Assembly: GCA_024998565.1 (NCBI GenBank)
Contig: JACOEM010000002.1
Span: 62,001-126,000 of the forward strand
Origin: Nitrospira sp.
GTDB taxonomy: Bacteria; Nitrospirota; Nitrospiria; Nitrospirales; Nitrospiraceae
Reading direction: 5' to 3'
DNA: 64,000 nt
The translations under genes and the position numbers were made by a program. Shown here piece by piece: positions 1 to 64,000 of the stretch. The first letter of the stretch is position 1. Each line of letters begins with the position of its first letter. The notes below the pieces were generated by a model. It was not told the DNA's origin and searched no databases. It saw only the letters and a program-made list of their open reading frames with translations.

Positions 1-437
1 AAATTCCTCCGAACACGGGGAACATCATCCGTCTCTGCGCCAACACCGGTGCCTCGTTGCATCTGGTCAAGCCGTTGGGCTTTACGCTGGAAGACAAACA
101 GTTGCTGCGAGCCGGACTGGATTATCACGAATTCGCCTCGATCACGGTGCACGAGGGGTGGGCCGAGTGCCTAGCACGCATGGAAGGGCGCCGAATTTTC
201 GCCGTATCCACGAAGGGCAGACAGCGGTACGATCTGGTTCGTTACATCGAAGGCGATGCGTTTGTCTTTGGCCCGGAAAGCCGTGGATTGCCGGCGGAGA
301 TTCTTGGCAGCGTCCCTGAACAGCAGTGCCTGCGCGTACCGATGGTGCCGGGAAGCCGCAGCCTCAACCTCTCCAACTCGGTCGCGGTGGTGCTCTATGA
401 AGCCTGGCGGCAGGTCGAATTTGGAAAGTGCCTGTAA
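1..437 (+). CDS. trmL: tRNA (cytidine(34)-2'-O)-methyltransferase TrmL, 5' end missing
   Basis: This is a SPOUT-fold methyltransferase that 2'-O-methylates the wobble nucleotide of leucine tRNAs. The reading frame is open from base 3, and 144 residues plus a TAA stop are visible, so the true start lies before the window. An internal TTG at 57 is not the start, because conserved sequence (IPPNTGNIIRLCANTG) precedes it. Other family motifs are VFGPESRGLP, which is part of the SAM-binding knot, and LNLSNSVAVVLYEAW at the C-terminus. The family is about 150-160 residues, so only about 10 are missing. It converges on the patatin gene, with a 69-base gap holding an imperfect hairpin. Confidence 0.93.
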   Translation, partial: IPPNTGNIIRLCANTGASLHLVKPLGFTLEDKQLLRAGLDYHEFASITVHEGWAECLARMEGRRIFAVSTKGRQRYDLVRYIEGDAFVFGPESRGLPAEILGSVPEQQCLRVPMVPGSRSLNLSNSVAVVLYEAWRQVEFGKCL

Positions 438-446
438 CGAAGCGAA

Positions 447-473
447 GAGCACATAGCCTACGGCTTGTGGCTC
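447..473. terminator. possible bidirectional hairpin between convergent genes
   Basis: GAGC...GCTC arms with an imperfect inner stem (TAGCC/GGCTT) around a TAC loop lie between the stops of trmL and the patatin gene. No T-tract follows on either strand, so this is at best a weak terminator. Confidence 0.25.
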
Positions 474-506
474 ATGGCCGATACTTGGCCAGAGAGGATT
501 TCAAGA

Positions 507-1646
507 TCACACAAATCGCGCGAAGTGTTCGAGTGTCACGCTCTTGGCGATTGCTTGCCCCACCTGCTGTAACTCGCTGATGTGCTGCACGGAATCAAGC
601 TGCTGCACGTGTTCCGGCTTGATCCCCGAAAGGCCTAACTTCTTCAATCCTTCGAGAGTCAGCTCTGCGTTGTACCTCACGTAGGTGAACAATTTGTCGG
701 GCCCCACTGGACCCTTCGCATTCTTCAAGTCTCCCACTTCGCGATCCAGCTCCTCGCCTGCGAGGCAACGACCAAATACCCGGCAGAGTAAGTCTTGCTC
801 GTTCAGCGCCGCACTCATCAAGGCAGAGGGGATGGAGGTCGCGTTGTACATCACGTTCATCTCGCCCGGTTCCAGGTCAGCATTGGCCTGCGGGCTAGTA
901 CCGGTACCGATCGACACAACGAGCAGCCGGTCTTCGCCTACCGGCCACTCCATCTTATACGGGGCAATCGTCGCCATCAGAAACGCCTGGAAGGCCGGAT
1001 TGTTGTACATGGTAATGCCGCCATCGACAAAGACGAATTCCTGGCTACCGACTTTCACCACCTCCGGTGGAAAATAGACCGGGGCAGCCGTGCTCGCTCG
1101 GATCAGTTGCCACAGAGGAACATCGAGATTGCAGTTATCGCGCAGGCTGCCGTCGTCGCGTCGCCGTTGGTTGTACTTCGCAAAGGGGTTATTCGAAATC
1201 GGCCAGGGTGAGTCGGTCGTGGCATTCCGCATGACCATCATCAGTACTGTTCTTAGGTTGTCGCTTCCCAGCGTGGTGTCTTTCCTAAAGACCCCTTGCA
1301 ACTTCTCGGTAAGTTTCTCATCCCCATACTTGTGGCGAAAGCGTTTGATGAGGGATGCTTTCTCAAACATCTCCTTGCCGTTGTCGAGGTAGAACGTGCG
1401 GATCTCAGATACCGACATGCCGACGGAGATACAGGCCGCGATGATGGCGCCCGTACTGGTGCCGGCGACAAAATCAAAGTAGTCAGCCAGCCGAAAGTCG
1501 TCACCGCGGCCAAGCTTCCGGCGTAGCAGGTCCTCAATTGCAGCCAGCACCTCGACAGTGATCATGCCGCGAATCCCACCGCCGTCGAGAGCAAGGATTT
1601 TCTTGGGGCCGGAGGATGTCAGCTTTGCTTCCAATTTTGAGGTCAT
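507..1646 (-). CDS. patatin-like phospholipase (CapV-like)
   Basis: This 379-residue serine lipid acyl hydrolase has all three patatin signatures: the oxyanion-hole glycine motif DGGGIRG (residues 21-27), the nucleophile elbow GTSTG with Ser64, and the catalytic-dyad DGG with Asp208. RASTAAPVYFPP, typical of bacterial patatins, precedes the DGG. No signal peptide is seen, so it should act in the cytoplasm, with the inner membrane as the expected substrate. The ATG is preceded by GGAGG at a 5-base spacing. It is the last gene of a three-gene operon, 116 bases after the TIR-STAND gene. CBASS CapV effectors are patatins of similar size, but no CD-NTase is present here. I infer that it is the membrane-damaging effector of this locus. 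Confidence 0.9.
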   Translation of the reverse strand: MTSKLEAKLTSSGPKKILALDGGGIRGMITVEVLAAIEDLLRRKLGRGDDFRLADYFDFVAGTSTGAIIAACISVGMSVSEIRTFYLDNGKEMFEKASLIKRFRHKYGDEKLTEKLQGVFRKDTTLGSDNLRTVLMMVMRNATTDSPWPISNNPFAKYNQRRRDDGSLRDNCNLDVPLWQLIRASTAAPVYFPPEVVKVGSQEFVFVDGGITMYNNPAFQAFLMATIAPYKMEWPVGEDRLLVVSIGTGTSPQANADLEPGEMNVMYNATSIPSALMSAALNEQDLLCRVFGRCLAGEELDREVGDLKNAKGPVGPDKLFTYVRYNAELTLEGLKKLGLSGIKPEHVQQLDSVQHISELQQVGQAIAKSVTLEHFARFV

Positions 1647-1762
1647 GTCGCCTCCGGGGAAGTCTCAGCGCTTCTTATAGAGTGGTTGGTGAATGCCGGT
1701 CATTGGTTTTTTTCATTCACTTAGGGTCATCCACACCCCTCATCGGCAAACAGGGTGGCTCT

Positions 1763-4700
1763 TCACCGAATTTCGAGTTTCGCAAGGTCTTCAATGCCCT
1801 TCAGCGCGGTCTCATCACGAGGGGAACGACGAACTGCTTCTTTATAGGCCTTCAATGCGAGGCGATACTCCACCAAGGCCTTTTCGTTCAAACTGTCAGC
1901 TTCGAATTCATCGGCGAGGTATTTTCGATACATGCCCAATTCGTTCAGATACTGAGGGTGTTTCTTATCGACATCGGCGGCCTTCTCCATGTAGGCAATG
2001 CCTATGCGAATTGCTTCTTCCCATCCGGCTTTGTCGCCGTCTCTCCGAACCATGCCCTGCCCAAAATGAGCGTTGCTAAGATCGGACAGATGCTGCGCAT
2101 TTTGAGGATCTTTTTTCACAATCGTCTCTGCGGCAGCAATTTCCTGCTGCACAGAGGTTAATGCCTCTTCAAAACGCTTGCTGTTGTAATAGGATTGGCC
2201 GACTCTGCGTCTCGCCAAGCGGAGATTGTCGTCCACCGGCTGCGCATCATGCTCAGGATAGAGCAGCGTGGAGAGCGATGCCATGTCAGCCGTTACATTC
2301 CGGGCGGCGGCCGCGTCCTTGAGATTACCAAGTTTCTCTTGCGTCAGTTGAATCCAATCATTGATGTTGCGCAGGTTGTCGTATCCTTTGAAAGCGGTGG
2401 GCTTGAGGCCTATGTATTCTCGCATGGCTGCTTCCGCTGCGTTGAACTCGTGGAGGGCGGCGGCGTAGTTCTCCGCCTTAAACAGTTTGGCACCTTGGTT
2501 CACACTGGCGATATACGAATCATTGAGTTTCGTGGTTTCTTGCTCGTTGTGTTCAGAGAGCGCGCGATGGAGGTTGTTGTATTGTTCTTCCAATCGCTTT
2601 CGCTTCTGCTCAGCCAAATCGGCCCCTTTCTTATCTCCCGCTTTTTGGAGGAATTTGACTTCCTCGGTTCTGGCATTCCACAAATACCCCAAGATGATCA
2701 GATTATCTCCTTGGGCCCCTCTTTCTTTCTCAAACTGTTCAAATAGAGTGACCACTCTTTGTAGAGTGGCTTTGGCCTCTGGCCAGTTCTTAAGGTCCGC
2801 TAGCGCCCAGGCTTGGCTCAATAGCGTAGAGCCAAGCGACCACACCAAGTCCGCATCTGAACGGTCAAGAATAGTTGCGTTATAGGAACGTTCGGATTCC
2901 CGGAGTACTTCCAGGCTCTCGGCTGAGCGAGTTTCCGCTGCGAGTACCTTTGCACGAACTTGCTGGGCCCAACCGAGATCTCGTTGCCATGACACGTTGC
3001 TGGGGTTGCTCTTTGTTAACTCGCGGAGCGTGATCGTTGCCTGTAAGCTTGTGATTTCAGCTTCTCCTAGTAAAGGCATTGGTTTGCAGTTTTTGACTTT
3101 GTTCTGACGGCAGGCCACGATTCCTTCAGCGATCAGGAGTTGGACTGCGGCCTGTTCTCGTTCCCATAACCGATTGGTCGGATCTCGACGTCGCAGCTCG
3201 TCGAACTCGGCCAGAACTAGACGGTAATCTTGCAAAGCGTGCTGAGGCGTATCGCCCTTACTGTTGGCCAACAGCGCGAGTGCGGAGGCTTTTTGTATCG
3301 TGGCTGAAGTTGACCCCGGCTTCAGCATTTTCGCCTCGCTCGCCAGTCGCACAGCCCCTTCGTAGTCCTCCTTGAAGTTCAGGATGTTCGCTCGTAACAG
3401 CATGACACGACTAAGGACCTCCAGCGCTTTCGCGTCCGGATATGACTCAGCCGCGCTTGCCATCGATCTGCAGTGTCCAAACGGCACAGTCGTGATAATA
3501 GTGAGAGCTCGATCTAAATCCCTGCTTGCAAGTGTCGCCTGGCCCATGCGCCTGTTCAGTTCCCCGGACGACACCAGACTGTCGGCAAGGCTGGTGCAAT
3601 CACTCACTTCAACCTCAGCGCTGGCGACCACCTGACGCCAATCCTTTACTGCAGTTGTGTAGCGCTCCAGTGCCTGAGAAACATGCCCTTGTTCTACCAA
3701 GACTTCTCCTATTCGCTCACGAGTTCGCGCGGTCTCTCGATCGCGATCAGGAGTTTCAGGACTGCCCTCGATCGCTTCTAGAGCCTGTCCAAAAAAAACA
3801 AGAGATTCCTTAGTGTTGCCGCGCATTCGCTCTAGGTCGCCGGCATTGCGCAGGGCTAGGCCTCGCATCAACGCCATCTTTGGATCTGGATCATTTGCGT
3901 ACGACCGCACCTTGCGCTCCACTTGTTCAAGCATTGAGCTACGACCTACATCCCGGATTTTTTCGAGGAACTGTTCACCGAGCAGAAAACCGAGCAAGTC
4001 TTCCGCACGGTGTTGAGCCATTTGGGCATCTTTCTCGTTGGCCTGAGCCTTAGTGCGAGCACGAACGGCATCTTGTTTGGCGGCCACGGCATCTCGGTTG
4101 GAAAAATAGAAACCGACCACTGCTATCACGGCGAAAAAGAGGAGGACACCGATCACCTGGCCAAACTTTTTCAGCCTGGCCGCGTCGGCCCGTGCGCGTT
4201 GGGTGGCCCGCTGTTGTTCGGCGGCCAGGGCTTCGGCGGCGGCCTGCTTGTCTTGTGCCGCCACGAGTTCTGCTTGGCGTTGGCGCTCTGCTCCCGCCCG
4301 GCGCTGCTCCTCCCTTTGGCGGGCCGCGAGCAGAAACTCACGGACTGTCTCAAGTCGTCTTTGGTAGGTCGGTTTGGCGGCCAGGGCTTCTCCGATGTCG
4401 AGGCGCTCGCCTTCCCTCAGCCAATCCACCTTTTTCCCGTTCCGTACCCAGGCTTTGGCGTCTTGCTCCAGCCGGTCGGCCTCTTTCAGATCATCGCGCT
4501 CATTGTCCAGCCAATCAGCGAGCACCTTCCATTGACGCAGCAGGCTCTCATGAGCCACTTCTACAATTTGCTCGCCATCGCGTAAATCGCTCAGCAACAG
4601 ACGTTTGTCGATCAGCGCGTGAATCAGCGGACGGCTGTCCTTCGGCAGGTCGGGCATCCGCGCGACTCGGCGCATCGGTTGCTCGTTCTCTGTATTGATG

Positions 4701-6223
4701 GTCGCGAGCGAAGGAATGAATGCGGCGTGCAGCAACGTCAGTTGATCGCTTCTTGTATGAGGATCGATCGAGAGAACGGATTCGGCCTCGGTTGTGATGA
4801 CGTCGGCCATCCCGCCCATGTCGAGATATTCTTTGAGTTGGAGATCGCCATCGGTGCCGTAGACTCGATAGAGGCGAGCCATGGTGAGGCCGAGCAGCGG
4901 CAAGGCGTCGCCGCCTTGCGCGCAATCCTTCAGCAACTGACTCACCAGCTCCGGCTGCACGTGCAGTTGCTTCCCATTCACCAGCGCACGGGTCGCCGGG
5001 CCGGTAATGACCTCCTTGAACTGCGCGGGGGGCATGGGCCGGAGTGCGTCGAAGAGCACCGTCTTCAGACCGACGAGCTCAGGGGCGGTTTGCAGGCGTT
5101 CGTAACGGTCCGAGCGAATCGTAAAGACGACGATGATCGGCATGTGCCGTTCCGACTGATTCGTGAGCGCATTGCGCAGGACGGTGCCGATCAGGTCAAG
5201 CAATCCGTGAGTCTCCTCGGTGGCATCTGCGCTGAACAATTCTTCCGCTTGATCAACCGGCAAAATGATCGTTGGAGGTGGTGCATCATCCGGCAAGTCA
5301 ATGATCCTGGCTTGCACGGCATTCCGGATGTTACGCAGCAGCGCCGAGAAGCGTTCAGGTCCTTCATTGAGCGCCGACTTGAGCTCGCCCGGGTTGACCG
5401 GCGTAATCTGTAGTCGGCGATTGGCTTTGGAAAGCGAACTGGCCAGCCCGCGTTCGCCGTTCAGTGGGTTACGCTCGGGACGGATGGCTTCCAACGGGAA
5501 GAAGTGCCGATCATCGCGGGCCAGCCGTGGGAGCAGACCGGCGCGAAGGAAGGAAGATTTGCCCGCCCCCGAGGCGCCAAGGATGACGAAGAGTCCTTGG
5601 TCACCGGCGGCGCGCATGCCGCGAAGCCTGTCGAGCCCCTGCAGGATTTCCGTATCACGTCCCAAAAACACGGCGGCGTCTTCCGCATCAAGCGGCTCAA
5701 GGCCACGGTATGGAGAGCGTGCTTCATCGGCTTTCGGTGGCCAGGGGAAGAAGTCAGCCTTCAATCCGGCACCTTGCAGTCCGGATCTGAGTCGCGTGAG
5801 CCCGTCGGCCAGAAACGCTATTCCCGCAGGTTTGCCCCGATGCGTGAATTGAATTGTTTCGGTCGTTCCCTGGCCGGTCAGATGAGAGAGTTGCCACTCG
5901 GCCGTCATCTCGGTCGGCAATTCGCCGATTGGGACGTCCTTGAGCACAATGCCAAAGATGAGTTTATGCAAGCTTTTGGCGAGCAGGAACTCGGTCAGGC
6001 ACCATTTCGATTTCGCCCAGGCGGGGGAGACGACGAACAACACGGCCTCGCAGCGATCGGCGGCGCGGCGCAAGGCTTCCTGCCAACGCTCGCCTGCCGC
6101 CAGCCCGCGCAGGGGATCGATATCGAGAAAGACGTCATCCCAACCGTTGTCCATCAGCCATTGCTTGATGGCAACCGCTTCGAATTCATCGGCGCTGGAA
6201 TGGCTGAGGAAAATGCGCGACAT
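1763..6223 (-). CDS. TIR - nSTAND NTPase - TM - TPR protein, candidate immune sensor
   Basis: This 1486-residue multidomain protein starts with a TIR domain (about 1-135; IFLSHSSAD start, catalytic-type Glu78 in WCLTEF). An nSTAND1-type P-loop NTPase follows (about 170-570), with Walker A GASGAGKSS (216-224), a Walker B-like strand ending VDQAEELF (323-330) and a HESLLRQW motif near 558. Next are an Arg/Gln/Glu-rich coiled coil (about 630-686), one membrane segment (about 689-708) and a long TPR-like helical region to the C-terminus. TIR domains of bacterial defence proteins usually cleave NAD+ or make signal nucleotides. STAND proteins oligomerise when their C-terminal repeats bind a trigger. 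The start lies 4 bases after the DUF4071 gene stop, implying translational coupling; only a weak GGTGA precedes it. Confidence 0.88.
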   Translation of the reverse strand: MSRIFLSHSSADEFEAVAIKQWLMDNGWDDVFLDIDPLRGLAAGERWQEALRRAADRCEAVLFVVSPAWAKSKWCLTEFLLAKSLHKLIFGIVLKDVPIGELPTEMTAEWQLSHLTGQGTTETIQFTHRGKPAGIAFLADGLTRLRSGLQGAGLKADFFPWPPKADEARSPYRGLEPLDAEDAAVFLGRDTEILQGLDRLRGMRAAGDQGLFVILGASGAGKSSFLRAGLLPRLARDDRHFFPLEAIRPERNPLNGERGLASSLSKANRRLQITPVNPGELKSALNEGPERFSALLRNIRNAVQARIIDLPDDAPPPTIILPVDQAEELFSADATEETHGLLDLIGTVLRNALTNQSERHMPIIVVFTIRSDRYERLQTAPELVGLKTVLFDALRPMPPAQFKEVITGPATRALVNGKQLHVQPELVSQLLKDCAQGGDALPLLGLTMARLYRVYGTDGDLQLKEYLDMGGMADVITTEAESVLSIDPHTRSDQLTLLHAAFIPSLATINTENEQPMRRVARMPDLPKDSRPLIHALIDKRLLLSDLRDGEQIVEVAHESLLRQWKVLADWLDNERDDLKEADRLEQDAKAWVRNGKKVDWLREGERLDIGEALAAKPTYQRRLETVREFLLAARQREEQRRAGAERQRQAELVAAQDKQAAAEALAAEQQRATQRARADAARLKKFGQVIGVLLFFAVIAVVGFYFSNRDAVAAKQDAVRARTKAQANEKDAQMAQHRAEDLLGFLLGEQFLEKIRDVGRSSMLEQVERKVRSYANDPDPKMALMRGLALRNAGDLERMRGNTKESLVFFGQALEAIEGSPETPDRDRETARTRERIGEVLVEQGHVSQALERYTTAVKDWRQVVASAEVEVSDCTSLADSLVSSGELNRRMGQATLASRDLDRALTIITTVPFGHCRSMASAAESYPDAKALEVLSRVMLLRANILNFKEDYEGAVRLASEAKMLKPGSTSATIQKASALALLANSKGDTPQHALQDYRLVLAEFDELRRRDPTNRLWEREQAAVQLLIAEGIVACRQNKVKNCKPMPLLGEAEITSLQATITLRELTKSNPSNVSWQRDLGWAQQVRAKVLAAETRSAESLEVLRESERSYNATILDRSDADLVWSLGSTLLSQAWALADLKNWPEAKATLQRVVTLFEQFEKERGAQGDNLIILGYLWNARTEEVKFLQKAGDKKGADLAEQKRKRLEEQYNNLHRALSEHNEQETTKLNDSYIASVNQGAKLFKAENYAAALHEFNAAEAAMREYIGLKPTAFKGYDNLRNINDWIQLTQEKLGNLKDAAAARNVTADMASLSTLLYPEHDAQPVDDNLRLARRRVGQSYYNSKRFEEALTSVQQEIAAAETIVKKDPQNAQHLSDLSNAHFGQGMVRRDGDKAGWEEAIRIGIAYMEKAADVDKKHPQYLNELGMYRKYLADEFEADSLNEKALVEYRLALKAYKEAVRRSPRDETALKGIEDLAKLEIR

Positions 6224-6227
6224 ATGT

Positions 6228-8213
6228 TCACCACATCGATCGAATATCCATCCACCTCACCTGTCCTGTCCTGCGCTTCACCTCGTTGTACATGTGGGCC
6301 GTGCCGCCCGGTCCGTCGCCTCCGCCGCCGTCCCAGAGGCAGAGGAAGCGCACTTTGTCGATGCCGTAGGACAAAGCAGTATAGAGCAGCCACCGATTGC
6401 AGCGTTCAAACGGGCTCACACCTTTGGGTAGCGGGCCGAGTTCATCGGGCATGATGCGCGGATCGTCCTTCAGGTCGGACTTGAGCGCATAGAAACGATC
6501 ACGCCACTTGGGGCCGTCGACAGAGGGGAGGATCGAGCGCTGGATGAATTCCGGCTCCGGGAGCGGCAGCAAGAGTTGCAGCCGCACGTTTCGTTGCCGG
6601 CAGGCTTCGAGAAACAGGAGGTCGCCGCCGCTGGCGCCTTGGGCGAGTGCGAGATCATCCGGTCCGGCGCCCAATTGATCCAACGCCGCGGCGATGTTCT
6701 GTGCCGCGATCGCCTCCTTCTCGGCGGGGAACCGCTTGGTAGGGCGGTCCGGCGCGTCGATCATGTGGCCGCTGAAGAGGATCACCTGTCGCGGTTGCCA
6801 GTCTTGGGGCTTCTGAAGTTTCTGCAACGCGCGGTCGAAGGTCGCGATGCCGGCCTCGACGTTCTTCGGCCGGAAACCCAGATCCTTGAGCAACTGGAGC
6901 TGGGCGCGACCGGAGTTGAGCGCAAACCAGTCCTTGTCATTTTTCGCCAGGGCTTCCTTGTAAGCGGCCTGCGCCGCCTCCGGCGTACCGACCAGCACCT
7001 CTAGATCGCCCAGGGTCATGTTCGACCAGAATCGCTGCTGTTCATCCGGCTCGGCCTCAGCCGCAAATCGGACGGCCCCGGCCATGGTGTCCATTTCGCC
7101 GTCGTAGCGCGGATCTTTGATGATGAGGTGGCGATGGAGGTGCATCAAGGTGAGCGCGTTGATGCCGGAGTAGTAGTGACCGGGGTTGCGGCGATAGGCG
7201 GTGGCGTAGCTGTCGATGGCGGCGCGTAGCAGGGCATCTTCGTAGGCCGCTTCGTCTTGCATCTGCTCCGGGCTGTTGCCGGAGCGGCGCCAGGCGGCGA
7301 TCCAGGCATCCTTATCGACTCGACCGAGCAAGGCCCAGGTTTCGGGGTCTTGCGGATACAGCTCCAAGATTTTTCGGTAGTGCGCCCGCGCGCGGTCCGA
7401 CGAGTGGCCTTGGCGACCGGCCAAGGCGAGCCGCTGCAAGCAGATGCCCTGCTCACGAAGGCCCTTGAGATTGTGCGGCTCGACCGCCAGGCCTCGTTCG
7501 AGCTGTTCCAAGGCAAAGCCGAAGCGTTCGGCCTTGCGCAGGGCCTCGCCGGCCTTGATCCAGGCCTCGGCTCGAAACGCCGCGATCGGCGCCTCGTCTG
7601 CAAGGACCAGGACATCACCGATGTGCCCCGCTTTTCGCGCCAAGGCGATGCGGTCTTCCCATGCTTGGTGCTGCTGCCAGAATTCTTGCACGTTGCCGAT
7701 GCGGAGCAACTTCCAGTCCGGTTCCTGAAGGTTGGGCATGAGTTGATAGACCGGGCTTACCTTACGTCCGTGCCATGACTCCATCGTCGCTTTGACCATA
7801 TCGGCAAGGTTCTTCTTGTCCGCTTCGACTGTCGCAGGATCCGGCCCACGGTCCTTGATGCTGTAGCGGAGCTTGCGATCGGTATAGAGGTCGAAGGCGG
7901 TCGTCACTCGTCCGCCGCAGATCAGGACGACGCCACGGGCGCGCAGCGCATGGCGCACGCCCAGCTCGTACCAGACGTTGGGGTTGTCCAGCGTGAGGTC
8001 CGCCACGACGAGGTCGGCGATGAGGAGTTCCTGGAACATGTCGGTGCGGATGTCGCCGGCCTGTACCTCTTCATCCGCACGAAACACGTCCAAGCCAGCG
8101 GCTTCCAGTGCCGGCTTGATCAGCTCAGCATAGACACGATTAAAATCAATCTCGTGGCCTTGGCTGTCTGGCTTCACGCCGAACGGCATGGCGACAAAGG
8201 CATGTGGCTTCAT
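6228..8213 (-). CDS. DUF4071 / MAP3K TRAF-binding-like TPR protein
   Basis: This is a 661-residue protein. The N-terminus (about 1-150) is a Rossmann-like domain opening with HAFVAMPFG. It carries VADLTLDNPNVWYELGVRHA (about 70-89), a motif seen in nucleoside-deoxyribosyltransferase-like and SLOG-like domains of conflict systems. The middle (about 180-460) is TPR-rich and resembles the TRAF-binding/DUF4071 region known from ASK-type MAP3 kinases. The C-terminus (about 480-661) has SGHMIDAPDRP and GASGGDLLFLEAC, suggesting a second nucleotide-binding fold. I chose ATG 8213 over an in-frame TTG at 8237 because GGAGA sits 5 bases upstream. It is the first gene of the operon with the TIR-STAND and patatin genes. 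Its function is not established; a scaffold or sensor of a NAD-derived or nucleotide signal is inference. Confidence 0.8.
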   Translation of the reverse strand: MKPHAFVAMPFGVKPDSQGHEIDFNRVYAELIKPALEAAGLDVFRADEEVQAGDIRTDMFQELLIADLVVADLTLDNPNVWYELGVRHALRARGVVLICGGRVTTAFDLYTDRKLRYSIKDRGPDPATVEADKKNLADMVKATMESWHGRKVSPVYQLMPNLQEPDWKLLRIGNVQEFWQQHQAWEDRIALARKAGHIGDVLVLADEAPIAAFRAEAWIKAGEALRKAERFGFALEQLERGLAVEPHNLKGLREQGICLQRLALAGRQGHSSDRARAHYRKILELYPQDPETWALLGRVDKDAWIAAWRRSGNSPEQMQDEAAYEDALLRAAIDSYATAYRRNPGHYYSGINALTLMHLHRHLIIKDPRYDGEMDTMAGAVRFAAEAEPDEQQRFWSNMTLGDLEVLVGTPEAAQAAYKEALAKNDKDWFALNSGRAQLQLLKDLGFRPKNVEAGIATFDRALQKLQKPQDWQPRQVILFSGHMIDAPDRPTKRFPAEKEAIAAQNIAAALDQLGAGPDDLALAQGASGGDLLFLEACRQRNVRLQLLLPLPEPEFIQRSILPSVDGPKWRDRFYALKSDLKDDPRIMPDELGPLPKGVSPFERCNRWLLYTALSYGIDKVRFLCLWDGGGGDGPGGTAHMYNEVKRRTGQVRWMDIRSMW

Positions 8214-8633
8214 GCGGGTCTCCGATGGTGAGCGCAATACCAGGCTGATTCGAGTGTCACATACGAAAGCCTGCGTACTATGGAGCAGCTAGGAGCGCAT
8301 CATACTCCGTTTGTAACCCGCTGAACATTGCGATGAGCCAGCCAAGGTGCTGTGCTTCGATTCCACCATGTCGAAGTCGAAAAGCGCGGATCGTAAGCCG
8401 CAGCCAAGGCTCCACCTCATCAATTCAGCAGCAAATGCTATACCGGGAAACGCGGTGAGCGGTCTTTGCTTATTTTGTGCGGTGATGCGAAATGCATGTA
8501 TTTGCGAGGAAGGAGAGCATGAAGGAGTGGAGTATCCGAAAAGCACGGTGCTGTTATCAAAAGAGATACAACGGATTACTTGTCCAATGCATTGACCGAG
8601 CGCAGACCTGTGCCATGAGCGCGCCTGTTGCGA
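8214..8633. other. 420-base intergenic stretch upstream of the defence-like operon
   Basis: No convincing gene is present. Short open frames on both strands lack ribosome binding sites and recognisable sequence. On the minus strand a TATGAT hexamer (8299-8304) could be a -10 for the DUF4071 operon, but its -35 partner is poor (TGTTCA at 17 bases). Confidence 0.5.
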
Positions 8634-10517
8634 TCAAATCTCCAGCACCAGTCCGATTTCAACCACCTGTTCCGCCGGTAGGTGGAAATAGGAACTGGCT
8701 CTCTGGGTATTTCGTGAGAGGAAGACAAATATTTTTTCCCGCCAGATTGCCATCCCCGGTTTCGGCGTCGCCAAAAAGGTCAGTCTGCTCAGGAAGAACG
8801 TGGTCTCCTCGACAGGGAGGGTATGGCCGCGGGCTGCGAGGTAGGTGAGTACACGTGGAATGTCCGGCGTTTCCATGAATCCGCATCTGGCGACAACTTG
8901 AAACAGGTTCTCCTGGATGGTGGTGATTTCCAGCGGGCCTCCGGATGGAACGTAGGGCACAGGCTCTGTGCGGACTGTGAGGATATAGACTTGCTCGTGC
9001 AGAGATTTGTTGTGCCGGACATTTTGCAGCAAGGCGGGCGGGGTGATGTCGGGATGTTGAGATAAAAATACGGCGCGCCCGGCGGTTCTGCATTGCACCT
9101 GCGACAAGACGTCCCGGGCGAATTGACGCAATGGAGGAAACTGCTCGCGCAAGTGGTCTGCCACGATCGCGCGTCCTCGCGCCCAGGTACTCATGACGGT
9201 GAACACGGCCGCGCCGAGCAGCAGCGGGAACCATCCGCCATGGGGAATTTTTTGGGCATTCGCGAGAAAGAAGGCGAGATCGATGAGCAGGAAGCCCCCG
9301 ACCGCCATGGCTGCCGGTAGCGGGCTCCATTGCCAATGGGCCTGGACCACGCGGTACATCAGGAGGGTCGTGATGATCATGGAACCCGAGACGGCGATGC
9401 CATAGGCTGCGGCCAGATTACTGGACGATCCGAAGGTAAGGATCAGACCGACGGTGCCGATGAACATGAACCAATTCAACAGGCCAAAGTAGATTTGGCC
9501 ATGTTGCTCGGCGGACGTGTGGGTGATCCGCAACGGCGGCAGATAGCCCAATTGAACGGCTTGCAAGGTCAACGAGAAGGCCCCGGACAGCATGGCTTGG
9601 GATGCGATGACGGTGGCCATGGTCGCCAGCGCGATCAAGGGGTACAGCATCCAGTCGGGGGCCAGGAAGTAAAAGGGATTGGCCAGAGCCGCCGGGGTCC
9701 GCATGAGGAGCGCACCCTGGCCGAAGTATTGGAGCAGAAGGGCGGGCAAGGCCACCACAAACCAGCCGAGTTGGATCGGTCGGCGTCCGAAGTGACCCAT
9801 GTCGGCATACAGCGCTTCGGCACCCGTGAGGACCAGAAACACACTGCCCAGCACCAGGATGCCGACTCCTGCATGCCGAATCAAAAACTGGATCGCATAC
9901 AACGGATTGGCGGCACGCAGAACCTCCGGGGTTTGGATCAAACTGTGGAGCCCGAGCAGGGCCATCGTGACAAACCAGAGCAGCATGATGGGGCCGAAGA
10001 TGCTCCCGATCGTTCCGGAGCCCCGGCGTTGGATCATGAACAACAAGGCGACCAGCGCGACGGTCAGAGGCAGGATGTAGGGGGTAAACACGTCGGTGGT
10101 CAGCGTGAGCCCTTCGACCGCGCTAAGGACCGAAATGGCCGGTGTAATGATGCCGTCGCTATAGAGAAACGCCACGCCGATCAAGCCGAGTGTGACGACC
10201 ACGTTGAGCCCTTTGCGGAGATCGACCGGGCGGGACTGCTGGCTGAGCGCCAGGAGCGCCAGCATGCCTCCTTCGCCCTCGTTGTCGGCTTTCATTACGA
10301 ACAGCAGATATTTCACGGTGACGACGAGCACGAGCGACCACACGATCATGGACAGAATCCCCAGCACGTTGTCGGGAGTGACCGGCAGGCCATGCGATTC
10401 GTGAAAACACTCGCGCAGGGCATACAGCGGGCTGGTTCCGATGTCGCCATAGACCACTCCCATGGCGGCCACGGTGAGGGAGACGGAAGAAGATTGGTTG
10501 TTGAGATGCTTCGGCAT
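8634..10517 (-). CDS. kup: Kup-family potassium uptake protein
   Basis: This low-affinity, proton-coupled K+ transporter sits in the inner membrane. The family signature GVVYGDIGTSPLYALRE is at the N-terminus, followed by about 12 hydrophobic segments and a C-terminal cytoplasmic domain. At 627 residues it matches E. coli Kup (622). The frame is open to 10646, but that extension is not family-like. The ATG at 10517 (MPKHLN) puts the first membrane helix in the usual place, though no strong ribosome binding site precedes it. It stands alone, divergent from tex. An antisense frame of 484 codons over its 5' half is a shadow. Confidence 0.96.
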   Translation of the reverse strand: MPKHLNNQSSSVSLTVAAMGVVYGDIGTSPLYALRECFHESHGLPVTPDNVLGILSMIVWSLVLVVTVKYLLFVMKADNEGEGGMLALLALSQQSRPVDLRKGLNVVVTLGLIGVAFLYSDGIITPAISVLSAVEGLTLTTDVFTPYILPLTVALVALLFMIQRRGSGTIGSIFGPIMLLWFVTMALLGLHSLIQTPEVLRAANPLYAIQFLIRHAGVGILVLGSVFLVLTGAEALYADMGHFGRRPIQLGWFVVALPALLLQYFGQGALLMRTPAALANPFYFLAPDWMLYPLIALATMATVIASQAMLSGAFSLTLQAVQLGYLPPLRITHTSAEQHGQIYFGLLNWFMFIGTVGLILTFGSSSNLAAAYGIAVSGSMIITTLLMYRVVQAHWQWSPLPAAMAVGGFLLIDLAFFLANAQKIPHGGWFPLLLGAAVFTVMSTWARGRAIVADHLREQFPPLRQFARDVLSQVQCRTAGRAVFLSQHPDITPPALLQNVRHNKSLHEQVYILTVRTEPVPYVPSGGPLEITTIQENLFQVVARCGFMETPDIPRVLTYLAARGHTLPVEETTFFLSRLTFLATPKPGMAIWREKIFVFLSRNTQRASSYFHLPAEQVVEIGLVLEI

Positions 10518-10840
10518 GGATACGTGACGGGGGCCCGACCCGATTCGCGATGGTCCTGTGTTGCGACGGGTCGAACTATACCATGTTGGATGAGGGGATG
10601 CCGGTTGGTTCCGCAGGGTGTCGTACACCGCCGCATCTGCTCCCATGTGAAGAGAGGTGAGTGGCCGCGCATCCGGCCTGGAAGTTGCGCGAATCTTCTG
10701 CTAGATTCCCTGTCGGCCCGTGCGAACGATCATAGGAGTCGCGCCGGCCAAGTCTTCGAATTCATCTCACAAGAAAGCCGCTGAGACCGGGAGGGTCGCC
10801 TCCGGCCGGATCTCGCTTTCGGAAAGCCCAATACGCACCT
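10518..10840. other. divergent kup/tex intergenic region
   Basis: These 323 bases lie between divergent kup and tex. They must hold both promoters, but I see no clear -35/-10 pair, repeat or RNA element. Confidence 0.45.
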
Positions 10841-13240
10841 ATGACTTCTCCAACGACACCGACCATTTCATCTGCAGCCCAGCAACGCATCGTCGATCTC
10901 ATCGCCAAGGAACTTGGAGTGACCGCCCCGCAGATTGCGGCCGCGGTGACGTTGCTGGACGGTGGAGCGACGGTGCCCTTTATAGCGCGTTATCGCAAAG
11001 AGGCTACCAACAACTTGGACGACACGCACCTGCGCACCCTGGAAGAGCGCCTCTTGTATCTCCGTGAATTGGAAGAGCGGCGGCAGACGATTCTCGCGTC
11101 GATCGACGAGCAGGGGAAATTGACCGACGAGCTGCGCCGGGCGGTCGAGCAGGCTGCGACGAAACAAGCCGTGGAAGATATCTATCTGCCCTATAAACCC
11201 AAACGTCGCACCAAGGCGCAGATTGCGCGCGAGGCCGGACTGGAGCCATTGGCGAACGCGCTCTTCGCCGACCCGACGCTCGATCCGGACCAGGAAGCCG
11301 CCAAGTATGTCAAGGTGGTAGCTGCAGCGGAAGGCGTCGAAGCCGTCAACGTACCCGACGCGAAGGCGGCGCTCGAGGGCGCCCGCGATATTCTGGTCGA
11401 ACGATTCGCTGAAACCGCTGAGCTGCTCGCGACGCTACGCACAAAATTGTGGAACGAAGGCATTGTGACCTCCACGGTCATGCCCGGCAAGGAAACGGCG
11501 GAAGAAGAAAAGTTTCGCGATTACTACGCCTATTCGGAAACCATCCGTACCATTCCCTCGCATCGTGCCCTGGCGATGTTTCGCGGCCGCACGTTGGGTG
11601 TGTTGAAGCTCGACCTCGGGTTAGGGGAAAGTCTCGAAGCCATCGTGCCGCATCCCTGCGCGGCGATGATTGCCGCCCACTTCGGTATTGAGAATCGCGG
11701 GCGCCGTGCCGACAAATGGCTGACCGATGTCTGCTATTGGGCCTGGCGCGTGAAAGTGCATCTGCATCTGAGCACCGAGCTGTTGCTGCAGGTGCGCGAA
11801 GCCGCCGAAGCGGAGGCAATCAAGATCTTCGGTCGTAATCTCCATGAGCTGCTGCTGGCGGCGCCCGCCGGTCCGAAGGCCGTGCTCGGTCTCGATCCTG
11901 GTCTCCGCACCGGCTGTAAAGTGGCGGTTGTGGATGCGACCGGGAAATTGCTGGACACGGCGACGATCTACCCGCATCAACCGCGTAACGATTGGCAGGG
12001 GGCCTTGGCGACGATCACCCAGTTGGTGCTTCGGCACGGTGTCGAATTGATTTCCATCGGCAATGGTACCGCAAGCCGGGAGACCGACAAATTTGCCGCC
12101 GAAGTCGTCAAGCTGGTGGCGGAGCAGAAACCGGAACAGAAACTGGCGAAGATTGTGGTAAGTGAAGCCGGCGCCTCCGTCTATTCGGCCTCGGCCTTTG
12201 CCGCCGCGGAGTTTCCAGCGCTGGATGTGAGTCTACGCGGCGCCGTGTCGATTGCCAGACGGTTGCAGGATCCGTTGGCCGAACTGGTCAAGATCGATCC
12301 CAAATCAATCGGCGTCGGCCAGTACCAACACGATGTCAATCAGCGTGCCCTGGCGCGATCGCTCGATGCGACGGTCGAAGACTGCGTGAATGCGGTGGGT
12401 GTGGACGTGAATACCGCGTCGGCTCCGTTGCTGGCGAGGGTATCCGGCTTGAATCGCGTGCTGGCGCAAAACCTCGTGGAGTACCGTGACACCCACGGTC
12501 GGTTCCAGAACCGGCACATGATCCTCAAGGTACCGCGCCTCGGCGAGAAGACGTTCGAGCAGGCGGCGGGGTTCCTGCGGATCAACGACGGCGACAACCC
12601 GTTGGATCGTTCCGCCGTCCACCCGGAAGCCTACCCGGTGGTCGAGCGCATGCTGGCGCGGTTGAATAAAGGCATTGCCGAGGTCATGGGCAAACCGGCC
12701 GCGTTGAAGGAACTCTCGCCGGCGGAATTCACCGACGAGACCTTCGGTCTGCCGACGGTGCGCGATATCCTCACGGAGCTGGAAAAACCAGGCCGTGATC
12801 CGCGTCCGGAGTTCAAGACGGCCACCTTCCGGGACGGGGTTGAGTCGCTTGCCGATCTGCAAGCCGGGATGGTGCTCGAAGGAGTGGTGACCAATGTCGC
12901 GGCCTTCGGCGCATTCGTCGATATCGGCGTGCATCAGGACGGCCTCGTGCATGTGTCTGCGCTGGCGAACAAGTTCGTCAAAGATCCGCACGAAGTCGTG
13001 AAACCGGGTCAGATCGTGAAGGTGAAGGTGCTGGCCGTCGATGTGCCGCGACAACGGATTTCGCTGACCATGCGCATGGAGGATGCCGCGACGCCGGCCT
13101 CACAGCCTGATCCCCGTGCCGGAGGGCCGCGTGACACGCGCGACCGACGCCCCGCCGATCAGCAGCGGGGTGGACCCCGTGAGCCTCAGCCCATCGGGGC
13201 ATTTGCACTGGCCCTGGCCCGCGCCAAGGAGAAAAAGTAG
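10841..13240 (+). CDS. tex: Tex-family RNA-binding transcription accessory protein
   Basis: This 799-residue homologue of Tex/Spt6 has the expected order: N-terminal Tex helical domain ([21 protein letters not shown] near 120), YqgF/RNase H-like domain ([18 protein letters not shown] near 350), helix-hairpin-helix segment ([14 protein letters not shown] near 525), and a C-terminal S1 RNA-binding domain (about 664-740; [21 protein letters not shown]). A Pro/Arg-rich tail follows. Tex proteins bind RNA polymerase and nucleic acid and affect transcription and tolerance of stress. Length matches the family (770-800). It is monocistronic and converges on the PPOX gene with a 38-base gap. Confidence 0.96.
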
Positions 13241-13278
13241 CGAGCGGGCTGTTCGCTTCCGGCGCGCTGGTGAGTGGC

Positions 13279-13881
13279 TCAGGGAGTGACCTTGAAGAAA
13301 TTCCCGCCTTTGGCCTGCTCGTCGTCGCTGCCCCAGGCAATCTGCTTATCCAGTCGCTTGAGGAGCGGCACATGCTTGGAACAGTGGATGTAGGCTTCTT
13401 CCACGCCGATGAGCACCCACGCCTTGGGGTGGCGCCCGCCCTTGATGTGAGCGGCTTCGGCGATGCGTGCCGGAAGCTGGGAGAGGCTCTCCGTTTCGCT
13501 CGGGTTGAGCACACGCGCGGTTCCATTGACGTGGAGCCCGACCGTGCTCTGATAGAAGTCGGGAAACATCAACCCGATGTGCGGATTCTCCAGAATGTTC
13601 CCCAGACTCGCCAGCACCCCGTTACCCCGGTATTCCGGGTAGACCAGGGTCTTCTCGTCGAGCACCTGCACGAATCCCGGTTCGCCGGCTCGAAAGGAAC
13701 AATCACACGCACCCTTCCCGTCGGCGGTGGCAATGAAGACCATCTCCATCCGGGCGATGAACTGTTGCATCTGCTGATTGAGGTGGGGCAGGGTTTGGTG
13801 GGCATAAAATGCTGTTGCGCGAGCCGAGGTGCCGAATCGCTCTTGTGCACGCTGTTCGCCTGATGATCCCGGCCTGTCCAT
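13279..13881 (-). CDS. pyridoxamine 5'-phosphate oxidase-fold protein
   Basis: This 200-residue protein is of the split-barrel flavin-binding family often annotated PPOX-class FMN-binding protein. Visible family traits are MVFIATADGKGACDCSFRAG (strand pair), YPEYRGNGVLASLGNILENPHIGLMFPDF (FMN-phosphate contact region) and the dimer strand GLHVNGTARVL. The C-terminus IHCSKHVPLLK is usual for the group. The substrate is unknown; members reduce or bind small molecules and are rarely true pyridoxine oxidases. AAGGAG lies 9 bases before the ATG. It follows the response regulator at 14 bases and could be read with it. Confidence 0.85.
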   Translation of the reverse strand: MDRPGSSGEQRAQERFGTSARATAFYAHQTLPHLNQQMQQFIARMEMVFIATADGKGACDCSFRAGEPGFVQVLDEKTLVYPEYRGNGVLASLGNILENPHIGLMFPDFYQSTVGLHVNGTARVLNPSETESLSQLPARIAEAAHIKGGRHPKAWVLIGVEEAYIHCSKHVPLLKRLDKQIAWGSDDEQAKGGNFFKVTP

Positions 13882-13895
13882 ATTGAATGCTCCTT

Positions 13896-15254
13896 TTAGC
13901 CCCCGCCGTCGTACTTCTTCAGTTTCGCCAACAGCGTTTTGTAGTCGATCCGGAGGGTTTGGGCGGCTTTGGTTTTGTTGCCGCCGCTGGATTCCAGCAC
14001 CAGTTGAATATGCAGGCGTTCGATCTCATCGAGGGGCAGGTGGGACCGGTCGTCGGGTGATGATGCGGACGCCGCCCGAGGGAGCACCTGCAGGACTTCT
14101 TCGCAGGTAATCGGTCCGGAGTTCGGACTCATCAGGACAATGCGTTCGATCACATTGCGAAGTTCGCGCACGTTTCCCGGCCAGCGGTAGGTCGCCAGGT
14201 GTGCGAGGGCTTCCGGGCTGAGCGTTCTCGTTGCGGTGCCCGGGATACGAAGGTGGTGCAGAATATGATCGGCCAGCGCGGCAAGATCCTCCGGTCGTTC
14301 GCGCAACGGCGGCACATGCAGCGTCACCGTGTTGATACGATACAGGAGATCGTCTCGAAACCGGCCTTGCAGCACGAGTTCCTGGATGTCCCGATTCGTG
14401 GCGCAGATGATCCGGACATCCGCCCGGAGTGTGCGCGTACTGCCGACAGGGCGGTATTCCTTCCGGTCGAGAAACCGCAGCAGGCTGACCTGCATGGGTC
14501 CCGGCATTTCGCCGATCTCGTCCAGAAACAACGAGCCGCCGTCGGCGGCGGCGATCAGTCCGGGTTTCGCCTGGGCGGCGCCGGTAAACGCGCCTTTCTC
14601 ATAGCCGAACAACTCGCTCTCCAGCAACTCTCGACTCACGGCTCCGCAATTGACGGCGATGAAGGGCCGCTCGGCCCGCCGGCTGTGCGCGTGCAGCAGG
14701 CGCGCGACCACGTCTTTCCCGGAACCGGTTTCCCCCTGAATCAGCACCGGGGCCTGCGACGGGGCCACTTGCACGATCTGTGTCTTCACCGTCCGCCAGG
14801 CCTGGCTGATCCCCTCGACGATCGCGTCCTGTCGATACCCGCCGTGCCGCGCCGCCAGATTCTCGCGGCGAAGCTCCCGCACCGTGCGAAGTCTTGCGAA
14901 AGCGGCCTTCACGGCCGCGCCGTCGAACGGGGTGTCCTTGATGAGGAAATCCCACGCGCCGTCTTTCATCGCAGCCACGGCGTCTTTGACGTCGCCATGG
15001 CCGGTCAGGACGAGCACATCAACGTCCGGTTGATGCTCCTTCACCCAGCGCAAGATTGCCCGGCCGTCGAGACCGGGCATGCGGAGATCGGTGATGACGC
15101 AGTCGAATGAGGCCGTACGGAGTCGATCGAGGCCTTCCTGCCCGCCGCCCGCTGTCTGCGTGTCGCAGCCTTCCTCGCGGAGCGCCTGTTCCACGACGAG
15201 ACGGACAAATTCTTCGTCGTCGACAATGAGGGTGCGCATGTGTTCCATGGTCAT
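13896..15254 (-). CDS. sigma-54-dependent response regulator (NtrC family)
   Basis: The protein has 452 residues from ATG 15254. The receiver domain occupies 1-125, with DDE near 12 and phospho-acceptor Asp56 in ITDLRMPG. The AAA+ sigma-54 activation domain follows, with Walker A GETGSGKD (174-181) and the sigma-54 contact loop GAFTGA (221-226). A Fis-type helix-turn-helix ends the protein (GGNKTKAAQTLRIDYKTLLAKLKKY). It activates sigma-54 promoters when phosphorylated. The histidine kinase gene stops 4 bases upstream, so the two form a cognate pair. An alternative ATG at 15239 (MRTLIVDDE) is also plausible. The target genes are not evident from the window. Confidence 0.94.
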   Translation of the reverse strand: MTMEHMRTLIVDDEEFVRLVVEQALREEGCDTQTAGGGQEGLDRLRTASFDCVITDLRMPGLDGRAILRWVKEHQPDVDVLVLTGHGDVKDAVAAMKDGAWDFLIKDTPFDGAAVKAAFARLRTVRELRRENLAARHGGYRQDAIVEGISQAWRTVKTQIVQVAPSQAPVLIQGETGSGKDVVARLLHAHSRRAERPFIAVNCGAVSRELLESELFGYEKGAFTGAAQAKPGLIAAADGGSLFLDEIGEMPGPMQVSLLRFLDRKEYRPVGSTRTLRADVRIICATNRDIQELVLQGRFRDDLLYRINTVTLHVPPLRERPEDLAALADHILHHLRIPGTATRTLSPEALAHLATYRWPGNVRELRNVIERIVLMSPNSGPITCEEVLQVLPRAASASSPDDRSHLPLDEIERLHIQLVLESSGGNKTKAAQTLRIDYKTLLAKLKKYDGGG

Positions 15255-15258
15255 GAGG

Positions 15259-16845
15259 TCACGCTGAAGCAGGATGAGGTGGAGGGGAGGGCCGGTCCAC
15301 GACGGATTCGGCGCGCTCCGGAAAGGCCAGATAGAATGTGCTGCCCGCTCCGGGAGCGGATTCCACCCAGACCCGGCCGTCATGTTTGTCCATGACGAGT
15401 TTCACGATCGCGAGGCCCACGCCCGTGCCCTCGTATTCCTGCGGGCTGTGAAGTCGCTCGAAGAGTCCGAAGATCTTGTCGTAGTGAGACGGGTCGAAGC
15501 CGATCCCGTTATCCTGCACCCACAGGATGCGTTGGTGTTCCATCCGGGTGCCGCCGATGGTGATGGTCGGCGGTGAAGCGTGGCGGGAGAACTTCGCTGC
15601 ATTGTCGAGGAGGTTCGCGATCGCTTGACGGATGCTCACCGGTTCACCGTAGAGATCGGCAAACGGTAGGGCGACCTGGATTTTCGGCTTCGGACCCTGG
15701 AGTCCGCTGAACCGGTCGGTGATGAGGGTGGTGATCATTTCCAACACATTGAAGCGTTGACGAGGGAGATTCTGTTGCTCCAGCCGGGAATATTTGAGCA
15801 AGGCGTCGATCATGTGCGTGAGGCGCAGCGCGGAGCGCCGGATCACATCGATCTGGTGCCGGGTCTTCTCGTCGCCGCCGTCGGCAAATTGTTTTTCCAG
15901 CAGGGAAGAGAAGCCCTCGATTTCCCGCAACGGCCCTTTGAGGTCGTGTGCGACGGAATAGGTAAAGGCTTCAAGCTCTTTGGTCTTCCGGGCGGTCGCG
16001 GCTGTCTGTTCGCGCAGGCTGGTGACCATGGATGAGAGGGAGGCGGCCAAGGTGCCGACTTCGTCACGGCCGGGCCAGGATTCGAATTGCGCAGTCAGGT
16101 CGTGGTGAGCGACGCGGTCGGCCGTGACGGAGAGACGTTGGAGCGGCTTGGCGATCTGCCGGTTGACGGAGACATAGATGACGGTGCTCATCAGACCGAG
16201 CACGGCGACCAGGCTTAACGCAATCAGCCGCGCCTGTTGGAGCAGCAGATCGCCTTCCACTTTCATTTCTACATCGATATCCCGATGCGCGGCGACCAGT
16301 TGGTCGAGATTGTTCATCAGTTCCACGATGAGGCCGTCGGTCTTGGCGACCGGTGAGGGTGCCACGCCGGCGCGCTGAGGTCCGGCGAGCGCGGTCTGCC
16401 ACAAGGCGGACAGATCCAACAGGATTCGATCGACCTCGGCGATGGCGCGATCTTCCTGGTCGGCGAGATCCATGCGTTGATGCTGGATCAGCATGCCTAG
16501 GAGAATCGGATGGGTGCGGGCCGCATGGGTGGAACGGTACAGGTCGAGGGAACTGCGGATCTGTTCGGCGTGGCGGCTGAGCCGGGCAAGGGTGTCGGCC
16601 GCATCGGCCTTCGTGATCTGCTCCAGAAACAGATGCAGCGTGAGGTTCATTTCATAGGCGGAACGTTGCATGGTGGCCGCGGTCACGATGGCGGGGACCG
16701 TAATGCGTTTGTGGCGGTCCACATAGCTGTTGATGCGACTGAGGTACACGAGCAGCGCTGTGAGGCTCAAGGCCAGCAGACTGAGGATGACTCCAAAGGA
16801 GATGAAGAATTTTTGTCCGATGGAGCGGTCGTGGAGCCAGCGCAT
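15259..16845 (-). CDS. membrane sensor histidine kinase
   Basis: This 528-residue kinase has two membrane segments (about 13-35 and 207-227) flanking a helical periplasmic sensor domain of about 170 residues, a HAMP linker (about 228-280) and a HisKA domain with His300 in FTYSVAHDLKGPLRE. The HATPase domain has N (LLDNAAKFSRH), G1 (WVQDNGIGFD) and G2 (YEGTGVGLAI) boxes. The SVAHDLKGPLR form is typical of kinases related to phytochrome-type HisKA. The periplasmic domain looks like the four-helix sensor class; its ligand cannot be told. It is the upstream partner of the sigma-54 response regulator. Confidence 0.93.
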   Translation of the reverse strand: MRWLHDRSIGQKFFISFGVILSLLALSLTALLVYLSRINSYVDRHKRITVPAIVTAATMQRSAYEMNLTLHLFLEQITKADAADTLARLSRHAEQIRSSLDLYRSTHAARTHPILLGMLIQHQRMDLADQEDRAIAEVDRILLDLSALWQTALAGPQRAGVAPSPVAKTDGLIVELMNNLDQLVAAHRDIDVEMKVEGDLLLQQARLIALSLVAVLGLMSTVIYVSVNRQIAKPLQRLSVTADRVAHHDLTAQFESWPGRDEVGTLAASLSSMVTSLREQTAATARKTKELEAFTYSVAHDLKGPLREIEGFSSLLEKQFADGGDEKTRHQIDVIRRSALRLTHMIDALLKYSRLEQQNLPRQRFNVLEMITTLITDRFSGLQGPKPKIQVALPFADLYGEPVSIRQAIANLLDNAAKFSRHASPPTITIGGTRMEHQRILWVQDNGIGFDPSHYDKIFGLFERLHSPQEYEGTGVGLAIVKLVMDKHDGRVWVESAPGAGSTFYLAFPERAESVVDRPSPPPHPASA

Positions 16846-17067
16846 GCAGGCCTCGTGGTGAGGGCCTACGGTATCACAGTGACTGGTGTGGTGCCAGTAA
16901 GGTTCCTGTCGAATGGGCGGTCACGGGCGGCATCGTCTTCCCTCTATGTTCGCCAATGAGCCGTTGTTCGAATGACTTGCGTATGAGACCGGCGGGAAGA
17001 GGCGTGGCCCGCTTTGATACAGGTGCATGTGCGCGCCACGCGTTCCGAACAAGTGGACAATCCGAGG

Positions 17068-18093
17068 CTATCGTGTTTCCTCCACGGCTTTCGTCCAGGC
17101 TCCCTGCGGACTGAACAGTGCGGCGAAGACCCGGTCCCATCCCCCCAGATCTGCGATCGTAAATACATGCGGCGGATGCACGAAGACAGATGTAGAGGCC
17201 TTGGAGACGGCCTCGTTCGTCGGCCGGAAGCCGAATTCCACAAAGGCCTGTTGGGCTTCCTCCCCGTTGAGGAACGAGACGAAGGCATCGGCCAGATCCC
17301 GCACATGGTGCCGGTCGGCGTTTCGATCGATCACCGCGACGGGGTTTTCGACCACGACAGTTTCAGCGGGAAAGACCAACTCGTAAGGACGGCCTTGTTT
17401 GATCCGCGGAAGTAATTCGTTTTCATAGGTTACGATCACATCCCCCACACCACGCTCAAACGTCGTCACCGATTCGCGCCCGCTCTTGTCCATGACTTTG
17501 ACGTGTCGCTGCACGCGTTCGACGAGATCGACGGCATGCCGATCCACCGCGGCGCCGGCGAGACCCTGTTGTTTCCCGTGGTGAAGGCCGGCTCCGTAGA
17601 TCGCGATGACATCCCACATCGCCCCGCCAGATGTTTTCGGGCTCGGATAGAGGACTTCGACGCCTGGTTTGGTGAGGTCTTCCCAGCCTTGGATGGCCTT
17701 GGGGTTTCCTTTGCGGACACCCAGTGCGACGATTGATGTCGTGACAATGCCCTTGTGGGGACCTTGCTTCCAGTCATGAGTTACGAGGCCGGCTTTCACC
17801 AACTGCTGCAGATCGCTCTCCAACGACAGCGCCGCGATATCCGCATCGAGCCCTCCGGCGACGGCACGTGCTTGTGCGCCGGATGCGGCGAATGAGCTTC
17901 GAACCTGAATGCTCTCTCCTGTCTTTTGCTTCCACTGCCGGACAAAGGCGGGAATGATTCGCTTTTCGTAGGCCTCCTTCGGCACGCTGTAAGCTGCGAG
18001 GAGGAGCTCCCGGGGTTCAGCGCCGGCGATCGCCGGCAGGATTGCAAACAATGAGAGAAGTATTGTGAATCGGGTGAGAGTCTTGACGTGCAT
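17068..18093 (-). CDS. sulfate/thiosulfate-type periplasmic binding protein
   Basis: This 341-residue protein has a signal peptide (MHVKTLTRF, then a hydrophobic run ending AIAGAEP). The body matches the Sbp/CysP family: LLAAYSVPKEAYEKRIIPAF, SFAASGAQARAVAGGLDADIAALS, and TFERGVGDVIVTYENE near the ligand cleft. Members bind sulfate or related tetrahedral oxyanions. A GTG 12 bases upstream is an alternative start; ATG 18093 has AGGAG 11 bases before it. It is the last gene of the leftward porin operon and no CysT/W/A permease follows in the window. It must therefore use a transporter encoded elsewhere, or bind another oxyanion for ModBC. Confidence 0.88.
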   Translation of the reverse strand: MHVKTLTRFTILLSLFAILPAIAGAEPRELLLAAYSVPKEAYEKRIIPAFVRQWKQKTGESIQVRSSFAASGAQARAVAGGLDADIAALSLESDLQQLVKAGLVTHDWKQGPHKGIVTTSIVALGVRKGNPKAIQGWEDLTKPGVEVLYPSPKTSGGAMWDVIAIYGAGLHHGKQQGLAGAAVDRHAVDLVERVQRHVKVMDKSGRESVTTFERGVGDVIVTYENELLPRIKQGRPYELVFPAETVVVENPVAVIDRNADRHHVRDLADAFVSFLNGEEAQQAFVEFGFRPTNEAVSKASTSVFVHPPHVFTIADLGGWDRVFAALFSPQGAWTKAVEETR

Positions 18094-18117
18094 GGTGATA
18101 GCCACTCCTGTGATTCG

Positions 18118-18438
18118 TTAAAAAACCGCTGCGCACTCTTTCCTGTCGAGCCAGTGCATCAGGTCGAGCGGCCGCTCACCGGCCGCCCGGACTTGACGCC
18201 CCCGTTTCTGGAAAAATACGGGAAGGCCGCGGCGTGTCGCTTCGGTCCGGACCTTTCTCGCCAACGTATGGTTCACTCGATCCAGGACCAGCACCACGGC
18301 CTCTGTATCTTTGGGAATCGACCTCGTTAAATCCCTGGTCTTGCGTCCGCTCCAGTGTTCGACGCATCCGTGGCCGCCGGCGTAGGCCCGTTCTGTGATG
18401 GCGCCGACCGAATCACCGCCGACGACCAGGATCGACAT
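18118..18438 (-). CDS. DUF2325 domain protein
   Basis: This 106-residue soluble protein has the DUF2325 pattern: an N-terminal SILVVGGDSVG Rossmann-like strand-loop, EHWSGRK in the middle, and VVLVLDRVNHTLARKV followed by GLPVFFQKRG. The biochemical role of the family is not established. The start at 18438 is set by AAGGAGAT at 5-6 bases; a longer frame to 18459 lacks one. It sits between the lipoprotein gene and the sulfate-type binding protein, inside an oxyanion-uptake operon, which hints at a link with anion or metal handling. That link is inference only. Confidence 0.82.
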   Translation of the reverse strand: MSILVVGGDSVGAITERAYAGGHGCVEHWSGRKTRDLTRSIPKDTEAVVLVLDRVNHTLARKVRTEATRRGLPVFFQKRGRQVRAAGERPLDLMHWLDRKECAAVF

Positions 18439-18469
18439 GGGATCTCCTTTCTTGCTCACGCAGATCGCA

Positions 18470-19201
18470 CTAGGGCTGCGAAACTTTCTCGCTTCGGCGT
18501 TCCAGTCCGGGTTGCACCGGCATGGACGACAGGGCTTCTCGATATCGAATCTGCAGCTCTTCTCGCTGATCAGGGGAGAAGAGACGTACGCCTGAACTCA
18601 CCTTGACCAGAAATTCCTCCGGCTCGAACGTCACATCGTGCGCGGCTGAGGCTTCCGGAATATTCGGCAACTGCCGGTCGTATTTACTGATATCCGGACC
18701 GGGGCTGTGCCGGTCATGCACCCCGCTGATGGTGAGGTGCAGAACGGGCCCTCTGATGGAGATCCAGCCGGTCGTCGTTTCCTCGTCTCCCTGGTCAGTG
18801 GCATGGCTCAGGTGGAAGTACACCCGCTCGGTGGGACCGGCCTGTGCCAGCGCCTTCGCGAGCGGCGGCGCCAACACGGCAATCTCCTCATTCCGGAATG
18901 CCCTGGTGCGGTCCGCTTCCCCGACAAACAAACGATGCACGAAGTTTCGTCGTTCCCATGCACGGACTCCTCGAAGCAGAGTCCCGACCTCGGTCGCCGT
19001 TAGTGCTGCGGGATGCGAGTTGGCTGTCGACTCAGGGTCCTGTTCCACTCGCACCTCGCTCAGACCCGACTGATAGATAGTCTTCGGCGGCGTGACCGGT
19101 CTGCCGGCGCAACCGGTGACCAATGCCAGTCCGATGAGGGCGAGCATCACCCGTTTCGACAAAGGATGTGTCTGTTGTGCTGTGTTCCGGATGCCGTTCA
19201 T
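18470..19201 (-). CDS. lipoprotein of the porin module (copy 1)
   Basis: This 243-residue protein has a lipoprotein signal (hydrophobic run to LVTGC), so it should be anchored by an acylated Cys. I do not recognise a named family. It is a clear paralogue of the lipoprotein at 24089-24766: both have a 'LLRG....ER..F..RLF/W' segment, then 'FR.(D/E)E..(A/V)LAP.L..(A/G)L.Q(A/V)GP.ER..F.L', a 'GW(I/M)(S/A)(I/V)R.P.L(H/Y)(L/V)TI' strand and a final FEP. Its ATG overlaps the stop of the upstream ModA-like gene (ATGA) and has AGGAGGTG. Each copy lies next to a porin and a binding protein, so a shared role in outer-membrane passage is likely but unproven. Confidence 0.82.
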   Translation of the reverse strand: MNGIRNTAQQTHPLSKRVMLALIGLALVTGCAGRPVTPPKTIYQSGLSEVRVEQDPESTANSHPAALTATEVGTLLRGVRAWERRNFVHRLFVGEADRTRAFRNEEIAVLAPPLAKALAQAGPTERVYFHLSHATDQGDEETTTGWISIRGPVLHLTISGVHDRHSPGPDISKYDRQLPNIPEASAAHDVTFEPEEFLVKVSSGVRLFSPDQREELQIRYREALSSMPVQPGLERRSEKVSQP

Positions 19202-20022
19202 GGTTTCACCTCCTGCCGCTGAACGAGACCGACGTCTCCCGTGACACGATCAAATCCATATTCCTGAAAGAGGGCTTGGGTCTGGGGCGCGAGCAAAAAC
19301 TCGATGAAGTCGCCTGCGCCGGAGACGTTCTTCGCCGTCCATACGGCTGCGACGCCGTAGCGGACCGGCGTGTGGGATTCGACCGGGGCCGTATCCAGGA
19401 TACGGACCTTGTCGTTAGAGGCGGCATCGGTGCGATACACCACGCCGACTTCGGCTTCGCCCTTGGCCACGAGATCGAGGACCGCGCGCGAGTGCTCGCC
19501 GAAGACGTATTGTGACTTCAGTTTGGGTTCGAGCTTGCTGTACTTCAGAAATTGTGCCGCCACTTTTCCCACCGACGAGGTCTTGGGATCGCCGATGGCA
19601 ATGCGCCGGACGGGCACGGTTTCCAGGTCATGAATCGTTCGCACCGGCGCGGGGAGGGCGGAGCCGGTGATCAGCACCAGCGAGGTGCCGGCGAAGGCGC
19701 GTTTGGTACCTTGTATGATCAGTCCCTTTGTTTCGAGCTGATCGATTTCTTCAAAAAGCGACGGCAGGAAAACGTCGACCGGTGCGCCCTCTTCGATCTG
19801 CTTGCGGAGGCTTTGTGAGGGGCCGTAGATGACCCGCACGTTGATTGCAGGGTGCTTGGCCTCAAATCGTGGCAGCACTTTTCTGAGCGCGTCTTTTAAG
19901 CTGTTGGCGGCGGCAATGGTCAATGTCTCCGGCTGGGCCTGCGCCGAGGGCACCACTCCGGTGATGCCGATCAGCATACTGAAGAAGAGCCAGATGCCGA
20001 AGAATGTGTTTCGTCGTGTCAT
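19198..20022 (-). CDS. ModA-like periplasmic oxyanion-binding protein
   Basis: This 274-residue protein has a signal peptide ending SAQAQ. ModA traits are LTIAAANSLKDALRKVLPRFE at the N-terminus, DVFLPS, and ASSVGKVAAQFLKY-like IAIGDPKTSSVGKV near the hinge, followed by GEAEVGVVYRTDA. It binds molybdate, tungstate or a similar anion in the periplasm. GGGAGG precedes the ATG. It lies 36 bases after the porin gene and is coupled to the lipoprotein gene. No ModBC lies on this arm; the permease and ATPase are on the rightward arm 8 kb away. It differs strongly from the ModA at 26576, so the two may bind different ligands. Confidence 0.88.
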   Translation of the reverse strand: MTRRNTFFGIWLFFSMLIGITGVVPSAQAQPETLTIAAANSLKDALRKVLPRFEAKHPAINVRVIYGPSQSLRKQIEEGAPVDVFLPSLFEEIDQLETKGLIIQGTKRAFAGTSLVLITGSALPAPVRTIHDLETVPVRRIAIGDPKTSSVGKVAAQFLKYSKLEPKLKSQYVFGEHSRAVLDLVAKGEAEVGVVYRTDAASNDKVRILDTAPVESHTPVRYGVAAVWTAKNVSGAGDFIEFLLAPQTQALFQEYGFDRVTGDVGLVQRQEVKP

Positions 20023-20058
20023 GATCGTCCTCCCGTGACTGTCGCGTATTCAGGTTGT

Positions 20059-21699
20059 CTAGAAAAAGAACTGATATTGGACATTGATTCGATTCTCGAT
20101 GAGGTCTCGTCCGAATCCAGGCTGGCTTTCGAACGGGAACCGGTCCGGGGCGCGACCGCCGCTCCCCAGGGTGATGTTCGAGTAATCGACGACGAGCCGG
20201 TTGTTATAGGTACCGTCGAAACTGTAGTTGATCGCAGCGCCGAACTCCTTCACCAGATCATCGACCTGCTGCGTCGAGGGATCCATGAATCCATATCGTA
20301 CGGCCACCTCGAGCTTTCGTGGAATGATGTATTTGCCCACCTGGGCGTACCAGCCATAGGCCTGGCCGAGATTGACGGCCGGGCCCAGGAATTGGGCTGA
20401 TGGGATGGTGTTGAGGTCGAAGGGGCTGGTGCCGCTGTTGGCATTACGCAGTCTCTGGTGCCGGTAGTAACCTTCGGCCTGGAACGACCAGCCTTGATAC
20501 TTGGTGATGAAGTCCACTTCATAGGTTTGGAAGTCCCAGATTCCACCGGCGAGCAAGCGGCCGTTGTAGGCCTTGACGACGGCCTGCCGGTAGGCCCGCT
20601 CGACAATGTCGGAACGGATCGAGCTGAGATAGTTCTGTGCCGGGTTATAGGCGTAGCCGAAGGCGATGGCCGATTGAAGGCTGCGCGAATTCAGGATGTC
20701 TCCCTGGCCATATCCAGGATTGCCGGCGATCTTGTACAGCAACCGGGCCGTATACATCATCTCACCGGTCATGAAGCGCGTGTCATAGTTATACGTTCGG
20801 GTCGTCGCCGCCCCCGGCGCTCCGGGTGTTCCGGTCTGGGGGAGCACATTTTGACTGACGGATGTTCCCTCTCTGGCGAGATTCGCGCCGACTCCTCCCC
20901 AGATACCGAAGGCGTAGTTGAATTTGTACTGGTCCTCGTCGCTCGAAATGCTGACGCCGATATCGCGACTATTCTGCTGGTTGGCGGCAAAGGCGTTTTG
21001 CACGATCAAGTTGTCGGCGAAGGTTGAAGTGGCCATCGAGCTGATGGTCGCGCGATTGAACCAGACGCGCTGTTGACCGGCCTGAATGGTCAACCAGGGG
21101 ATATGCCAGGAGGAGATATAGGCATCGAGCAGCCCGGCCCTCCCGCTCCCGCCTTCCTGATTCCATGTGGTTTGATCGAAGGCCCAGGAGATGTTGTAGC
21201 GGAAGTCAGGATCGAAGGCGTAGCCCAGGAATTGGAGGCGGGCACGCGGCACGCTGAACTGGTTCGAGTCGCTTTGCTTCCTGATCGCGCGATATTCCAC
21301 CTGGCCGCCGAGGATCTCGGGATTTCTCGAATCGCCGACGGTGCCCCACCCTTCATTGTAGGCACTGTGGCTGTAGCGGACCTGGGTGAGCAGTCGGAGC
21401 TTGAGGAAGAATTTGTCACCGACGCGAAAGTTCAATCCATTATTGACGTCGATGGTGTAATTCGGCTTCGCGATCTGGTCACGCTTTTCGAGGACCTTGA
21501 GGCCCTTGTCGTATTCTTCCTGGGTGATGATGCCTTTTAAGAAAAGGTATTTGAGGCCTGGATCTTCGCCTGAATAGTACTCCCACTTCCCATCCTTCTT
21601 AACCAGCTGACCTTCCTCGACCGCTTGAACGGAGGTGATGGTTCCAGCGATCAAGCTGCCGACCACCAAGACAATCCCCAAAAACGTGTAGGCTCTCAT
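20059..21699 (-). CDS. OprO/OprP-type anion porin (copy 1)
   Basis: This is a 546-residue outer-membrane beta-barrel with a signal peptide ending SVQAVEE. A short N-terminal helical segment (GLKYLFLKGIITQEEYDKGL) is followed by about 16 amphipathic strands, and the chain ends with aromatic VQYQFFF, the usual barrel-assembly signal. Phosphate-selective porins of this family pass oxyanions. GGAGGT is 8-9 bases before the ATG, and a good promoter lies at 21802-21829. It is the first gene of the leftward operon and a paralogue of the porin at 24833, with the same DGK(W/Y)....DP.LK.L N-terminus. Its placement with anion-binding proteins suggests it feeds them. Confidence 0.9.
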   Translation of the reverse strand: MRAYTFLGIVLVVGSLIAGTITSVQAVEEGQLVKKDGKWEYYSGEDPGLKYLFLKGIITQEEYDKGLKVLEKRDQIAKPNYTIDVNNGLNFRVGDKFFLKLRLLTQVRYSHSAYNEGWGTVGDSRNPEILGGQVEYRAIRKQSDSNQFSVPRARLQFLGYAFDPDFRYNISWAFDQTTWNQEGGSGRAGLLDAYISSWHIPWLTIQAGQQRVWFNRATISSMATSTFADNLIVQNAFAANQQNSRDIGVSISSDEDQYKFNYAFGIWGGVGANLAREGTSVSQNVLPQTGTPGAPGAATTRTYNYDTRFMTGEMMYTARLLYKIAGNPGYGQGDILNSRSLQSAIAFGYAYNPAQNYLSSIRSDIVERAYRQAVVKAYNGRLLAGGIWDFQTYEVDFITKYQGWSFQAEGYYRHQRLRNANSGTSPFDLNTIPSAQFLGPAVNLGQAYGWYAQVGKYIIPRKLEVAVRYGFMDPSTQQVDDLVKEFGAAINYSFDGTYNNRLVVDYSNITLGSGGRAPDRFPFESQPGFGRDLIENRINVQYQFFF

Positions 21700-21801
21700 C
21701 TGATCTAACCTCCGATTTGGTGATATTCGAAACCGTTTAAATATTTCAAAATGTTAATTCGTATGCATTTTATTAAACTTCTGTATTCCGGTGAGGTATT
21801 A

Positions 21802-21829
21802 AATATATCAAGTTATGTAAGATTGTCAA
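21802..21829 (-). promoter_or_regulatory. sigma-70-type promoter of the leftward porin operon
   Basis: On the minus strand TTGACA (21824-21829) is followed after 16 bases by TATATT (21802-21807). This gives a 5' leader of about 95 bases to the porin ATG. The surrounding 150 bases are AT-rich, unlike the rest of the window. Confidence 0.65.
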
Positions 21830-21837
21830 CAATTGAC
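21825..21837. promoter_or_regulatory. inverted repeat overlapping the porin -35, possible operator
   Basis: GTCAA-CAA-TTGAC is a perfect 5-base-arm inverted repeat overlapping the porin -35 box and lying between the two divergent operons. It is placed where the XRE-PBP regulator would be expected to repress the porin operon. Assignment to that regulator is inference. Confidence 0.45.
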
Positions 21838-21884
21838 TCGTAAAAATTGAGTGAAACGCATCTTCTGGTAAAATGACAGTATGC

Positions 21885-21890
21885 TTGACA
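21885..21890 (+). promoter_or_regulatory. possible -35 of the rightward operon
   Basis: TTGACA lies 34 bases before the chosen regulator ATG (21924). The best -10 at 17 bases is CATTGT, which is weak, so this promoter may need activation or be poorly expressed. Confidence 0.35.
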
Positions 21891-21923
21891 TGTGTAATGT
21901 ATTGTGTCATTGTCCGGTCCGCT

Positions 21924-23123
21924 ATGACGAAACACATTCCTGCTGACGATTCCCAGCTTGTTGAAAATTTACTGGTCCAGCTCAGGCAGGCCAAAGGTCT
22001 CTCCCGTGTCGAACTTGCGGCCCAGGCCGGTATTACCCGGCAGGCCGTGCATGCCATCGAAACCAATCAATATCTTCCGACCACTGCAGTCGCGCTCCGG
22101 CTTGCGCAGGCCCTCGGCTGTCGAGTGGAAGATCTCTTCCGACTGCTTCCGCAAGAAGAGGTCGTCGAAGGCGAATGGTTCACTGCTTCGGCTCCGATGC
22201 AAGCTCCCCGCAACGCCATGCGCGTGAAGGTGGCTCGAGTGGGGGCGCGATTCATCGTCCGACCGGTTGCCGAGCTAGGGGAGGTGATGAACTACGCCGT
22301 ACCGGCAGACGGGCTTGTTCTGCCGTTGCCAGCCTCCCGCCGCTCGCCGCGTTCCCAGCACCCATCCCGTACAGTGCAGGTTCGGCTCCTCCGGAACCGC
22401 CGCGTCATCGAACAGGAAATTGCCGTGGCTGGATGCGACCCTTCGGTGTTTCTGGCGGGCGACTACTTGCGACGGCAAAAAGAAGATTGCACGGTGGTGG
22501 GATGGACACTGGGAAGTGCCGCCGCGATCGATGCACTGAAGCGAGGCGAGGTGCACATGGCGGGTGTGCACGTCGTGGACGCGCAGTCAGGAGAGTCGAA
22601 CCTTCCTTATCTCCGTCGGCATCTCAAGGGCAACGAATATTTGGTCGTCACGTTTGCGGTCTGGGAAGAAGGGCTGCTCGTAGCCCCGGGCAATCCGAAA
22701 TCGGTTCGCGGAGTCGAGGACTTCGCTCGCACTGATATCAGTCTCATCAACCGGGAGGCGGGGGCAGGTGCGCGGTTGCTGCTCGATCAAAAGCTGACTT
22801 CCGCCGGCATTGCCCCGGGGACAGTCCTTGGGTATGACCGAATAGGGCGGTCCCATTTTCAGGTGGCGCGCACCATTGCGGAAGGCCATGCGGATGTGGC
22901 CGTCGGAGTGAGGGCGGCTGCCAATCTGTTCGGGCTCGAGTTTCTTCCCCTCCAACGGGCCCGCTATGACTTCGTGGTACCCAAGGCGCATCTCGCAGAC
23001 CATCCGGGCATTGAGGCCTTTCTGAATATTCTGGTGAGTCGATCCTTTCGAGCAGAAATCGATGCCCTCGGCGGCTACGACATGACGGAGACAGGAACGG
23101 TGCATGATCTGCGCGTGCATTGA
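21924..23123 (+). CDS. XRE helix-turn-helix regulator fused to a PBP-like sensor
   Basis: This is a 399-residue cytoplasmic regulator. An XRE helix-turn-helix occupies about residues 10-70 (LSRVELAAQAGITRQAVHAIE). A basic middle segment follows, then a periplasmic-binding-protein-like domain (about 190-390) with the PBP_like signature INREAGAGARLLLDQ and GHADVAVGVRAAA. Such fusions sense a small ligand, often molybdate, by a ModA-like fold. The frame opens at 21873, but the conserved start is MTKHIP at 21924. It heads the rightward operon and is divergent from the porin operon, so it probably controls both. No ModE TOBE domain is present, making this the likely molybdate or oxyanion switch. 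Confidence 0.88.
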   Translation: MTKHIPADDSQLVENLLVQLRQAKGLSRVELAAQAGITRQAVHAIETNQYLPTTAVALRLAQALGCRVEDLFRLLPQEEVVEGEWFTASAPMQAPRNAMRVKVARVGARFIVRPVAELGEVMNYAVPADGLVLPLPASRRSPRSQHPSRTVQVRLLRNRRVIEQEIAVAGCDPSVFLAGDYLRRQKEDCTVVGWTLGSAAAIDALKRGEVHMAGVHVVDAQSGESNLPYLRRHLKGNEYLVVTFAVWEEGLLVAPGNPKSVRGVEDFARTDISLINREAGAGARLLLDQKLTSAGIAPGTVLGYDRIGRSHFQVARTIAEGHADVAVGVRAAANLFGLEFLPLQRARYDFVVPKAHLADHPGIEAFLNILVSRSFRAEIDALGGYDMTETGTVHDLRVH

Positions 23124-23170
23124 GGCGCGTCCTGTCGGCAATGCAATTGGAGCCTATGGGGTGGAGTGAC

Positions 23171-24001
23171 ATGACAGTTCGAAACAGCGCGATCATTTTG
23201 AGGCTCATGACTCTCCTGTGGGTGAGTCTGCTCCTGTGCGACGGCTCTGCTCGGGCCGGACAGGAACCGTTTGTGATTGCCGGTTCGCCCAGCGTTAAGG
23301 GAGTGATTGATCGACTCGGGGCCGGATTTGAACGGACCCATCCTGACGTCCGCATGAAGCTCTACGTCGATAGCGGGTTGGATTTGAGGCGAACGATTGC
23401 GGGCATGGAAAATAGTATGGTCGGCCAGTATTTCATCGGCAGCGGCCCCATCCATATTGTGGCTCCGGGCGGAGACGAGGTGCTCACCAGGTTGGAGCAA
23501 AAATACTATGTGCTGCCGGGAACGAAACAATCCTATGCGGTGGAGCAATTGGTCTTGGTCGTGCCGGAGTCATTGGTCGACGCGGCTGAATCGCTGGAGG
23601 CTTTGAGCCGAGGAAGCGGTCGCCTCGCAGTAGCCGACCCCTCACACACCCGCTTGGGGGCGCAGACCGGTGCCATGCTGCGCACGCTGGGTCTCGAAGC
23701 ATCCTTCGACAGGCGTCTCGACGTGGCGACTGATTCCCGTGGCGTCCTCGACCATGTGCTGAGCGGGCAGGCCGATGCAGGTATTCTGTTCGGGCACGAG
23801 GCGGTGACGGCGCAGGAGCGGGTTCGGGTCGTGGCGAAATTGGAAAAAGGATATCCCCAAACCGTGCATTCGATGGCCATGGAACGGTACTGCCCCAATC
23901 GAAGTCTCTGTGAAGAGTTTTTGGGATATCTGCACAGTGCGGAGGCGCAAGCCATCGTGCGGGAGGCCGGGTATGGCGTGCCGGCTGGTCGGCGTCCATA
24001 G
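23171..24001 (+). CDS. ModA-like periplasmic binding protein
   Basis: This 276-residue protein has a signal peptide (MTVRNSAII...ARAGQ). The body has the ModA/PBP type-II pattern: FVIAGSPSVKGVIDRLGAGFE at the start, GPIHIVAPGGDE where ModA has its 'aDv..s' segment, and RLAVADPSHTRLGAQTGAMLRTLG in the second lobe, then GQADAGILFGHEAV. It differs from canonical ModA in the first lobe, so the ligand is open. ATG 23171 has GGAG 5 bases upstream; the open frame from 23120 has none. It lies 47 bases after the regulator and 87 before the lipoprotein gene. Confidence 0.82.
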   Translation: MTVRNSAIILRLMTLLWVSLLLCDGSARAGQEPFVIAGSPSVKGVIDRLGAGFERTHPDVRMKLYVDSGLDLRRTIAGMENSMVGQYFIGSGPIHIVAPGGDEVLTRLEQKYYVLPGTKQSYAVEQLVLVVPESLVDAAESLEALSRGSGRLAVADPSHTRLGAQTGAMLRTLGLEASFDRRLDVATDSRGVLDHVLSGQADAGILFGHEAVTAQERVRVVAKLEKGYPQTVHSMAMERYCPNRSLCEEFLGYLHSAEAQAIVREAGYGVPAGRRP

Positions 24002-24088
24002 CCCAGCCCGCCTGTCATTCAGCGATGTGAGTCAGTGCATCATTGTATCTGTTCGTCACCGTTTATCGGCATACATGAGGAGAGGCAG

Positions 24089-24766
24089 ATGGGACGCATA
24101 ACGAGACCGGCTCTGTGGAGGCACATGGTCCTCTGGACCTGCGTCGCCGGGTGGTCAGTCGGCCTGACCCTGGGCGGCTGTGCCAGGCTACCCTATACGA
24201 CGCGTACGGTGCATGAAGATCAGCGGGTGGTGGTGAGGGTGCAACGAGAAGTCGAGCCCACATCGTATACGCACCCGGTGCAATTGAGCAGCGGGGAGAT
24301 AGCCAGTTTGTTGCGGGGCTTTTCGATCCGTGAGCAGCAGCGCTTGCCGTTGCGCTGGTTCACGGAGGAATTGCCGCCCAAACCGCTCTTTCGAGAAGAT
24401 GAACTCCAGGCCCTGGCGCCACACCTTCAGCAGGGCCTTCAGCAAGTCGGCCCGGACGAGCGGGCGCATTTCGAGCTCCGTAGTCCCGGGTTCAACCCGG
24501 AGTATGGCCGGGATACGATTGCCGGATGGATGGCCGTCCGTGATCCCTATCTTTATGTCACGATCGAATATTTTCACACGCAAATCCCCGTGCGGAAGTC
24601 CGACAATTACGACTCCAACTATCCCCTCCCACCGCCCACACCGAAGGACTACATCCTCTACTTCGAGCCGGGACGGTTTTGGAACACCGACGACAAGCGG
24701 ACCAGGGCGGTAGCGTATCGGCAGTTCTTGAAATCCGGGGAGGCCGGCACGGCACCACCGCGCTGA
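24089..24766 (+). CDS. lipoprotein of the porin module (copy 2)
   Basis: This 225-residue protein has an N-terminal hydrophobic segment ending LTLGGCARL, a lipobox. It is a paralogue of the lipoprotein at 18470-19201 and no named family is recognised. The conserved core is LLRGFSIREQQRLPLRWF, then FREDELQALAPHLQQGLQQVG and GWMAVRDPYLYVTI. A Pro-rich loop (NYPLPPPTPKDY) precedes the C-terminal FEPGRFW. GAGGAGAGG sets the start at 24089. It sits between a binding protein and a porin in the same order of partners as the leftward arm in mirror image, which argues for a functional unit. Confidence 0.82.
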   Translation: MGRITRPALWRHMVLWTCVAGWSVGLTLGGCARLPYTTRTVHEDQRVVVRVQREVEPTSYTHPVQLSSGEIASLLRGFSIREQQRLPLRWFTEELPPKPLFREDELQALAPHLQQGLQQVGPDERAHFELRSPGFNPEYGRDTIAGWMAVRDPYLYVTIEYFHTQIPVRKSDNYDSNYPLPPPTPKDYILYFEPGRFWNTDDKRTRAVAYRQFLKSGEAGTAPPR

Positions 24767-24832
24767 GCACCGGCCGGCCTTCGAACTGGCCGATCCGTCT
24801 ATCGATCACAACATGACATCATGGAGTTGGTT

Positions 24833-26563
24833 ATGAGCACAGACAGGCGAGGTGTGCGCGTATTGTGGACTCAGCGGCTTCCGGGGCGAATCCTCATTCA
24901 GGCGATGGCTCTGCTGCTGGTTGTGTTGGGCTCTGGGTCTCTGAGCGAGGCGGCAGATTCAGGCAAGCTGGTAGAGAAAGACGGCAAGTATGTCTTTGTT
25001 GAAAGCATGGACCCGTCCCTCAAACTCCTGCTCGAGCGATCCGTTAAGAGCGGCATGATTACCCAGGAGGAGTACGACCAGGTGCTGAAAGATTCGGAGG
25101 AACGCACCCAGTTGCTGTCGCCGAGTTTTCGCGGTTGGTACGACCGTGGATTCAACCTCTCGATGAACGATAATGCGTTCTTCCTCAAAATCCGCTTTCG
25201 CAGTCAACTGCGATTTACGCAGCGGTTCCGCAACGACGCCTGGCGCAATCCCGGCGAAGCCAAGAATTTCCCTGAATTGCTGGGGGTATTCGGCGATTAT
25301 CGAGCCAATCGTTCGGAGAACAGTACGTCATCGTTCAACGTGAGACGGTTGCGGTTCTATTTCATGGGCCATCTGTTCGATCCGGACTTTAAATACTACA
25401 TCCAGATGCGGGCGGAGACGGCCGAGAACGCGCAGTCGCCAGGATCCCTGTCGCTCTTCGACGTCAACTTTACGTACACCCGTCTGCCGTGGGCGAACGT
25501 GCAATTCGGCCAATACAAGGTCTACTTCAATCGGTCGCAGATCAATTCCACGGCCTCGATGCAATTTGCCGAACGTGCGCTCGTGCAGGATGCCTTCACG
25601 GCGAGCGGCTTGGATCGTCGGGATATCGGCATCACGATCATGAACGACGAAGAATTGTTTCCCGTGAATTACTATCTCGGCGTGTTCAACGGCGCAGGGC
25701 CGAGTTTCAACCGCCTGGGTTCCTTCACATCAGAGGAGGCCACCGTCGGTTGTCCCGGCGGCCAGACGGGCGGCAATCCCTTTCCCTCCCCGGCAGGCTG
25801 TCCCGTCAATCAACGCAATTTGAACGCGAACACGCGCATCGATGTAGACCGGCTCATGTATGTGGCCCGATTGAACTGGAACATCCTGGGCCGCCCCGGT
25901 TATGGGGAAGGTGATCTTGCCTATTCTGAAACGCCGCAGGTGGCCGTCGGCGGCGGCTACTCCTACAATCCCGGGGTCAATACCAGTTCCGACAATGCCT
26001 TCGTCGGGTTGGACCTGGCCAACTTAAATATCCGGCGGCAACTGGCAGCCTTCGGCAATGGCCGCCAGCTCGGCTTGGGCATCGTCGATTATTCCACCTG
26101 GGCTGCCGATGGTGTGTTCAAGTATCGCGGCTTCTCGCTGCAGGGAGAGTTTTACTTCAAGAACGTTATCCGGCACGATAAAGGCTTGCCTTGTATGAAT
26201 GCCGCCTGTACGGCGACCGCGCCGAATAATTTCGGCAACGCCATGGGTTGGTACGTGCAAAGCGGGTACTATCTCATCCCGCGGACCGTAGAGCTTGCGG
26301 CACGGTATGCCTATTGGGATCCTGACACCGCCTCCGCCAATGACTTGATCAAGCAGGCGGATGTGTCGCTCAATTGGTTCTTGAACGGGACCTACGATCA
26401 TCAAATCATGGTGACCTACAGCAATACTCAGTTCGGTACGGGTGGCTATGCCATCGGCCGCAGTGCTCCCCTGCCTCCAGGGTCCGGGACTGTGCCGCTC
26501 GACGCCGTGGGCGGCACCTTGATCGAAAACGCCATCCGGGTTCAGTATCAGATCTTTTTCTAA
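24833..26563 (+). CDS. OprO/OprP-type anion porin (copy 2)
   Basis: This 576-residue outer-membrane barrel has a long signal region ending LSEAADS, the same N-terminal helical pattern as copy 1 (LKLLLERSVKSGMITQEEYD), and a terminal aromatic strand IRVQYQIFF. One extracellular loop has two Cys in about 14 residues (VGCPGG...AGCPVN, near residue 305) and another has CMNAAC; copy 1 lacks these. GGAG is 6 bases before ATG 24833, so the ATG at 24821 is not used. It is 12 bases ahead of modA, which ties an outer-membrane pore directly to a molybdate ABC system. Confidence 0.9.
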   Translation: MSTDRRGVRVLWTQRLPGRILIQAMALLLVVLGSGSLSEAADSGKLVEKDGKYVFVESMDPSLKLLLERSVKSGMITQEEYDQVLKDSEERTQLLSPSFRGWYDRGFNLSMNDNAFFLKIRFRSQLRFTQRFRNDAWRNPGEAKNFPELLGVFGDYRANRSENSTSSFNVRRLRFYFMGHLFDPDFKYYIQMRAETAENAQSPGSLSLFDVNFTYTRLPWANVQFGQYKVYFNRSQINSTASMQFAERALVQDAFTASGLDRRDIGITIMNDEELFPVNYYLGVFNGAGPSFNRLGSFTSEEATVGCPGGQTGGNPFPSPAGCPVNQRNLNANTRIDVDRLMYVARLNWNILGRPGYGEGDLAYSETPQVAVGGGYSYNPGVNTSSDNAFVGLDLANLNIRRQLAAFGNGRQLGLGIVDYSTWAADGVFKYRGFSLQGEFYFKNVIRHDKGLPCMNAACTATAPNNFGNAMGWYVQSGYYLIPRTVELAARYAYWDPDTASANDLIKQADVSLNWFLNGTYDHQIMVTYSNTQFGTGGYAIGRSAPLPPGSGTVPLDAVGGTLIENAIRVQYQIFF

Positions 26564-26575
26564 GGAGTACCGAAT

Positions 26576-27334
26576 ATGAAACGGCTTATTGCTGCTGTTC
26601 TTCTCCTGTTCTGCGCCACGAGTCCGGTATGCGCAGAAGAGATTGCCGTGGCTGCGGCGTCGGACTTGAGCTTTGCGATCAAAGAGGTGATCGGCGAATT
26701 TGAGAAGCAGACCGGTCACCATGTGAAACTCTCGTTAGGGTCGTCGGGAAACTTTTTCGCCCAGCTCCAGCAGGGCGCCCCTTTCGATCTGTACTTTTCC
26801 GCTGACATCGGCTATCCCAAAAAGCTGGAGGAGGCGGGGCTGACGGTGCCGGGCTCGTTGTATCGCTATGCGGTCGGGCGGGTGGTGCTCTGGGCGCCCA
26901 AGGGGGCTCCGCTCGACATCGCCAAGGGCCTGGCGGTATTGCGCGAGCCCACGGTCAGAAAAATTGCCATTGCCAATCCGAAGCATGCTCCCTACGGACG
27001 CGCGGCGGTTGCCGCAATGGAGCACGCGCAGGTGTACATGGACGTGAAGGATCGCCTGGTGCTGGGAGAAAACATTTCGCAGGCGGCGCAGTTTATTGAA
27101 TCCGGCGCCTGCGATGTGGGCATCATCGCCCTCTCCTTGGCGGTGGCTCCCGTGATGAAGAACGCCGGCAGCTACTGGGAAATTCCGGCGGAATTTCATC
27201 CACCGTTAGAGCAGGGTGCGGTGATTCTGAAACAGTCTAAACAGCAAGAGGTTGCCCGGCAGTTTCTTGCCTTCATGCAAGGCCCGCAGGGCCAGGAGAT
27301 GATGACCCGATATGGATTTACGTTGCCGAAGTAG
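26576..27334 (+). CDS. modA: molybdate ABC transporter substrate-binding protein
   Basis: This 252-residue protein has a signal peptide MKRLIAAVLLLFCATSPVCAEE and a complete ModA fold. Key features are VAAASDLSFAIKEVIGEFE, SLGSSGNFFAQLQQGAPFDLYFSAD (ligand loop with Ser-Ser-Gly), IAIANPKHAPYGRAA and SGACDVGIIALSLA. It delivers molybdate or tungstate to ModBC encoded about 640 bases downstream. Nitrite oxidoreductase of nitrite oxidisers is a molybdenum enzyme, so high demand for this system would fit the suggested host. It lies 12 bases after the porin gene and its stop is overlapped by the next gene. Confidence 0.95.
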   Translation: MKRLIAAVLLLFCATSPVCAEEIAVAAASDLSFAIKEVIGEFEKQTGHHVKLSLGSSGNFFAQLQQGAPFDLYFSADIGYPKKLEEAGLTVPGSLYRYAVGRVVLWAPKGAPLDIAKGLAVLREPTVRKIAIANPKHAPYGRAAVAAMEHAQVYMDVKDRLVLGENISQAAQFIESGACDVGIIALSLAVAPVMKNAGSYWEIPAEFHPPLEQGAVILKQSKQQEVARQFLAFMQGPQGQEMMTRYGFTLPK

Positions 27335-27710
27335 CCGCTGGACCATGCTCCCCTGTGCGTTGGCGTTCCTGACTTCCGTCGGTTGTTCTGAGGCTGTGCT
27401 GATGAGCCAGGAGTCGGACCATGGCGGGGTGGTGACCTATATGTTCAAGCAGGACCGTGGCGGGCCGATGGGATCGCCTTATCGACGGCAAGCGCTCGAC
27501 GCGATACAAGCCAAGTGCAAAGCCGGTTCTCGGCTGCTGCGCGAGGGCGAGGTGAAAGGCTATACCAGTGCCGGGATGGGCACGATCGAGGGCACGGAAG
27601 ACGAAGAGCGTGGCAGACGATGGGGGATCCAATTCGAGTGTAAGGGGGGCGAGAGAGAACACAGCGCGGCTGACCAGTCTCAGCCGGAACCACAAAGGAG
27701 GCATCCATGA
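27312..27710 (+). CDS. small lipoprotein between modA and mop
   Basis: This 132-residue protein of unknown function has a basic n-region (MDLRCRSSRW), a hydrophobic stretch and the lipobox LTSVGC. The start at 27312 overlaps the modA stop by 23 bases. A later ATG at 27345 would drop all positive charges before the hydrophobic core, so the longer start is preferred. The mature part has two further Cys (AKCKAG and FECKGG) and is charged. Its stop overlaps the mop ATG (ATGA). Its constant position inside the molybdate operon suggests a part in uptake or envelope anchoring; no family is recognised. Confidence 0.7.
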   Translation: MDLRCRSSRWTMLPCALAFLTSVGCSEAVLMSQESDHGGVVTYMFKQDRGGPMGSPYRRQALDAIQAKCKAGSRLLREGEVKGYTSAGMGTIEGTEDEERGRRWGIQFECKGGEREHSAADQSQPEPQRRHP

Positions 27711-27910
27711 AGCTCAGCGCGAGAAATCAATTTCAAGGCCAGGTCGTTCGAATCACCGAAGGCCAGGCAATGGCCGAAGTGGTGGTGAAGGTCGGTAACT
27801 TGGAAGTGGTGTCGGCAATTACCGAAGGTTCTGTGAAAAGTATGGGGATCAAAGTCGGCGATGCCGTCACGGTTGCGGTGAAGGCGACCGACGTCATCGT
27901 CGGAAAATAG
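27707..27910 (+). CDS. mop: molbindin (Mop) molybdate-binding protein
   Basis: This 67-residue single TOBE/Mop domain (KLSARNQFQGQVVRI...VSAITEGSVKSMGIKVGDAVTVAVKATDVIVG) is typical of hexameric molbindins that store or buffer molybdate in the cytoplasm. AAGGAGG lies 6 bases before the ATG. It is translationally coupled to the preceding lipoprotein gene and 66 bases before modB. Confidence 0.95.
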   Translation: MKLSARNQFQGQVVRITEGQAMAEVVVKVGNLEVVSAITEGSVKSMGIKVGDAVTVAVKATDVIVGK

Positions 27911-27976
27911 TTTTCTGTCGAGTAGTCGTCTGCGGTAGCATCCGGTAGGAGTAGACCCGGTACAACAGGTTCGGGC

Positions 27977-28663
27977 GTGAACGAGATCATGAACTGGATT
28001 GCGATTTGGGTGACGTTCAAGCTGGCTGCTTCCACGGCGCTTGTCCTCATGATCGTCGGCCTCCCGATCGCCTATTGGGTGAGCTTTTCGCGCCGGCGCT
28101 GGAAATTCCTCGTGGAGTCGGTGGTGGCACTGCCCTTGGTGCTGCCGCCGACCGTGCTGGGATTTTATATTCTCGTCGCCATCGGGCCGCACAGCCCGCT
28201 CGGACGGTTTTACAACGAGCTCATCGGGCATCCGCTGCCCTTTACCTTCGAAGGGCTTCTGCTCGCCTCCATTCTCTATAGCCTCCCGTTTGCCGTGCAG
28301 CCGTTCGCTGCGGCGTTCGAGCAGGTGGATCGGCGGTTGATCGAAGCCTCCTGGACGCTGGGCGTGTCGAAGCTCGGCACGTTCTTCAAACTGATCGTGC
28401 CTCTGTCTAAAGCCGGATTGCTGACCGGTGCCGTGCTGAGTTTCGCCCATACGATGGGAGAGTTCGGAGTCGTCTTGATGGTCGGAGGAAACCTGGAGGG
28501 TGAGACGCGCACTGTGTCCATCGATATCTACGATGAGGTGCAGGCCTTAAATTATGCCGGGGCTGCCAAGACGGCGCTCTTTCTCTTAGTCGTCTCCTAT
28601 GCCATCTTGCTCCTCGTGTATGCGGTCAATCGTAATGTGTGGGCAGCATGGCCGCAGAAATAA
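27977..28663 (+). CDS. modB: molybdate ABC transporter permease
   Basis: This 228-residue inner-membrane permease has five to six hydrophobic helices and the cytoplasmic EAA loop (EASWTLGVSKLGTFFKLIVPLSKAGLLTG), which docks to ModC. LPLVLPPTVLGFYIL and FAHTMGEFGVVLMVGGN are diagnostic for ModB. The start is GTG 27977 or ATG 27989. Its end overlaps the modC start by 16 bases. Confidence 0.95.
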   Translation: MNEIMNWIAIWVTFKLAASTALVLMIVGLPIAYWVSFSRRRWKFLVESVVALPLVLPPTVLGFYILVAIGPHSPLGRFYNELIGHPLPFTFEGLLLASILYSLPFAVQPFAAAFEQVDRRLIEASWTLGVSKLGTFFKLIVPLSKAGLLTGAVLSFAHTMGEFGVVLMVGGNLEGETRTVSIDIYDEVQALNYAGAAKTALFLLVVSYAILLLVYAVNRNVWAAWPQK

Positions 28664-29742
28664 GCATCGACCTCGTCAAAACCTTTCCCGGCCGTCCTCC
28701 GATTCGGGCGCGCATTGCCTATCCGGTCGAGGCTTCGACTGTCTTAATCCTCTTCGGTCCGTCAGGCTCGGGAAAAACGACGATCCTTCGATCGGTGGCC
28801 GGGCTGGAATGGCCGGAAGAGGGCACCATTCAATTTGTGTCGCGCACGTGGCTGGATACCGCGTCAGGGGTCAGGGTGGCGCCGCAAGATCGTCACATCG
28901 GCTACATGGCGCAGGACTATGCGCTCTTCCCGACCTACACGGTGGCGGGAAACATCGGGTATGGCCTCCACCATCTCTCCGCCCAGGATCGCAAAAAGCG
29001 CGTCGATGAGATGGTGGAGTTGTTCCAGCTGCGTGGACTGGAGAATGCCAAACCGCGAGAGCTGTCCGGCGGACAGCAACAACGGGTGGCCCTTGCGCGC
29101 GCGGTGGCGCCTCGACCGTTGTTGCTGTTGTTGGACGAACCCCTTTCCGCATTGGATGCGCCGACGCGGGTGCATTTGCGTGATGAACTGCGGAGTCTGC
29201 TGAAACAGCTGGCGCTGCCGTCGATCATCGTCACGCATGATTGGACCGAAGCCCTCACCCTCGGCGATGTGATGGCTGTCATCAGTGCGGGGAACGTGCT
29301 GCAGGTAGGCCCGCCGATCGAGGTGTTCAGCCGGCCTCAAAACGCGGATGTTGCGCGTGTCGTGGGGATTGAAACCGTTGTGAAGGGGCGGGTGGTTGGA
29401 TCCTCGGACGGTATGGTGCAGGTGAGCGTGAACGGGACCAGGTTGACCGCCGTGGAAGGTGAATCGGCAGGCCCCGATGTGTTCGTGTGTATCCGGTCGG
29501 AGGATGTGGTGCTGGAACGTGGGCAATCCACTGCGAGCAGCGCGCGGAATCACCTGGCCGGGACCGTCATCTCTGCCACGGTGCTTGGGGCATTGGCGCA
29601 AGTGACGATCGATTGTGGATTTCCGCTCGTCGCCATGGTCACTCGTTCGACGGTCGAAGAATTCGGGTTGTCATCCGGCGTGCCAGTCGTGGCCGCGATC
29701 AAGGCGGGTTCGGTCCATCTGGTATCGAGGCAGAGCGACTAG
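28648..29742 (+). CDS. modC: molybdate ABC transporter ATPase
   Basis: The protein has 364 residues. The ATPase domain has Walker A GPSGSGKTT, Q-loop MAQDY, signature LSGGQQQR, Walker B LLLLLDEP and the switch His in VTHDW. The C-terminal part (about 230-364) is a pair of TOBE segments that bind molybdate and regulate the transporter. It is the last gene of the rightward operon. ATG 28648 lies inside modB; an in-frame GTG at 28639 is possible. Transcription probably ends in or after the repeat that begins at its stop codon. Confidence 0.95.
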   Translation: MAAEISIDLVKTFPGRPPIRARIAYPVEASTVLILFGPSGSGKTTILRSVAGLEWPEEGTIQFVSRTWLDTASGVRVAPQDRHIGYMAQDYALFPTYTVAGNIGYGLHHLSAQDRKKRVDEMVELFQLRGLENAKPRELSGGQQQRVALARAVAPRPLLLLLDEPLSALDAPTRVHLRDELRSLLKQLALPSIIVTHDWTEALTLGDVMAVISAGNVLQVGPPIEVFSRPQNADVARVVGIETVVKGRVVGSSDGMVQVSVNGTRLTAVEGESAGPDVFVCIRSEDVVLERGQSTASSARNHLAGTVISATVLGALAQVTIDCGFPLVAMVTRSTVEEFGLSSGVPVVAAIKAGSVHLVSRQSD

Positions 29743-29962
29743 CAGGATGTTGAAAAAGTCCTGCCAGCGGCGTTCTCGATACCCGTGAAGCGTGAAATGT
29801 GAAGCGTATCTCATCGGGGTCAGAACGTATGGCTCGTGGCCTATAGCTGAGAGTAGAGCCGCCCACTCTCGATTCCTGGCCATACGCTATAAGCGATATG
29901 CCATACGCTCTTTTCTGCGGACGAGAGACGAGCGACGCTTCAGGACCGACGAACGAAGAAGA
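29742..29962. repeat. extragenic repeat starting at the modC stop codon
   Basis: GCAGGA (29742-29747), an 11-base A-rich loop and TCCTGC (29759-29764) form a hairpin that begins on the last base of modC's TAG. A related copy (TAGCAGAATGTGAAAACAGTCC) begins at the stop of the MscS gene at 46290. The rest of the interval holds further short repeats (CCATACGCT twice, near 29880 and 29900) and no gene. Confidence 0.55.
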
Positions 29963-30712
29963 CTAAAACGCACCGGTGATGCTGGTACCGAATTTCTCTC
30001 GCACGATGGGCGTCGCTTCTTCGATGTTCAGCTTCTTTTGGAGGACATGGGCCACTGATCGCATTTTGTAGAGTCGCGGCTGATCGGTTTTCCCCTGTTC
30101 GGTGACCAACACGTCTGCCACGCAGAGGTACAGACTGTCGTGGTTCTGTTCCGGTGGTGCCATCCCCGGATAACCGCCCCTGCCGCTCATGGCCATCCGC
30201 ATCATGGCATTGAGGTCCGGCGCCGCGCCGCCTGCCATCGCCATTCCGCGTATCGCTTGCAGATTCATCCCGCCACTCCCTGGTCCGCCGAACATGCTGC
30301 CCAGGGCATCCATATCGAGCCCGCCAGCGCCGGCGAGCGGGGTGCCTCCACTCCCGATCCCCGCACCGAATCCGGCCCTGGCGACCATTTCCGGTCTGAC
30401 CCCCTCTCCCGCTTTGTGGCAGTACACCACCTGGGTCTGCAGCCAGTAGGCAGCAGCAAGGGGATCGTTCACGACCTGGTATCCCTTGGCCATCAGCCTC
30501 GCGGGGATATCTGCAGGGGTCGCGTGCTGATTCTCAGAGGTATTGCGGATTTGCACATAAATGCTACGTGCGGTACTGGGTGGGAGGAGGATGGAGGTGT
30601 CGTTGACTAATCCGGAGCGCAAGATGTTGCTGCAGCCGGTGAGCAACAGCAGCGCAACAAGCCATCCGCTCGCGATACAAGGAGAGAGGTGTCTGGTGAC
30701 TCGCCTGGTCAT
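29963..30712 (-). CDS. TraT-like outer-membrane lipoprotein (copy 1)
   Basis: This 249-residue protein has a signal peptide and lipobox (LLLLTGCSN). TraT family features are ILLPPSTARSIYVQIRNTSEN, IPARLMAKGYQVVNDPLAAAYWLQTQVVYC and the C-terminal VLQKKLNIEEATPIVREKFGTSITG. TraT proteins are exposed outer-membrane lipoproteins linked to surface exclusion and serum resistance. Between the two conserved parts lies a Gly/Met-rich stretch with about a dozen Met in 60 residues, replacing the usual Gly-rich hydrophobic segment. It follows the second TraT paralogue at 10 bases and lacks its own clear ribosome binding site, so coupling is likely. Confidence 0.82.
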   Translation of the reverse strand: MTRRVTRHLSPCIASGWLVALLLLTGCSNILRSGLVNDTSILLPPSTARSIYVQIRNTSENQHATPADIPARLMAKGYQVVNDPLAAAYWLQTQVVYCHKAGEGVRPEMVARAGFGAGIGSGGTPLAGAGGLDMDALGSMFGGPGSGGMNLQAIRGMAMAGGAAPDLNAMMRMAMSGRGGYPGMAPPEQNHDSLYLCVADVLVTEQGKTDQPRLYKMRSVAHVLQKKLNIEEATPIVREKFGTSITGAF

Positions 30713-30722
30713 CGAGGGGTGC

Positions 30723-31442
30723 TTAGAAGTGGCCCGCCACTGCCGCGCTCAATCGCTGCTGCACCAATGGAGTCGCTTCCTGCTCATCAAGCTTCTTCTG
30801 GTACACGCTGGCCGCCAGCCTGGTTTGGTAGACACCGGCTGGAGGCGTTGTCCCCGGTGGAGGAACCGGCAGCGTTCCGCCCGTTCTTGCCAGCTCCGTA
30901 ATCTGGAGATCGGCCACACAGGCGTAATTGATGTTGTCATTGGCATCGGGCCGTGACGGTCCGCCGAACATATTGCCTACGGCATTCCCGAGTCCTTCTG
31001 CTGCATCGAGGCCCATTCCTGCTGCGCCTCCTATGAGGGCGCCCTGCGGGCCTGCCATGCCGGCCATCCCCGTCAGCCCATGGAGCCCCGACATGATCGA
31101 GCTGCCGATTCCTGAGCCATAGCCGCCTGCGACCAGGTCTTCAACCGGCAGTTCGACCTTGGTTTGATTGCAATAGACGATATTGGTCAGCACGACATAC
31201 GCCGCCGCCTGGGGATCTTGAACAACCTCATACCCTTTGAGATTCAGCCGTGCTCTCAGATCGTGGAGCGACACAGCTTGATTGTCTGACGCGTTCCGAC
31301 TCTGGAGAAAGACGGTTCGCGCCGTCGATGGCGGCAGCATGAGGCTGTTACTGGCCAGTAAGTCGGTATCCCGGACGTTGGCTGCACATCCGGTGGAGAG
31401 GAGGATTCCTGCCAACAAGCTGCGGAAGAAGCCTGCGGTCAT
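30723..31442 (-). CDS. TraT-like outer-membrane lipoprotein (copy 2)
   Basis: This 239-residue paralogue of the downstream gene has a lipobox LLSTGCAAN, then LMLPPSTARTVFLQSRNASDN, LRARLNLKGYEVVQDPQAAAYVV and the C-terminal SVYQKKLDEQEATPLVQQRLSAAVAGHF. Its middle is the usual Gly-rich membrane segment (GSGIGSSIMSGLHGLTGMAGMAG), closer to true TraT than copy 1. ATG 31442 has GGAAAG upstream; the frame to 31526 has no ribosome binding site. It is first in a two-gene operon. Confidence 0.84.
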   Translation of the reverse strand: MTAGFFRSLLAGILLSTGCAANVRDTDLLASNSLMLPPSTARTVFLQSRNASDNQAVSLHDLRARLNLKGYEVVQDPQAAAYVVLTNIVYCNQTKVELPVEDLVAGGYGSGIGSSIMSGLHGLTGMAGMAGPQGALIGGAAGMGLDAAEGLGNAVGNMFGGPSRPDANDNINYACVADLQITELARTGGTLPVPPPGTTPPAGVYQTRLAASVYQKKLDEQEATPLVQQRLSAAVAGHF

Positions 31443-31954
31443 CTGAGCTTTCCAGGACGTGCCACCACACGTAGGAGTGAGGGGTAGTCGCGGCGCGATT
31501 CTAGGTGAACGGATCAGAGGTTTCAATCAAGAAAATGAAGATTCCGTCAAAAAAATCTCTCCCCAAATTCTGTGGATATCTCTGTTGATAGTCACCCGGT
31601 TGACCGCGAATAGACCCGCTAATTCATGCCTCGCACCAGGTTGCCTATTTATTGAGCATAGAGAATGATGACTGCCAGGACCACAATATCTAGTAGTGGC
31701 TCTCTTATGTGTATGTATTAGCATTCATATTCGTCCAGGACTCCAGGTGTTTTGAAAATGAGCTGTGGATAGTGGCTTTATTTTTTTTGACCATCCATAT
31801 GGCTCTTGACTTATGCACAGAAGGTTTTCGTTTCTGAGGAAATTGCACAGGCTCGGATCGCAAAAACCGCACTGGAAGAGGCCGCCAGAATAGTCAAGAA
31901 AGATGATAGGCAGGTGCTTGACAATGGATCAATTTATGTGTAACCATCGGTTAC
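31443..31954. other. 512-base AT-richer region between divergent TraT and S24 genes
   Basis: This is mostly non-coding. The part nearest the S24 gene contains a short frame (31806-31943, TTG start, 45 residues, no ribosome binding site) with protein-like composition, listed separately. The rest has no recognisable gene, RNA or repeat. Confidence 0.5.
31806..31943 (+). CDS. short open frame upstream of the S24 regulator, doubtful
   Basis: This is a 45-residue frame from TTG to TAA, with acidic/basic helical composition (SEEIAQARIAKTALEEAA, then KKDDRQVLDNG). It lacks an ATG and ribosome binding site and runs into the operator of the next gene. It may be a gene remnant or a leader frame; I do not recognise it. 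Confidence 0.2.
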   Translation: MTYAQKVFVSEEIAQARIAKTALEEAARIVKKDDRQVLDNGSIYV

Positions 31955-31955
31955 A
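31918..31955 (+). promoter_or_regulatory. promoter -35 and palindromic operator of the S24 regulator
   Basis: TTGACA (31918-31923) is followed by the perfect inverted repeat TGTAACC-ATC-GGTTACA (31939-31955). The repeat covers the expected -10 position and touches the ATG at 31955. It is the obvious autoregulatory operator of the LexA-like protein. Confidence 0.65.
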
Positions 31956-32506
31956 TGATGACATCAAGCGAGTTTCGACAGATCCGTGAACAGTTGGGGC
32001 TTACGCAGGAAGAGCTTGCTGCAGCGTTGCGCACGACGCGGGTGTCGGTGGCTCGTTATGAATCCGGCATGCGTCGGATCAGCGGCGCGGTTCAGGTAGC
32101 GATCACGCAGCTGGCCAATAGGACTCAGATTCCCATGGCGGGGGTCGTTGCCGCAGGTCTTCCGATCGAGCCGGTCACCCAGTCGGAATGGGTCGAGGTC
32201 CCTCCCGGCATGGTGCGACGGGGGGACACCTTTGCGCTCCGTGTGAAAGGGGAGTCGATGATCGAGGATGGGATTCTCCCGGGCGACCTGGTCGTCGTTC
32301 GCAAGCAGGCGACCGCTCAGAACGGCCAGACAGTCGTGGCGCTCGTGAACCGGGAAGCGACCATCAAGACCTATTTCAAGCGCGCCCGGAACATTGAACT
32401 CCATCCGGCCAACGCTGCCATGAAACCGCTTGTCGTCACACCAGAGGATGAATTTACCATCGAAGGCGTGCTCGTCGGTGTGATTCGTCATTGCGAGAAC
32501 GCGTAA
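31955..32506 (+). CDS. LexA-like regulator: XRE helix-turn-helix plus S24 peptidase
   Basis: This is a 183-residue protein. An XRE helix-turn-helix (about 8-60; LGLTQEELAAALRTTRVSVARYE) replaces LexA's winged helix. The C-terminal S24 domain has a candidate Ala-Gly self-cleavage site in VAAGLPIE, the Ser nucleophile in VKGESMIEDG and the Lys general base in EATIKTYFKR. Such repressors are inactivated by RecA-stimulated self-cleavage after DNA damage, as in phage cI-type proteins. There is no ribosome binding site between the palindrome and the ATG, so the mRNA may be leaderless or start at 31958. Two small genes follow at 14 bases. Confidence 0.9.
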   Translation: MMTSSEFRQIREQLGLTQEELAAALRTTRVSVARYESGMRRISGAVQVAITQLANRTQIPMAGVVAAGLPIEPVTQSEWVEVPPGMVRRGDTFALRVKGESMIEDGILPGDLVVVRKQATAQNGQTVVALVNREATIKTYFKRARNIELHPANAAMKPLVVTPEDEFTIEGVLVGVIRHCENA

Positions 32507-32520
32507 CTCAAGGAGGGAAA

Positions 32521-32772
32521 ATGATGATGACCCATCAGCAACAAGCCATGGTGGAACGTGTGGACGAACTGGAGCGCATGATTGTCCGGCTCAATGGACG
32601 TATCGGGGAATTACAGCGAGAGCTGAAGCATACCAAGGGGATGACCTTCCAGGGATGGTCCAGCGGCTCGCGCTTGCGCACTCTTCTCGGTGGAATGAAG
32701 CCGGTTGTGTCTGCCTCGCATCCCATTCGAGAGAATAGGAGGATTGAACGCCATGATCTCTGTCTCTTCTGA
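32521..32772 (+). CDS. small coiled-coil protein
   Basis: This is an 83-residue protein of unknown function. Residues about 8-40 form a heptad-like coiled coil (MVERVDELERMIVRLNGRIGELQREL); the tail is basic. AAGGAGG lies 5 bases before the ATG, which strongly supports translation. It follows the S24 regulator by 14 bases and overlaps the zinc-ribbon gene by 20 bases, so it should be expressed under the same damage-type control. Confidence 0.7.
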   Translation: MMMTHQQQAMVERVDELERMIVRLNGRIGELQRELKHTKGMTFQGWSSGSRLRTLLGGMKPVVSASHPIRENRRIERHDLCLF

Positions 32773-32935
32773 TCTTGATGCGGTGACGGCTGGATGTTGT
32801 GCTGATTGCGGGCAGCTGGTGTTACGACGAACGCCATGGTTCGATGAGAAGGCGAAGGTGGTGCGGGAGGTGTGCATCCGTTGTTTAGTGCTGACTTACC
32901 AGCGCCGGCAATTCGAAGCTGGTTGTTGCGGGTAA
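32753..32935 (+). CDS. small zinc-ribbon-like protein
   Basis: This 60-residue protein has two CxxC pairs (CADCG near residue 16 and CIRC near 42), the spacing of a zinc ribbon, and a basic stretch between them. GGAGG precedes the ATG at 10 bases. It overlaps the coiled-coil gene in another frame and ends the three-gene S24 operon. The function is unknown; a nucleic-acid or protein-binding finger is the simplest guess. Confidence 0.65.
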   Translation: MISVSSDLDAVTAGCCADCGQLVLRRTPWFDEKAKVVREVCIRCLVLTYQRRQFEAGCCG

Positions 32936-33585
32936 ATCGGAAAGGCCACGCACGAGGGGCCCGGGTGATTGTTGGCTGAATGGCCGGCCCGCCACTGCGT
33001 GCGGCGATATCCTGTTTCCTTCCGAACGCGTCGCGAGTTTCTGCTGTGAATGGCTTGCGAGCTGCTTCAGTGCCCTGGCCCGGCCGCTGTTGTTGGCGAG
33101 TCGACTCCTGGCTTGGAGTCGAGCCAATCAGACCGTTCGGGGTCTCTGGCTGTCGTGCTCGCTGTCTGGAGGATTGGATGGGGAACATGATCGCATGGTT
33201 CTCTCCGGTCTATTAATCGCGAGGCAACATTCCAGAATCGTTGGTTGGCGGCGTCAGGCTGTTGGTGTAGGCGGCCTGATGTTCCCTTACCGCTTCAAGC
33301 CTGTACAGTGCTTTGTCAGCAGGGCCACCTTGACCGGCTGATCCCTCTCCTACCGGGTTATTCCAAGGGTTGCCCCAGCATTGGATCTCCTTCGTGCCTG
33401 ATTAGGTAGATAAGCCATTCCCCTTCGGCGAGAGACGTGGTCACGACCGTCATTCTTGTTCTCAGAGGGCACCTTGCCCCGGCGACGAACGCTGACGTCT
33501 TGCTGGGCTTGGCTCCGCTCGATTTGCCCCCCCCCTACAGCCGTTCCATAGAGTCGTTGAGGCGGTCTCGTCTGGCTCGCCCTAG
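32936..33585. other. 650-base stretch with no recognisable gene
   Basis: Open frames on both strands are short, lack ribosome binding sites and show no family motif. A run of nine C (near 33526) lies at its right end. It may be decayed mobile-element DNA next to the inverted-repeat element, but nothing specific is visible. Confidence 0.5.
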
Positions 33586-33720
33586 CCCGCATTATTCATG
33601 AGCGCGTCTGCTGCAATCGCGGATTTGCAGCTGCGACAGGCCTGTCGGCGGGCGGGCTCGCCGCTTGTCTCGCTGGGCGACTCCGCACTTTCGCGACGAA
33701 CCGTCATGAATAATGCGGGG
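33586..33720. mobile_element. MITE-like element with perfect 16-base terminal inverted repeats
   Basis: CCCGCATTATTCATGA (33586-33601) and its exact reverse complement (33704-33719) flank 102 GC-rich bases without a gene. TAG stands directly outside both ends if the element is taken as 33586-33720, which could be a 3-base target duplication. The structure fits a non-autonomous transposon or a large palindromic extragenic repeat. Confidence 0.6.
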
Positions 33721-33889
33721 TAGTAGGGGCGGCTGGCAGTGCGCCATCGAGCGGTCGCCATCGGCATCCCGCTTCATCCTCTTTCGTCAAGTTCTTATCG
33801 AATTCGACCGATATTCCTGCAGTAAGGGTGTGTCGTGGCCTGGGATGGATCCGTGCGCGCGCGAAAGTGATGACGGTGTCTGCGGAATC

Positions 33890-35434
33890 ATGAAGACGAT
33901 GGCAAAAGAACCCCTGCAAGTATTGGCATTGGTGGGGGCAATGGTGATGATCTCCGGGTGCATGATCAAGCCCTATGTGTTGACCGACGAGGATGTCCGG
34001 ACCCGCGCCACCAATGACCTTCAGATGGTGTCGACGCTTCGGGAGCCGCTGTCCGGTCCGATCGATCTCTATGAAGCCATCGCGCGTGCCTTAAAATTCA
34101 ATCTGGACGCCAAGGTGAAGGCCATGCAGGCGCAGTTGGCGCATCAGCAGCTGAACGTGGCGCATTACACCTTGTTACCGCAGCTGTCGGCGAACGCGGG
34201 ATTTGACGGACGCAATTCCTACAGCGGAGGCGGCGCGCAATCACTCGTTGATGGTCGGCCCGTCCTCGAGCCCTTTACGTCATCCGATAAGAACGTGGTG
34301 TCGGGCAATCTCGCGCTGAGTTGGGACGTGCTGGATTTCGGTCTCTCCTATGTGCGCGCACAGCAGGCAGCCGATAACGTCATGATTGCCGAGGAGGAGC
34401 GGCGGCGGATTGCGGTACGCCTCGTCCAGGATGTCCGGAGCGCCTACTGGCGGGCGGTCAGCGCGGAACGGGTGCTCTATCGGGTGAAATTTCTGGATGA
34501 GTCCGTCAACAAGGCGTTGGAGCGCGCACAGCAAATCGTCGATAAGAAATTGCAGACGCCCTTGACCCCGCTCAACTATCGCCGCGATCTGCTGAACATT
34601 CAGCGTGAGGTGCAGCGCCTGTACCGTGAGCTGAGTACGGCACGAGTTCAGCTGGCTTCAATGATGGGGCTGCCTCCGGGAACCGAGTACGACCTGGTCG
34701 TGCCTCAGCGGGCGAGCACCGTTCCGGTGGTCGATCTGGATACCGGGCGGATGGAGGAACAGGCGTTGTTGCTTCGCGCCGAGCTTCGCTCCCTCGACTA
34801 TCAAAAGCGGATCAATGCGAAGGAGGCGCGGGCCGTCTTCCTGGAAATGTTTCCCAACTTGAAGCTGAGTGTCGGCGGGTATTACAGCAGCAACAGCTTC
34901 TTCCTCTATCAAAACTGGCTGGGGTATGCCTCTCAGCTCAGTTGGAACCTCCTGTCGGCGTTTCGCGTACCGGCCAAACTCAAGGCAGTGGAGGCGCATC
35001 GCCAGGTGTTGGATGCCCAAAGTCTCGCGCTGACCATGACGATCTTGACCGAGGTGCATGTCGGCGCGCTGCAGTTCGCCCAGGCGAGCCAGGAATATCT
35101 CAATGCCAGGAGTTACCACGAGACGCAATTGGCGATTACCGACCATACCAAGAACCTGTGGCTCACGAAGAGTACCAACGACCTGACCTTCATTCGGGAG
35201 CGAGTGAATGACGTCCTGGCTGAAGTCCGCATGGACAGCGCGCAGTCCGGCGTCGAGTCGGCCTATGCCACGTTGATGGCGTCGATGGGCGAAGATGCCG
35301 CGCCGACCGGCACCGACGGGCAGAGTGTGGCCGCCCTTGCCGTTGAACTGAGGAAACAGCGGGTGCCTGCCGTCGACACGGTGTCGGAGTCAGGAAGGAG
35401 GCTGGAGTCCCATGCGATCCCATTGGCCGATTAA
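33890..35434 (+). CDS. TolC-family outer-membrane efflux lipoprotein
   Basis: This 514-residue protein has a signal ending in a lipobox-like MVMISGCMIK and two TolC-type repeats. The first has IDLYEAIARALKFNLDAKVKAMQAQLAHQQLNVA and a beta-rich segment; the second begins near QALLLRAELRSLDYQKRINAKEARAVFLEMFPNLKLS. TolC proteins form trimeric channels across the outer membrane and periplasm for type I secretion or efflux. I chose the ATG at 33890, next to the signal peptide; an ATG at 33845 and a longer frame are less likely. It leads a four-gene operon and overlaps the HlyD-like gene by 23 bases. Confidence 0.88.
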   Translation: MKTMAKEPLQVLALVGAMVMISGCMIKPYVLTDEDVRTRATNDLQMVSTLREPLSGPIDLYEAIARALKFNLDAKVKAMQAQLAHQQLNVAHYTLLPQLSANAGFDGRNSYSGGGAQSLVDGRPVLEPFTSSDKNVVSGNLALSWDVLDFGLSYVRAQQAADNVMIAEEERRRIAVRLVQDVRSAYWRAVSAERVLYRVKFLDESVNKALERAQQIVDKKLQTPLTPLNYRRDLLNIQREVQRLYRELSTARVQLASMMGLPPGTEYDLVVPQRASTVPVVDLDTGRMEEQALLLRAELRSLDYQKRINAKEARAVFLEMFPNLKLSVGGYYSSNSFFLYQNWLGYASQLSWNLLSAFRVPAKLKAVEAHRQVLDAQSLALTMTILTEVHVGALQFAQASQEYLNARSYHETQLAITDHTKNLWLTKSTNDLTFIRERVNDVLAEVRMDSAQSGVESAYATLMASMGEDAAPTGTDGQSVAALAVELRKQRVPAVDTVSESGRRLESHAIPLAD

Positions 35435-36197
35435 TTCGATTGTCGCACTGACGATCTTCTGCACGGCGGTGGCCCTTCCGCAGGTCGGCTGGCCGAAGGA
35501 CGACCGGCCCGTCCAGCTGATGCGGAGTGTCAACGGCGCGTTGCGTGGCATTGTGAAGGCCAGCACGCAGGCCGTGCTCTATTCCCAGATTCAGGGGCGG
35601 ATCAGCCAGATCCCGGTGAAGGAGGGGCAGCGGTTCGAGAAGGGTGCCACGCTGGTCGCAATCGACTGCGACAAGTATCGTGCGGAATTAGCAGGGGCGC
35701 TGGCCGAGCATGAGGCCAAGGATAAAACCTTCCAGAACAACAAAGAACTCACCAAACTCAATGCCGTCAGCACGCTTGAATTGGAAATTTCCGAAGCCGA
35801 GGCGAAGAAGGCCGTCGCGGCCATTCGCCTGGCCGAGATCAACGTGCGGAGCTGCCATATCGCGGCGCCGTTTTCCGGCCGCGTCGTGGCGGTCATGGTC
35901 AATGAGCATGAAAACGTCTTCCCCAACGACAAGCTGCTCAGTCTCCTCGATGACACCAGTCTGGAGATCGAGTTGGTGCTGCCCTCCTCGACCTTAGCCT
36001 GGCTCAAGCGGAAGTCACCGTTCACCTTCACCATCGACGAGACGCATCGGGAGTATCCGGCGAAGGTGAAGGAAATCGGGGCGAATGTCGATCCCGCCAG
36101 CCAGACGGTCAAGGTGGTGGGCAGCTTCGGGGCCCTCCCGGCCGATGTGCTCGCCGGGATGAGCGGCACGGCGCAATTTGCCTCGGGACAACCGTAA
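35412..36197 (+). CDS. HlyD/RND-type periplasmic adaptor
   Basis: This 261-residue protein has an N-terminal export signal (INSIVALTIFCTAVALPQ), then the barrel-sandwich halves GRISQIPVKEGQRFEKGATLVAIDCDKY and IAAPFSGRVVAVMVNEHENVFPNDKLLSLLD around a short alpha-hairpin, and a beta-barrel. It is shorter than RND adaptors (about 350-400) and lacks their C-terminal domain. It should link the TolC-like channel to an inner-membrane partner. It is followed after 4 bases by the GAF-HlyD gene. Confidence 0.88.
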   Translation: MRSHWPINSIVALTIFCTAVALPQVGWPKDDRPVQLMRSVNGALRGIVKASTQAVLYSQIQGRISQIPVKEGQRFEKGATLVAIDCDKYRAELAGALAEHEAKDKTFQNNKELTKLNAVSTLELEISEAEAKKAVAAIRLAEINVRSCHIAAPFSGRVVAVMVNEHENVFPNDKLLSLLDDTSLEIELVLPSSTLAWLKRKSPFTFTIDETHREYPAKVKEIGANVDPASQTVKVVGSFGALPADVLAGMSGTAQFASGQP

Positions 36198-36201
36198 CCC
36201 T

Positions 36202-37566
36202 ATGGCGACATCCACCCAACCGAGCGCACAGGAACTCGCGACGCTGGTCCATCTGGCGACCCTCACCCATTTGGAGGCGCAGATCCGTGTCGCGAAGACC
36301 GTCCAGGAACTGCAGTTCATCTCCGTCAATGAGACCCGTCGGCTGGTTCCCTATGAACAGGCCTATCTGCTGAGTCATGCCGGTGAAGCTGCGGGCGTCT
36401 CCCGAGTGATCTGTGCGTCCAGCGTGGCCGTGGTGGAACGCGATGCGCCGATGATTCGCTGGTTGGAGGAGATGGCTCAGGCTCTGAGGCACGCACACCC
36501 GGGGGATGAACCGGTGACCGTCACGGAGGAAATGTGCCCCGACTCCTGCCGCGAGGGATGGCGCGAGCATGTCAGGGGCCATGTCCTCTGGTGTCCGCTG
36601 AAACACCCGGATGAAACGGTGTTGGGTTTCTGGTGGCTCGAGCGGGACTATCCCTGGGAGGAGAATGATCGGGCGATTATGCACCGGCTTGCGGGGAGCT
36701 TCGCCTATGCCTGGAAGGCCGTGGCGACGCGCCATCGAACCTGGTCCGCGAGGATCAAAACGCCCTCGGTGTGGTTGCTGGCTGCAGCGGTTGTTGGGGC
36801 GCTGTGTTTGCCGGTTCGCGTGTCGACCGTGGCGCCGATGAAAGTGATGGCGAAGGAGCCGACGATTGTGAGCGCGCCGATGGACGGAGTGATTGCGGAG
36901 GTCCTGGTGCCGCCGAATACGGTGGTCACGCAACATCGGCCGCTGTTCCGCTACGAAGACACGAACCTCCGCAATCAGTTCCGGGTCGCGGAGAAGCAAT
37001 TGGCGGTGGCGCAGGCCGAACATGCCCAGGCGATTCAAGGCGGCTTTGCCGATCCGCACCGAAAAGCCGAGGCTCCGCTCAGAGCCGCCGAAGCGGCGTT
37101 AAAGGAGACAGAGCTGACCTATGCCCAGGAGATGCTGGCGCAGGTGGAAGTCCGTGCCCCGCAGGAAGGATTGCTGCTGTACAGCGACAAAGCCGACTGG
37201 GTCGGGAAGCCGGTCTCCGTCGGCGAACGGATCATGGATATTGCCGATCCGCGTCGCATTGAGTTGCGAATCGATCTCCCTGTGAGTGACGCTCTCCTGC
37301 TACGCGAAGGCGCCGATGTCGTAGCGCTCTTCGACGCGCTCCCGCTGGAATCCTTCGGGGCGACCGTGAGTCACGCGAGTTACCATGCGGAGGTGTTGCC
37401 CGGAGATACGTTGGCGTATCGGATCACGGCTGAATTGGCGCTTGCCGATCCCCGCATCCGCATCGGCTGGCAAGGGTCGGCGAAGGTGTATGGAGAACAG
37501 GGCCTGTTGGCATTCCTGTTGTTCCGCCGTCCGCTCATGGCCTTGCGTCAACTGGTCGGAGTGTAG
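36202..37566 (+). CDS. GAF-like domain - TM - HlyD adaptor fusion
   Basis: This 454-residue protein has a cytoplasmic GAF-like domain at about residues 15-175 (SVNETRRLVPYEQAYLL; LWCPLKHPDETVLGFWWLERDYPW), one membrane segment (about 188-205) and a periplasmic HlyD-type biotinyl-lipoyl-like domain (VSAPMDGVIAEVLVPPNTVV; VRAPQEGLLLYSDKADWVGKPVSVGE) with a hairpin between. GAF domains usually bind small ligands, so export may be gated from the cytoplasm. ATG 36202 is preferred over 36178, which lies within the previous gene. It is 3 bases ahead of the M50 gene. Confidence 0.87.
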   Translation: MATSTQPSAQELATLVHLATLTHLEAQIRVAKTVQELQFISVNETRRLVPYEQAYLLSHAGEAAGVSRVICASSVAVVERDAPMIRWLEEMAQALRHAHPGDEPVTVTEEMCPDSCREGWREHVRGHVLWCPLKHPDETVLGFWWLERDYPWEENDRAIMHRLAGSFAYAWKAVATRHRTWSARIKTPSVWLLAAAVVGALCLPVRVSTVAPMKVMAKEPTIVSAPMDGVIAEVLVPPNTVVTQHRPLFRYEDTNLRNQFRVAEKQLAVAQAEHAQAIQGGFADPHRKAEAPLRAAEAALKETELTYAQEMLAQVEVRAPQEGLLLYSDKADWVGKPVSVGERIMDIADPRRIELRIDLPVSDALLLREGADVVALFDALPLESFGATVSHASYHAEVLPGDTLAYRITAELALADPRIRIGWQGSAKVYGEQGLLAFLLFRRPLMALRQLVGV

Positions 37567-37569
37567 CCG

Positions 37570-39708
37570 ATGGCCGGCCTGTCCTCAGTGTCCCCGCCCC
37601 AAGAACGCACCTTGCCGCCGCTGAGAAAGAACCTGCAGTTCCTCCGCGGCGCGCCCACGCCGGAAGGGGTGCCGACCTGGACGATCGTCGATCCCGTTCG
37701 CAACAAATATTTCCAGATCGAGTGGCAGGTCTATCAGCTCCTCCAGCGCTGGTCCTGTGGCACGGTGGAAAAACTCGTCGCGGTGGTCCGGCGCGACACC
37801 ACCTCCCGGATCCGGGCGGAAGATGTCGAAGACTTAGTGCGGTTCTTGTACGCCAACAGTCTGACGGAGCAATCGGCCAGCGGGCGGGTCAAGGACTACG
37901 TCGAGCAGGAGGTGGCACGTCATCAGGCCTGGTGGCAGTGGCTGTTGCATCACTATCTCTTCGTCAAAGTTCCGCTGATACATCCGCATCGTTTTCTGCG
38001 CGCCACGTTGCCCTTGGTGGCGCCGCTCTATACGCCCATGGCGGCGTGGCTGTTCGGAATGATCGGTGCGACCGGTTTGTTCCTGGTGGGACAGCAATGG
38101 GACACCTTCTTGTCGACCTTCCTGCATTTTTTCACGTGGCAGGGGGCACTGATGTACGGCGTGGTGTTGTGTGTCGTCAAGGTCGTGCATGAATTGGGGC
38201 ATGCCTATACCGCAACGCGATTCGGGTGCCGGGTACCCACGATCGGGGTGGCCTTGATGGTGATGATGCCGGTGCTCTATTCGGACATCAGCGACGCCTA
38301 TCGGCTGAGTTCGAGGCGGAAACGTCTGTGGATCGCCGGAGCCGGGGTCGTAGCCGAACTGGGGCTCGCTGCGGTCGCAACCTTGTTGTGGGGATTCCTG
38401 CCGGATGGGGCCATCCGGAGCGTCGTCTTCGTGGCGGCGACGACCAGCTGGGTGATGAGCCTGGCGGTCAACCTCAACCCATTCATGAGGTTTGACGGCT
38501 ATTATCTTCTGGCCGATGGACTGGGAATTCCGAATCTTCAGGACCGGGCCTTCGCATTCGGGCAATGGCGGATTCGTGAACTGTTGTTTGCGCCAGGCGC
38601 GCCTCCGCCCGAAGCGGTCGGGCAGTCCAACAGGCGGATCCTGATCGCCTATGCCTGGGGTATCTGGCTGTACCGGCTCGTCCTCTTCACCGGGATTGCG
38701 CTGGCCGTCTATCACTATTTTTTTAAAGTGCTCGGCCTCCTGCTGTTTCTGGTCGAAATCGTCTTCTTTATCGGTCTGCCGATCTGGCGGGAACTGACGA
38801 GCTGGTGGAGTCGCCGTGCTGCCTATGCGTCGACGGGCCGGTTTGCCGTCACGATGACGGTCGTCGCCGCGATGCTGTTGCTCGCCTGTCTCCCATGGTC
38901 CAGTCGTGTCGCGATCCCAGGGGTGTTGCAGGCAGGGTCCTATGCAACCATCTATCCTCCGGCGCCGGGGCGGATTGCGTCGGTGTCGGTGCATGCAGGG
39001 CAGCCTGTACGAGCGGGTGACACCTTGCTCGTACTCGAAAACCCGAAATTAGCCAAGGAGGCCAGGTTGGTGCAGACCCAGGTCGAACTGTTGGATTTCC
39101 GGCTGCAGCGTCAGGCCGGGTATGCAGAGGATCGGGTGCAGGTTCCGGTGCTGGCCGAATCGCTACGGTCCAAGCTGGCCGAACTGGACGGGGTGACTGA
39201 GAGGCAACAACGTCTCGTGCTGCGGGCGCCGATCGATGGCGTGGTGGTTGATCAGGCCGATTCGCTCTATCCCGGCCGATGGATCAATGAGAAGCTGCCG
39301 GTCGCCTACGTGGTGAATCCCGGAACAGCGATCGTTGTGGCCTTTGCGCCGGTAGACGATCTAGGGGGTCTGGCGGTCGGGCAGGAGGCGCGCTTTATTC
39401 CGCACGACCTGACCCGCCAGGCTTCCCGCGCCCGGGTCGCTGAAATTCGGGACGTGGACGAACGGGATTTTCCCGTTCCCTATCTGGCGTCCATCTATGG
39501 CGGCGCGGTGCCCGTACGAAAAGATTCGCAGGGGCGGTTGTGGGCGGAGCAATCGGTCTATCGCGTTGAACTTGAAGTATTGGATGATGATTTCAATCCC
39601 GGCCAGGCTGTGACCGGGCTACTCCACGTCATTGGTAAGCCCCAGAGCCTGGCCGCGCGCGTGTGGGATCGTATCGTGGCGGTGATGATCCGGGAAAGCG
39701 GTTTCTGA
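37570..39708 (+). CDS. M50-type membrane zinc protease fused to an HlyD domain
   Basis: The protein has 712 residues. The N-terminal 110 resemble a PqqD-like winged helix (FQIEWQVYQLLQRWSCGTVEKLV; AEDVEDLVRFLYANSL). The membrane core has the zinc site HELGH (207-211) and the second M50 motif NPFMRFDG (303-310) among several helices. The C-terminal third (about 440-700) is a periplasmic barrel-sandwich (IYPPAPGRIASVSVHAGQPVRAGDTLL; RAPIDGVVVDQADSLYPG). The layout is that of 'peptide zinc metalloprotease' proteins found with HlyD and TolC partners. It may process or translocate a peptide or protein. No ABC ATPase is present in the operon, which is unusual for an exporter. Confidence 0.88.
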   Translation: MAGLSSVSPPQERTLPPLRKNLQFLRGAPTPEGVPTWTIVDPVRNKYFQIEWQVYQLLQRWSCGTVEKLVAVVRRDTTSRIRAEDVEDLVRFLYANSLTEQSASGRVKDYVEQEVARHQAWWQWLLHHYLFVKVPLIHPHRFLRATLPLVAPLYTPMAAWLFGMIGATGLFLVGQQWDTFLSTFLHFFTWQGALMYGVVLCVVKVVHELGHAYTATRFGCRVPTIGVALMVMMPVLYSDISDAYRLSSRRKRLWIAGAGVVAELGLAAVATLLWGFLPDGAIRSVVFVAATTSWVMSLAVNLNPFMRFDGYYLLADGLGIPNLQDRAFAFGQWRIRELLFAPGAPPPEAVGQSNRRILIAYAWGIWLYRLVLFTGIALAVYHYFFKVLGLLLFLVEIVFFIGLPIWRELTSWWSRRAAYASTGRFAVTMTVVAAMLLLACLPWSSRVAIPGVLQAGSYATIYPPAPGRIASVSVHAGQPVRAGDTLLVLENPKLAKEARLVQTQVELLDFRLQRQAGYAEDRVQVPVLAESLRSKLAELDGVTERQQRLVLRAPIDGVVVDQADSLYPGRWINEKLPVAYVVNPGTAIVVAFAPVDDLGGLAVGQEARFIPHDLTRQASRARVAEIRDVDERDFPVPYLASIYGGAVPVRKDSQGRLWAEQSVYRVELEVLDDDFNPGQAVTGLLHVIGKPQSLAARVWDRIVAVMIRESGF

Positions 39709-39942
39709 TCAGAGGCGTCGATTTCGCGCCTTGTGTTCGACCTCCTTCGTTGAGACGACACTCCCGCGGGCCGGGGCCGGTGAACGCTGGTTATTCGTGG
39801 CCGTAGGTGGTCGTTGCGTGCTGCCGGCGCCCTCGTTCCATACCTCCCCCCTTGTATCCTCTCCTCAACTCTTCAGACCGACGGACTTTCTACCGAAAGA
39901 GAGGCGGGAAACTGTGTGTTCTTGAGGCTGTAGGGCGCAAGT

Positions 39943-42900
39943 ATGTTCAATCTCTTCAAGAGGCTGAGACCTAAGCCGGCGGAAGCCCCACCGGCGTCGC
40001 AATCTGCCGCTCCGTCCACATTCAAACAGTCGCTCCTATCCCTCGAGCAACGGTTGATGTTTGACGCGGCGGCTGCGGCGACCGCGGCCGAGGTGCAATC
40101 CGAACAGGTGGCTCAAGATCAGGCCGAGGCGGCGGTCTCCTCGGAGGGGACTGGCGAGAGTACGACTCCTGAGCAGCAGGAATCGCAGGAGCTACTCAGC
40201 GCAATTGGTTCCTATAGTCCCGGCGAATCCTCGACGGAAGTGGTTTTCGTCGACCCCACGGTGCCGGATTATGAAGCTCTGCTCGCGGGCATGGGGCCCA
40301 ATGTGGAGGTCGTTGTGCTGGATGCCTCCCGAGACGGGGTCGAGCAGATCGCCGAGTCGTTGACCGGGCGATCGGGCATCGACGCCATTCATCTGATTTC
40401 GCACGGCGACGCTGGAACATTGCAATTGGGCACCGGCACGTTGAATGCCGAATCGATGTCGACGCGTTACGCGGACGAGTTCACAACGATTCAGCAGGCC
40501 CTGTCGGAGCAGGCTGACATTCTGGTGTACGGCTGTAATTTTGCCGAGGGGGATCTCGGCCAGGCGGCTGTGTCCCGGCTTGCTGAACTGACCGGAGCCG
40601 ACGTGGCCGCGAGCAGCGACAGAACCGGCCACATCGATTTGGGCGGCGATTGGAAATTCGAAACCCAGGTTGGATCGATCGAAACCGACCTTGCGATCAC
40701 CGATGCCGCGCAGATGGACTGGAAGGGGATCCTGACGACCGAGACTGTCGGCGACCAATTCTCCTCAAGTTCTTACGACAATCACGATGGGACTCAGAAG
40801 TGGGCCTCAGATTGGTCCGAAACCGATGCCGGCGGCGGTGGGGCAAGCGGCGGGGATGTGCATGTCGCTTCATCACAACTGAGGATCGACGCCGGTTCCG
40901 TGGGAAACCAAGCTTCGCGGCAGGTCGATCTGTCAGGAACGAGCGGCGCAGTCCTCACATTCGATTACACCAACTCGTTGTCGGGCTCCGATCAAATCGA
41001 GATTCGCGTGTCAGCCGACGGAAAGACGTATACCACGCTCACCGACGGCGTCTTCTCCCCTAAGTCGAATGCCGGAAGCGGCACCGTCAAGCTCGACATT
41101 TCCGGTTATGCCTCCGCGAGTACGACGATCCAATTTCTCGTCACCGGGGTGGGCGGGGGCGATTGCCTGTACGTCGATAACGTGCAGGTCAGCTATGACA
41201 CCGGCGCCGCGAACAGTGCACCGACGATCAGCAGCAACGGCGGTGGAACGACGGCGTCGGTCACGGTCGGGGAGAACAGCACGGTCGTCACGACCGTCAC
41301 GGCTTCCGACGTTGATGCAGGGCATACCCTAGGCTATTCGATCGCCGGCGGAGCAGACGCAGATCGATTCACCATCAACAACAGCACGGGCCAGCTGAGT
41401 TTCGTCTCGGCGCCCAGCTATGAAGCCCCGGCGGACAGCGGCGGGAATAACGTGTACGACGTCACGGTGCAGGTGTCTGACGGCCAGGGCGGCACGGATA
41501 CCCAAGCCATCGCCGTGACAGTGGCAAACGTCAATGAGGCACCGACAGACCTGGCCTTGTCGGCGAACACGGTGGCGGAGAATGCGGCCAATGGCACCGT
41601 CGTCGGCACCGTGAGCGGCAGCGATGTGGATACCGGCGACACCAGGACGTACTCCCTGACCGACAACGCCGGCGGCCGCTTTGCGATCAACGGCAGCACG
41701 GGCCAGATCACCGTCGCCAACCGATCGCTCCTCAATTACGAGAGCGCCACCAGCCACAACCTGACGGTGCGAGTGACGGACAGCGGCGGGCTCACCCATG
41801 ACGAGACCTTTACCATCAACGTGACGGATGTCAATGAAGCGGCGCCCAGGATCACCAGCAATGGCGGGGGGGCCACAGCCCTCATCAATATTGCGGAGAA
41901 TGCCACGGCGGTCACCAGGGTCACTGCCTCCGATGCCGATACGAGGCAAACCCTGGCCTACTCGATTGTCGGAGGGGCCGATGCCGCCAAGTTTGCGATC
42001 AACAGTAGCACTGGTGCCTTGTCGTTTGTGTCCGCCCCGAACTACGAGGCGCCGACCGATAGCGGCGGTAACAACACCTACGATGTGACCGTCCAAGTGT
42101 CCGACGGAAGCGGCGGCGTGGACTCTCAGGCCATCAGCGTGACCGTGACTGCTGTGAACGAGAGGCCGACGGACCTGAGTCTGTCGGCGAACACAGTAGC
42201 GGAGCACGCGGCCAACGGGACCGTGGTGGGCACGGTGACCGGGAGCGACCCTGACGCCGGTGACACGAAGAGCTACAGCTTGACCAATACGGCGGGGGGG
42301 CGGTTTGCAATCAACCGGACGACCGGCGCCCTCACGGTCGCCAACAGTACCTTGCTGAACTACGAAGCGGCGACGAGCCATGCCGTGACCGTCCGGGTGA
42401 CCGATCGGGGCGGCCTGACCTACGACGAGACGTTCACGATCAACCTGACGAACGTGAACGAGGCCCCCACCGGGACCAATGCGACCGTCACGATCACCGA
42501 AGATACGTCGCACGTCCTCACGGCGGCGAATTTCGGGTTCAGCGATGTGGATGCCGGCGGTGCGCTGAGTGCGGTGCGGATCGACACGCTGCCGACGGCC
42601 GGGACCCTGACCCTCTCGGGCACGGCGGTGACGGCGGGCCAGGTGATCACGACGGCGGACCTCGCGGCGGGCCAGCTGGTCTTTACCCCGGCGGCCGACG
42701 CCAACGGGACCGGCTATGCCCGCGTGACCTTCTCGGTGCGCGACAGCACCAATCTGTACGACTCGACGCCCAATACGCTCACGGTCAATGTCACCGCCGT
42801 CAATGATCGGCCGACGGACCTGAGTCTGTCGGCGAACACAGTAGCGGAGCACGCGGCCAATGGGACCGTGGTGGGCACGGTGACCGGGAGCGACCCCGAC

Positions 42901-44775
42901 GCCGGTGACACGAAGAGTTACAGCTTGACCAATACGGCGGGGGGGCGGTTTGCAATCAACCGGACGACCGGCGCCCTCACGGTCGCCAACAGTACCTTGC
43001 TGAACTACGAAGCGGCGACGAGCCATGCCGTGACCGTCCGGGTGACCGATCGGGGCGGCCTGACCTACGACGAGACGTTCACGATCAACCTGACGAACGT
43101 GAACGAGGCCCCCACCGGGACCAATGCGACCGTCACGATCACCGAAGATACGTCGCACGTCCTCACGGCGGCGAATTTCGGGTTCAGCGATGTGGATGCC
43201 GGCGGTGCGCTGAGTGCGGTGCGGATCGACACGCTGCCGACGGCCGGGACCCTGACCCTCTCGGGCACGGCGGTGACGGCGGGCCAGGTGATCACGACGG
43301 CGGACCTCGCGGCGGGCCAGCTGGTCTTTACCCCGGCGGCCGACGCCAACGGGACCGGCTATGCCCGCGTGACCTTCTCGGTGCGCGACAGCACCAATCT
43401 GTACGACTCGACGCCCAATACGCTCACGGTCAATGTCACCGCCGTCAATGATCGGCCGGTAATCACCGCCAACAGCGGGAGCAGCTTGGCCGAAGGGGGC
43501 ACCGACACGATTACGAGCGCAGAGCTTGCGGCGGTGGACGTGGACAACTCTGCCGCCCAGATCAGATTCTCTGTCGGGACCGGTCCTGCCCATGGTCGTC
43601 TGGAGTTGACGACCAGGCCGGGGGTGGCGCTGGCGACTTTTACGCAGGCTGATCTCGCGGCCAACCGCCTGGTCTATCGTCACGATGGATCGGAAACGTT
43701 GAGCGATCGCTTTACGTTTACGGTGAGCGACGGGGCGGGAGGTTCGGTGGGCACGACCACAATGACGCTGACGATCACCCCAGTGAACGATGCGCCGACC
43801 ATCATCAGCAATGGAGGAACGGCGACCGCCTCGATCAATGTTGCGGAACATGTGACCGGCATTACGGTCGTAACCGGCGCCGATGTGGATCTCCCTGTGC
43901 AGGCCTTGACCTACTCCATCAGCGGCGGAACGGATCAGGCGCAGTTTACGATCGACGCCTCGACCGGTGCGCTGAGTTTCGTTGCCCCTCCTGATTTTGA
44001 AGCGGCCGCTGACGCCAATGGCGACAATGTGTATATCGTGCAGGTCCGTGTCACCGACAGCCAGGGCGGCACGGCGATGCAAACCATTCAGGTGAGGGTT
44101 ACGGATGGGGCGGAGGCGCGCCCCTCCGGCCCGGCGCTTCCTCCCTCTCTCATTCCGATGCCTTCGGTCCAGGCGGGCACATCCGCTCAGCCTCATGACG
44201 AACCACGGTCCTTCACAACGCAACAGGAGCCGGTGAATGCGGTGTCCATGAATGGGACTGATCTCGCCGGGACGATGAGCCCCTATGCCGGCAGCATGCC
44301 GCCGCGCGTCGCGCCCCATTCAGGCGATGTTCATCATGAGGACGAGCCGCCAGTCGCGTCACGATCTGTTCAGTCGGATGACAGGGAGCCCCGGAATTCA
44401 TCCCCGATCTCATCCACGGATGCGATCGAGGCGGGCAGGGATGGCGATTCTGGGCCACAGCCCTCGGCGAGTGAATTGGTACTGAATAAATTGGATGAAA
44501 TGATCTTGTCGCTGCGGGAGGCGGTCGCTGTGGACCGAGAGCCGCAGTCGTTGATGGCTCAGGTGACTGCGTTGACGGGGACGACTCTCTCTGTGGGATT
44601 TGTGCTGTGGGCGGTTCGCAAAGGAAGGCTCCTGGCCGGTTGCTGCGCAACCATTCCTACCTTGTCGACAGAAGGGCCTGGCCTGGGTCAACACCTTCAC
44701 CCACGGCTCTTGACGCCAACGTCTTCTCCGTCGCAAGGCCCGTCTACCAACCCCTCGTCCGCCTCTTCAACCTGA
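39943..44775 (+). CDS. giant DUF4347 / cadherin-like repeat surface protein
   Basis: This is a 1610-residue protein. The N-terminus has LSLEQRLMFDAAAAATAAE (33-50), a LEPR-XLL-like motif seen on giant exported proteins. A DUF4347 domain follows (about 98-265; VFVDPTVPDYEALLAG, IHLISHGDAG, LVYGCNFAEGDLG). Next come a jelly-roll-like segment and then tandem cadherin-like domains (VNEAPT or VNDRP joints) to about 1385. A Pro/Ser-rich linker and a hydrophobic segment followed by basic residues (LSVGFVLWAVRKGR) end the chain. No RTX nonapeptides are seen. It lies 234 bases after the TolC/HlyD/M50 operon, so it may be its cargo. Only a weak ribosome binding site is visible. Confidence 0.88.
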   Translation: MFNLFKRLRPKPAEAPPASQSAAPSTFKQSLLSLEQRLMFDAAAAATAAEVQSEQVAQDQAEAAVSSEGTGESTTPEQQESQELLSAIGSYSPGESSTEVVFVDPTVPDYEALLAGMGPNVEVVVLDASRDGVEQIAESLTGRSGIDAIHLISHGDAGTLQLGTGTLNAESMSTRYADEFTTIQQALSEQADILVYGCNFAEGDLGQAAVSRLAELTGADVAASSDRTGHIDLGGDWKFETQVGSIETDLAITDAAQMDWKGILTTETVGDQFSSSSYDNHDGTQKWASDWSETDAGGGGASGGDVHVASSQLRIDAGSVGNQASRQVDLSGTSGAVLTFDYTNSLSGSDQIEIRVSADGKTYTTLTDGVFSPKSNAGSGTVKLDISGYASASTTIQFLVTGVGGGDCLYVDNVQVSYDTGAANSAPTISSNGGGTTASVTVGENSTVVTTVTASDVDAGHTLGYSIAGGADADRFTINNSTGQLSFVSAPSYEAPADSGGNNVYDVTVQVSDGQGGTDTQAIAVTVANVNEAPTDLALSANTVAENAANGTVVGTVSGSDVDTGDTRTYSLTDNAGGRFAINGSTGQITVANRSLLNYESATSHNLTVRVTDSGGLTHDETFTINVTDVNEAAPRITSNGGGATALINIAENATAVTRVTASDADTRQTLAYSIVGGADAAKFAINSSTGALSFVSAPNYEAPTDSGGNNTYDVTVQVSDGSGGVDSQAISVTVTAVNERPTDLSLSANTVAEHAANGTVVGTVTGSDPDAGDTKSYSLTNTAGGRFAINRTTGALTVANSTLLNYEAATSHAVTVRVTDRGGLTYDETFTINLTNVNEAPTGTNATVTITEDTSHVLTAANFGFSDVDAGGALSAVRIDTLPTAGTLTLSGTAVTAGQVITTADLAAGQLVFTPAADANGTGYARVTFSVRDSTNLYDSTPNTLTVNVTAVNDRPTDLSLSANTVAEHAANGTVVGTVTGSDPDAGDTKSYSLTNTAGGRFAINRTTGALTVANSTLLNYEAATSHAVTVRVTDRGGLTYDETFTINLTNVNEAPTGTNATVTITEDTSHVLTAANFGFSDVDAGGALSAVRIDTLPTAGTLTLSGTAVTAGQVITTADLAAGQLVFTPAADANGTGYARVTFSVRDSTNLYDSTPNTLTVNVTAVNDRPVITANSGSSLAEGGTDTITSAELAAVDVDNSAAQIRFSVGTGPAHGRLELTTRPGVALATFTQADLAANRLVYRHDGSETLSDRFTFTVSDGAGGSVGTTTMTLTITPVNDAPTIISNGGTATASINVAEHVTGITVVTGADVDLPVQALTYSISGGTDQAQFTIDASTGALSFVAPPDFEAAADANGDNVYIVQVRVTDSQGGTAMQTIQVRVTDGAEARPSGPALPPSLIPMPSVQAGTSAQPHDEPRSFTTQQEPVNAVSMNGTDLAGTMSPYAGSMPPRVAPHSGDVHHEDEPPVASRSVQSDDREPRNSSPISSTDAIEAGRDGDSGPQPSASELVLNKLDEMILSLREAVAVDREPQSLMAQVTALTGTTLSVGFVLWAVRKGRLLAGCCATIPTLSTEGPGLGQHLHPRLLTPTSSPSQGPSTNPSSASST
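42164..43453 (+). repeat. two tandem 645-base copies inside the giant gene
   Basis: Copies at 42164-42808 and 42809-43453 differ, by my reading, at only three bases, all synonymous and all within the first 120 bases. Each encodes the same 215 residues: one cadherin-like domain plus one Ig-like domain. Recent duplication or gene conversion is implied. Confidence 0.9.
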
Positions 44776-44863
44776 CGCACCCCACACATCGGATTCAACG
44801 CTCCATCGCGAATTGGGCCATGGCCCTGGGGCACTTTTGTCTGATTGCGGGGCGAAAGAAATT

Positions 44864-44939
44864 TGGTGGCGGTGACCCGGATTGAACGGGTGACCCGCGG
44901 CTTATGAGTCCGCTGCTCTACCAACTGAGCTACACCGCC
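44864..44939 (-). tRNA. tRNA-Met(CAT), elongator type, CCA encoded
   Basis: This is a 73-base cloverleaf plus encoded CCA. The acceptor stem is GGCGGTG/CACCGCC, the D-arm GCTC/GAGC, the anticodon loop CTCATAA with anticodon CAT, the T-arm ACCCG-TTCAATC-CGGGT, and the discriminator is A. The anticodon stem GCGGA/GCCGC has an A31.G39 mismatch at the loop end. A tRNA-Ile2 read through lysidine also has CAT, but the overall sequence is closer to elongator tRNA-Met. It stands alone, opposite to its neighbours. Confidence 0.93.
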
Positions 44940-45362
44940 ACTGGAGGATGCGTGACCGGTCAAAGTGAACCGCAATAATAGCCGAAGAAGAGTTGAAGTG
45001 TCTACCGACTGATGCACGAAATTCTTTCTCGACCAGACGAGCTCCTCCGCCGGCGGTTGGCGGGATCCCGTGAGCTCCGGGGAGCCGGGGATTCAGCCCT
45101 CGTTATGATTGGCTCATGCCGTTCCCGTCTCATCCGTATCCTATGAGGTTGGCCATGGATAGAGTGGCAGGAAGGGCGTGATGTCGCTAGACTGGCAGGC
45201 GTGCTCCACGACTGACGGAGCCCACGTAGCCATTCATGTCGGGCGTCACGATTCCATCGGTGCCCAAGCTGTTGCGGCAGCTTCTGGCCTGTGGGGGCGG
45301 GGAGTAATATCCTCACCCTCGCAAGTTGAAACGCCGGACGTCTTCACACAAGGGAGATCGAT
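44940..45362. other. 423-base intergenic region between tRNA-Met and the MscS gene
   Basis: This region must contain the promoters of the tRNA (minus) and the MscS gene (plus). Open frames are short and unlike proteins. I see no clear promoter pair, repeat or RNA structure. Confidence 0.45.
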
Positions 45363-46292
45363 ATGTTGACCGGAGTGTCTCTGCAGACTGCCCTTCCCTG
45401 GCTCCTGAGTATTTCCACAACCGTAGGCATCGCCGTGTTGCGGGTCGGGCTGGTGTTCGTGATTGGGTATATCGCGATTCGATTTGCCCGTTTGGGGTTG
45501 CAACAACTGGAACGGGTGATGCTTCTCACGAGTGACGCCAAGGATCAACAGTCCGGAACGGCTCAAAAACGCGCCGCGACGCTCACGGGGATCCTTAGGA
45601 CCATCGCACTCACAGCGATTTGGGCGGTCGTCATCATCGAATCGTTGCAGGTCGTGGGATTGGACATCGCGCCGATTCTGGCCGGCGCGGGGATTCTCGG
45701 CTTGGCGGTGGGGTTCGGCGCGCAAAATTTGGTGCGGGACTTGATCAGTGGATTTTTCATCATTCTGGAGGATCACATCCGGTTGGGAGATGTGGCGGTG
45801 ATCAATGGGACCGGTGGACAGGTTGAGACCATCACGTTCAGAACGATTTCCTTGCGGGACTTTTCCGGCGTGGTCCACGTGTTTCCCAACGGCGGCATCA
45901 ATACCCTGTCGAATATGAGCAAGGACTGGTCGGCCTTTGTGTTGGACATGGGCGTGGCGTACCGGGAGGACACCGATCGGGTGGTGGCGGTGATGCAGGC
46001 GGTCGGTGAAGAATTGCGCCATGACCAGGAACTTGGCTCGCTGATGATCGAGCCGATCGAAGTGGTGGGTGTTGAGAATTTTGCCGATAGTGCCGTGACG
46101 ATTCGCGCGCGTATCAAGACGAAGCCGCTCGAACAGTGGAAGGTCGGACGTGAATACCGGCGACGGCTCAAGAAGGCGTTCGACGCGCAGGGTATCGAGA
46201 TTCCGTTCCCGCATCAGACTCTGTGCATGGGAGCGGCAAGTGCTCCGTTCAAGGTTGAAGTGGTCGCAGGCCTGGGACTTCAGAAGGTTTAG
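45363..46292 (+). CDS. MscS-family small-conductance mechanosensitive channel
   Basis: This 309-residue inner-membrane channel has three hydrophobic helices; the pore-lining one is LAGAGILGLAVGFGAQNLVRDLISGFFIILED, the MscS hallmark. A beta domain (IRLGDVAVINGTGGQVETITFRTISLRD, VFPNGGI) and a cytoplasmic cage follow. It releases osmolytes on hypo-osmotic shock. GGGAG lies 6 bases before the ATG. It is monocistronic, and an extragenic repeat begins at its stop codon. Confidence 0.94.
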   Translation: MLTGVSLQTALPWLLSISTTVGIAVLRVGLVFVIGYIAIRFARLGLQQLERVMLLTSDAKDQQSGTAQKRAATLTGILRTIALTAIWAVVIIESLQVVGLDIAPILAGAGILGLAVGFGAQNLVRDLISGFFIILEDHIRLGDVAVINGTGGQVETITFRTISLRDFSGVVHVFPNGGINTLSNMSKDWSAFVLDMGVAYREDTDRVVAVMQAVGEELRHDQELGSLMIEPIEVVGVENFADSAVTIRARIKTKPLEQWKVGREYRRRLKKAFDAQGIEIPFPHQTLCMGAASAPFKVEVVAGLGLQKV

Positions 46293-46340
46293 CAGAATGT
46301 GAAAACAGTCCGCTGGAGTCCGGTGGCCGTTCTTACCGGA
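46290..46340. repeat. second copy of the stop-codon-linked extragenic repeat
   Basis: TAGCAGAATGTGAAAACAGTCC begins at the MscS stop and matches the element at the modC stop (TAGCAGGATGTTGAAAAAGTCC) with a few changes. Its downstream hairpin arm has diverged. Confidence 0.45.
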
Positions 46341-46393
46341 AGCATGAACCAGGCGTCTCCATGGTCGTTCTGGAAACCGGTGACCGGCCGCTG

Positions 46394-46564
46394 TTAGGCC
46401 GCCCGACGAGTCTGCCGCTCAGGTACGATGTCGCTGTGAGTGAGGGCCGCGGCAGACGAGGCGGAGATTAGTTTTCTCCGTTCCGAGTCACTCTCTAATC
46501 CCATGGCCCAGGCCAACAACCAAATAAGTGTCACAATTGTGACGAGACCAATGATCGTAATCAT
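46394..46564 (-). CDS. small single-pass membrane protein
   Basis: This 56-residue protein has one hydrophobic helix at the N-terminus (MITIIGLVTIVTLIWLLAWAMG) and a basic, Ser/Ala-rich cytoplasmic tail. GAGGT lies 6 bases before ATG 46564, which supports translation. It is not recognised; it may be a regulatory micro-protein. It lies alone between the MscS gene and the catabolic cluster. Confidence 0.5.
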   Translation of the reverse strand: MITIIGLVTIVTLIWLLAWAMGLESDSERRKLISASSAAALTHSDIVPERQTRRAA

Positions 46565-46680
46565 GTAGCACCTCACGGCTGAATACTACGAAAGCCGTAC
46601 CGACCGTACTCTGTCTCGATTCGGCCTGCCGGCTGCTGAGTGACGTCCCTCGAACTCACCGGGCGATGCGTGGTCTTCGC

Positions 46681-48591
46681 TCATGTCATGTGCTGGTTAC
46701 GACGATAGTCCTCCAAGCGCCGGCGAATGATCCCCTCCGACAGCGTCGGATAGTACCCTTTGAGGGCTTGCCGCCCGGTGGTCGCGACAATGGTGTCCCG
46801 GTGATGCCGGAACTCTCTCAACCGTTGTTCCATTCGCTGTTTCGCCGCAGCACAGAACGCCTCGGCCAATTCCCACACGCTGGTATGTCCGTCGAGCCTG
46901 GTCTGTCGTTCGGCATAGAGCACCGTGGCGAGCATGGCAAGGAGATCTTCACCGACGGATTCGATTGTATTCTGCAGGCGCTGTTCGTCCTTAAATGAGG
47001 CCTGGAATCGTAGCAAGGCGTAGAAAATTGCTCGCGCCAGCCGCCGGCTGGTTCGTTCCACATAGAGAGCCGCGGGCCGTACTTGGAGGTGTGCGAGTTC
47101 CCGTCGATCCGGCAACGGCCCTTTGCGCCATTGTCGCAGGTACCAGGGCAGGTAGAAGCGCATGAGCTTCAACGCCTGCCGGGCTTGTTCGAGTATGGAA
47201 AGACCATCCGCATAGAAGCGTTTGGCGTGATCCAGATGAGGGCTCAAACCTTCGCGAACTACGAAGGGGCGCAAGATATCGGTGGCGCCTTCGCCGATTC
47301 GATACATCTCCGCATCGCGAACGAGTTGTTCGATGCCGAAGGCAGCTTCACCACGGGCGTGCTTGGAGTCGGCGGTTTCGTACCCCATCCCTCCGAAAAT
47401 CGTCTGCGCGTCGCGGATGAACCGGATCGTATGTTCCGAGCAGAAGATCTTGGCGACTGCGGCTTCGATGCGAATGTCGTAGCGGTGTTGATCGGCCAGA
47501 CGCCAGACGAGCAGCGCCAGCGCCTCCATGGCGAACAGGTGGCCCGCCATCTCCCCGATCCGGATCTGCTGCGTTTGTCGTTCTGCCAAGGGCTTCTGAA
47601 ACGTGACCCTGCTATTGGCTCGATCCAGAGTCGGCTGCCAGGCCTGTTTGGCCATGCCCAGGCAGATGGCGGGAATGCTGATGCCCCGCCCCACGTTCAG
47701 AATCGTCAGGGCATACTTCAATCCCTTACCGATGTCGCCGATCACCTGTTCGATCGGCACCCGCACATTCTTCAAGGCGATATGGGCGTTCTCAATCCCG
47801 CGACAGCCTTCAAACTGACAGCGTTGGCGCACCAGCACACCTGGTGTCGCCATGTCCAAAATAAAGGCCGTGTGGACGTGATCGTCCGCCCGCTGCCCCT
47901 GTGGAGCCGGAATCCATTCGACCGTTCCCTCGCACTCCACCCGAAGAGCCGGCACGCGAGCGACGAGCGTGAGGTACCGGGCAATCGGCCCATTCGTACA
48001 CCAGAGTTTTTCGCCGTTGACCAGGAAATGGGTGCCGGAGGAATCCAGCACCGCTTCGGTTCGCACGTTGGCCGCATCCGAGCCGGTCATCGGTTCGGTG
48101 AGGGCAAAGGCTGAAATGGCCTCCTTCGCGACGAGCGGGAGATATTTGTTCTTCTGGTCTGCGTTCCCGAAGAGGAGGATCGGCATAGCGATGCCGATGG
48201 ACTGCGGCACCGCGACCGTCAGCGCCAGAATGTTGCTCCATCCGGAGATCAGGGTCAGGACGCGGCCGTAGTTCGTATAGGACAAGCCCAGCCCGCCATA
48301 TTCTTTGGGAATCTTCATACCGAAGGCCCCGATCTTGAACAGTCCCTGGATGACACGTTCGGGAATTTTGGCCTCGCGTTCGATTTCCTCCGGGTCGACC
48401 TCGTGGAGCAGAAAGTGTTCGACCTGTTTGCAGAAGGCCTCGCCGGCGGCCTTCTCTTCCGGCGGTTCGGGAGGTGTCAGCAGGAGGTTGAAGTCCGGCC
48501 GGCCGTCATAGAGACCGGCCAGGAAACTTTTTCCGGTGAATCGCTCGCGGGCTTCTTCGATCCGTTCGAAACCTGTAAAAAGGGTGCTCAT
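46681..48591 (-). CDS. acyl-CoA dehydrogenase
   Basis: This 636-residue FAD flavoprotein oxidises an acyl-CoA to its 2-enoyl-CoA. It has FALTEPMTGSDAANVRTEA (substrate and FAD contact), a middle beta domain, and a C-terminal helical domain with GGMGYETADSKHARGEAAFG and the catalytic-type Glu in RIGEGATDI. An additional C-terminal helical region of about 170 residues makes it larger than MCAD or IVD (about 390), closer to the long FadE-like types. GAGGT sets the start at 48591. It is last in the catabolic cluster, 22 bases after the acyl-CoA ligase. The substrate chain cannot be told from the sequence. Confidence 0.9.
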   Translation of the reverse strand: MSTLFTGFERIEEARERFTGKSFLAGLYDGRPDFNLLLTPPEPPEEKAAGEAFCKQVEHFLLHEVDPEEIEREAKIPERVIQGLFKIGAFGMKIPKEYGGLGLSYTNYGRVLTLISGWSNILALTVAVPQSIGIAMPILLFGNADQKNKYLPLVAKEAISAFALTEPMTGSDAANVRTEAVLDSSGTHFLVNGEKLWCTNGPIARYLTLVARVPALRVECEGTVEWIPAPQGQRADDHVHTAFILDMATPGVLVRQRCQFEGCRGIENAHIALKNVRVPIEQVIGDIGKGLKYALTILNVGRGISIPAICLGMAKQAWQPTLDRANSRVTFQKPLAERQTQQIRIGEMAGHLFAMEALALLVWRLADQHRYDIRIEAAVAKIFCSEHTIRFIRDAQTIFGGMGYETADSKHARGEAAFGIEQLVRDAEMYRIGEGATDILRPFVVREGLSPHLDHAKRFYADGLSILEQARQALKLMRFYLPWYLRQWRKGPLPDRRELAHLQVRPAALYVERTSRRLARAIFYALLRFQASFKDEQRLQNTIESVGEDLLAMLATVLYAERQTRLDGHTSVWELAEAFCAAAKQRMEQRLREFRHHRDTIVATTGRQALKGYYPTLSEGIIRRRLEDYRRNQHMT

Positions 48592-48612
48592 CTGGTACCT
48601 CACCCGATCCGG

Positions 48613-50334
48613 TCAACCGGATTCTTTGAATTGTCTGTCACGATATTGGGCCAGGGGGCCCGCCAAGCGGGATTTCAATTCCAAACGCTTGGGTTTCCCG
48701 GTGGAGGTGTAGGGCACCTCCGTACCCATCACCAGCACTTTCGGCTGTTTAGAAAACGGCAAGCGCCCGCGGCAATGGGAGAGGATGTCGGCCTCCGTCG
48801 GGGGCGATGCCGGGTCTTTCGGCACGATATAGGCGGCGATCTCCTCGCCGTAGTAGCGATTCTCGAAGGGGAGGGCCATGGCGAACTGCACGGCCGGGTG
48901 TCCCTTCAACACGTCGTCGATTTCCAACGGGGAAATATTGACGCCGCCGCGAACGATGAGTTCTTTCAAACGGCCTGAAATGAAAAAGAACGGGCGTCCC
49001 CGGTCGTCGGCGATGTAAAAGCCTTCGTCGCCTGAACGGAACCAACCCCATTGGAAGGCGGCTTCGTTGGCCTCGTCCCGTTTGAAATAGCCGGCGCAGA
49101 TTGTGCGTCCCCGGATGCAGATCTCCCCTCGTGCCTGCTCAGCCACCGCCTTCCCGGACTCGTCGAGAATGGCCATCTCGTTGTGACGCAGAGCCGTTCC
49201 GATCGAGGGGAAATCAAAATCCGTGAGCCAATGGCGATGTTGCGCTTGCGTCAGGTCGTTCGGCAAAAAACAGGAATAGCAGGTTGTTTCAGACAGACCG
49301 TATCCATGGCGAATCGGGAATCCAAAACGATCTTCGAAGCGCTGGGCCGTGTCCTTCAGCAGCGGTCCTGCGCCGCAGAGCACACCACCGAAGCGATCCA
49401 GGCGATAGGCGGCGAGGTCTTCGTCGGCATCCAGAAGAAACTCAAGTAATGTGGGGACGACGCTGACGCTGGTCACCTGTTCTTCGTGGAGCCGTCGCCA
49501 GAAGCTGCCGGTCTTGAACTTCCGGTTCAACACGACGCTTCCCTTACAATAAAACGGAGTCATCAGAGTGACGACGATGCCGTTGACATGATGGATGGGC
49601 AGGACGCACATCACACGGTCGGTGAGACCGAACCCATGCCGGTCGGCGATGGCATCCGCATCGATTAGAAGATTGGCAACCGTCAAGATCACGCCTTTCG
49701 GCGGCCCGGTTGTCCCCGATGTGTAAATGACCAAGGCAGGATCGTCGAGTCGGGAGGTGGCCGGGGTAAAGCGGGCTCCAACGGCGTGGCTGTTTTTTCG
49801 GCTCTTTCCCCTGGTCTCCTTCCCGTCAAGGATGCCACCGTCCCCCAGGGCGACCACTTCGCGCAAGGCCGGCAGCATGGACTGAAGCGCTTTGAGCTCC
49901 TCGTAGACATCCTGCCAGCAGAGGGCGACCGAGGCCTCCGAATGTTCGAGGATATACCGCTTCTTCTCGGCGGTTTCTTCGACATTGATCGGCACGACGG
50001 CGACTCCCAACGTCCAAGCTGCGAAGTAGATCAGCGCCGTCAGATCATGGTTGAACAGCACGGTGGCGATCCGGTCGCCGCGGGTCAGGCCGAACTTCGC
50101 ATGAAACATCTCCGCCATCTGTTCGACGATCGTGCCGAATTCCGCATAACTGTAGGTTCGGCGCAGGTTCCGCTCGTCGTCGCAATAGGTCAGAAAATTC
50201 CTGGTGACGAGTCGCGGGTCGTACAGGCGCGATCGGAAGAACTCGGCGAACGAGGTCCAGTGGAGTTCCGAGGCACATCCCGGCGCCTCGCGGGCCTGTT
50301 CGATCCGGTCATGAACGTCGGTCAAGAGGCTCAT
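48613..50334 (-). CDS. AMP-dependent acyl-CoA synthetase
   Basis: This 573-residue adenylate-forming enzyme has motif A3 YTSGTTGPPKGVILT, A5 YGLSETTCY, A7 RSGDEGFY, the hinge RGGVNISPLEID and the C-terminal catalytic Lys in STGKPKR. It activates a carboxylic acid as an acyl-AMP, then as acyl-CoA. The context (prpBCD, acyl-CoA dehydrogenase) suggests a short- or branched-chain acid, for example propionate or isobutyrate. Its start overlaps the prpC end by 26 bases. Confidence 0.9.
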   Translation of the reverse strand: MSLLTDVHDRIEQAREAPGCASELHWTSFAEFFRSRLYDPRLVTRNFLTYCDDERNLRRTYSYAEFGTIVEQMAEMFHAKFGLTRGDRIATVLFNHDLTALIYFAAWTLGVAVVPINVEETAEKKRYILEHSEASVALCWQDVYEELKALQSMLPALREVVALGDGGILDGKETRGKSRKNSHAVGARFTPATSRLDDPALVIYTSGTTGPPKGVILTVANLLIDADAIADRHGFGLTDRVMCVLPIHHVNGIVVTLMTPFYCKGSVVLNRKFKTGSFWRRLHEEQVTSVSVVPTLLEFLLDADEDLAAYRLDRFGGVLCGAGPLLKDTAQRFEDRFGFPIRHGYGLSETTCYSCFLPNDLTQAQHRHWLTDFDFPSIGTALRHNEMAILDESGKAVAEQARGEICIRGRTICAGYFKRDEANEAAFQWGWFRSGDEGFYIADDRGRPFFFISGRLKELIVRGGVNISPLEIDDVLKGHPAVQFAMALPFENRYYGEEIAAYIVPKDPASPPTEADILSHCRGRLPFSKQPKVLVMGTEVPYTSTGKPKRLELKSRLAGPLAQYRDRQFKESG

Positions 50335-51487
50335 AGGTCCTCGGTGCCGGCCCTGTGTAGAGGGCTCGTGGTCTGATCAGCCGGTTATGTTCCTGCTGCT
50401 CCATTATATGTGCGCACCAGCCGGTGATGCGGGAACAGACGAACAACGGTGTGGACAATTCGCGCGGGATGCCCATCAACAGGTAGGCCACGGCCGTATA
50501 GAAATCGAGATTGGGATGGAGTCCTTTTTCCTCCCGCATGATGCGGTGGAGGGTGGAGGCGATGTCGTACCAGCTGTGGTCGCCGCAGAGGTGGCTGAGC
50601 CGTTCGGCGTGGCGCTGGATGATGGCTGATCGTGCGTCGCCTTGCCGAAGCACGCGATGCCCGAATCCCATGACTCGCCGCTTCTGCGCGAGCGCCTCTC
50701 GCACCCAGGTCTCGGCTCGCTCAGGGCTGCCGATTTCGATGAGCATCGACGCCACCGCTTCGTTGGCGCCTCCATGGAGCGGGCCTTTTAAGGTGGCCAC
50801 GGCCGCCGTGATCGCGCCATGCAGATCGGTGAGGGTCGAGGCGGTGACGCGAGCGGCAAATGTGGAGGCGTTAAACTCATGCTCCGCGTACAGGATGAGC
50901 GACACGTTCAGCGCTTGGGCCATGGCCGCGCTGCTTTCACCGTCCTTGTGGCCTGCCACCAGGTGCAGCAGGTGCTGCGCAAAATCTCGACTCTCGTCCG
51001 ATCTCTGCGGGACTGTTCCGGCCATGACTCGATAACTCTGCGCGATCAGCAGCGGGATCTGGCTCAGCAGCCGCATGGATTTGCGGAGATTGGCCTCATG
51101 CGATCCATCCTGCGCGTCGGGATCGCTGAGTCCCAGCAGGGAAATGCCGGTTCGCAGTACGTCCATCGGGTGCAGGCCCGGCTGCAGGCGGTCTACAAAA
51201 CGTTGCACCGGCTCAGGCAGGACTCGATGGCCTCTCAGCCGTGTGGAAAAACTATCCAGTTCGTTCCGGCTGGGGAGATGACCGATCAACAGCAAATAGG
51301 CGACTTCTTCGAAGCGGCTCCATTCCGCCAGATCGCCGATGGCATACCCTCGATAACGAAGTCCTGCCTCTCCTTCATCCACCTGACAGAGGGCCGATTC
51401 TCCCGCGATCACCCCCTCAAGTCCGGGGCTATAGAGGGGCCGCTCCGCGGTTTTCGTTCCCGGCTGTTCTTGTATCACCTGGTTCAT
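50309..51487 (-). CDS. prpC: 2-methylcitrate/citrate synthase
   Basis: This 392-residue citrate-synthase-fold enzyme joins propionyl-CoA (or acetyl-CoA) to oxaloacetate. Catalytic segments are visible: the His-bearing AEHEFNASTFAARV, GPLHGGANEAV, and MGFGHRVLRQGDARS, with the Asp region near FYTAVAYLLMGIP. Position between prpB and the acyl-CoA ligase favours 2-methylcitrate synthase. GGGAGG sets the start at 51487; the prpB gene overlaps it by 59 bases in another frame. Confidence 0.92.
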   Translation of the reverse strand: MNQVIQEQPGTKTAERPLYSPGLEGVIAGESALCQVDEGEAGLRYRGYAIGDLAEWSRFEEVAYLLLIGHLPSRNELDSFSTRLRGHRVLPEPVQRFVDRLQPGLHPMDVLRTGISLLGLSDPDAQDGSHEANLRKSMRLLSQIPLLIAQSYRVMAGTVPQRSDESRDFAQHLLHLVAGHKDGESSAAMAQALNVSLILYAEHEFNASTFAARVTASTLTDLHGAITAAVATLKGPLHGGANEAVASMLIEIGSPERAETWVREALAQKRRVMGFGHRVLRQGDARSAIIQRHAERLSHLCGDHSWYDIASTLHRIMREEKGLHPNLDFYTAVAYLLMGIPRELSTPLFVCSRITGWCAHIMEQQEHNRLIRPRALYTGPAPRTYEPLDRRS

Positions 51488-52370
51488 AGGGCCTCCCTGT
51501 CTGGTCCTGCCCATGCTCGTATCGAAGCAGACTATAGAGCTCCTGTCGCGTCATCATGTGGTCGAGCCAAGCCCGTTGAGAGCCGAAGAATCTGAGTTCT
51601 CGCAGCAGCTTCTCAACAGCAAGGGCTGCGACCCGGAGCGTGCTGACGGGAAATAACACGCCGCGATACCCCAACGTCTCGAATTCGTCCACGCTCAAGT
51701 AAGGTGTCTTGCCGAACTCCGTCATGTTGGCGATCAAGGGCACGTGGACGCCTGCCCGATTCATTTCCAACGCAAAGGTGTGGAATTCGTCCGCGGAGAG
51801 CAGGGCCTCGGGGAAGAGCGCGTCGGCGCCTGCGTTGGCATAGGCAACGCCTCGCTGAATGGCAGCCTGCAGCCCATCGACCGTCCGTGCGTCCGTGCGC
51901 GCCACAAGGACGAAATCCCGATCGCATTTCGCCTCTACGGCTGCGGTGATTTTGGCAACCATGTCAGCCGTTGGAATCAGTCGCTTCCCCGACAGATGGC
52001 CGCATTTTTTCGCCTCTTCCTGATCTTCGATCTGCATGCCGGCCAATCCGGCCCGCTCAAATTCCTGAACGGCCTCCCGCACAACCGAAGGCGGCCCATA
52101 GCCGGTGTCCGCATCGACGATGGTGGGAAGTGCCACCGACCGGGCAATGGCCGACGCTTCCCTCGTCATGTCCGTCAAGCTGATCAATCCGATATCGGGC
52201 ATGCCATGGGCCGCCGAGATTGCGGCTCCCGACACATACACGATCTCGAATCCGGCGTGCTCGATCTGCATGGCCGTCAGGGCATTACAGGCGCCGGGGA
52301 TGGCCACGGTCCTGCCGGCCAGCAGCTCACGCAGGCGTTGTGCTTTTGACGGAGTGGCGTGGTTACGCAT
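51429..52370 (-). CDS. prpB: 2-methylisocitrate lyase
   Basis: This 313-residue enzyme of the isocitrate-lyase/PEP-mutase family cleaves 2-methylisocitrate to pyruvate and succinate. VYVSGAAISAAHGMPDIGL at the N-terminus, metal-binding VDADTGYG and the signature KKCGH with the catalytic Cys (near residue 123) are all present. The C-terminal tail extends about 20 residues beyond E. coli PrpB and runs into prpC. The start is ATG 52370, preceded directly by an in-frame GTG. Confidence 0.93.
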   Translation of the reverse strand: MRNHATPSKAQRLRELLAGRTVAIPGACNALTAMQIEHAGFEIVYVSGAAISAAHGMPDIGLISLTDMTREASAIARSVALPTIVDADTGYGPPSVVREAVQEFERAGLAGMQIEDQEEAKKCGHLSGKRLIPTADMVAKITAAVEAKCDRDFVLVARTDARTVDGLQAAIQRGVAYANAGADALFPEALLSADEFHTFALEMNRAGVHVPLIANMTEFGKTPYLSVDEFETLGYRGVLFPVSTLRVAALAVEKLLRELRFFGSQRAWLDHMMTRQELYSLLRYEHGQDQTGRPYEPGDTRTAGNENRGAAPL

Positions 52371-53766
52371 CACGATGGGGCACCCTCAACAGAGGCATCA
52401 GTGTGGCGATGTCTTTCTCTCGTTCCAATGCCCACACGAAACCGATGAGCTTCTCGACCTGCGCACGACCGATTCGTCTCGATGCGAGCCGGCGTAGTTT
52501 GTCCTCCACATCCTGGTCCGACATGGGATTGCCGGGATGGCCCAGGGGGACGTCCACCTGCTTCATGTAGACTGTTCCCGTCGTCGTCCTCAGCGTGAGG
52601 CGGGTCGGCATGGATCCAGGATAGAGGCCCGCGAATTCCGGCTGCGGGACGACACGCACCTTTTTCATGAGCTCGTGCAGCGCTGGATCTCGCAGCCGGT
52701 CAGAGTCGAATGAATGCACGGTCATGCGACCATCCAGCAACGCCACCGCGACGCAATAGGGGAAGCTGTGATCGGCCGTTTCGCGCGTCGTCGGGTGCCA
52801 TTTCTCCGGATCGCGTCCGATGATTTCGATCGCGACATCGTAACTGCCGATTTCAATCTCGCTCAGACGCTGGACTGCATCGGCCCCCTCCGCCTTGATC
52901 ACCTCCGCTCGCAGGGCCAGCGCCGCTTCGACTGCAGTCTGGGCGTGGTATTCCACCGGGAAATGTTTGATGTAGGAATCGAGAATCTTGAACGAGGCCG
53001 GCCTGTCGTCGGAAGCCCGCTCTCCGCCTAATCTCGACAGCTCGAATGGTCCGGACACCAGCTTCATGAAGCCCTTTTCGCCTTCAAAGATGGGGGCGGG
53101 GCCGGTCATGCCTCGTTGGGCCAGGATGGCCGCGAACAGGCCGTTGCGTGCGGCATTCGAGAACGCACAGGCTTTCCACATGGACATTTCACCGACTCTG
53201 GTTTGCCGGAGCGCCACGTTCGCCACGGCGGCCAGGTTGATGGCCTGCGTGGTCTGCGCCTCCGTGAGTTTCAGTGTTTTGGCTGCGCCGAGCGCGGAGG
53301 AGATCGATCCATAGGTCACATGGTCCCATCCACGGGAGCGTAACGCGGCGGCGTCGCAGAGCCGGCACTGGATTTCATAGGCCAAGGCGATGGCCTGGAT
53401 GACCCGCTTGCCTGAAGCATGGGCTATTTCGCCGGCGGCGAGGATTGCGGCCAGGTTGTCCGAAGGATGGGCCGGCTCTTTCGAGAGATAGGTATCGTTG
53501 AAGTCGAGGTAGCGAACCAACGCGCCGTTGGCGAAGGCGGCCAGGTCCGGCAGGGTCTTGTGGGACGTCCCCCAGATTGTCGCGCCGCCGGGTACTTTGG
53601 CGAATTGTGCCACGTGACGTGCGATCCGGCAGGGAGTCGCCTTCCAGGCGTCGAAGGCACAGGCGGCGCTGTCGAGAATCCGTCGCTTGACCTCATGGAC
53701 CACGTCGCCGGGCAGGTCGTCGTAACAAAGGGCCTGGGTATAACTCGCAAGACGATCCGCCAGCAT
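52363..53766 (-). CDS. prpD: 2-methylcitrate dehydratase, MmgE/PrpD family
   Basis: This 467-residue enzyme dehydrates 2-methylcitrate towards 2-methyl-cis-aconitate. MmgE/PrpD features include DSAACAFDAW, LVRYLDFNDTYLSKEPAHPSDNLAAILA near residue 90, GWDHVTYGSISSALGAAK, WKACAFSNAARNGLFAA and the second domain from HSFPYCVAVALLDG. The frame is open to 53910, but ATG 53766 has GAGAGG upstream and fits the family start. No separate AcnD/AcnM aconitase is seen in the window, so a housekeeping aconitase would have to complete the cycle. Confidence 0.94.
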   Translation of the reverse strand: MLADRLASYTQALCYDDLPGDVVHEVKRRILDSAACAFDAWKATPCRIARHVAQFAKVPGGATIWGTSHKTLPDLAAFANGALVRYLDFNDTYLSKEPAHPSDNLAAILAAGEIAHASGKRVIQAIALAYEIQCRLCDAAALRSRGWDHVTYGSISSALGAAKTLKLTEAQTTQAINLAAVANVALRQTRVGEMSMWKACAFSNAARNGLFAAILAQRGMTGPAPIFEGEKGFMKLVSGPFELSRLGGERASDDRPASFKILDSYIKHFPVEYHAQTAVEAALALRAEVIKAEGADAVQRLSEIEIGSYDVAIEIIGRDPEKWHPTTRETADHSFPYCVAVALLDGRMTVHSFDSDRLRDPALHELMKKVRVVPQPEFAGLYPGSMPTRLTLRTTTGTVYMKQVDVPLGHPGNPMSDQDVEDKLRRLASRRIGRAQVEKLIGFVWALEREKDIATLMPLLRVPHRDA

Positions 53767-53795
53767 GATGATCCTCTCGACAACAGGCCGTTCTG

Positions 53796-54569
53796 TCAGC
53801 CCGGTGTGTGTGCGAGATCCTGGAGCCGTTGCTGTTCGGCGATCATGGCGATCAGCTCCGGAATGCCCTCCCCCTTGACGGCCACGGTGCGCAGCACGTG
53901 CGGGCACCACTCGCGTAGATCGCGTACTGCAGTATCGGCGCCTTCACGATCCCCTTTGTTGACGACCACGATATCCGCGACCTCCAGTAACCCTGCCTTC
54001 ATGGCTTGCACGTCGTCGCCCAATCCCGGCGCGACCAGGGCAATGACGGTTCCGGCCACCGAGACGACCTCGATGTCGCTCTGGCCGACGCCGACCGTTT
54101 CGATCAGGATCACGTCATACGCGGCCGCTTCCAGGACTTGCAGCGCATCGCGAGTCGCCCGCGCGAGCCCACCGGACTGACCGCGGGTTGCCATGCTGCG
54201 TATGTAGACCCCCGCATCGTCCGCATGCCGCTGCATCCTGATCCGGTCACCCAGCACCGCCCCGCCGGTGAGAGGGCTGCTGCTATCCACGGCCAGGACG
54301 CCGACCGTCTTGCCGAGGCGGCGGTAGGCGGCGATGAGTTGATCGATCAACGTGCTCTTCCCCGTGCCGGGATAACCGGTAATGCCGATCACCATGGCGC
54401 GCTTCTCCGGTGGCGTCAGGCGTTTCAACACGGCGGCTCCAACCGGCTCCTGGTTCTCAAGCCAGGTGATCACGCGCGCCACAGCCCGGACTTCACCGGC
54501 CAGCACTTGTCTGGTGATAGTCTCGACATCCTCCCGTTTCGATACTCGACCGACGCACGCGTGATTCAT
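53796..54569 (-). CDS. MeaB/ArgK-type GTPase chaperone, C-terminally short
   Basis: This 257-residue G3E P-loop GTPase protects and reloads B12-dependent acyl-CoA mutases. Walker A is GYPGTGKST (65-73), switch-type AVDSSSPLTGGAVLGDRIRM follows, then LIETVGVGQSD (Walker B) and VNKGD for guanine recognition. MeaB proteins usually have about 310-330 residues with a C-terminal dimerisation extension; this one stops soon after GEGIPELIAMIAEQQ, about 60-70 residues early. Here it would serve the isobutyryl-CoA-type mutase encoded by 57989-60827. ATG 54569 lies 1 base after the HMG-CoA lyase stop. Confidence 0.9.
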   Translation of the reverse strand: MNHACVGRVSKREDVETITRQVLAGEVRAVARVITWLENQEPVGAAVLKRLTPPEKRAMVIGITGYPGTGKSTLIDQLIAAYRRLGKTVGVLAVDSSSPLTGGAVLGDRIRMQRHADDAGVYIRSMATRGQSGGLARATRDALQVLEAAAYDVILIETVGVGQSDIEVVSVAGTVIALVAPGLGDDVQAMKAGLLEVADIVVVNKGDREGADTAVRDLREWCPHVLRTVAVKGEGIPELIAMIAEQQRLQDLAHTPG

Positions 54570-54570
54570 G

Positions 54571-55518
54571 TCATTCCCGCCATGCAGGCTGTGGCCTTTC
54601 ACGATGATGGAGTTGCGAAAGCCGCGAGTTCAGCGGATGCCGCAGGGCGTCACCGAGTTGTTGCGCACAGGCGGCCACCAGCATCTCATCCACCGGCACG
54701 TTGGCGCCGGAGGCTTTCAGCGCGAAGACGAGATCTTCCGTCGCGACATTTCCGGATGCACCTGGGGCGTAGGGACAGCCGCCGAGGCCTCCGGCCGAAG
54801 CATCGAACGCCGTGATTCCATAGTCCCACCAGGCCGTGAGGGCGTTGGCGACGGCCATGCCATAGGTGTCATGGAAATGAAGCGAGAGGCGAGCCGGCTC
54901 GACATGCGGCAGCACCGTATCGAGCAATCTCCGTATGTCCGTCGGTGCAGCCTTGCCGACCGTTTCGCCCAACGAGATGTCGTCGACCGCGAGGTCGAGC
55001 AGTCGTTGCATCACGTCCCGCACCTGCGTGGGTGCAATGCGGCCTTCATAGGGACAAAACACGACCGTGGACAGGTAAGCTCTCACCGCCATCCCGTCCC
55101 GTTTCGCTGCCGCCACCACTGGTCTGAAGCGCACGAGTGATTCCTGCACGGTCGCTTTGATGTTATGGCGGGTAAAGCTGTTCGAGGCAGCCGTGAAGAC
55201 GGCGATCTTATCGACGCCTGCGGCCCGCGCCCGTTCGAGGCCGCGTTCGTTCGGAACGAGAGCCGAATAGGCGACACCCGGGATGCGGTCGATGGCGCGG
55301 AGGACCTCATCGGAATCCGCAAGCTGCGGGATGGCCGCGGGTGACACGAAGGAGCCCGCTTCGATCTCAGTCACGCCGGTTCGTGACAGGGCATTGATTA
55401 AGGCGATTTTGCGCAGGGTCGGCACGAACTCCGATTCGTGTTGCAGACCGTCGCGCGGAGACACCTCGGTTATCCGGACGGAGGCTCGCCGGGAGTTATG
55501 TAGGCCGGCTTGCAACAT
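54571..55518 (-). CDS. hydroxymethylglutaryl-CoA lyase
   Basis: This 315-residue enzyme cleaves HMG-CoA to acetyl-CoA and acetoacetate, the last step of leucine breakdown. The HMGL TIM barrel shows ITEVSPRDGLQHE (metal and substrate Arg-Asp), SLHFHDTYGMAVANALTAW and the signature GLGGCPYAPGASGN with the catalytic Cys. AGGAA sits 5 bases before ATG 55518, which lies within the end of the enoyl-CoA hydratase gene (23-base overlap). Family length is about 300. Confidence 0.94.
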   Translation of the reverse strand: MLQAGLHNSRRASVRITEVSPRDGLQHESEFVPTLRKIALINALSRTGVTEIEAGSFVSPAAIPQLADSDEVLRAIDRIPGVAYSALVPNERGLERARAAGVDKIAVFTAASNSFTRHNIKATVQESLVRFRPVVAAAKRDGMAVRAYLSTVVFCPYEGRIAPTQVRDVMQRLLDLAVDDISLGETVGKAAPTDIRRLLDTVLPHVEPARLSLHFHDTYGMAVANALTAWWDYGITAFDASAGGLGGCPYAPGASGNVATEDLVFALKASGANVPVDEMLVAACAQQLGDALRHPLNSRLSQLHHRERPQPAWRE

Positions 55519-56344
55519 GGTGTTCCTTCGCTCTCTCCCGTGCGGGCTGCTGTTCCAGTCCCTTGGCCCACTGTGGTGGCCGCTTCTCCGTAAAGGCGCG
55601 GAGCCCTTCAATCGCCTCGGAAGCACCACGGGCGCTGGCGTTGGCCTCTGCGCAGGTCACCCCGCGCTCTTGATCTGGCAACGGGCGTATCCTCAGGATC
55701 AATCCTTTTGTTGCCCTGGTTGCGCGGGGAGCCAGCTGCCTGATGGCGTCGATGACTTCCGAGATGCGATCGTCCAGATCGCTCTGAGGCACGACGTCAT
55801 GCACGAGGCCGAAGCGATGGGCCACCGATGTGGTGAATGTTTCGCCGGTCAGGGCATAACGGCGAACAAACGATTCACCCGCCTTGCGCAGGAGAAAGGG
55901 CGCGATGACCGCCGGGATCAACCCGAGCCTGGCCTCGCTGAGCGAGAACGTTGCATCCTCCGCCGCGACGACGATATCGCAGACCGCCATCAGTCCGAGC
56001 CCGCCACCGAAAGCAGGCCCTTGCACCCGGGCGATGACCGGGCAGGGAGATTCGTCGATGGCGCCATACATGCGGGTAAGGCGCTGGGCGTCATCTGTTG
56101 CCTGAGCATTCGGGACCGGAGACGCGGATTGCATCCATTGGAGATCGGCCCCGGCGCAAAAGACCGGTCCGGCGCTGGATAGCAGTATTCCTCTCAGGGA
56201 CGGCTCCTGAGCCGATTCGTCGAACGCCTGAGTCAGTTCACTTATCATCCGGCTGTCGAAGGCGTTGCGTCGTTCAGGCCTGTCGAGTGTGAGGCAGCGG
56301 ATGTCGCCGTGCGATTCCATCGTCAGGGTCGTATATCGATGCAT
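55496..56344 (-). CDS. methylglutaconyl-CoA hydratase-type enoyl-CoA hydratase
   Basis: This 282-residue crotonase-fold enzyme has the oxyanion-hole segments VFCAGADLQWM and GPAFGGGLGLMAVCDI. The position of the first crotonase Glu (GGGxEL) is Gly here, while the second Glu lies in SLSEARLGLIPAVIAPF. That combination is typical of bacterial LiuC-like hydratases of leucine and isoprenoid-acid breakdown rather than general crotonases. Its neighbours (carboxyltransferase upstream, HMG-CoA lyase downstream) agree. GAGGAGGT sets the start at 56344. Confidence 0.87.
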   Translation of the reverse strand: MHRYTTLTMESHGDIRCLTLDRPERRNAFDSRMISELTQAFDESAQEPSLRGILLSSAGPVFCAGADLQWMQSASPVPNAQATDDAQRLTRMYGAIDESPCPVIARVQGPAFGGGLGLMAVCDIVVAAEDATFSLSEARLGLIPAVIAPFLLRKAGESFVRRYALTGETFTTSVAHRFGLVHDVVPQSDLDDRISEVIDAIRQLAPRATRATKGLILRIRPLPDQERGVTCAEANASARGASEAIEGLRAFTEKRPPQWAKGLEQQPARERAKEHHVASRPT

Positions 56345-56370
56345 TCGTACCTCCTCAGCCGCCGCGAACC

Positions 56371-57975
56371 TCACATACGAAACACCGGCACATGGGTTTC
56401 TCTGGCCGGAACGGACGCGGCCAGATCCAGACAGAGGCCCAGGACTTTTCGCGTCTCCACGGGATCCAGAATGCCGTCGTCCCAGAGTCGCGAGCTGCTG
56501 AAATAGGGACTGCCTTCCTGCTCATATTGCTGCCGGGTGGCCTCCGTGATTCGCCGCTGTTCTTCATCCGACAGCCGTCCCTGTTCACGCGCGCGCTGCT
56601 GTTGCTTGACGGTGACCAGGACCTGCGCGGCCTGTTGCGCGCCCATCACCGAGGTTCGTGCGTTGGGCCAGGTGAAGAGGAATCGAGGGCCATAGCCACG
56701 CCCGCACATGGCATAGTTGCCGGCTCCGTGGGAGGCGCCGATCAGGATCGTGAACTTAGGGACCTCGGCGGTCGCGACGGCCTGCACCATCTTGGCGCCG
56801 TCCTTAATGATGCCTCTCGTCTCATAATCTTTTCCGACCATAAACCCGGTAATGTTTTGCAGAAACACCAGCGGAATACGCCGTTGCGCGCAGAGCTGGA
56901 CAAAATGCGCGCCCTTCAGCGCGGACTCCGAGAGCAGCACCCCGTTGTTGGCCACGATCCCCACGAGGTGACCCATCCAACGGGCGAAACCACAGACCAG
57001 CGTGGCACCGTACCCTGCTTTGAATTCATGGAAGCGACTGCCGTCCACGAGCCGCGCAATCACCTCCCGGACCTCCCATTTCTGACGCGGATTCGCAGGA
57101 ATGATTCCGTAGAGCTCTTCCGCCGAGTACAGGGGCTCATCGATCTGTTCTCGACGAAGCCTCGGAGGCCGTCGCCCGAGCGTGGCTACGATCGATCGGC
57201 AGATGTCCAATGCGTCATGGTCATCCTGCGCCAGATGATCGCTGACGCCCGATAGGCGGGTGTGGAGATCGGCCCCGCCGAGTTCTTCGCTGGTGACGTC
57301 TTCGCCGGTTGCGGCTTTGACCAGCGGCGGTCCTGCCAGGTAAATCGTGCCGGTTCCCTGGACGATCACGTTTTCGTCGCACATGGCCGGTACGTAGGCT
57401 CCGCCGGCCGTGCACATGCCCATGACCACGGCGATCTGGGCGATACCCGCTGCGGACATCCGCGCCTGATTGAAGAAGATCCGTCCGAAATGGTCCTTGT
57501 CGGCGAAGACCTCAGCCTGCATGGGCAGAAAGATGCCGCCGGAATCGACGAGATAAATCGCCGGCAGCCGGTTCTCCAAGGCGATCTCTTGCGCCCGCAA
57601 ATGTTTCTTGATGGTCATGGGGAAGTAGGTACCCCCTTTGACCGTCGCATCGTTGGCTGCAATGACACAGAATCGTCCCGATACGGAGCCGATGCCAGTG
57701 ATCAGTCCTGCGGCCGGGACCTGGTTGTCATACAAGCCAAAGGCGGCGAGGGGGCTGAGTTCGATCCAGGGAGACCCTCGATCGAGCAGGGCGGCAATGC
57801 GCTCGCGTGCCGTCATCTTTCCGCGTTTCTTGTGGAGCGCCACTGCATCGGCCGGTCCGCCCGCTTGCACGATGGCCAGGTGCTTCTTCAAATCGGCTAT
57901 CAGGCTTTCGTACTGTGTCTGGGCACGACGAAAGTCTTCCGATGTCTTATTCACAGTGGTCTTCAGGACGCGCAT
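56371..57975 (-). CDS. acyl-CoA carboxylase carboxyltransferase subunit (methylcrotonyl-CoA type)
   Basis: This 534-residue biotin-dependent carboxyltransferase moves a carboxyl from carboxybiotin to an acyl-CoA. Visible are [21 protein letters not shown], the acyl-CoA pocket [10 protein letters not shown] with preceding [12 protein letters not shown], and the second half [20 protein letters not shown] and [22 protein letters not shown]. The GAGNYAM pattern and length match MccB/LiuB, and the neighbours belong to leucine breakdown. No biotin carboxylase or biotin carrier subunit lies in the window, so it must be supplied from elsewhere. Confidence 0.9.
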
Positions 57976-57988
57976 TTCGGATATCCTC

Positions 57989-58396
57989 TCAACGCTCGAC
58001 TCGAAGTCCCTTCACGAAATCGACGATGTCATGCATCGGCGTGGCCGGGCGAAATAACATCTGCACACCGGCGGCTTTGAGTCGCGGGACGTCGTCATCG
58101 GGGATAATGCCTCCGCCGAACAGCGTGACGTCTCCCGCGCCCTGCTCTTTCAGCAACTGCAGCACGCGGGGAAAGAGCGAGTTGTGGGCGCCGGAATGGA
58201 TACTGAGACCGATGGCCTGCACGTCCTCCTGAATGGCGGTGGTCACGATCTGCTCCGGCGTCTGATGGAGCCCGGTGTAAATGATCTCCACTCCGGCATC
58301 GCGCAACGCCCGGACGACGAGCTTGACCCCCCGGTCATGTCCGTCCAATCCCACTTTGCCGATCAACACTCGGATGGGTGTCGTCGCTAGTGCCAT
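57989..58396 (-). CDS. icmB: B12-binding small subunit of acyl-CoA mutase (isobutyryl-CoA type)
   Basis: This 135-residue Rossmann-like cobalamin-binding domain has the DxHxxG motif as [12 protein letters not shown] (lower-axial His), then [17 protein letters not shown] and [14 protein letters not shown]. Separate small subunits of about 136 residues are the form of IcmB, whereas methylmalonyl-CoA mutase normally fuses this domain to the large subunit (archaeal types excepted). It is separated from the large subunit by the MBL gene, whose end it overlaps by 10 bases. Confidence 0.88.
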
Positions 58397-59235
58397 ACGT
58401 TCACCTCTTCCAGCACATATCGACCTTCTGTATCCTTCCTGAGATGACCGGCCTGGACCAGCGGATCGTGTTCAAATATCAGCAACCAGTCCTCCGCGAA
58501 CGCTCGATCCAGCACCCCGCGCTTGGTGTCGAGCGTCTGCATGGGGTCGAGGTCGTACCCCATGATGTAGGGAAGGGGCAGATGCGAGACGGTCGGGATC
58601 AGATCGCCCAGGAAACACGCGATCCGGCCTTCCGACTCGACTTTGACACTCTGATGGAAGCGCGTATGACCGGCCGTGACCATCGTGGTGATGCCCGGCA
58701 GCAGTTCTGTATCGCCGCGGAGGAACTCCCACTGATTCAGTTGCGCGACCGGTGAGAAATTGTTCTGTCGGTAACTGGCCCTGGTCCGTTCATTCGCCGA
58801 AACGGCATCGTCGTACTCGCCCTGTTGCACATAGTAGGTGGCTTTGGGAAAGGCTGATCGCAGCAGGCCGTTTCCGTTCGTCACTGTATTGCCTCCGGCA
58901 TGGTCGAAGTGCAGATGGGTGTTGATGACCAGATGAATGTCATTGTGGGTGAGGCCATGGCGCTGCAGCGAGTCGCGCAGGGTCGGCGTTCGCTCCACTG
59001 CAAACAGGGAGTGAAATTTTGCATCTTCCTTATCGCCGAGACCCGTATCCACCAGGACGTTCTTGCCGTGAGCCTGGATCAACAGACAGTTTAAGTGGAG
59101 CGGAATACGATTCAGCTCATCCGCCGGACAGCATTTCTGCCACAGCGCCTTGGGCACTACCCCGAACATGGCGCCACCATCCAGCCGGAACCGGCCGTCG
59201 GTCACTGCGTATATGTCAAATGCTCCGAGTTTCAT
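58387..59235 (-). CDS. metallo-beta-lactamase-fold hydrolase
   Basis: This 282-residue enzyme has the MBL zinc motif HLHFDH (H107, H109, D111, H112), TAGHTRFH with the next His, CFLGDLIP with the bridging Asp, and the closing EHDP. It resembles lactonase and thioester-type MBL proteins. It is coupled to the mutase large subunit (ATGA overlap) and placed between the two mutase subunits, so it may hydrolyse an acyl-CoA or lactone linked to that pathway; the substrate is unknown. Confidence 0.87.
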
Positions 59236-60827
59236 AACACCACCGGCTCGCGATAAGTTCCGTACACTTCCTTCAACGCGGCGCAGATCTCTCCCAACGT
59301 CGCTTTCGCCTTCACGGCTTCAATCAGAGCCGGCATGAGGTTCTGGTGGCAGGCGGCTGTTTCCTGTACCTCCTCCAACGAGCCGGCCATCTTGAAGGGA
59401 TCACGCGATTTTCTGAGATCGGACAGGCGCGCGACCTGTTCCTGTTCCACTTCCGGTCCGATCTTCAAGATTGGGATGGAACGTGTTTCCTGTTCCACAT
59501 AATCGGTGACGCCGACGAGGGGCCGCTCCTGCTGTTCAATTTCTCTTTGATACCGTTGTGACGCATCGAGGATTTCCCGCTGCGGAAATCCCTGTTCGAT
59601 TGCCGCCACCATTCCACCCATCCGATCCAGTGTTCGGAAATAGTCCCGCGCTCCTTCTTCCAATCGGTTCGTCAGCGATTCGACAAAGTAGGAGCCGCCC
59701 AATGGATCGACGCAGTTGACGGTTTCACTCTCGGAGGCGATGACCTGCTGTGTCCGCAAGGCCAGCGTCACCGCTTCTTCCGTGGGGAGCGCCAGGGTTT
59801 CATCCATTGAGTTGGTGTGGAGCGATTGGGTCCCGCCAAGCACCGCGGCCAGGGCCTGGAGGGTGGTGCGCACCACGTTGTTCATCGGTTGTTGGGCGGT
59901 CAGGGAGCAGCCGGCCGTCTGGGCGTGACAGCGAAGTTGGAGGGAGCGGGGATTTTTCGGGTGGTAACGTTGCTCCATTTCACGCGCCCACAAGCGCCGG
60001 GCGGCTCTGAATTTTGCAATCTCTTCGAAGAAGTCATTGTGCACGTTGAAGAAGAAGGAGAGTTGCGGCGCGAAGGCATCCACGTCGAGGCCGGACTTCA
60101 CGGCCGCAGCCACGTAGGTGAGTCCGTCGTACAGTGTGAACGCGAGTTCTTGAACGGCTGTCGAGCCTGCCTCCCGGATGTGGTACCCGCTGATGCTGAT
60201 CGGATGCCACTTGGGGACATGAGCGGCACAGTAGGCGATTGTATCGACGATGATCGCGATGTGCGGTTCGGGCGGGAAGAGCCATTCCTTTTGCGCGATA
60301 TATTCTTTCAGAATATCGTTTTGAATCGTGCCGCCGAGTCGGTCGAACGGGATGCCGCGTTTTTCTGCTACGGCCAGATACATGGCAAAAAGCACTGCAG
60401 CCGGTCCGTTGATCGTCATCGAGGTGGTGACCTGATCGAGCGGGATGCCGTCGAACAGCCGTTCCATGTCCGCGAGAGAGGAGATGGCCACGCCGCAGTG
60501 GCCCACTTCGCCCCGTGCCATCTGATCATCGGCATCAAGGCCCATGAGCGTCGGCAGGTCGAAGGCGACACTGAGGCCGGTCTGGCCCTGTGCCAGGAGA
60601 TACTTAAAGCGCCGATTCGTATCGTCCGCGGAGCCGAAACCGGCGAATTGCCGCATGGTCCAGAGGCGGCTGCGGTACATGCTCGGGTAGATGCCGCGGG
60701 TGTAAGGGAATGAGCCCGGTTGGCCGAGGTCCTGCTCGACGTTCCACCCCTTCAGATGGTCTGGGCCGTAGACCCGTTCGATGTCTAATCCAGAGAGGGA
60801 GGAGAAGCGAGATTTCCGCTCGTTCAT
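59232..60827 (-). CDS. icmA: coenzyme-B12 acyl-CoA mutase large subunit, isobutyryl-CoA mutase signature
   Basis: This is a 531-residue TIM-barrel mutase lacking the B12 domain. Family motifs are [46 protein letters not shown] and [13 protein letters not shown]. Two positions that set specificity differ from methylmalonyl-CoA mutase. Phe61 (RQFAG) replaces Tyr89 of the Propionibacterium enzyme, and Gln179 (KEYIAQKE) replaces Arg207; the 118-residue spacing is identical. Phe and Gln are the residues of isobutyryl-CoA mutase, which interconverts isobutyryl-CoA and n-butyryl-CoA. GGAGG lies before the ATG. Automated annotation would call it methylmalonyl-CoA mutase. Confidence 0.88.
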
Positions 60828-60857
60828 GATGCGGCCCTCCGGGAAGGAACGAAAACG

Positions 60858-61739
60858 TCAGCTCACAGTCACCGGCTGCTCTCCATACACATAGAATCCA
60901 TGCCCGCTCTTTCTCCCCAGCCGACCGGCTTCGACATACTTGCGCAGCAGGGGACAGGGGCGGAACTTCTGGTCACCCAGGTCCTGATGGAGCACTTCGC
61001 AGATGGCGAGCACCGTATCCAGACCGATGCGGTCGGCCAAGGCCAGGGGGCCCACGGGATGGTTGGTCCCTTCCACCATCGCCAGGTCGATCGCTTCGGC
61101 CGTCGCAACCCCCTCCTCCAGCGCAAAAATGGCCTCGTTAATCATGGGAATGAGGACCCGGTTGACGATGAAGCCGGGGGAATCCTTGCAGACCACCGCG
61201 GTTTTCCCTGCGCGGCGAACAAGTTCCAGGGCCAGTTGCACCGTAGGCTCGGAGGTTTCGATGGCGCGTACCACTTCGACCAGCCGCATGACCGGGACGG
61301 GATTCATAAAATGGATGCCGACGACGCGATCGGGACGACCCGAGGCCATGCCCAGACTCGCGATCGAAATTGAGGAGGTATTGCTGGCCAGCAGGGTCGA
61401 TGGTTCGCAGACCTGCCCTAGTTGCGCGAACAGCGCTCGTTTCATAACGGGATCTTCGGGTATCGCTTCGATCACCACCTGTGCCTCACGTAACCGTTGC
61501 ATGTGCTTCATCGGATGAATGATCGCCATGGCCGACCCGGCCTGATCTCCCCGCAGGGCACCTTTCTCGACCGCTTTCGTGACCCCCTGCCAGATTTTCT
61601 TGATGGCCTCTTCTAATGCCTGCTCCGTTGCGTCGATGAGGAGGACATTCCATCCCGCCGTGGCCAGCACCTGCGCGATGCCGCGCCCCATCTGTCCCGC
61701 GCCTACGACCCCGATGGTTGTGATGTCGTCGATCGTCAT
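60858..61739 (-). CDS. hbd: 3-hydroxybutyryl-CoA dehydrogenase
   Basis: This 293-residue NAD(P)-dependent enzyme oxidises 3-hydroxyacyl-CoA. It has the Rossmann motif GVVGAGQMGRGIAQ, the catalytic segment SNTSSISIASL and HFMNPVPVMRLVEVV with the catalytic His, and the C-terminal domain GFIVNRVLIPMINEA. The start is ATG 61739, 13 bases after the thiolase stop. With the thiolase it would take 3-hydroxybutyryl-CoA to two acetyl-CoA, completing breakdown of butyryl-CoA made by the mutase. Confidence 0.93.
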   Translation of the reverse strand: MTIDDITTIGVVGAGQMGRGIAQVLATAGWNVLLIDATEQALEEAIKKIWQGVTKAVEKGALRGDQAGSAMAIIHPMKHMQRLREAQVVIEAIPEDPVMKRALFAQLGQVCEPSTLLASNTSSISIASLGMASGRPDRVVGIHFMNPVPVMRLVEVVRAIETSEPTVQLALELVRRAGKTAVVCKDSPGFIVNRVLIPMINEAIFALEEGVATAEAIDLAMVEGTNHPVGPLALADRIGLDTVLAICEVLHQDLGDQKFRPCPLLRKYVEAGRLGRKSGHGFYVYGEQPVTVS

Positions 61740-61752
61740 AACGATCTCTGGT

Positions 61753-62937
61753 TCACCGCTCCACCATGAGGGCGAGCGCTTCTCCGCCTCCGATGCAGAG
61801 GGCGGCCAGCCCTCGATGGGCATCGCGCGCCTCCATGGCATACAGCAGCGTCGCTACGATCCTGGCTCCGGTGGCGCCGATGGGATGACCCAGGGCCACC
61901 GCGCCGCCGTTGACGTTGACCTTCTTGGGATCGAGGCCGAGTTCACGATTGATCGCCAGGGAGACGGCCGAAAACGCTTCATTGATCTCGAACAGATCGA
62001 TGTCGTTGACCGACAGTCCTGTTTGTTTCAACAGACGCTGGATCGCTTCGACCGGCGCAATGGTGAACCATTCCGGTGCCAGTGCCGCACCGGCATACCC
62101 GACGATACGGGCCATCGGTGCGAGGCCAAGGCGGGCGGCTTCTTCTTCAGCCATGATGACCAATGCGGCTGCTCCATCGTTGCAGGAGGGGGAGTTGCCC
62201 ACCGTCAGGACTCCATCGTCCTGAAACACCGGTTTGAGCTGGCGCAGCTTGGTCAGATCCACCCGATTCGGTTCCTCATCGTCCGAGACGAGGACCGGCG
62301 CTCCCTTTTTTTGCGGCACTTCGACCGGAACGATCTCCTTTTTGAAGGCGCCGCGGGCGATTGCGTCACGGGCCCGGCCGTAACTTTCCAGCGCGAAGTC
62401 GTCGACCTCCTGTCTCGACAATCGATACTTGGCCGCGCACAACTCCCCCGCGTTCCCCATGTGAAACTGGTTGTAGACGTCCCAGAGCCCGTCTTTGATT
62501 AAACTGTCGGTCAGCTCGCCGTGCCCCAGTCGGTAGCCTTGTCTGGCTTTCTCCAGCAGGAACGGGGCTCGTGTCATGTTTTCCATTCCGCCGGACACCA
62601 TGATGTTCGCCTCTCCCAGCGCGATGGCCCTTGTCGCCATCATCACGGCCTGCAGGCTGGATCCGCAGACCTTATTGACGGTCACCGCACCGACGGAATG
62701 GGGCAGCCCCGCGCCGATGGCCGCTTGTCTGGCTGGTGCCTGACCCAATCCTGCGCTGAGCACGCATCCCATCAGGACTTCGTCGATCCGATCACCCGGC
62801 AGTTGGAGCCGTTTGACGGCTTCGGCGATGGCGAGGCTCCCGAGCTTGGTTGCCGGGACTGAGCTGTAGCTTCCGTTGAAGCTGCCCATGGGGGTTCGGA
62901 CTGCGCTCACGATGACGGCATGGTGTCTGGCGTTCAC
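61753..62937 (-). CDS. acetyl-CoA acetyltransferase (thiolase)
   Basis: This is a 394-residue thiolase. The nucleophile Cys91 lies in NKVCGSSLQAVM. NVNGGAVALGHPIGATGAR and CIGGGEALALMVE provide the catalytic His and second Cys. The start is GTG 62937, whose GTGA overlaps the E2 stop and which has GGGAGA 7 bases upstream; a TTG 15 bases earlier is less likely. It cleaves acetoacetyl-CoA, and possibly 2-methylacetoacetyl-CoA from isoleucine to give propionyl-CoA for the prp genes. Confidence 0.94.
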   Translation of the reverse strand: MNARHHAVIVSAVRTPMGSFNGSYSSVPATKLGSLAIAEAVKRLQLPGDRIDEVLMGCVLSAGLGQAPARQAAIGAGLPHSVGAVTVNKVCGSSLQAVMMATRAIALGEANIMVSGGMENMTRAPFLLEKARQGYRLGHGELTDSLIKDGLWDVYNQFHMGNAGELCAAKYRLSRQEVDDFALESYGRARDAIARGAFKKEIVPVEVPQKKGAPVLVSDDEEPNRVDLTKLRQLKPVFQDDGVLTVGNSPSCNDGAAALVIMAEEEAARLGLAPMARIVGYAGAALAPEWFTIAPVEAIQRLLKQTGLSVNDIDLFEINEAFSAVSLAINRELGLDPKKVNVNGGAVALGHPIGATGARIVATLLYAMEARDAHRGLAALCIGGGEALALMVER

Positions 62938-64000
62938 AACAGTTTCTCCCAATCGCTCTCTTCAAGATACTGTTTCACCCTGGCCATGAAGCGGTCGGCG
63001 GTGGCGCCATCGATCACCCGATGGTCGAACGAGAGGCTCAGGTAACACATGGGGCGAATCGCGATGGCATCGTTGATGACGACCGCGCGCTTCTGCACCG
63101 ACCCTACTCCGAGGATGGCAGTCTGCGGTTGATTGATGATGGGGGTGCTGAAAAGACTGCCGAAGCCGCCGTGGTTGGTGATGGTGAAGGTACCGTCCTG
63201 GACTTCTTCTGGTCTTAACCGCTTGCTCCTGGCTCGTTCGGCAAGGTCTGTTATCTCATGGGCAATCTGGTTCAGTCCTTTGCGATCGGCATGCCGAATG
63301 ACGGGAACCAACAGGCCGTCGTCGAGTGCCACGGCGATGCCGAGATGCACGTCCTGCTTGATCACGAGTCCCTGTTCCCGCCAGGAGGAATTCAGAAGCG
63401 GGTGCTCTCTAATAGCGCGCGTGACGGCGCTGATCACGAACGGCAGATAGGTGAGCGCGCGGCCCTCGCGGAATCCGGCAATGCCGGTGAAGTCCGCTTC
63501 GAAAAAGGTCGCCACATGGGCCGCCGTGTGCCGGCTCTGGACCATGCGCTCGGCGATGGTCTTTCGCATTTGAGACAGGGGCACGATCTCTTCAAGCGTG
63601 GAAGCGGGAGGCGGGGATGGCGTTGCGGCGAACGTCCCTTGCACGCTGCCGGTGGATTCGCGCTTGCCGATCACGTCCAGCAGGTCATGCTTCGTGACTC
63701 TTCCGCCCTCGCCGGTTCCTGTGATTGCGGAGAGATCCAGGCCATGTTCTTTCGCCAGTTGTCGAACGGCTGGCGAGTAGTGACGCTCGCCCGGTCCTGC
63801 CTCCATCGGCCGGACCGTCACACCCCCGACACGATTGACGACGCCTGATGCCGGCTGAGTATCGAGCCTGGCCAGCATTGTCCCTACCGGAACGGTTGTT
63901 CCTTCAGGCACGAGTACCTCGGTGAGGAACCCTGTCGCGGGTGAGGGAATGTCCAGAGCGACCTTCTCGGTTTCCACTTCCAGGAGCGGCTGATCTTTTT
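62934..64000 (-). CDS. 2-oxoacid dehydrogenase E2 acyltransferase, N-terminus beyond window
   Basis: 354 residues are visible and the frame is still open at 64000. The first part is the end of a lipoyl domain, with the lipoylated Lys in EVETEKVALDIPSP. A Pro-rich linker follows, then the E1/E3-binding domain (SPAVRQLAKEHGLDLSAITGTGEGGRVTKHDLL) and the catalytic domain ending SFDHRVIDGA with the active-site His. The neighbours favour the branched-chain complex (BkdB-like) over pyruvate dehydrogenase, but sequence alone does not settle this. E1 subunits would be expected just outside the window. Confidence 0.88.
   Translation of the reverse strand, partial: KDQPLLEVETEKVALDIPSPATGFLTEVLVPEGTTVPVGTMLARLDTQPASGVVNRVGGVTVRPMEAGPGERHYSPAVRQLAKEHGLDLSAITGTGEGGRVTKHDLLDVIGKRESTGSVQGTFAATPSPPPASTLEEIVPLSQMRKTIAERMVQSRHTAAHVATFFEADFTGIAGFREGRALTYLPFVISAVTRAIREHPLLNSSWREQGLVIKQDVHLGIAVALDDGLLVPVIRHADRKGLNQIAHEITDLAERARSKRLRPEEVQDGTFTITNHGGFGSLFSTPIINQPQTAILGVGSVQKRAVVINDAIAIRPMCYLSLSFDHRVIDGATADRFMARVKQYLEESDWEKLL

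Follow-up and report, generated by a model that had tools for sequence, protein, structure and literature searches.

The window analysed here (the whole 64,000-nucleotide stretch of Nitrospira sp. contig JACOEM010000002.1, positions 62,001 to 126,000 of the forward strand) carries a run of four genes, followed directly by a gene for a giant protein (Table 1). As the first-pass annotation had proposed, Pfam and NCBIfam profile matches locate all four genes of a TolC/HlyD/GAF-HlyD/M50-HlyD cassette between positions 33890 and 39708, and the distribution of hydrophobic segments agrees with its reading of the M50-adaptor fusion as the sole multi-pass inner-membrane protein among the four. The TolC-like reading frame is open from 33713; by inspection, its likely start is the methionine at 33890, after which a hydrophobic stretch leads up to a lipobox-like ISGC; the hydrophobic segment of the frame is residues 66-91. 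The N-terminus of the first adaptor is hydrophobic and of signal type (residues 4-28). In the second adaptor, a GAF-like domain at the N-terminus and an HlyD domain at the C-terminus are accompanied by a single hydrophobic segment (residues 193-221). The GAF domain earlier proposed for it holds up in part: the window copy itself has no Pfam GAF match, but among 48 homologues 9 match PF01590 at E 0.1 or better, the best at 2.4e-6, which indirectly supports the assignment.

Table 1. Features of the cassette and of the adjoining giant, in window coordinates
Feature	Positions	Strand	Evidence or remark
TolC-like outer-membrane channel	33890..35434	+	Pfam OEP 5.4e-27
HlyD-like periplasmic adaptor 1	35412..36197	+	TIGR01730 RND_mfp 4.2e-35, 121 bits, cut-off 94.9
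Adaptor 2, GAF-HlyD	36178..37566	+	HlyD_3 2e-10, C-terminal HlyD domain
Adaptor 3, M50-HlyD: predicted PqqD/RRE-like domain, M50 intramembrane protease, HlyD domain	37570..39708	+	Profiles, alignment, AF2
Predicted PqqD/RRE-like N-terminal domain of the M50 protein, residues 23-95	37636..37854	+	AF2 topology and profile comparison
HELGH zinc motif, residues 207-211	38188..38202	+	H207, E208, H211 invariant, 57 sequences
Second protease motif NLNPFMRFDG, residues 301-310	38470..38499	+	N301, R307, D309, G310 invariant, 57 sequences
Putative passenger giant, 1,610 aa	39943..44775	+	Pfam DUF4347 1.1e-59, Cadherin 8.8e-60
Leader motif LEQRLMFDAAAAAT, giant residues 34-47	40042..40083	+	L-E-x-R-x3-D-x-A-x3-T invariant, 21 sequences
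DUF4347 domain of the giant	40240..40734	+	Caspase/CHAT-like fold, invariant His (SHG) and Cys (YGC)
Hydrophobic segment TLSVGFVLWAVRKGRLLAGC near the C-terminus of the giant	44584..44643	+	Below the TM threshold used

The protease-adaptor fusion

M50 proteases act in the membrane, and the M50-HlyD protein of the window matches both Peptidase_M50 (5.9e-7) and HlyD_3 (7.3e-16) in Pfam; of 64 sequences compared, 64 match Pfam M50 at E 0.1 or better. Judged from the alignment, the HExxH and second-Asp motifs of M50/site-2 proteases are intact in the multi-pass core. In an AF2 model with a mean pLDDT of 86, the M50 part resembles RseP (Z 10.9, rmsd 4.4, 162 aligned), a moderate match given that the protein is helical, and the C-terminal part resembles MacA (Z 17.0, rmsd 4.5, 220 aligned).

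The N-terminus of this protein probably forms a PqqD/RRE-like domain, whose fold serves in RiPP pathways to bind leader peptides; the assignment is indirect and comes from topology and from the corresponding domain of the sister cassette described below. The modelled domain runs through three strands and then three helices, and it aligns with the sister N-terminal domain (hhalign E 1.8e-7, probability 94), for which 12 of 12 proteins match Pfam PqqD at E 0.1 or better. Direct Pfam PqqD matches occur in 4 of 39 M50 proteins of the window type (type 1 hereafter; best 0.01) and are absent from the window protein itself, and a fold search with the full M50 model returned no PqqD-like chain among the matches listed, one domain filling the list. 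The window protein also matches two NCBIfam models of RiPP proteases below their cut-offs: daptide_HExxH (NF041824) at 170.8 bits over residues 38-402 (cut-off 300), and YydH/LiaK (NF058609) at 31 bits (cut-off 225).

The giant, its leader and its pairing with the cassette

The giant is the next gene after M50-HlyD and belongs to the kind of passenger found repeatedly alongside the cassette, being composed of a leader, the DUF4347 domain, cadherin/Big_9 repeats and a weak C-terminal hydrophobic segment. Its DUF4347 domain scores 201 bits against PF14252 (cut-off 24.6), and its fold matches those of Tce1 (9qpe; Z 12.3, rmsd 3.0, 146 aligned), SAVED-CHAT (Z 9.0, rmsd 3.1, 136 aligned) and Craspase (Z 8.3, rmsd 3.0, 129 aligned). 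The SHG histidine and the YGC cysteine are invariant in 21 sequences; with a caspase/CHAT (clan CD) fold and an intact His-Cys pair, the domain is a putative peptidase. No RTX repeat (PF00353) was matched in the window giant at E 0.01. Segments similar to the C-terminal hydrophobic one are present in other Nitrospira giants (loci L039, L046 and L048), and 17 of the 32 passengers that adjoin TolC share a loose C-terminal pattern, too loose for a signal to be claimed, though a C-terminal signal may be present.

The passenger giants start with LE-x-R-x-M-F-D-A-A-x-x-x-T, usually ahead of the DUF4347 domain. In its strict form the pattern was found in 23/23 DUF4347-like open reading frames at the loci as against 14/657 others of at least 250 aa; these 14 are all 588-3,308 aa long with LExR-type leaders, and the strict pattern is confined to large passenger-type reading frames of the loci. 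Of the 44 DUF4347 proteins whose 5' end is complete, 41 carry a looser form, and two of the three that lack it come from genomes without an M50 match (one of these genomes is 74% complete). Counted by locus, 35 of 86 show the motif; another 25 have a passenger truncated at its 5' end, 16 have no adjacent large reading frame or lie on a short contig, and in the remaining 10 a complete large reading frame without the motif adjoins the cassette. By inspection, most of these 10 look like unrelated neighbours. Three loci may hold passengers without the motif, adjoined respectively by a HrpK-domain protein (L035, Phyllobacterium), a 492-aa ELWxxDGT protein (L038, Magnetospirillum) and a 2,956-aa protein whose start resembles a signal peptide (L058, Thiotrichaceae).

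The Kyte-Doolittle (KD) maximum of the leaders has a median of 1.42 (n=36) as compared to 2.33 (n=65) for the N-termini of the first adaptor. By this measure there is no evident Sec-type signal in the 36 leaders, which argues against simple Sec entry; nor is the leader a clear transmembrane helix, which would make it an unusual substrate for a site-2 protease. Against the LEPR-XLL model (NF012209, cut-off 17 bits) the window leader scores 14.4 bits, just below the cut-off, and two other type-1 leaders reach 15.3 and 16.7 bits; that of L084 gave no match.

The cassette recurs in Nitrospira, in Proteobacteria and on some E. coli plasmids. The genome scan kept the best 80 of 560 relatives, a sample in which distant branches are under-represented; genes at the loci were called profile-first, and L063 was left out as its M50 part is truncated. 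Among 69 loci with at least 4.5 kb of DNA upstream of M50, all three partners lie within 6 kb upstream in 52 (TolC in 56, the first HlyD adaptor in 60, GAF-HlyD in 69); several Pseudomonas loci have TolC placed after the giant. In a survey of 198 Nitrospirota genomes, with at most five candidates scored per genome, DUF4347 was found in 25 of the 26 with a type-1 M50-HlyD, two genomes had DUF4347 only and 170 had neither; for 149 genomes of the Pseudomonas sivasensis genus the corresponding figures were 69 of 72 M50-positive genomes, one and 76 (co-occurrence was assessed by Fisher tests that ignore relatedness). DUF4347 lies within 3 kb of M50 in 23 of the 26 Nitrospirota cassettes, and it is present in 22 of 24 chosen cassette-bearing genomes or records, some of them Pseudomonas; none was found in the cassette-bearing genomes of Serratia and Pantoea. 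On these sequence counts the pairing of cassette and giant is well supported.

Pump genes and a sister cassette

The first pass had reported no ABC, RND or MFS pump in the cassette, and this agrees with our results in the window and across the relatives surveyed. The run of genes in the window contains no RND or MFS permease, and a motif pattern finds a single ABC reading frame between positions 20001 and 55000, a ModC-like gene about 9 kb upstream of M50. The same pattern finds no ABC reading frame inside any cassette at 86 loci; as a raw count, ABC frames occur at scattered positions in 13 of the 86, the nearest being three genes off. TolC to M50 form one run at 62 loci, and in 60 of these no unassigned reading frame of at least 150 aa intervenes (the exceptions are one antisense and one sense frame). 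For RND and MFS proteins the relatives were judged by clustering of neighbouring reading frames alone, independently of profiles. L035 and L081 each have an ABC exporter close to the cassette but encoded on the other strand, and L086 has, seven genes downstream, what we take to be an RND-like protein. An ABC or RND gene regularly adjacent in relatives, which would have pointed to a pump lost or displaced here, was looked for in this survey and not found; we set aside the idea of a displaced neighbouring gene of either kind, the cases being scattered and none systematic.

There is a sister cassette, made of the same parts as type 1, whose M50 protein is 26-31% identical: HlyD or GAF-HlyD, PqqD-M50-HlyD and, in many cases, TolC together with an additional HlyD. 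Of 17 sister loci, 16 (L189 in two pieces) encode a SecA-like ATPase of about 660-700 aa, which is missing from L198 (Thalassospira); a DUF3467 gene is often present. At type-1 loci, a SecA-like gene was found in 0 of 87. The eight Nitrospirota genomes with a sister M50 have two SecA matches each, the second being seen in the M50 cluster in five, as compared to a single SecA match in the genome of the window; three further Nitrospirota genomes (G121, G003 and G059) also have two. A giant is adjacent in several sister loci where the stretch shows it. A large reading frame continues beyond the stretch or past the start of the record in L190, L192, L194 and L197 and beyond the end of the locus in L177 and L178, and no passenger was read in L180, L186 and L189. 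LEPR-XLL is above its NCBIfam cut-off in 6 of 7 sister passengers tested (22.8-34.1 bits); the Alisedimentitalea passenger has no LEPR match and its start may be misannotated, and L179 shows the motif by pattern alone.

We also note that the sister passenger of L176 (Nitrospira) is a 715-aa reading frame, not a giant, that L186 and L195, and likewise L192 and L194, are apparently close relatives, and that NCBI names in the sister cassette include 'PqqD family peptide modification chaperone'.

The earlier interpretation, an apparatus of export type that has neither an ATPase nor a classical permease, stands in that respect, whereas export powered by proteolysis and gating by the GAF domain are conjectural; it missed the giant and its leader, the PqqD/RRE-like domain, and the sister cassette with its SecA-like ATPase. 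As the sister cassette carries this ATPase of its own, a Sec-type motor is a better guess than proteolysis for the source of energy.

A proposed export route, its alternatives and known systems

We think it probable, with some reserve, that the cassette is a leader-guided, protease-gated, TolC-dependent exporter dedicated to the one giant encoded alongside. The sequences themselves show that cassette and giant are paired, that the giants share a leader motif, which domains the proteins contain, and that the cassette has no pump gene. For the path of translocation, the cleavage and the energy source we infer the following course. On the cytoplasmic side, the PqqD/RRE-like domain at the start of M50-HlyD would bind the leader (LExRxMFDAAxxxT). 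The giant would enter the envelope leader-first, through or beside the membrane portion of the M50 protein, with a Sec-type motor supplying the drive (a dedicated SecA-like ATPase in the sister, and here perhaps the one housekeeping SecA). The M50 site would cut the leader during or after entry, while HlyD, GAF-HlyD and M50-HlyD together with TolC would form the conduit to the surface, where the DUF4347 domain, with its caspase/CHAT-type fold and intact His-Cys pair, might process the giant or an outside target. We give rather less than an even chance to a more general proposal, in which LEPR-type leaders serve as export signals for a distinct class of secretion machine that handles Gram-negative giants. 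In such machines a fusion of RRE, intramembrane protease and adaptor would take the place of the ABC transporter, and transfer into the TolC conduit would be driven by a Sec-type motor, SecA-like in one branch and host SecA or some other source in the other.

Alternatively, export might take two steps, with SecA/SecYEG delivering the giant to the periplasm on the leader as an atypical signal, the three adaptors and TolC moving it across the outer membrane only, and the M50 protease removing or recycling the leader. The SecA-like ATPase of the sister cassette, the one SecA match in the genome of the window, the action of M50 proteases in the membrane and the signal-peptide-like start of the L058 candidate are all consistent with such a route; the leader, however, lacks a signal-peptide-like hydrophobic core, and loading so large a cargo from the periplasm into a TolC-adaptor conduit would be unusual, and we consider it rather unlikely. 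More doubtful still is a type I secretion system that shares an ABC transporter encoded elsewhere. TolC- and HlyD-type parts would fit it, as would the loose C-terminal pattern in 17/32 passengers, the separate ABC exporters near the cassette in L035 and L081, and a Vibrio LEPR-XLL giant reported to bear C-terminal RTX and serralysin domains (PMC10868602). Judging by that Vibrio protein, type I secretion may serve some of the LEPR-XLL proteins, and this slightly lowers the probability of our more general proposal. Yet no ABC frame was found within the cassettes and those in 13/86 loci are scattered, plasmids carry the cassette into distant hosts, the sister cassette has SecA instead, and the window giant has no RTX match.

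It is also improbable, in our estimation, that the cassette has no role in export and controls retention or release of the giant at the surface in a LapG/LapD-like manner, with GAF as the sensor and M50 as the switch. The GAF-like domain and the intact protease motifs would suit that purpose, but TolC and three adaptors would seem to exceed the needs of a release switch, and the neighbour clusters identified gave no sign of another secretion gene set that recurs beside the cassette. A RiPP-like peptide maturation and efflux system unrelated to the giant is very improbable: the daptide_HExxH and LiaK matches that might suggest it fall below both NCBIfam cut-offs (171 vs 300 and 31 vs 225), no RiPP enzyme was recognised in the clusters identified among 548 neighbouring reading frames of at least 120 aa (a set above the range of precursors), and the near-strict co-occurrence of giant and cassette speaks against it.

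The cassette looks like an undescribed route for giant-protein export, and no description of it was found in the titles, abstracts and passages of the literature searched, a body exclusive of preprints and most subscription papers. In the same material LEPR-XLL appears as the name of a motif in the giant Vibrio protein (PMC10868602) or as an annotation, with no function given. The cassette would offer Gram-negative giant repeat proteins a route without a linked ABC transporter, built from a leader, a predicted leader-binding domain, a protease, adaptors and a channel, and these parts recur together across many lineages and on plasmids. In the sister, the SecA-like ATPase may work as a dedicated motor, apart from the customary Sec function. 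If our more general proposal is correct, LEPR-XLL, which is carried by some very large bacterial proteins, gains a function, and RiPP-style leader recognition extends to proteins as long as about 12,700 residues.

A close known parallel is with the type I secretion systems for giant adhesins such as LapA, SiiE and BapA, as described in PMC12153261 and PMC7730722, with which the window cassette shares a TolC-type channel, an HlyD-type adaptor and one adjacent repeat-rich giant of surface type. Unlike these systems, it has no ABC ATPase, three types of adaptor, an adaptor-fused intramembrane protease bearing a probable PqqD-like domain, and a giant with a conserved N-terminal leader and no RTX match. 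To LEPR-XLL (NF012209, LEPR-8K) the window giant is alike in its short N-terminal LExR motif in a giant repeat protein; its leader, however, reads LExRxMFDAAxxxT rather than LEPRxLLxAD, and it is paired with a cassette without SecA. With the RiPP intramembrane proteases (daptide, NF041824; YydH/LiaK, NF058609) the M50 core is common, and the daptide model covers most of the N-terminal domain, whereas in the window the M50 part is fused to an HlyD adaptor and the apparent passenger is a giant, not a peptide. Compared to the sister cassette, finally, the window type is without the SecA-like ATPase, and it is the sister that has the canonical LEPR-XLL passengers.

The cassette and its recurrence

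The TolC-like channel, the HlyD-like adaptor (HlyD1), the GAF-HlyD adaptor and the M50-HlyD fusion are encoded in the window by four same-direction genes, which overlap by about 20 bases or have 3 bases between them, and 234 bases past M50-HlyD follows the gene for a 1,610-residue protein with a DUF4347 domain and cadherin/Big_9 repeats. The window's M50 protein shares 96% identity with its Candidatus Nitrospira defluvii counterpart, and a search of the window's own genome found one full-length M50-HlyD and one DUF4347.

Coordinates of the cassette, the giant and other features
Feature	Location	Strand	Remark
ModB-like permease and ModC-like ATPase	window 27977-29742		names by inspection; ATPase by motif
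Two TraT-like lipoprotein genes, side by side	window 29963-31526	minus	Pfam TraT
Four-gene cassette	window 33890-39708		
Giant	window 39943-44775		two long near-identical copies of one repeat block, seen in translation
DUF4347 domain	window 40240-40734		invariant His and Cys; caspase/CHAT-type fold
Second cassette of genome G123 (L184)	G123 contig 32, 5914-15366		decayed; TolC and M50 in pieces

A single genome scan yielded 560 relatives of the M50 protein, and the best 80 of these, together with six plasmid loci and the window, form the 87 loci compared here (M50 part intact in 86). TolC, HlyD1 and GAF-HlyD all lie within 6 kb upstream in 52 of the 69 loci having at least 4.5 kb upstream; TolC to M50 forms one run in 62 loci, and in 60 of those no unassigned ORF of at least 150 residues lies inside it. 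The cassette is also plasmid-borne in Azospirillum, Burkholderia, Kosakonia, Magnetospirillum and E. coli; at a Phyllobacterium locus the profiles recognised neither TolC nor HlyD1. Of 5,426 complete genomes of E. coli, 24 carry the M50 gene seen at plasmid locus L034 of this species, at 21 plasmid and 4 chromosomal places; on the one such plasmid read, the open frame that includes DUF4347 is 4,475 residues long. Small tail-collar-like proteins recur near the cassette at L037, L091, L097, L100, L111 and L113, in Kosakonia (annotated “tail fiber protein”), Pseudomonas or relatives, and Zooshikella.

When 548 ORFs of at least 120 residues within 8 kb were clustered, the commonest neighbour family, judged by length, was the giant (largest cluster 22 loci, further such clusters 7 and 3), followed by ABC ATPases (14 loci). 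By motif pattern, ABC ATPases occur near 13 loci, at varying distances and on either strand, and in no locus inside the cassette; the lack of a pump gene in the cassette, to which the first-pass annotation had pointed, is borne out at the level of sequence by the ABC motif pattern and by the neighbour clusters that were identified.

Pairing with the DUF4347 giant and its leader

Among 198 Nitrospirota genomes, M50 and DUF4347 occur together in 25, M50 only in 1, DUF4347 only in 2 and neither in 170; in the Pseudomonas sivasensis genus (149 genomes) the corresponding counts are 69, 3, 1 and 76. Two genomes with only the sister M50 protein (G143 and G133) were scored as without the type-1 cassette, and the Fisher tests on co-occurrence count genomes as independent, ignoring relatedness. 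In Nitrospirota, 3 kb or less separates DUF4347 from M50 in 23 of 26 genomes, and in G123 a broken second cassette adjoins a leader-bearing giant, with an intact M50 gene and its own DUF4347 elsewhere. Judging from gene content, giant and cassette go together.

Upstream of DUF4347 the giants carry the motif L-E-x-R-x3-D-x-A-x3-T, invariant in 21 aligned sequences, although for LExR and D this is partly built in because the sequences were picked by the motif plus a DUF4347 pattern. Bias is smaller if DUF4347 itself defines the set: among 44 DUF4347 proteins whose 5' end is complete, a looser pattern finds the motif in 41; of the other three, two come from Nitrospirota genomes without an M50 match and one has a LEPR-XLL-like variant. 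Across the 87 loci the strict pattern matches 23/23 DUF4347-like ORFs as compared to 14/657 other ORFs of at least 250 residues, these 14 (588-3,308 residues) having LExR-type leaders. The motif was seen at 35 of 86 loci; at 25 the passenger is cut at its 5' end, at 16 the contig is short or no large ORF adjoins, and at 10 a complete large ORF without the motif adjoins, of which those at L035, L038 and L058 may be real passengers. The L058 ORF, 2,956 aa long and downstream of a type-1 M50 gene, has a signal-peptide-like start; possibly it is an exception to the leader rule or an unrelated neighbour. With the NCBIfam LEPR-XLL model, the scores of three type-1 leaders range from 14.4 to 16.7 bits, below the cut-off of 17, and the L084 leader is not matched.

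The AF2 model of DUF4347 (mean pLDDT 69) is confident in the core only. Structures resembling this core include the Pseudomonas aeruginosa type VI effector Tce1 (9qpe, Z 12.3) and the SAVED-CHAT and Craspase CHAT domains, with weaker matches to caspases; a caspase-type role would be plausible. In the literature, DUF4347 in PA0256 is called uncharacterised (PMC8262886), and the proteins with raised levels in stationary Burkholderia thailandensis include one with DUF4347 (PMC12322963).

The M50 protein and the sister cassette

The AF2 model of the window's M50 protein is confident (mean pLDDT 86), its protease core resembling RseP and the remainder MacA-type adaptors, with three strands then three helices at residues 23-95. 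Among named families, RiPP intramembrane proteases come closest, at scores below their cut-offs. In a single profile comparison the N-terminal domain formed by residues 23-95 matched that of the sister family at E 1.8e-7, and the latter matches Pfam PqqD in 12/12 cases. PqqD-like domains bind leader peptides in RiPP pathways, and we infer that the PqqD-like domain of the M50 protein binds the LExR leader.

The sister cassette, at 26-31% identity in the M50 protein, comprises GAF-HlyD or HlyD, PqqD-M50-HlyD and a SecA-like ATPase some 660-700 residues long (SecA_DEAD 1.3e-100), with a further HlyD, TolC, DUF3467 and a giant in several loci. The SecA-like gene is present at 16/17 sister loci as compared to 0/87 type-1 loci; SecA is matched twice in each of the eight Nitrospirota genomes for which a sister M50 is reported, twice also in G121, G003 and G059, and once in the genome of the window. 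Scanning of seven passengers of sister cassettes put six above the LEPR-XLL cut-off (22.8-34.1 bits), two of them bearing the NCBI name LEPR-XLL protein. Going by annotation coordinates, passengers of sister cassettes reach about 12,700 residues, on a Pseudosulfitobacter plasmid. A Vibrio LEPR-XLL giant is described in PMC10868602 as carrying RTX and serralysin domains; it would fit type I secretion and speaks against a strict rule.

A proposed export model and known systems

Leader-guided, protease-gated, TolC-dependent export of the giant would best bring these observations together. The sequences establish the pairing, the leader, the domains and the missing pump gene; leader binding, cleavage, route and energy are inferred steps of the model, and its weakest point is what powers export by the cassette of the window. 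We found no description of the cassette in the literature searched. In a review (PMC8277102), the energised inner-membrane partners named for tripartite and type I systems are ABC, RND and MFS proteins. We file the cassette as a variant of tripartite export, and keep its reading as a separate class as the alternative.
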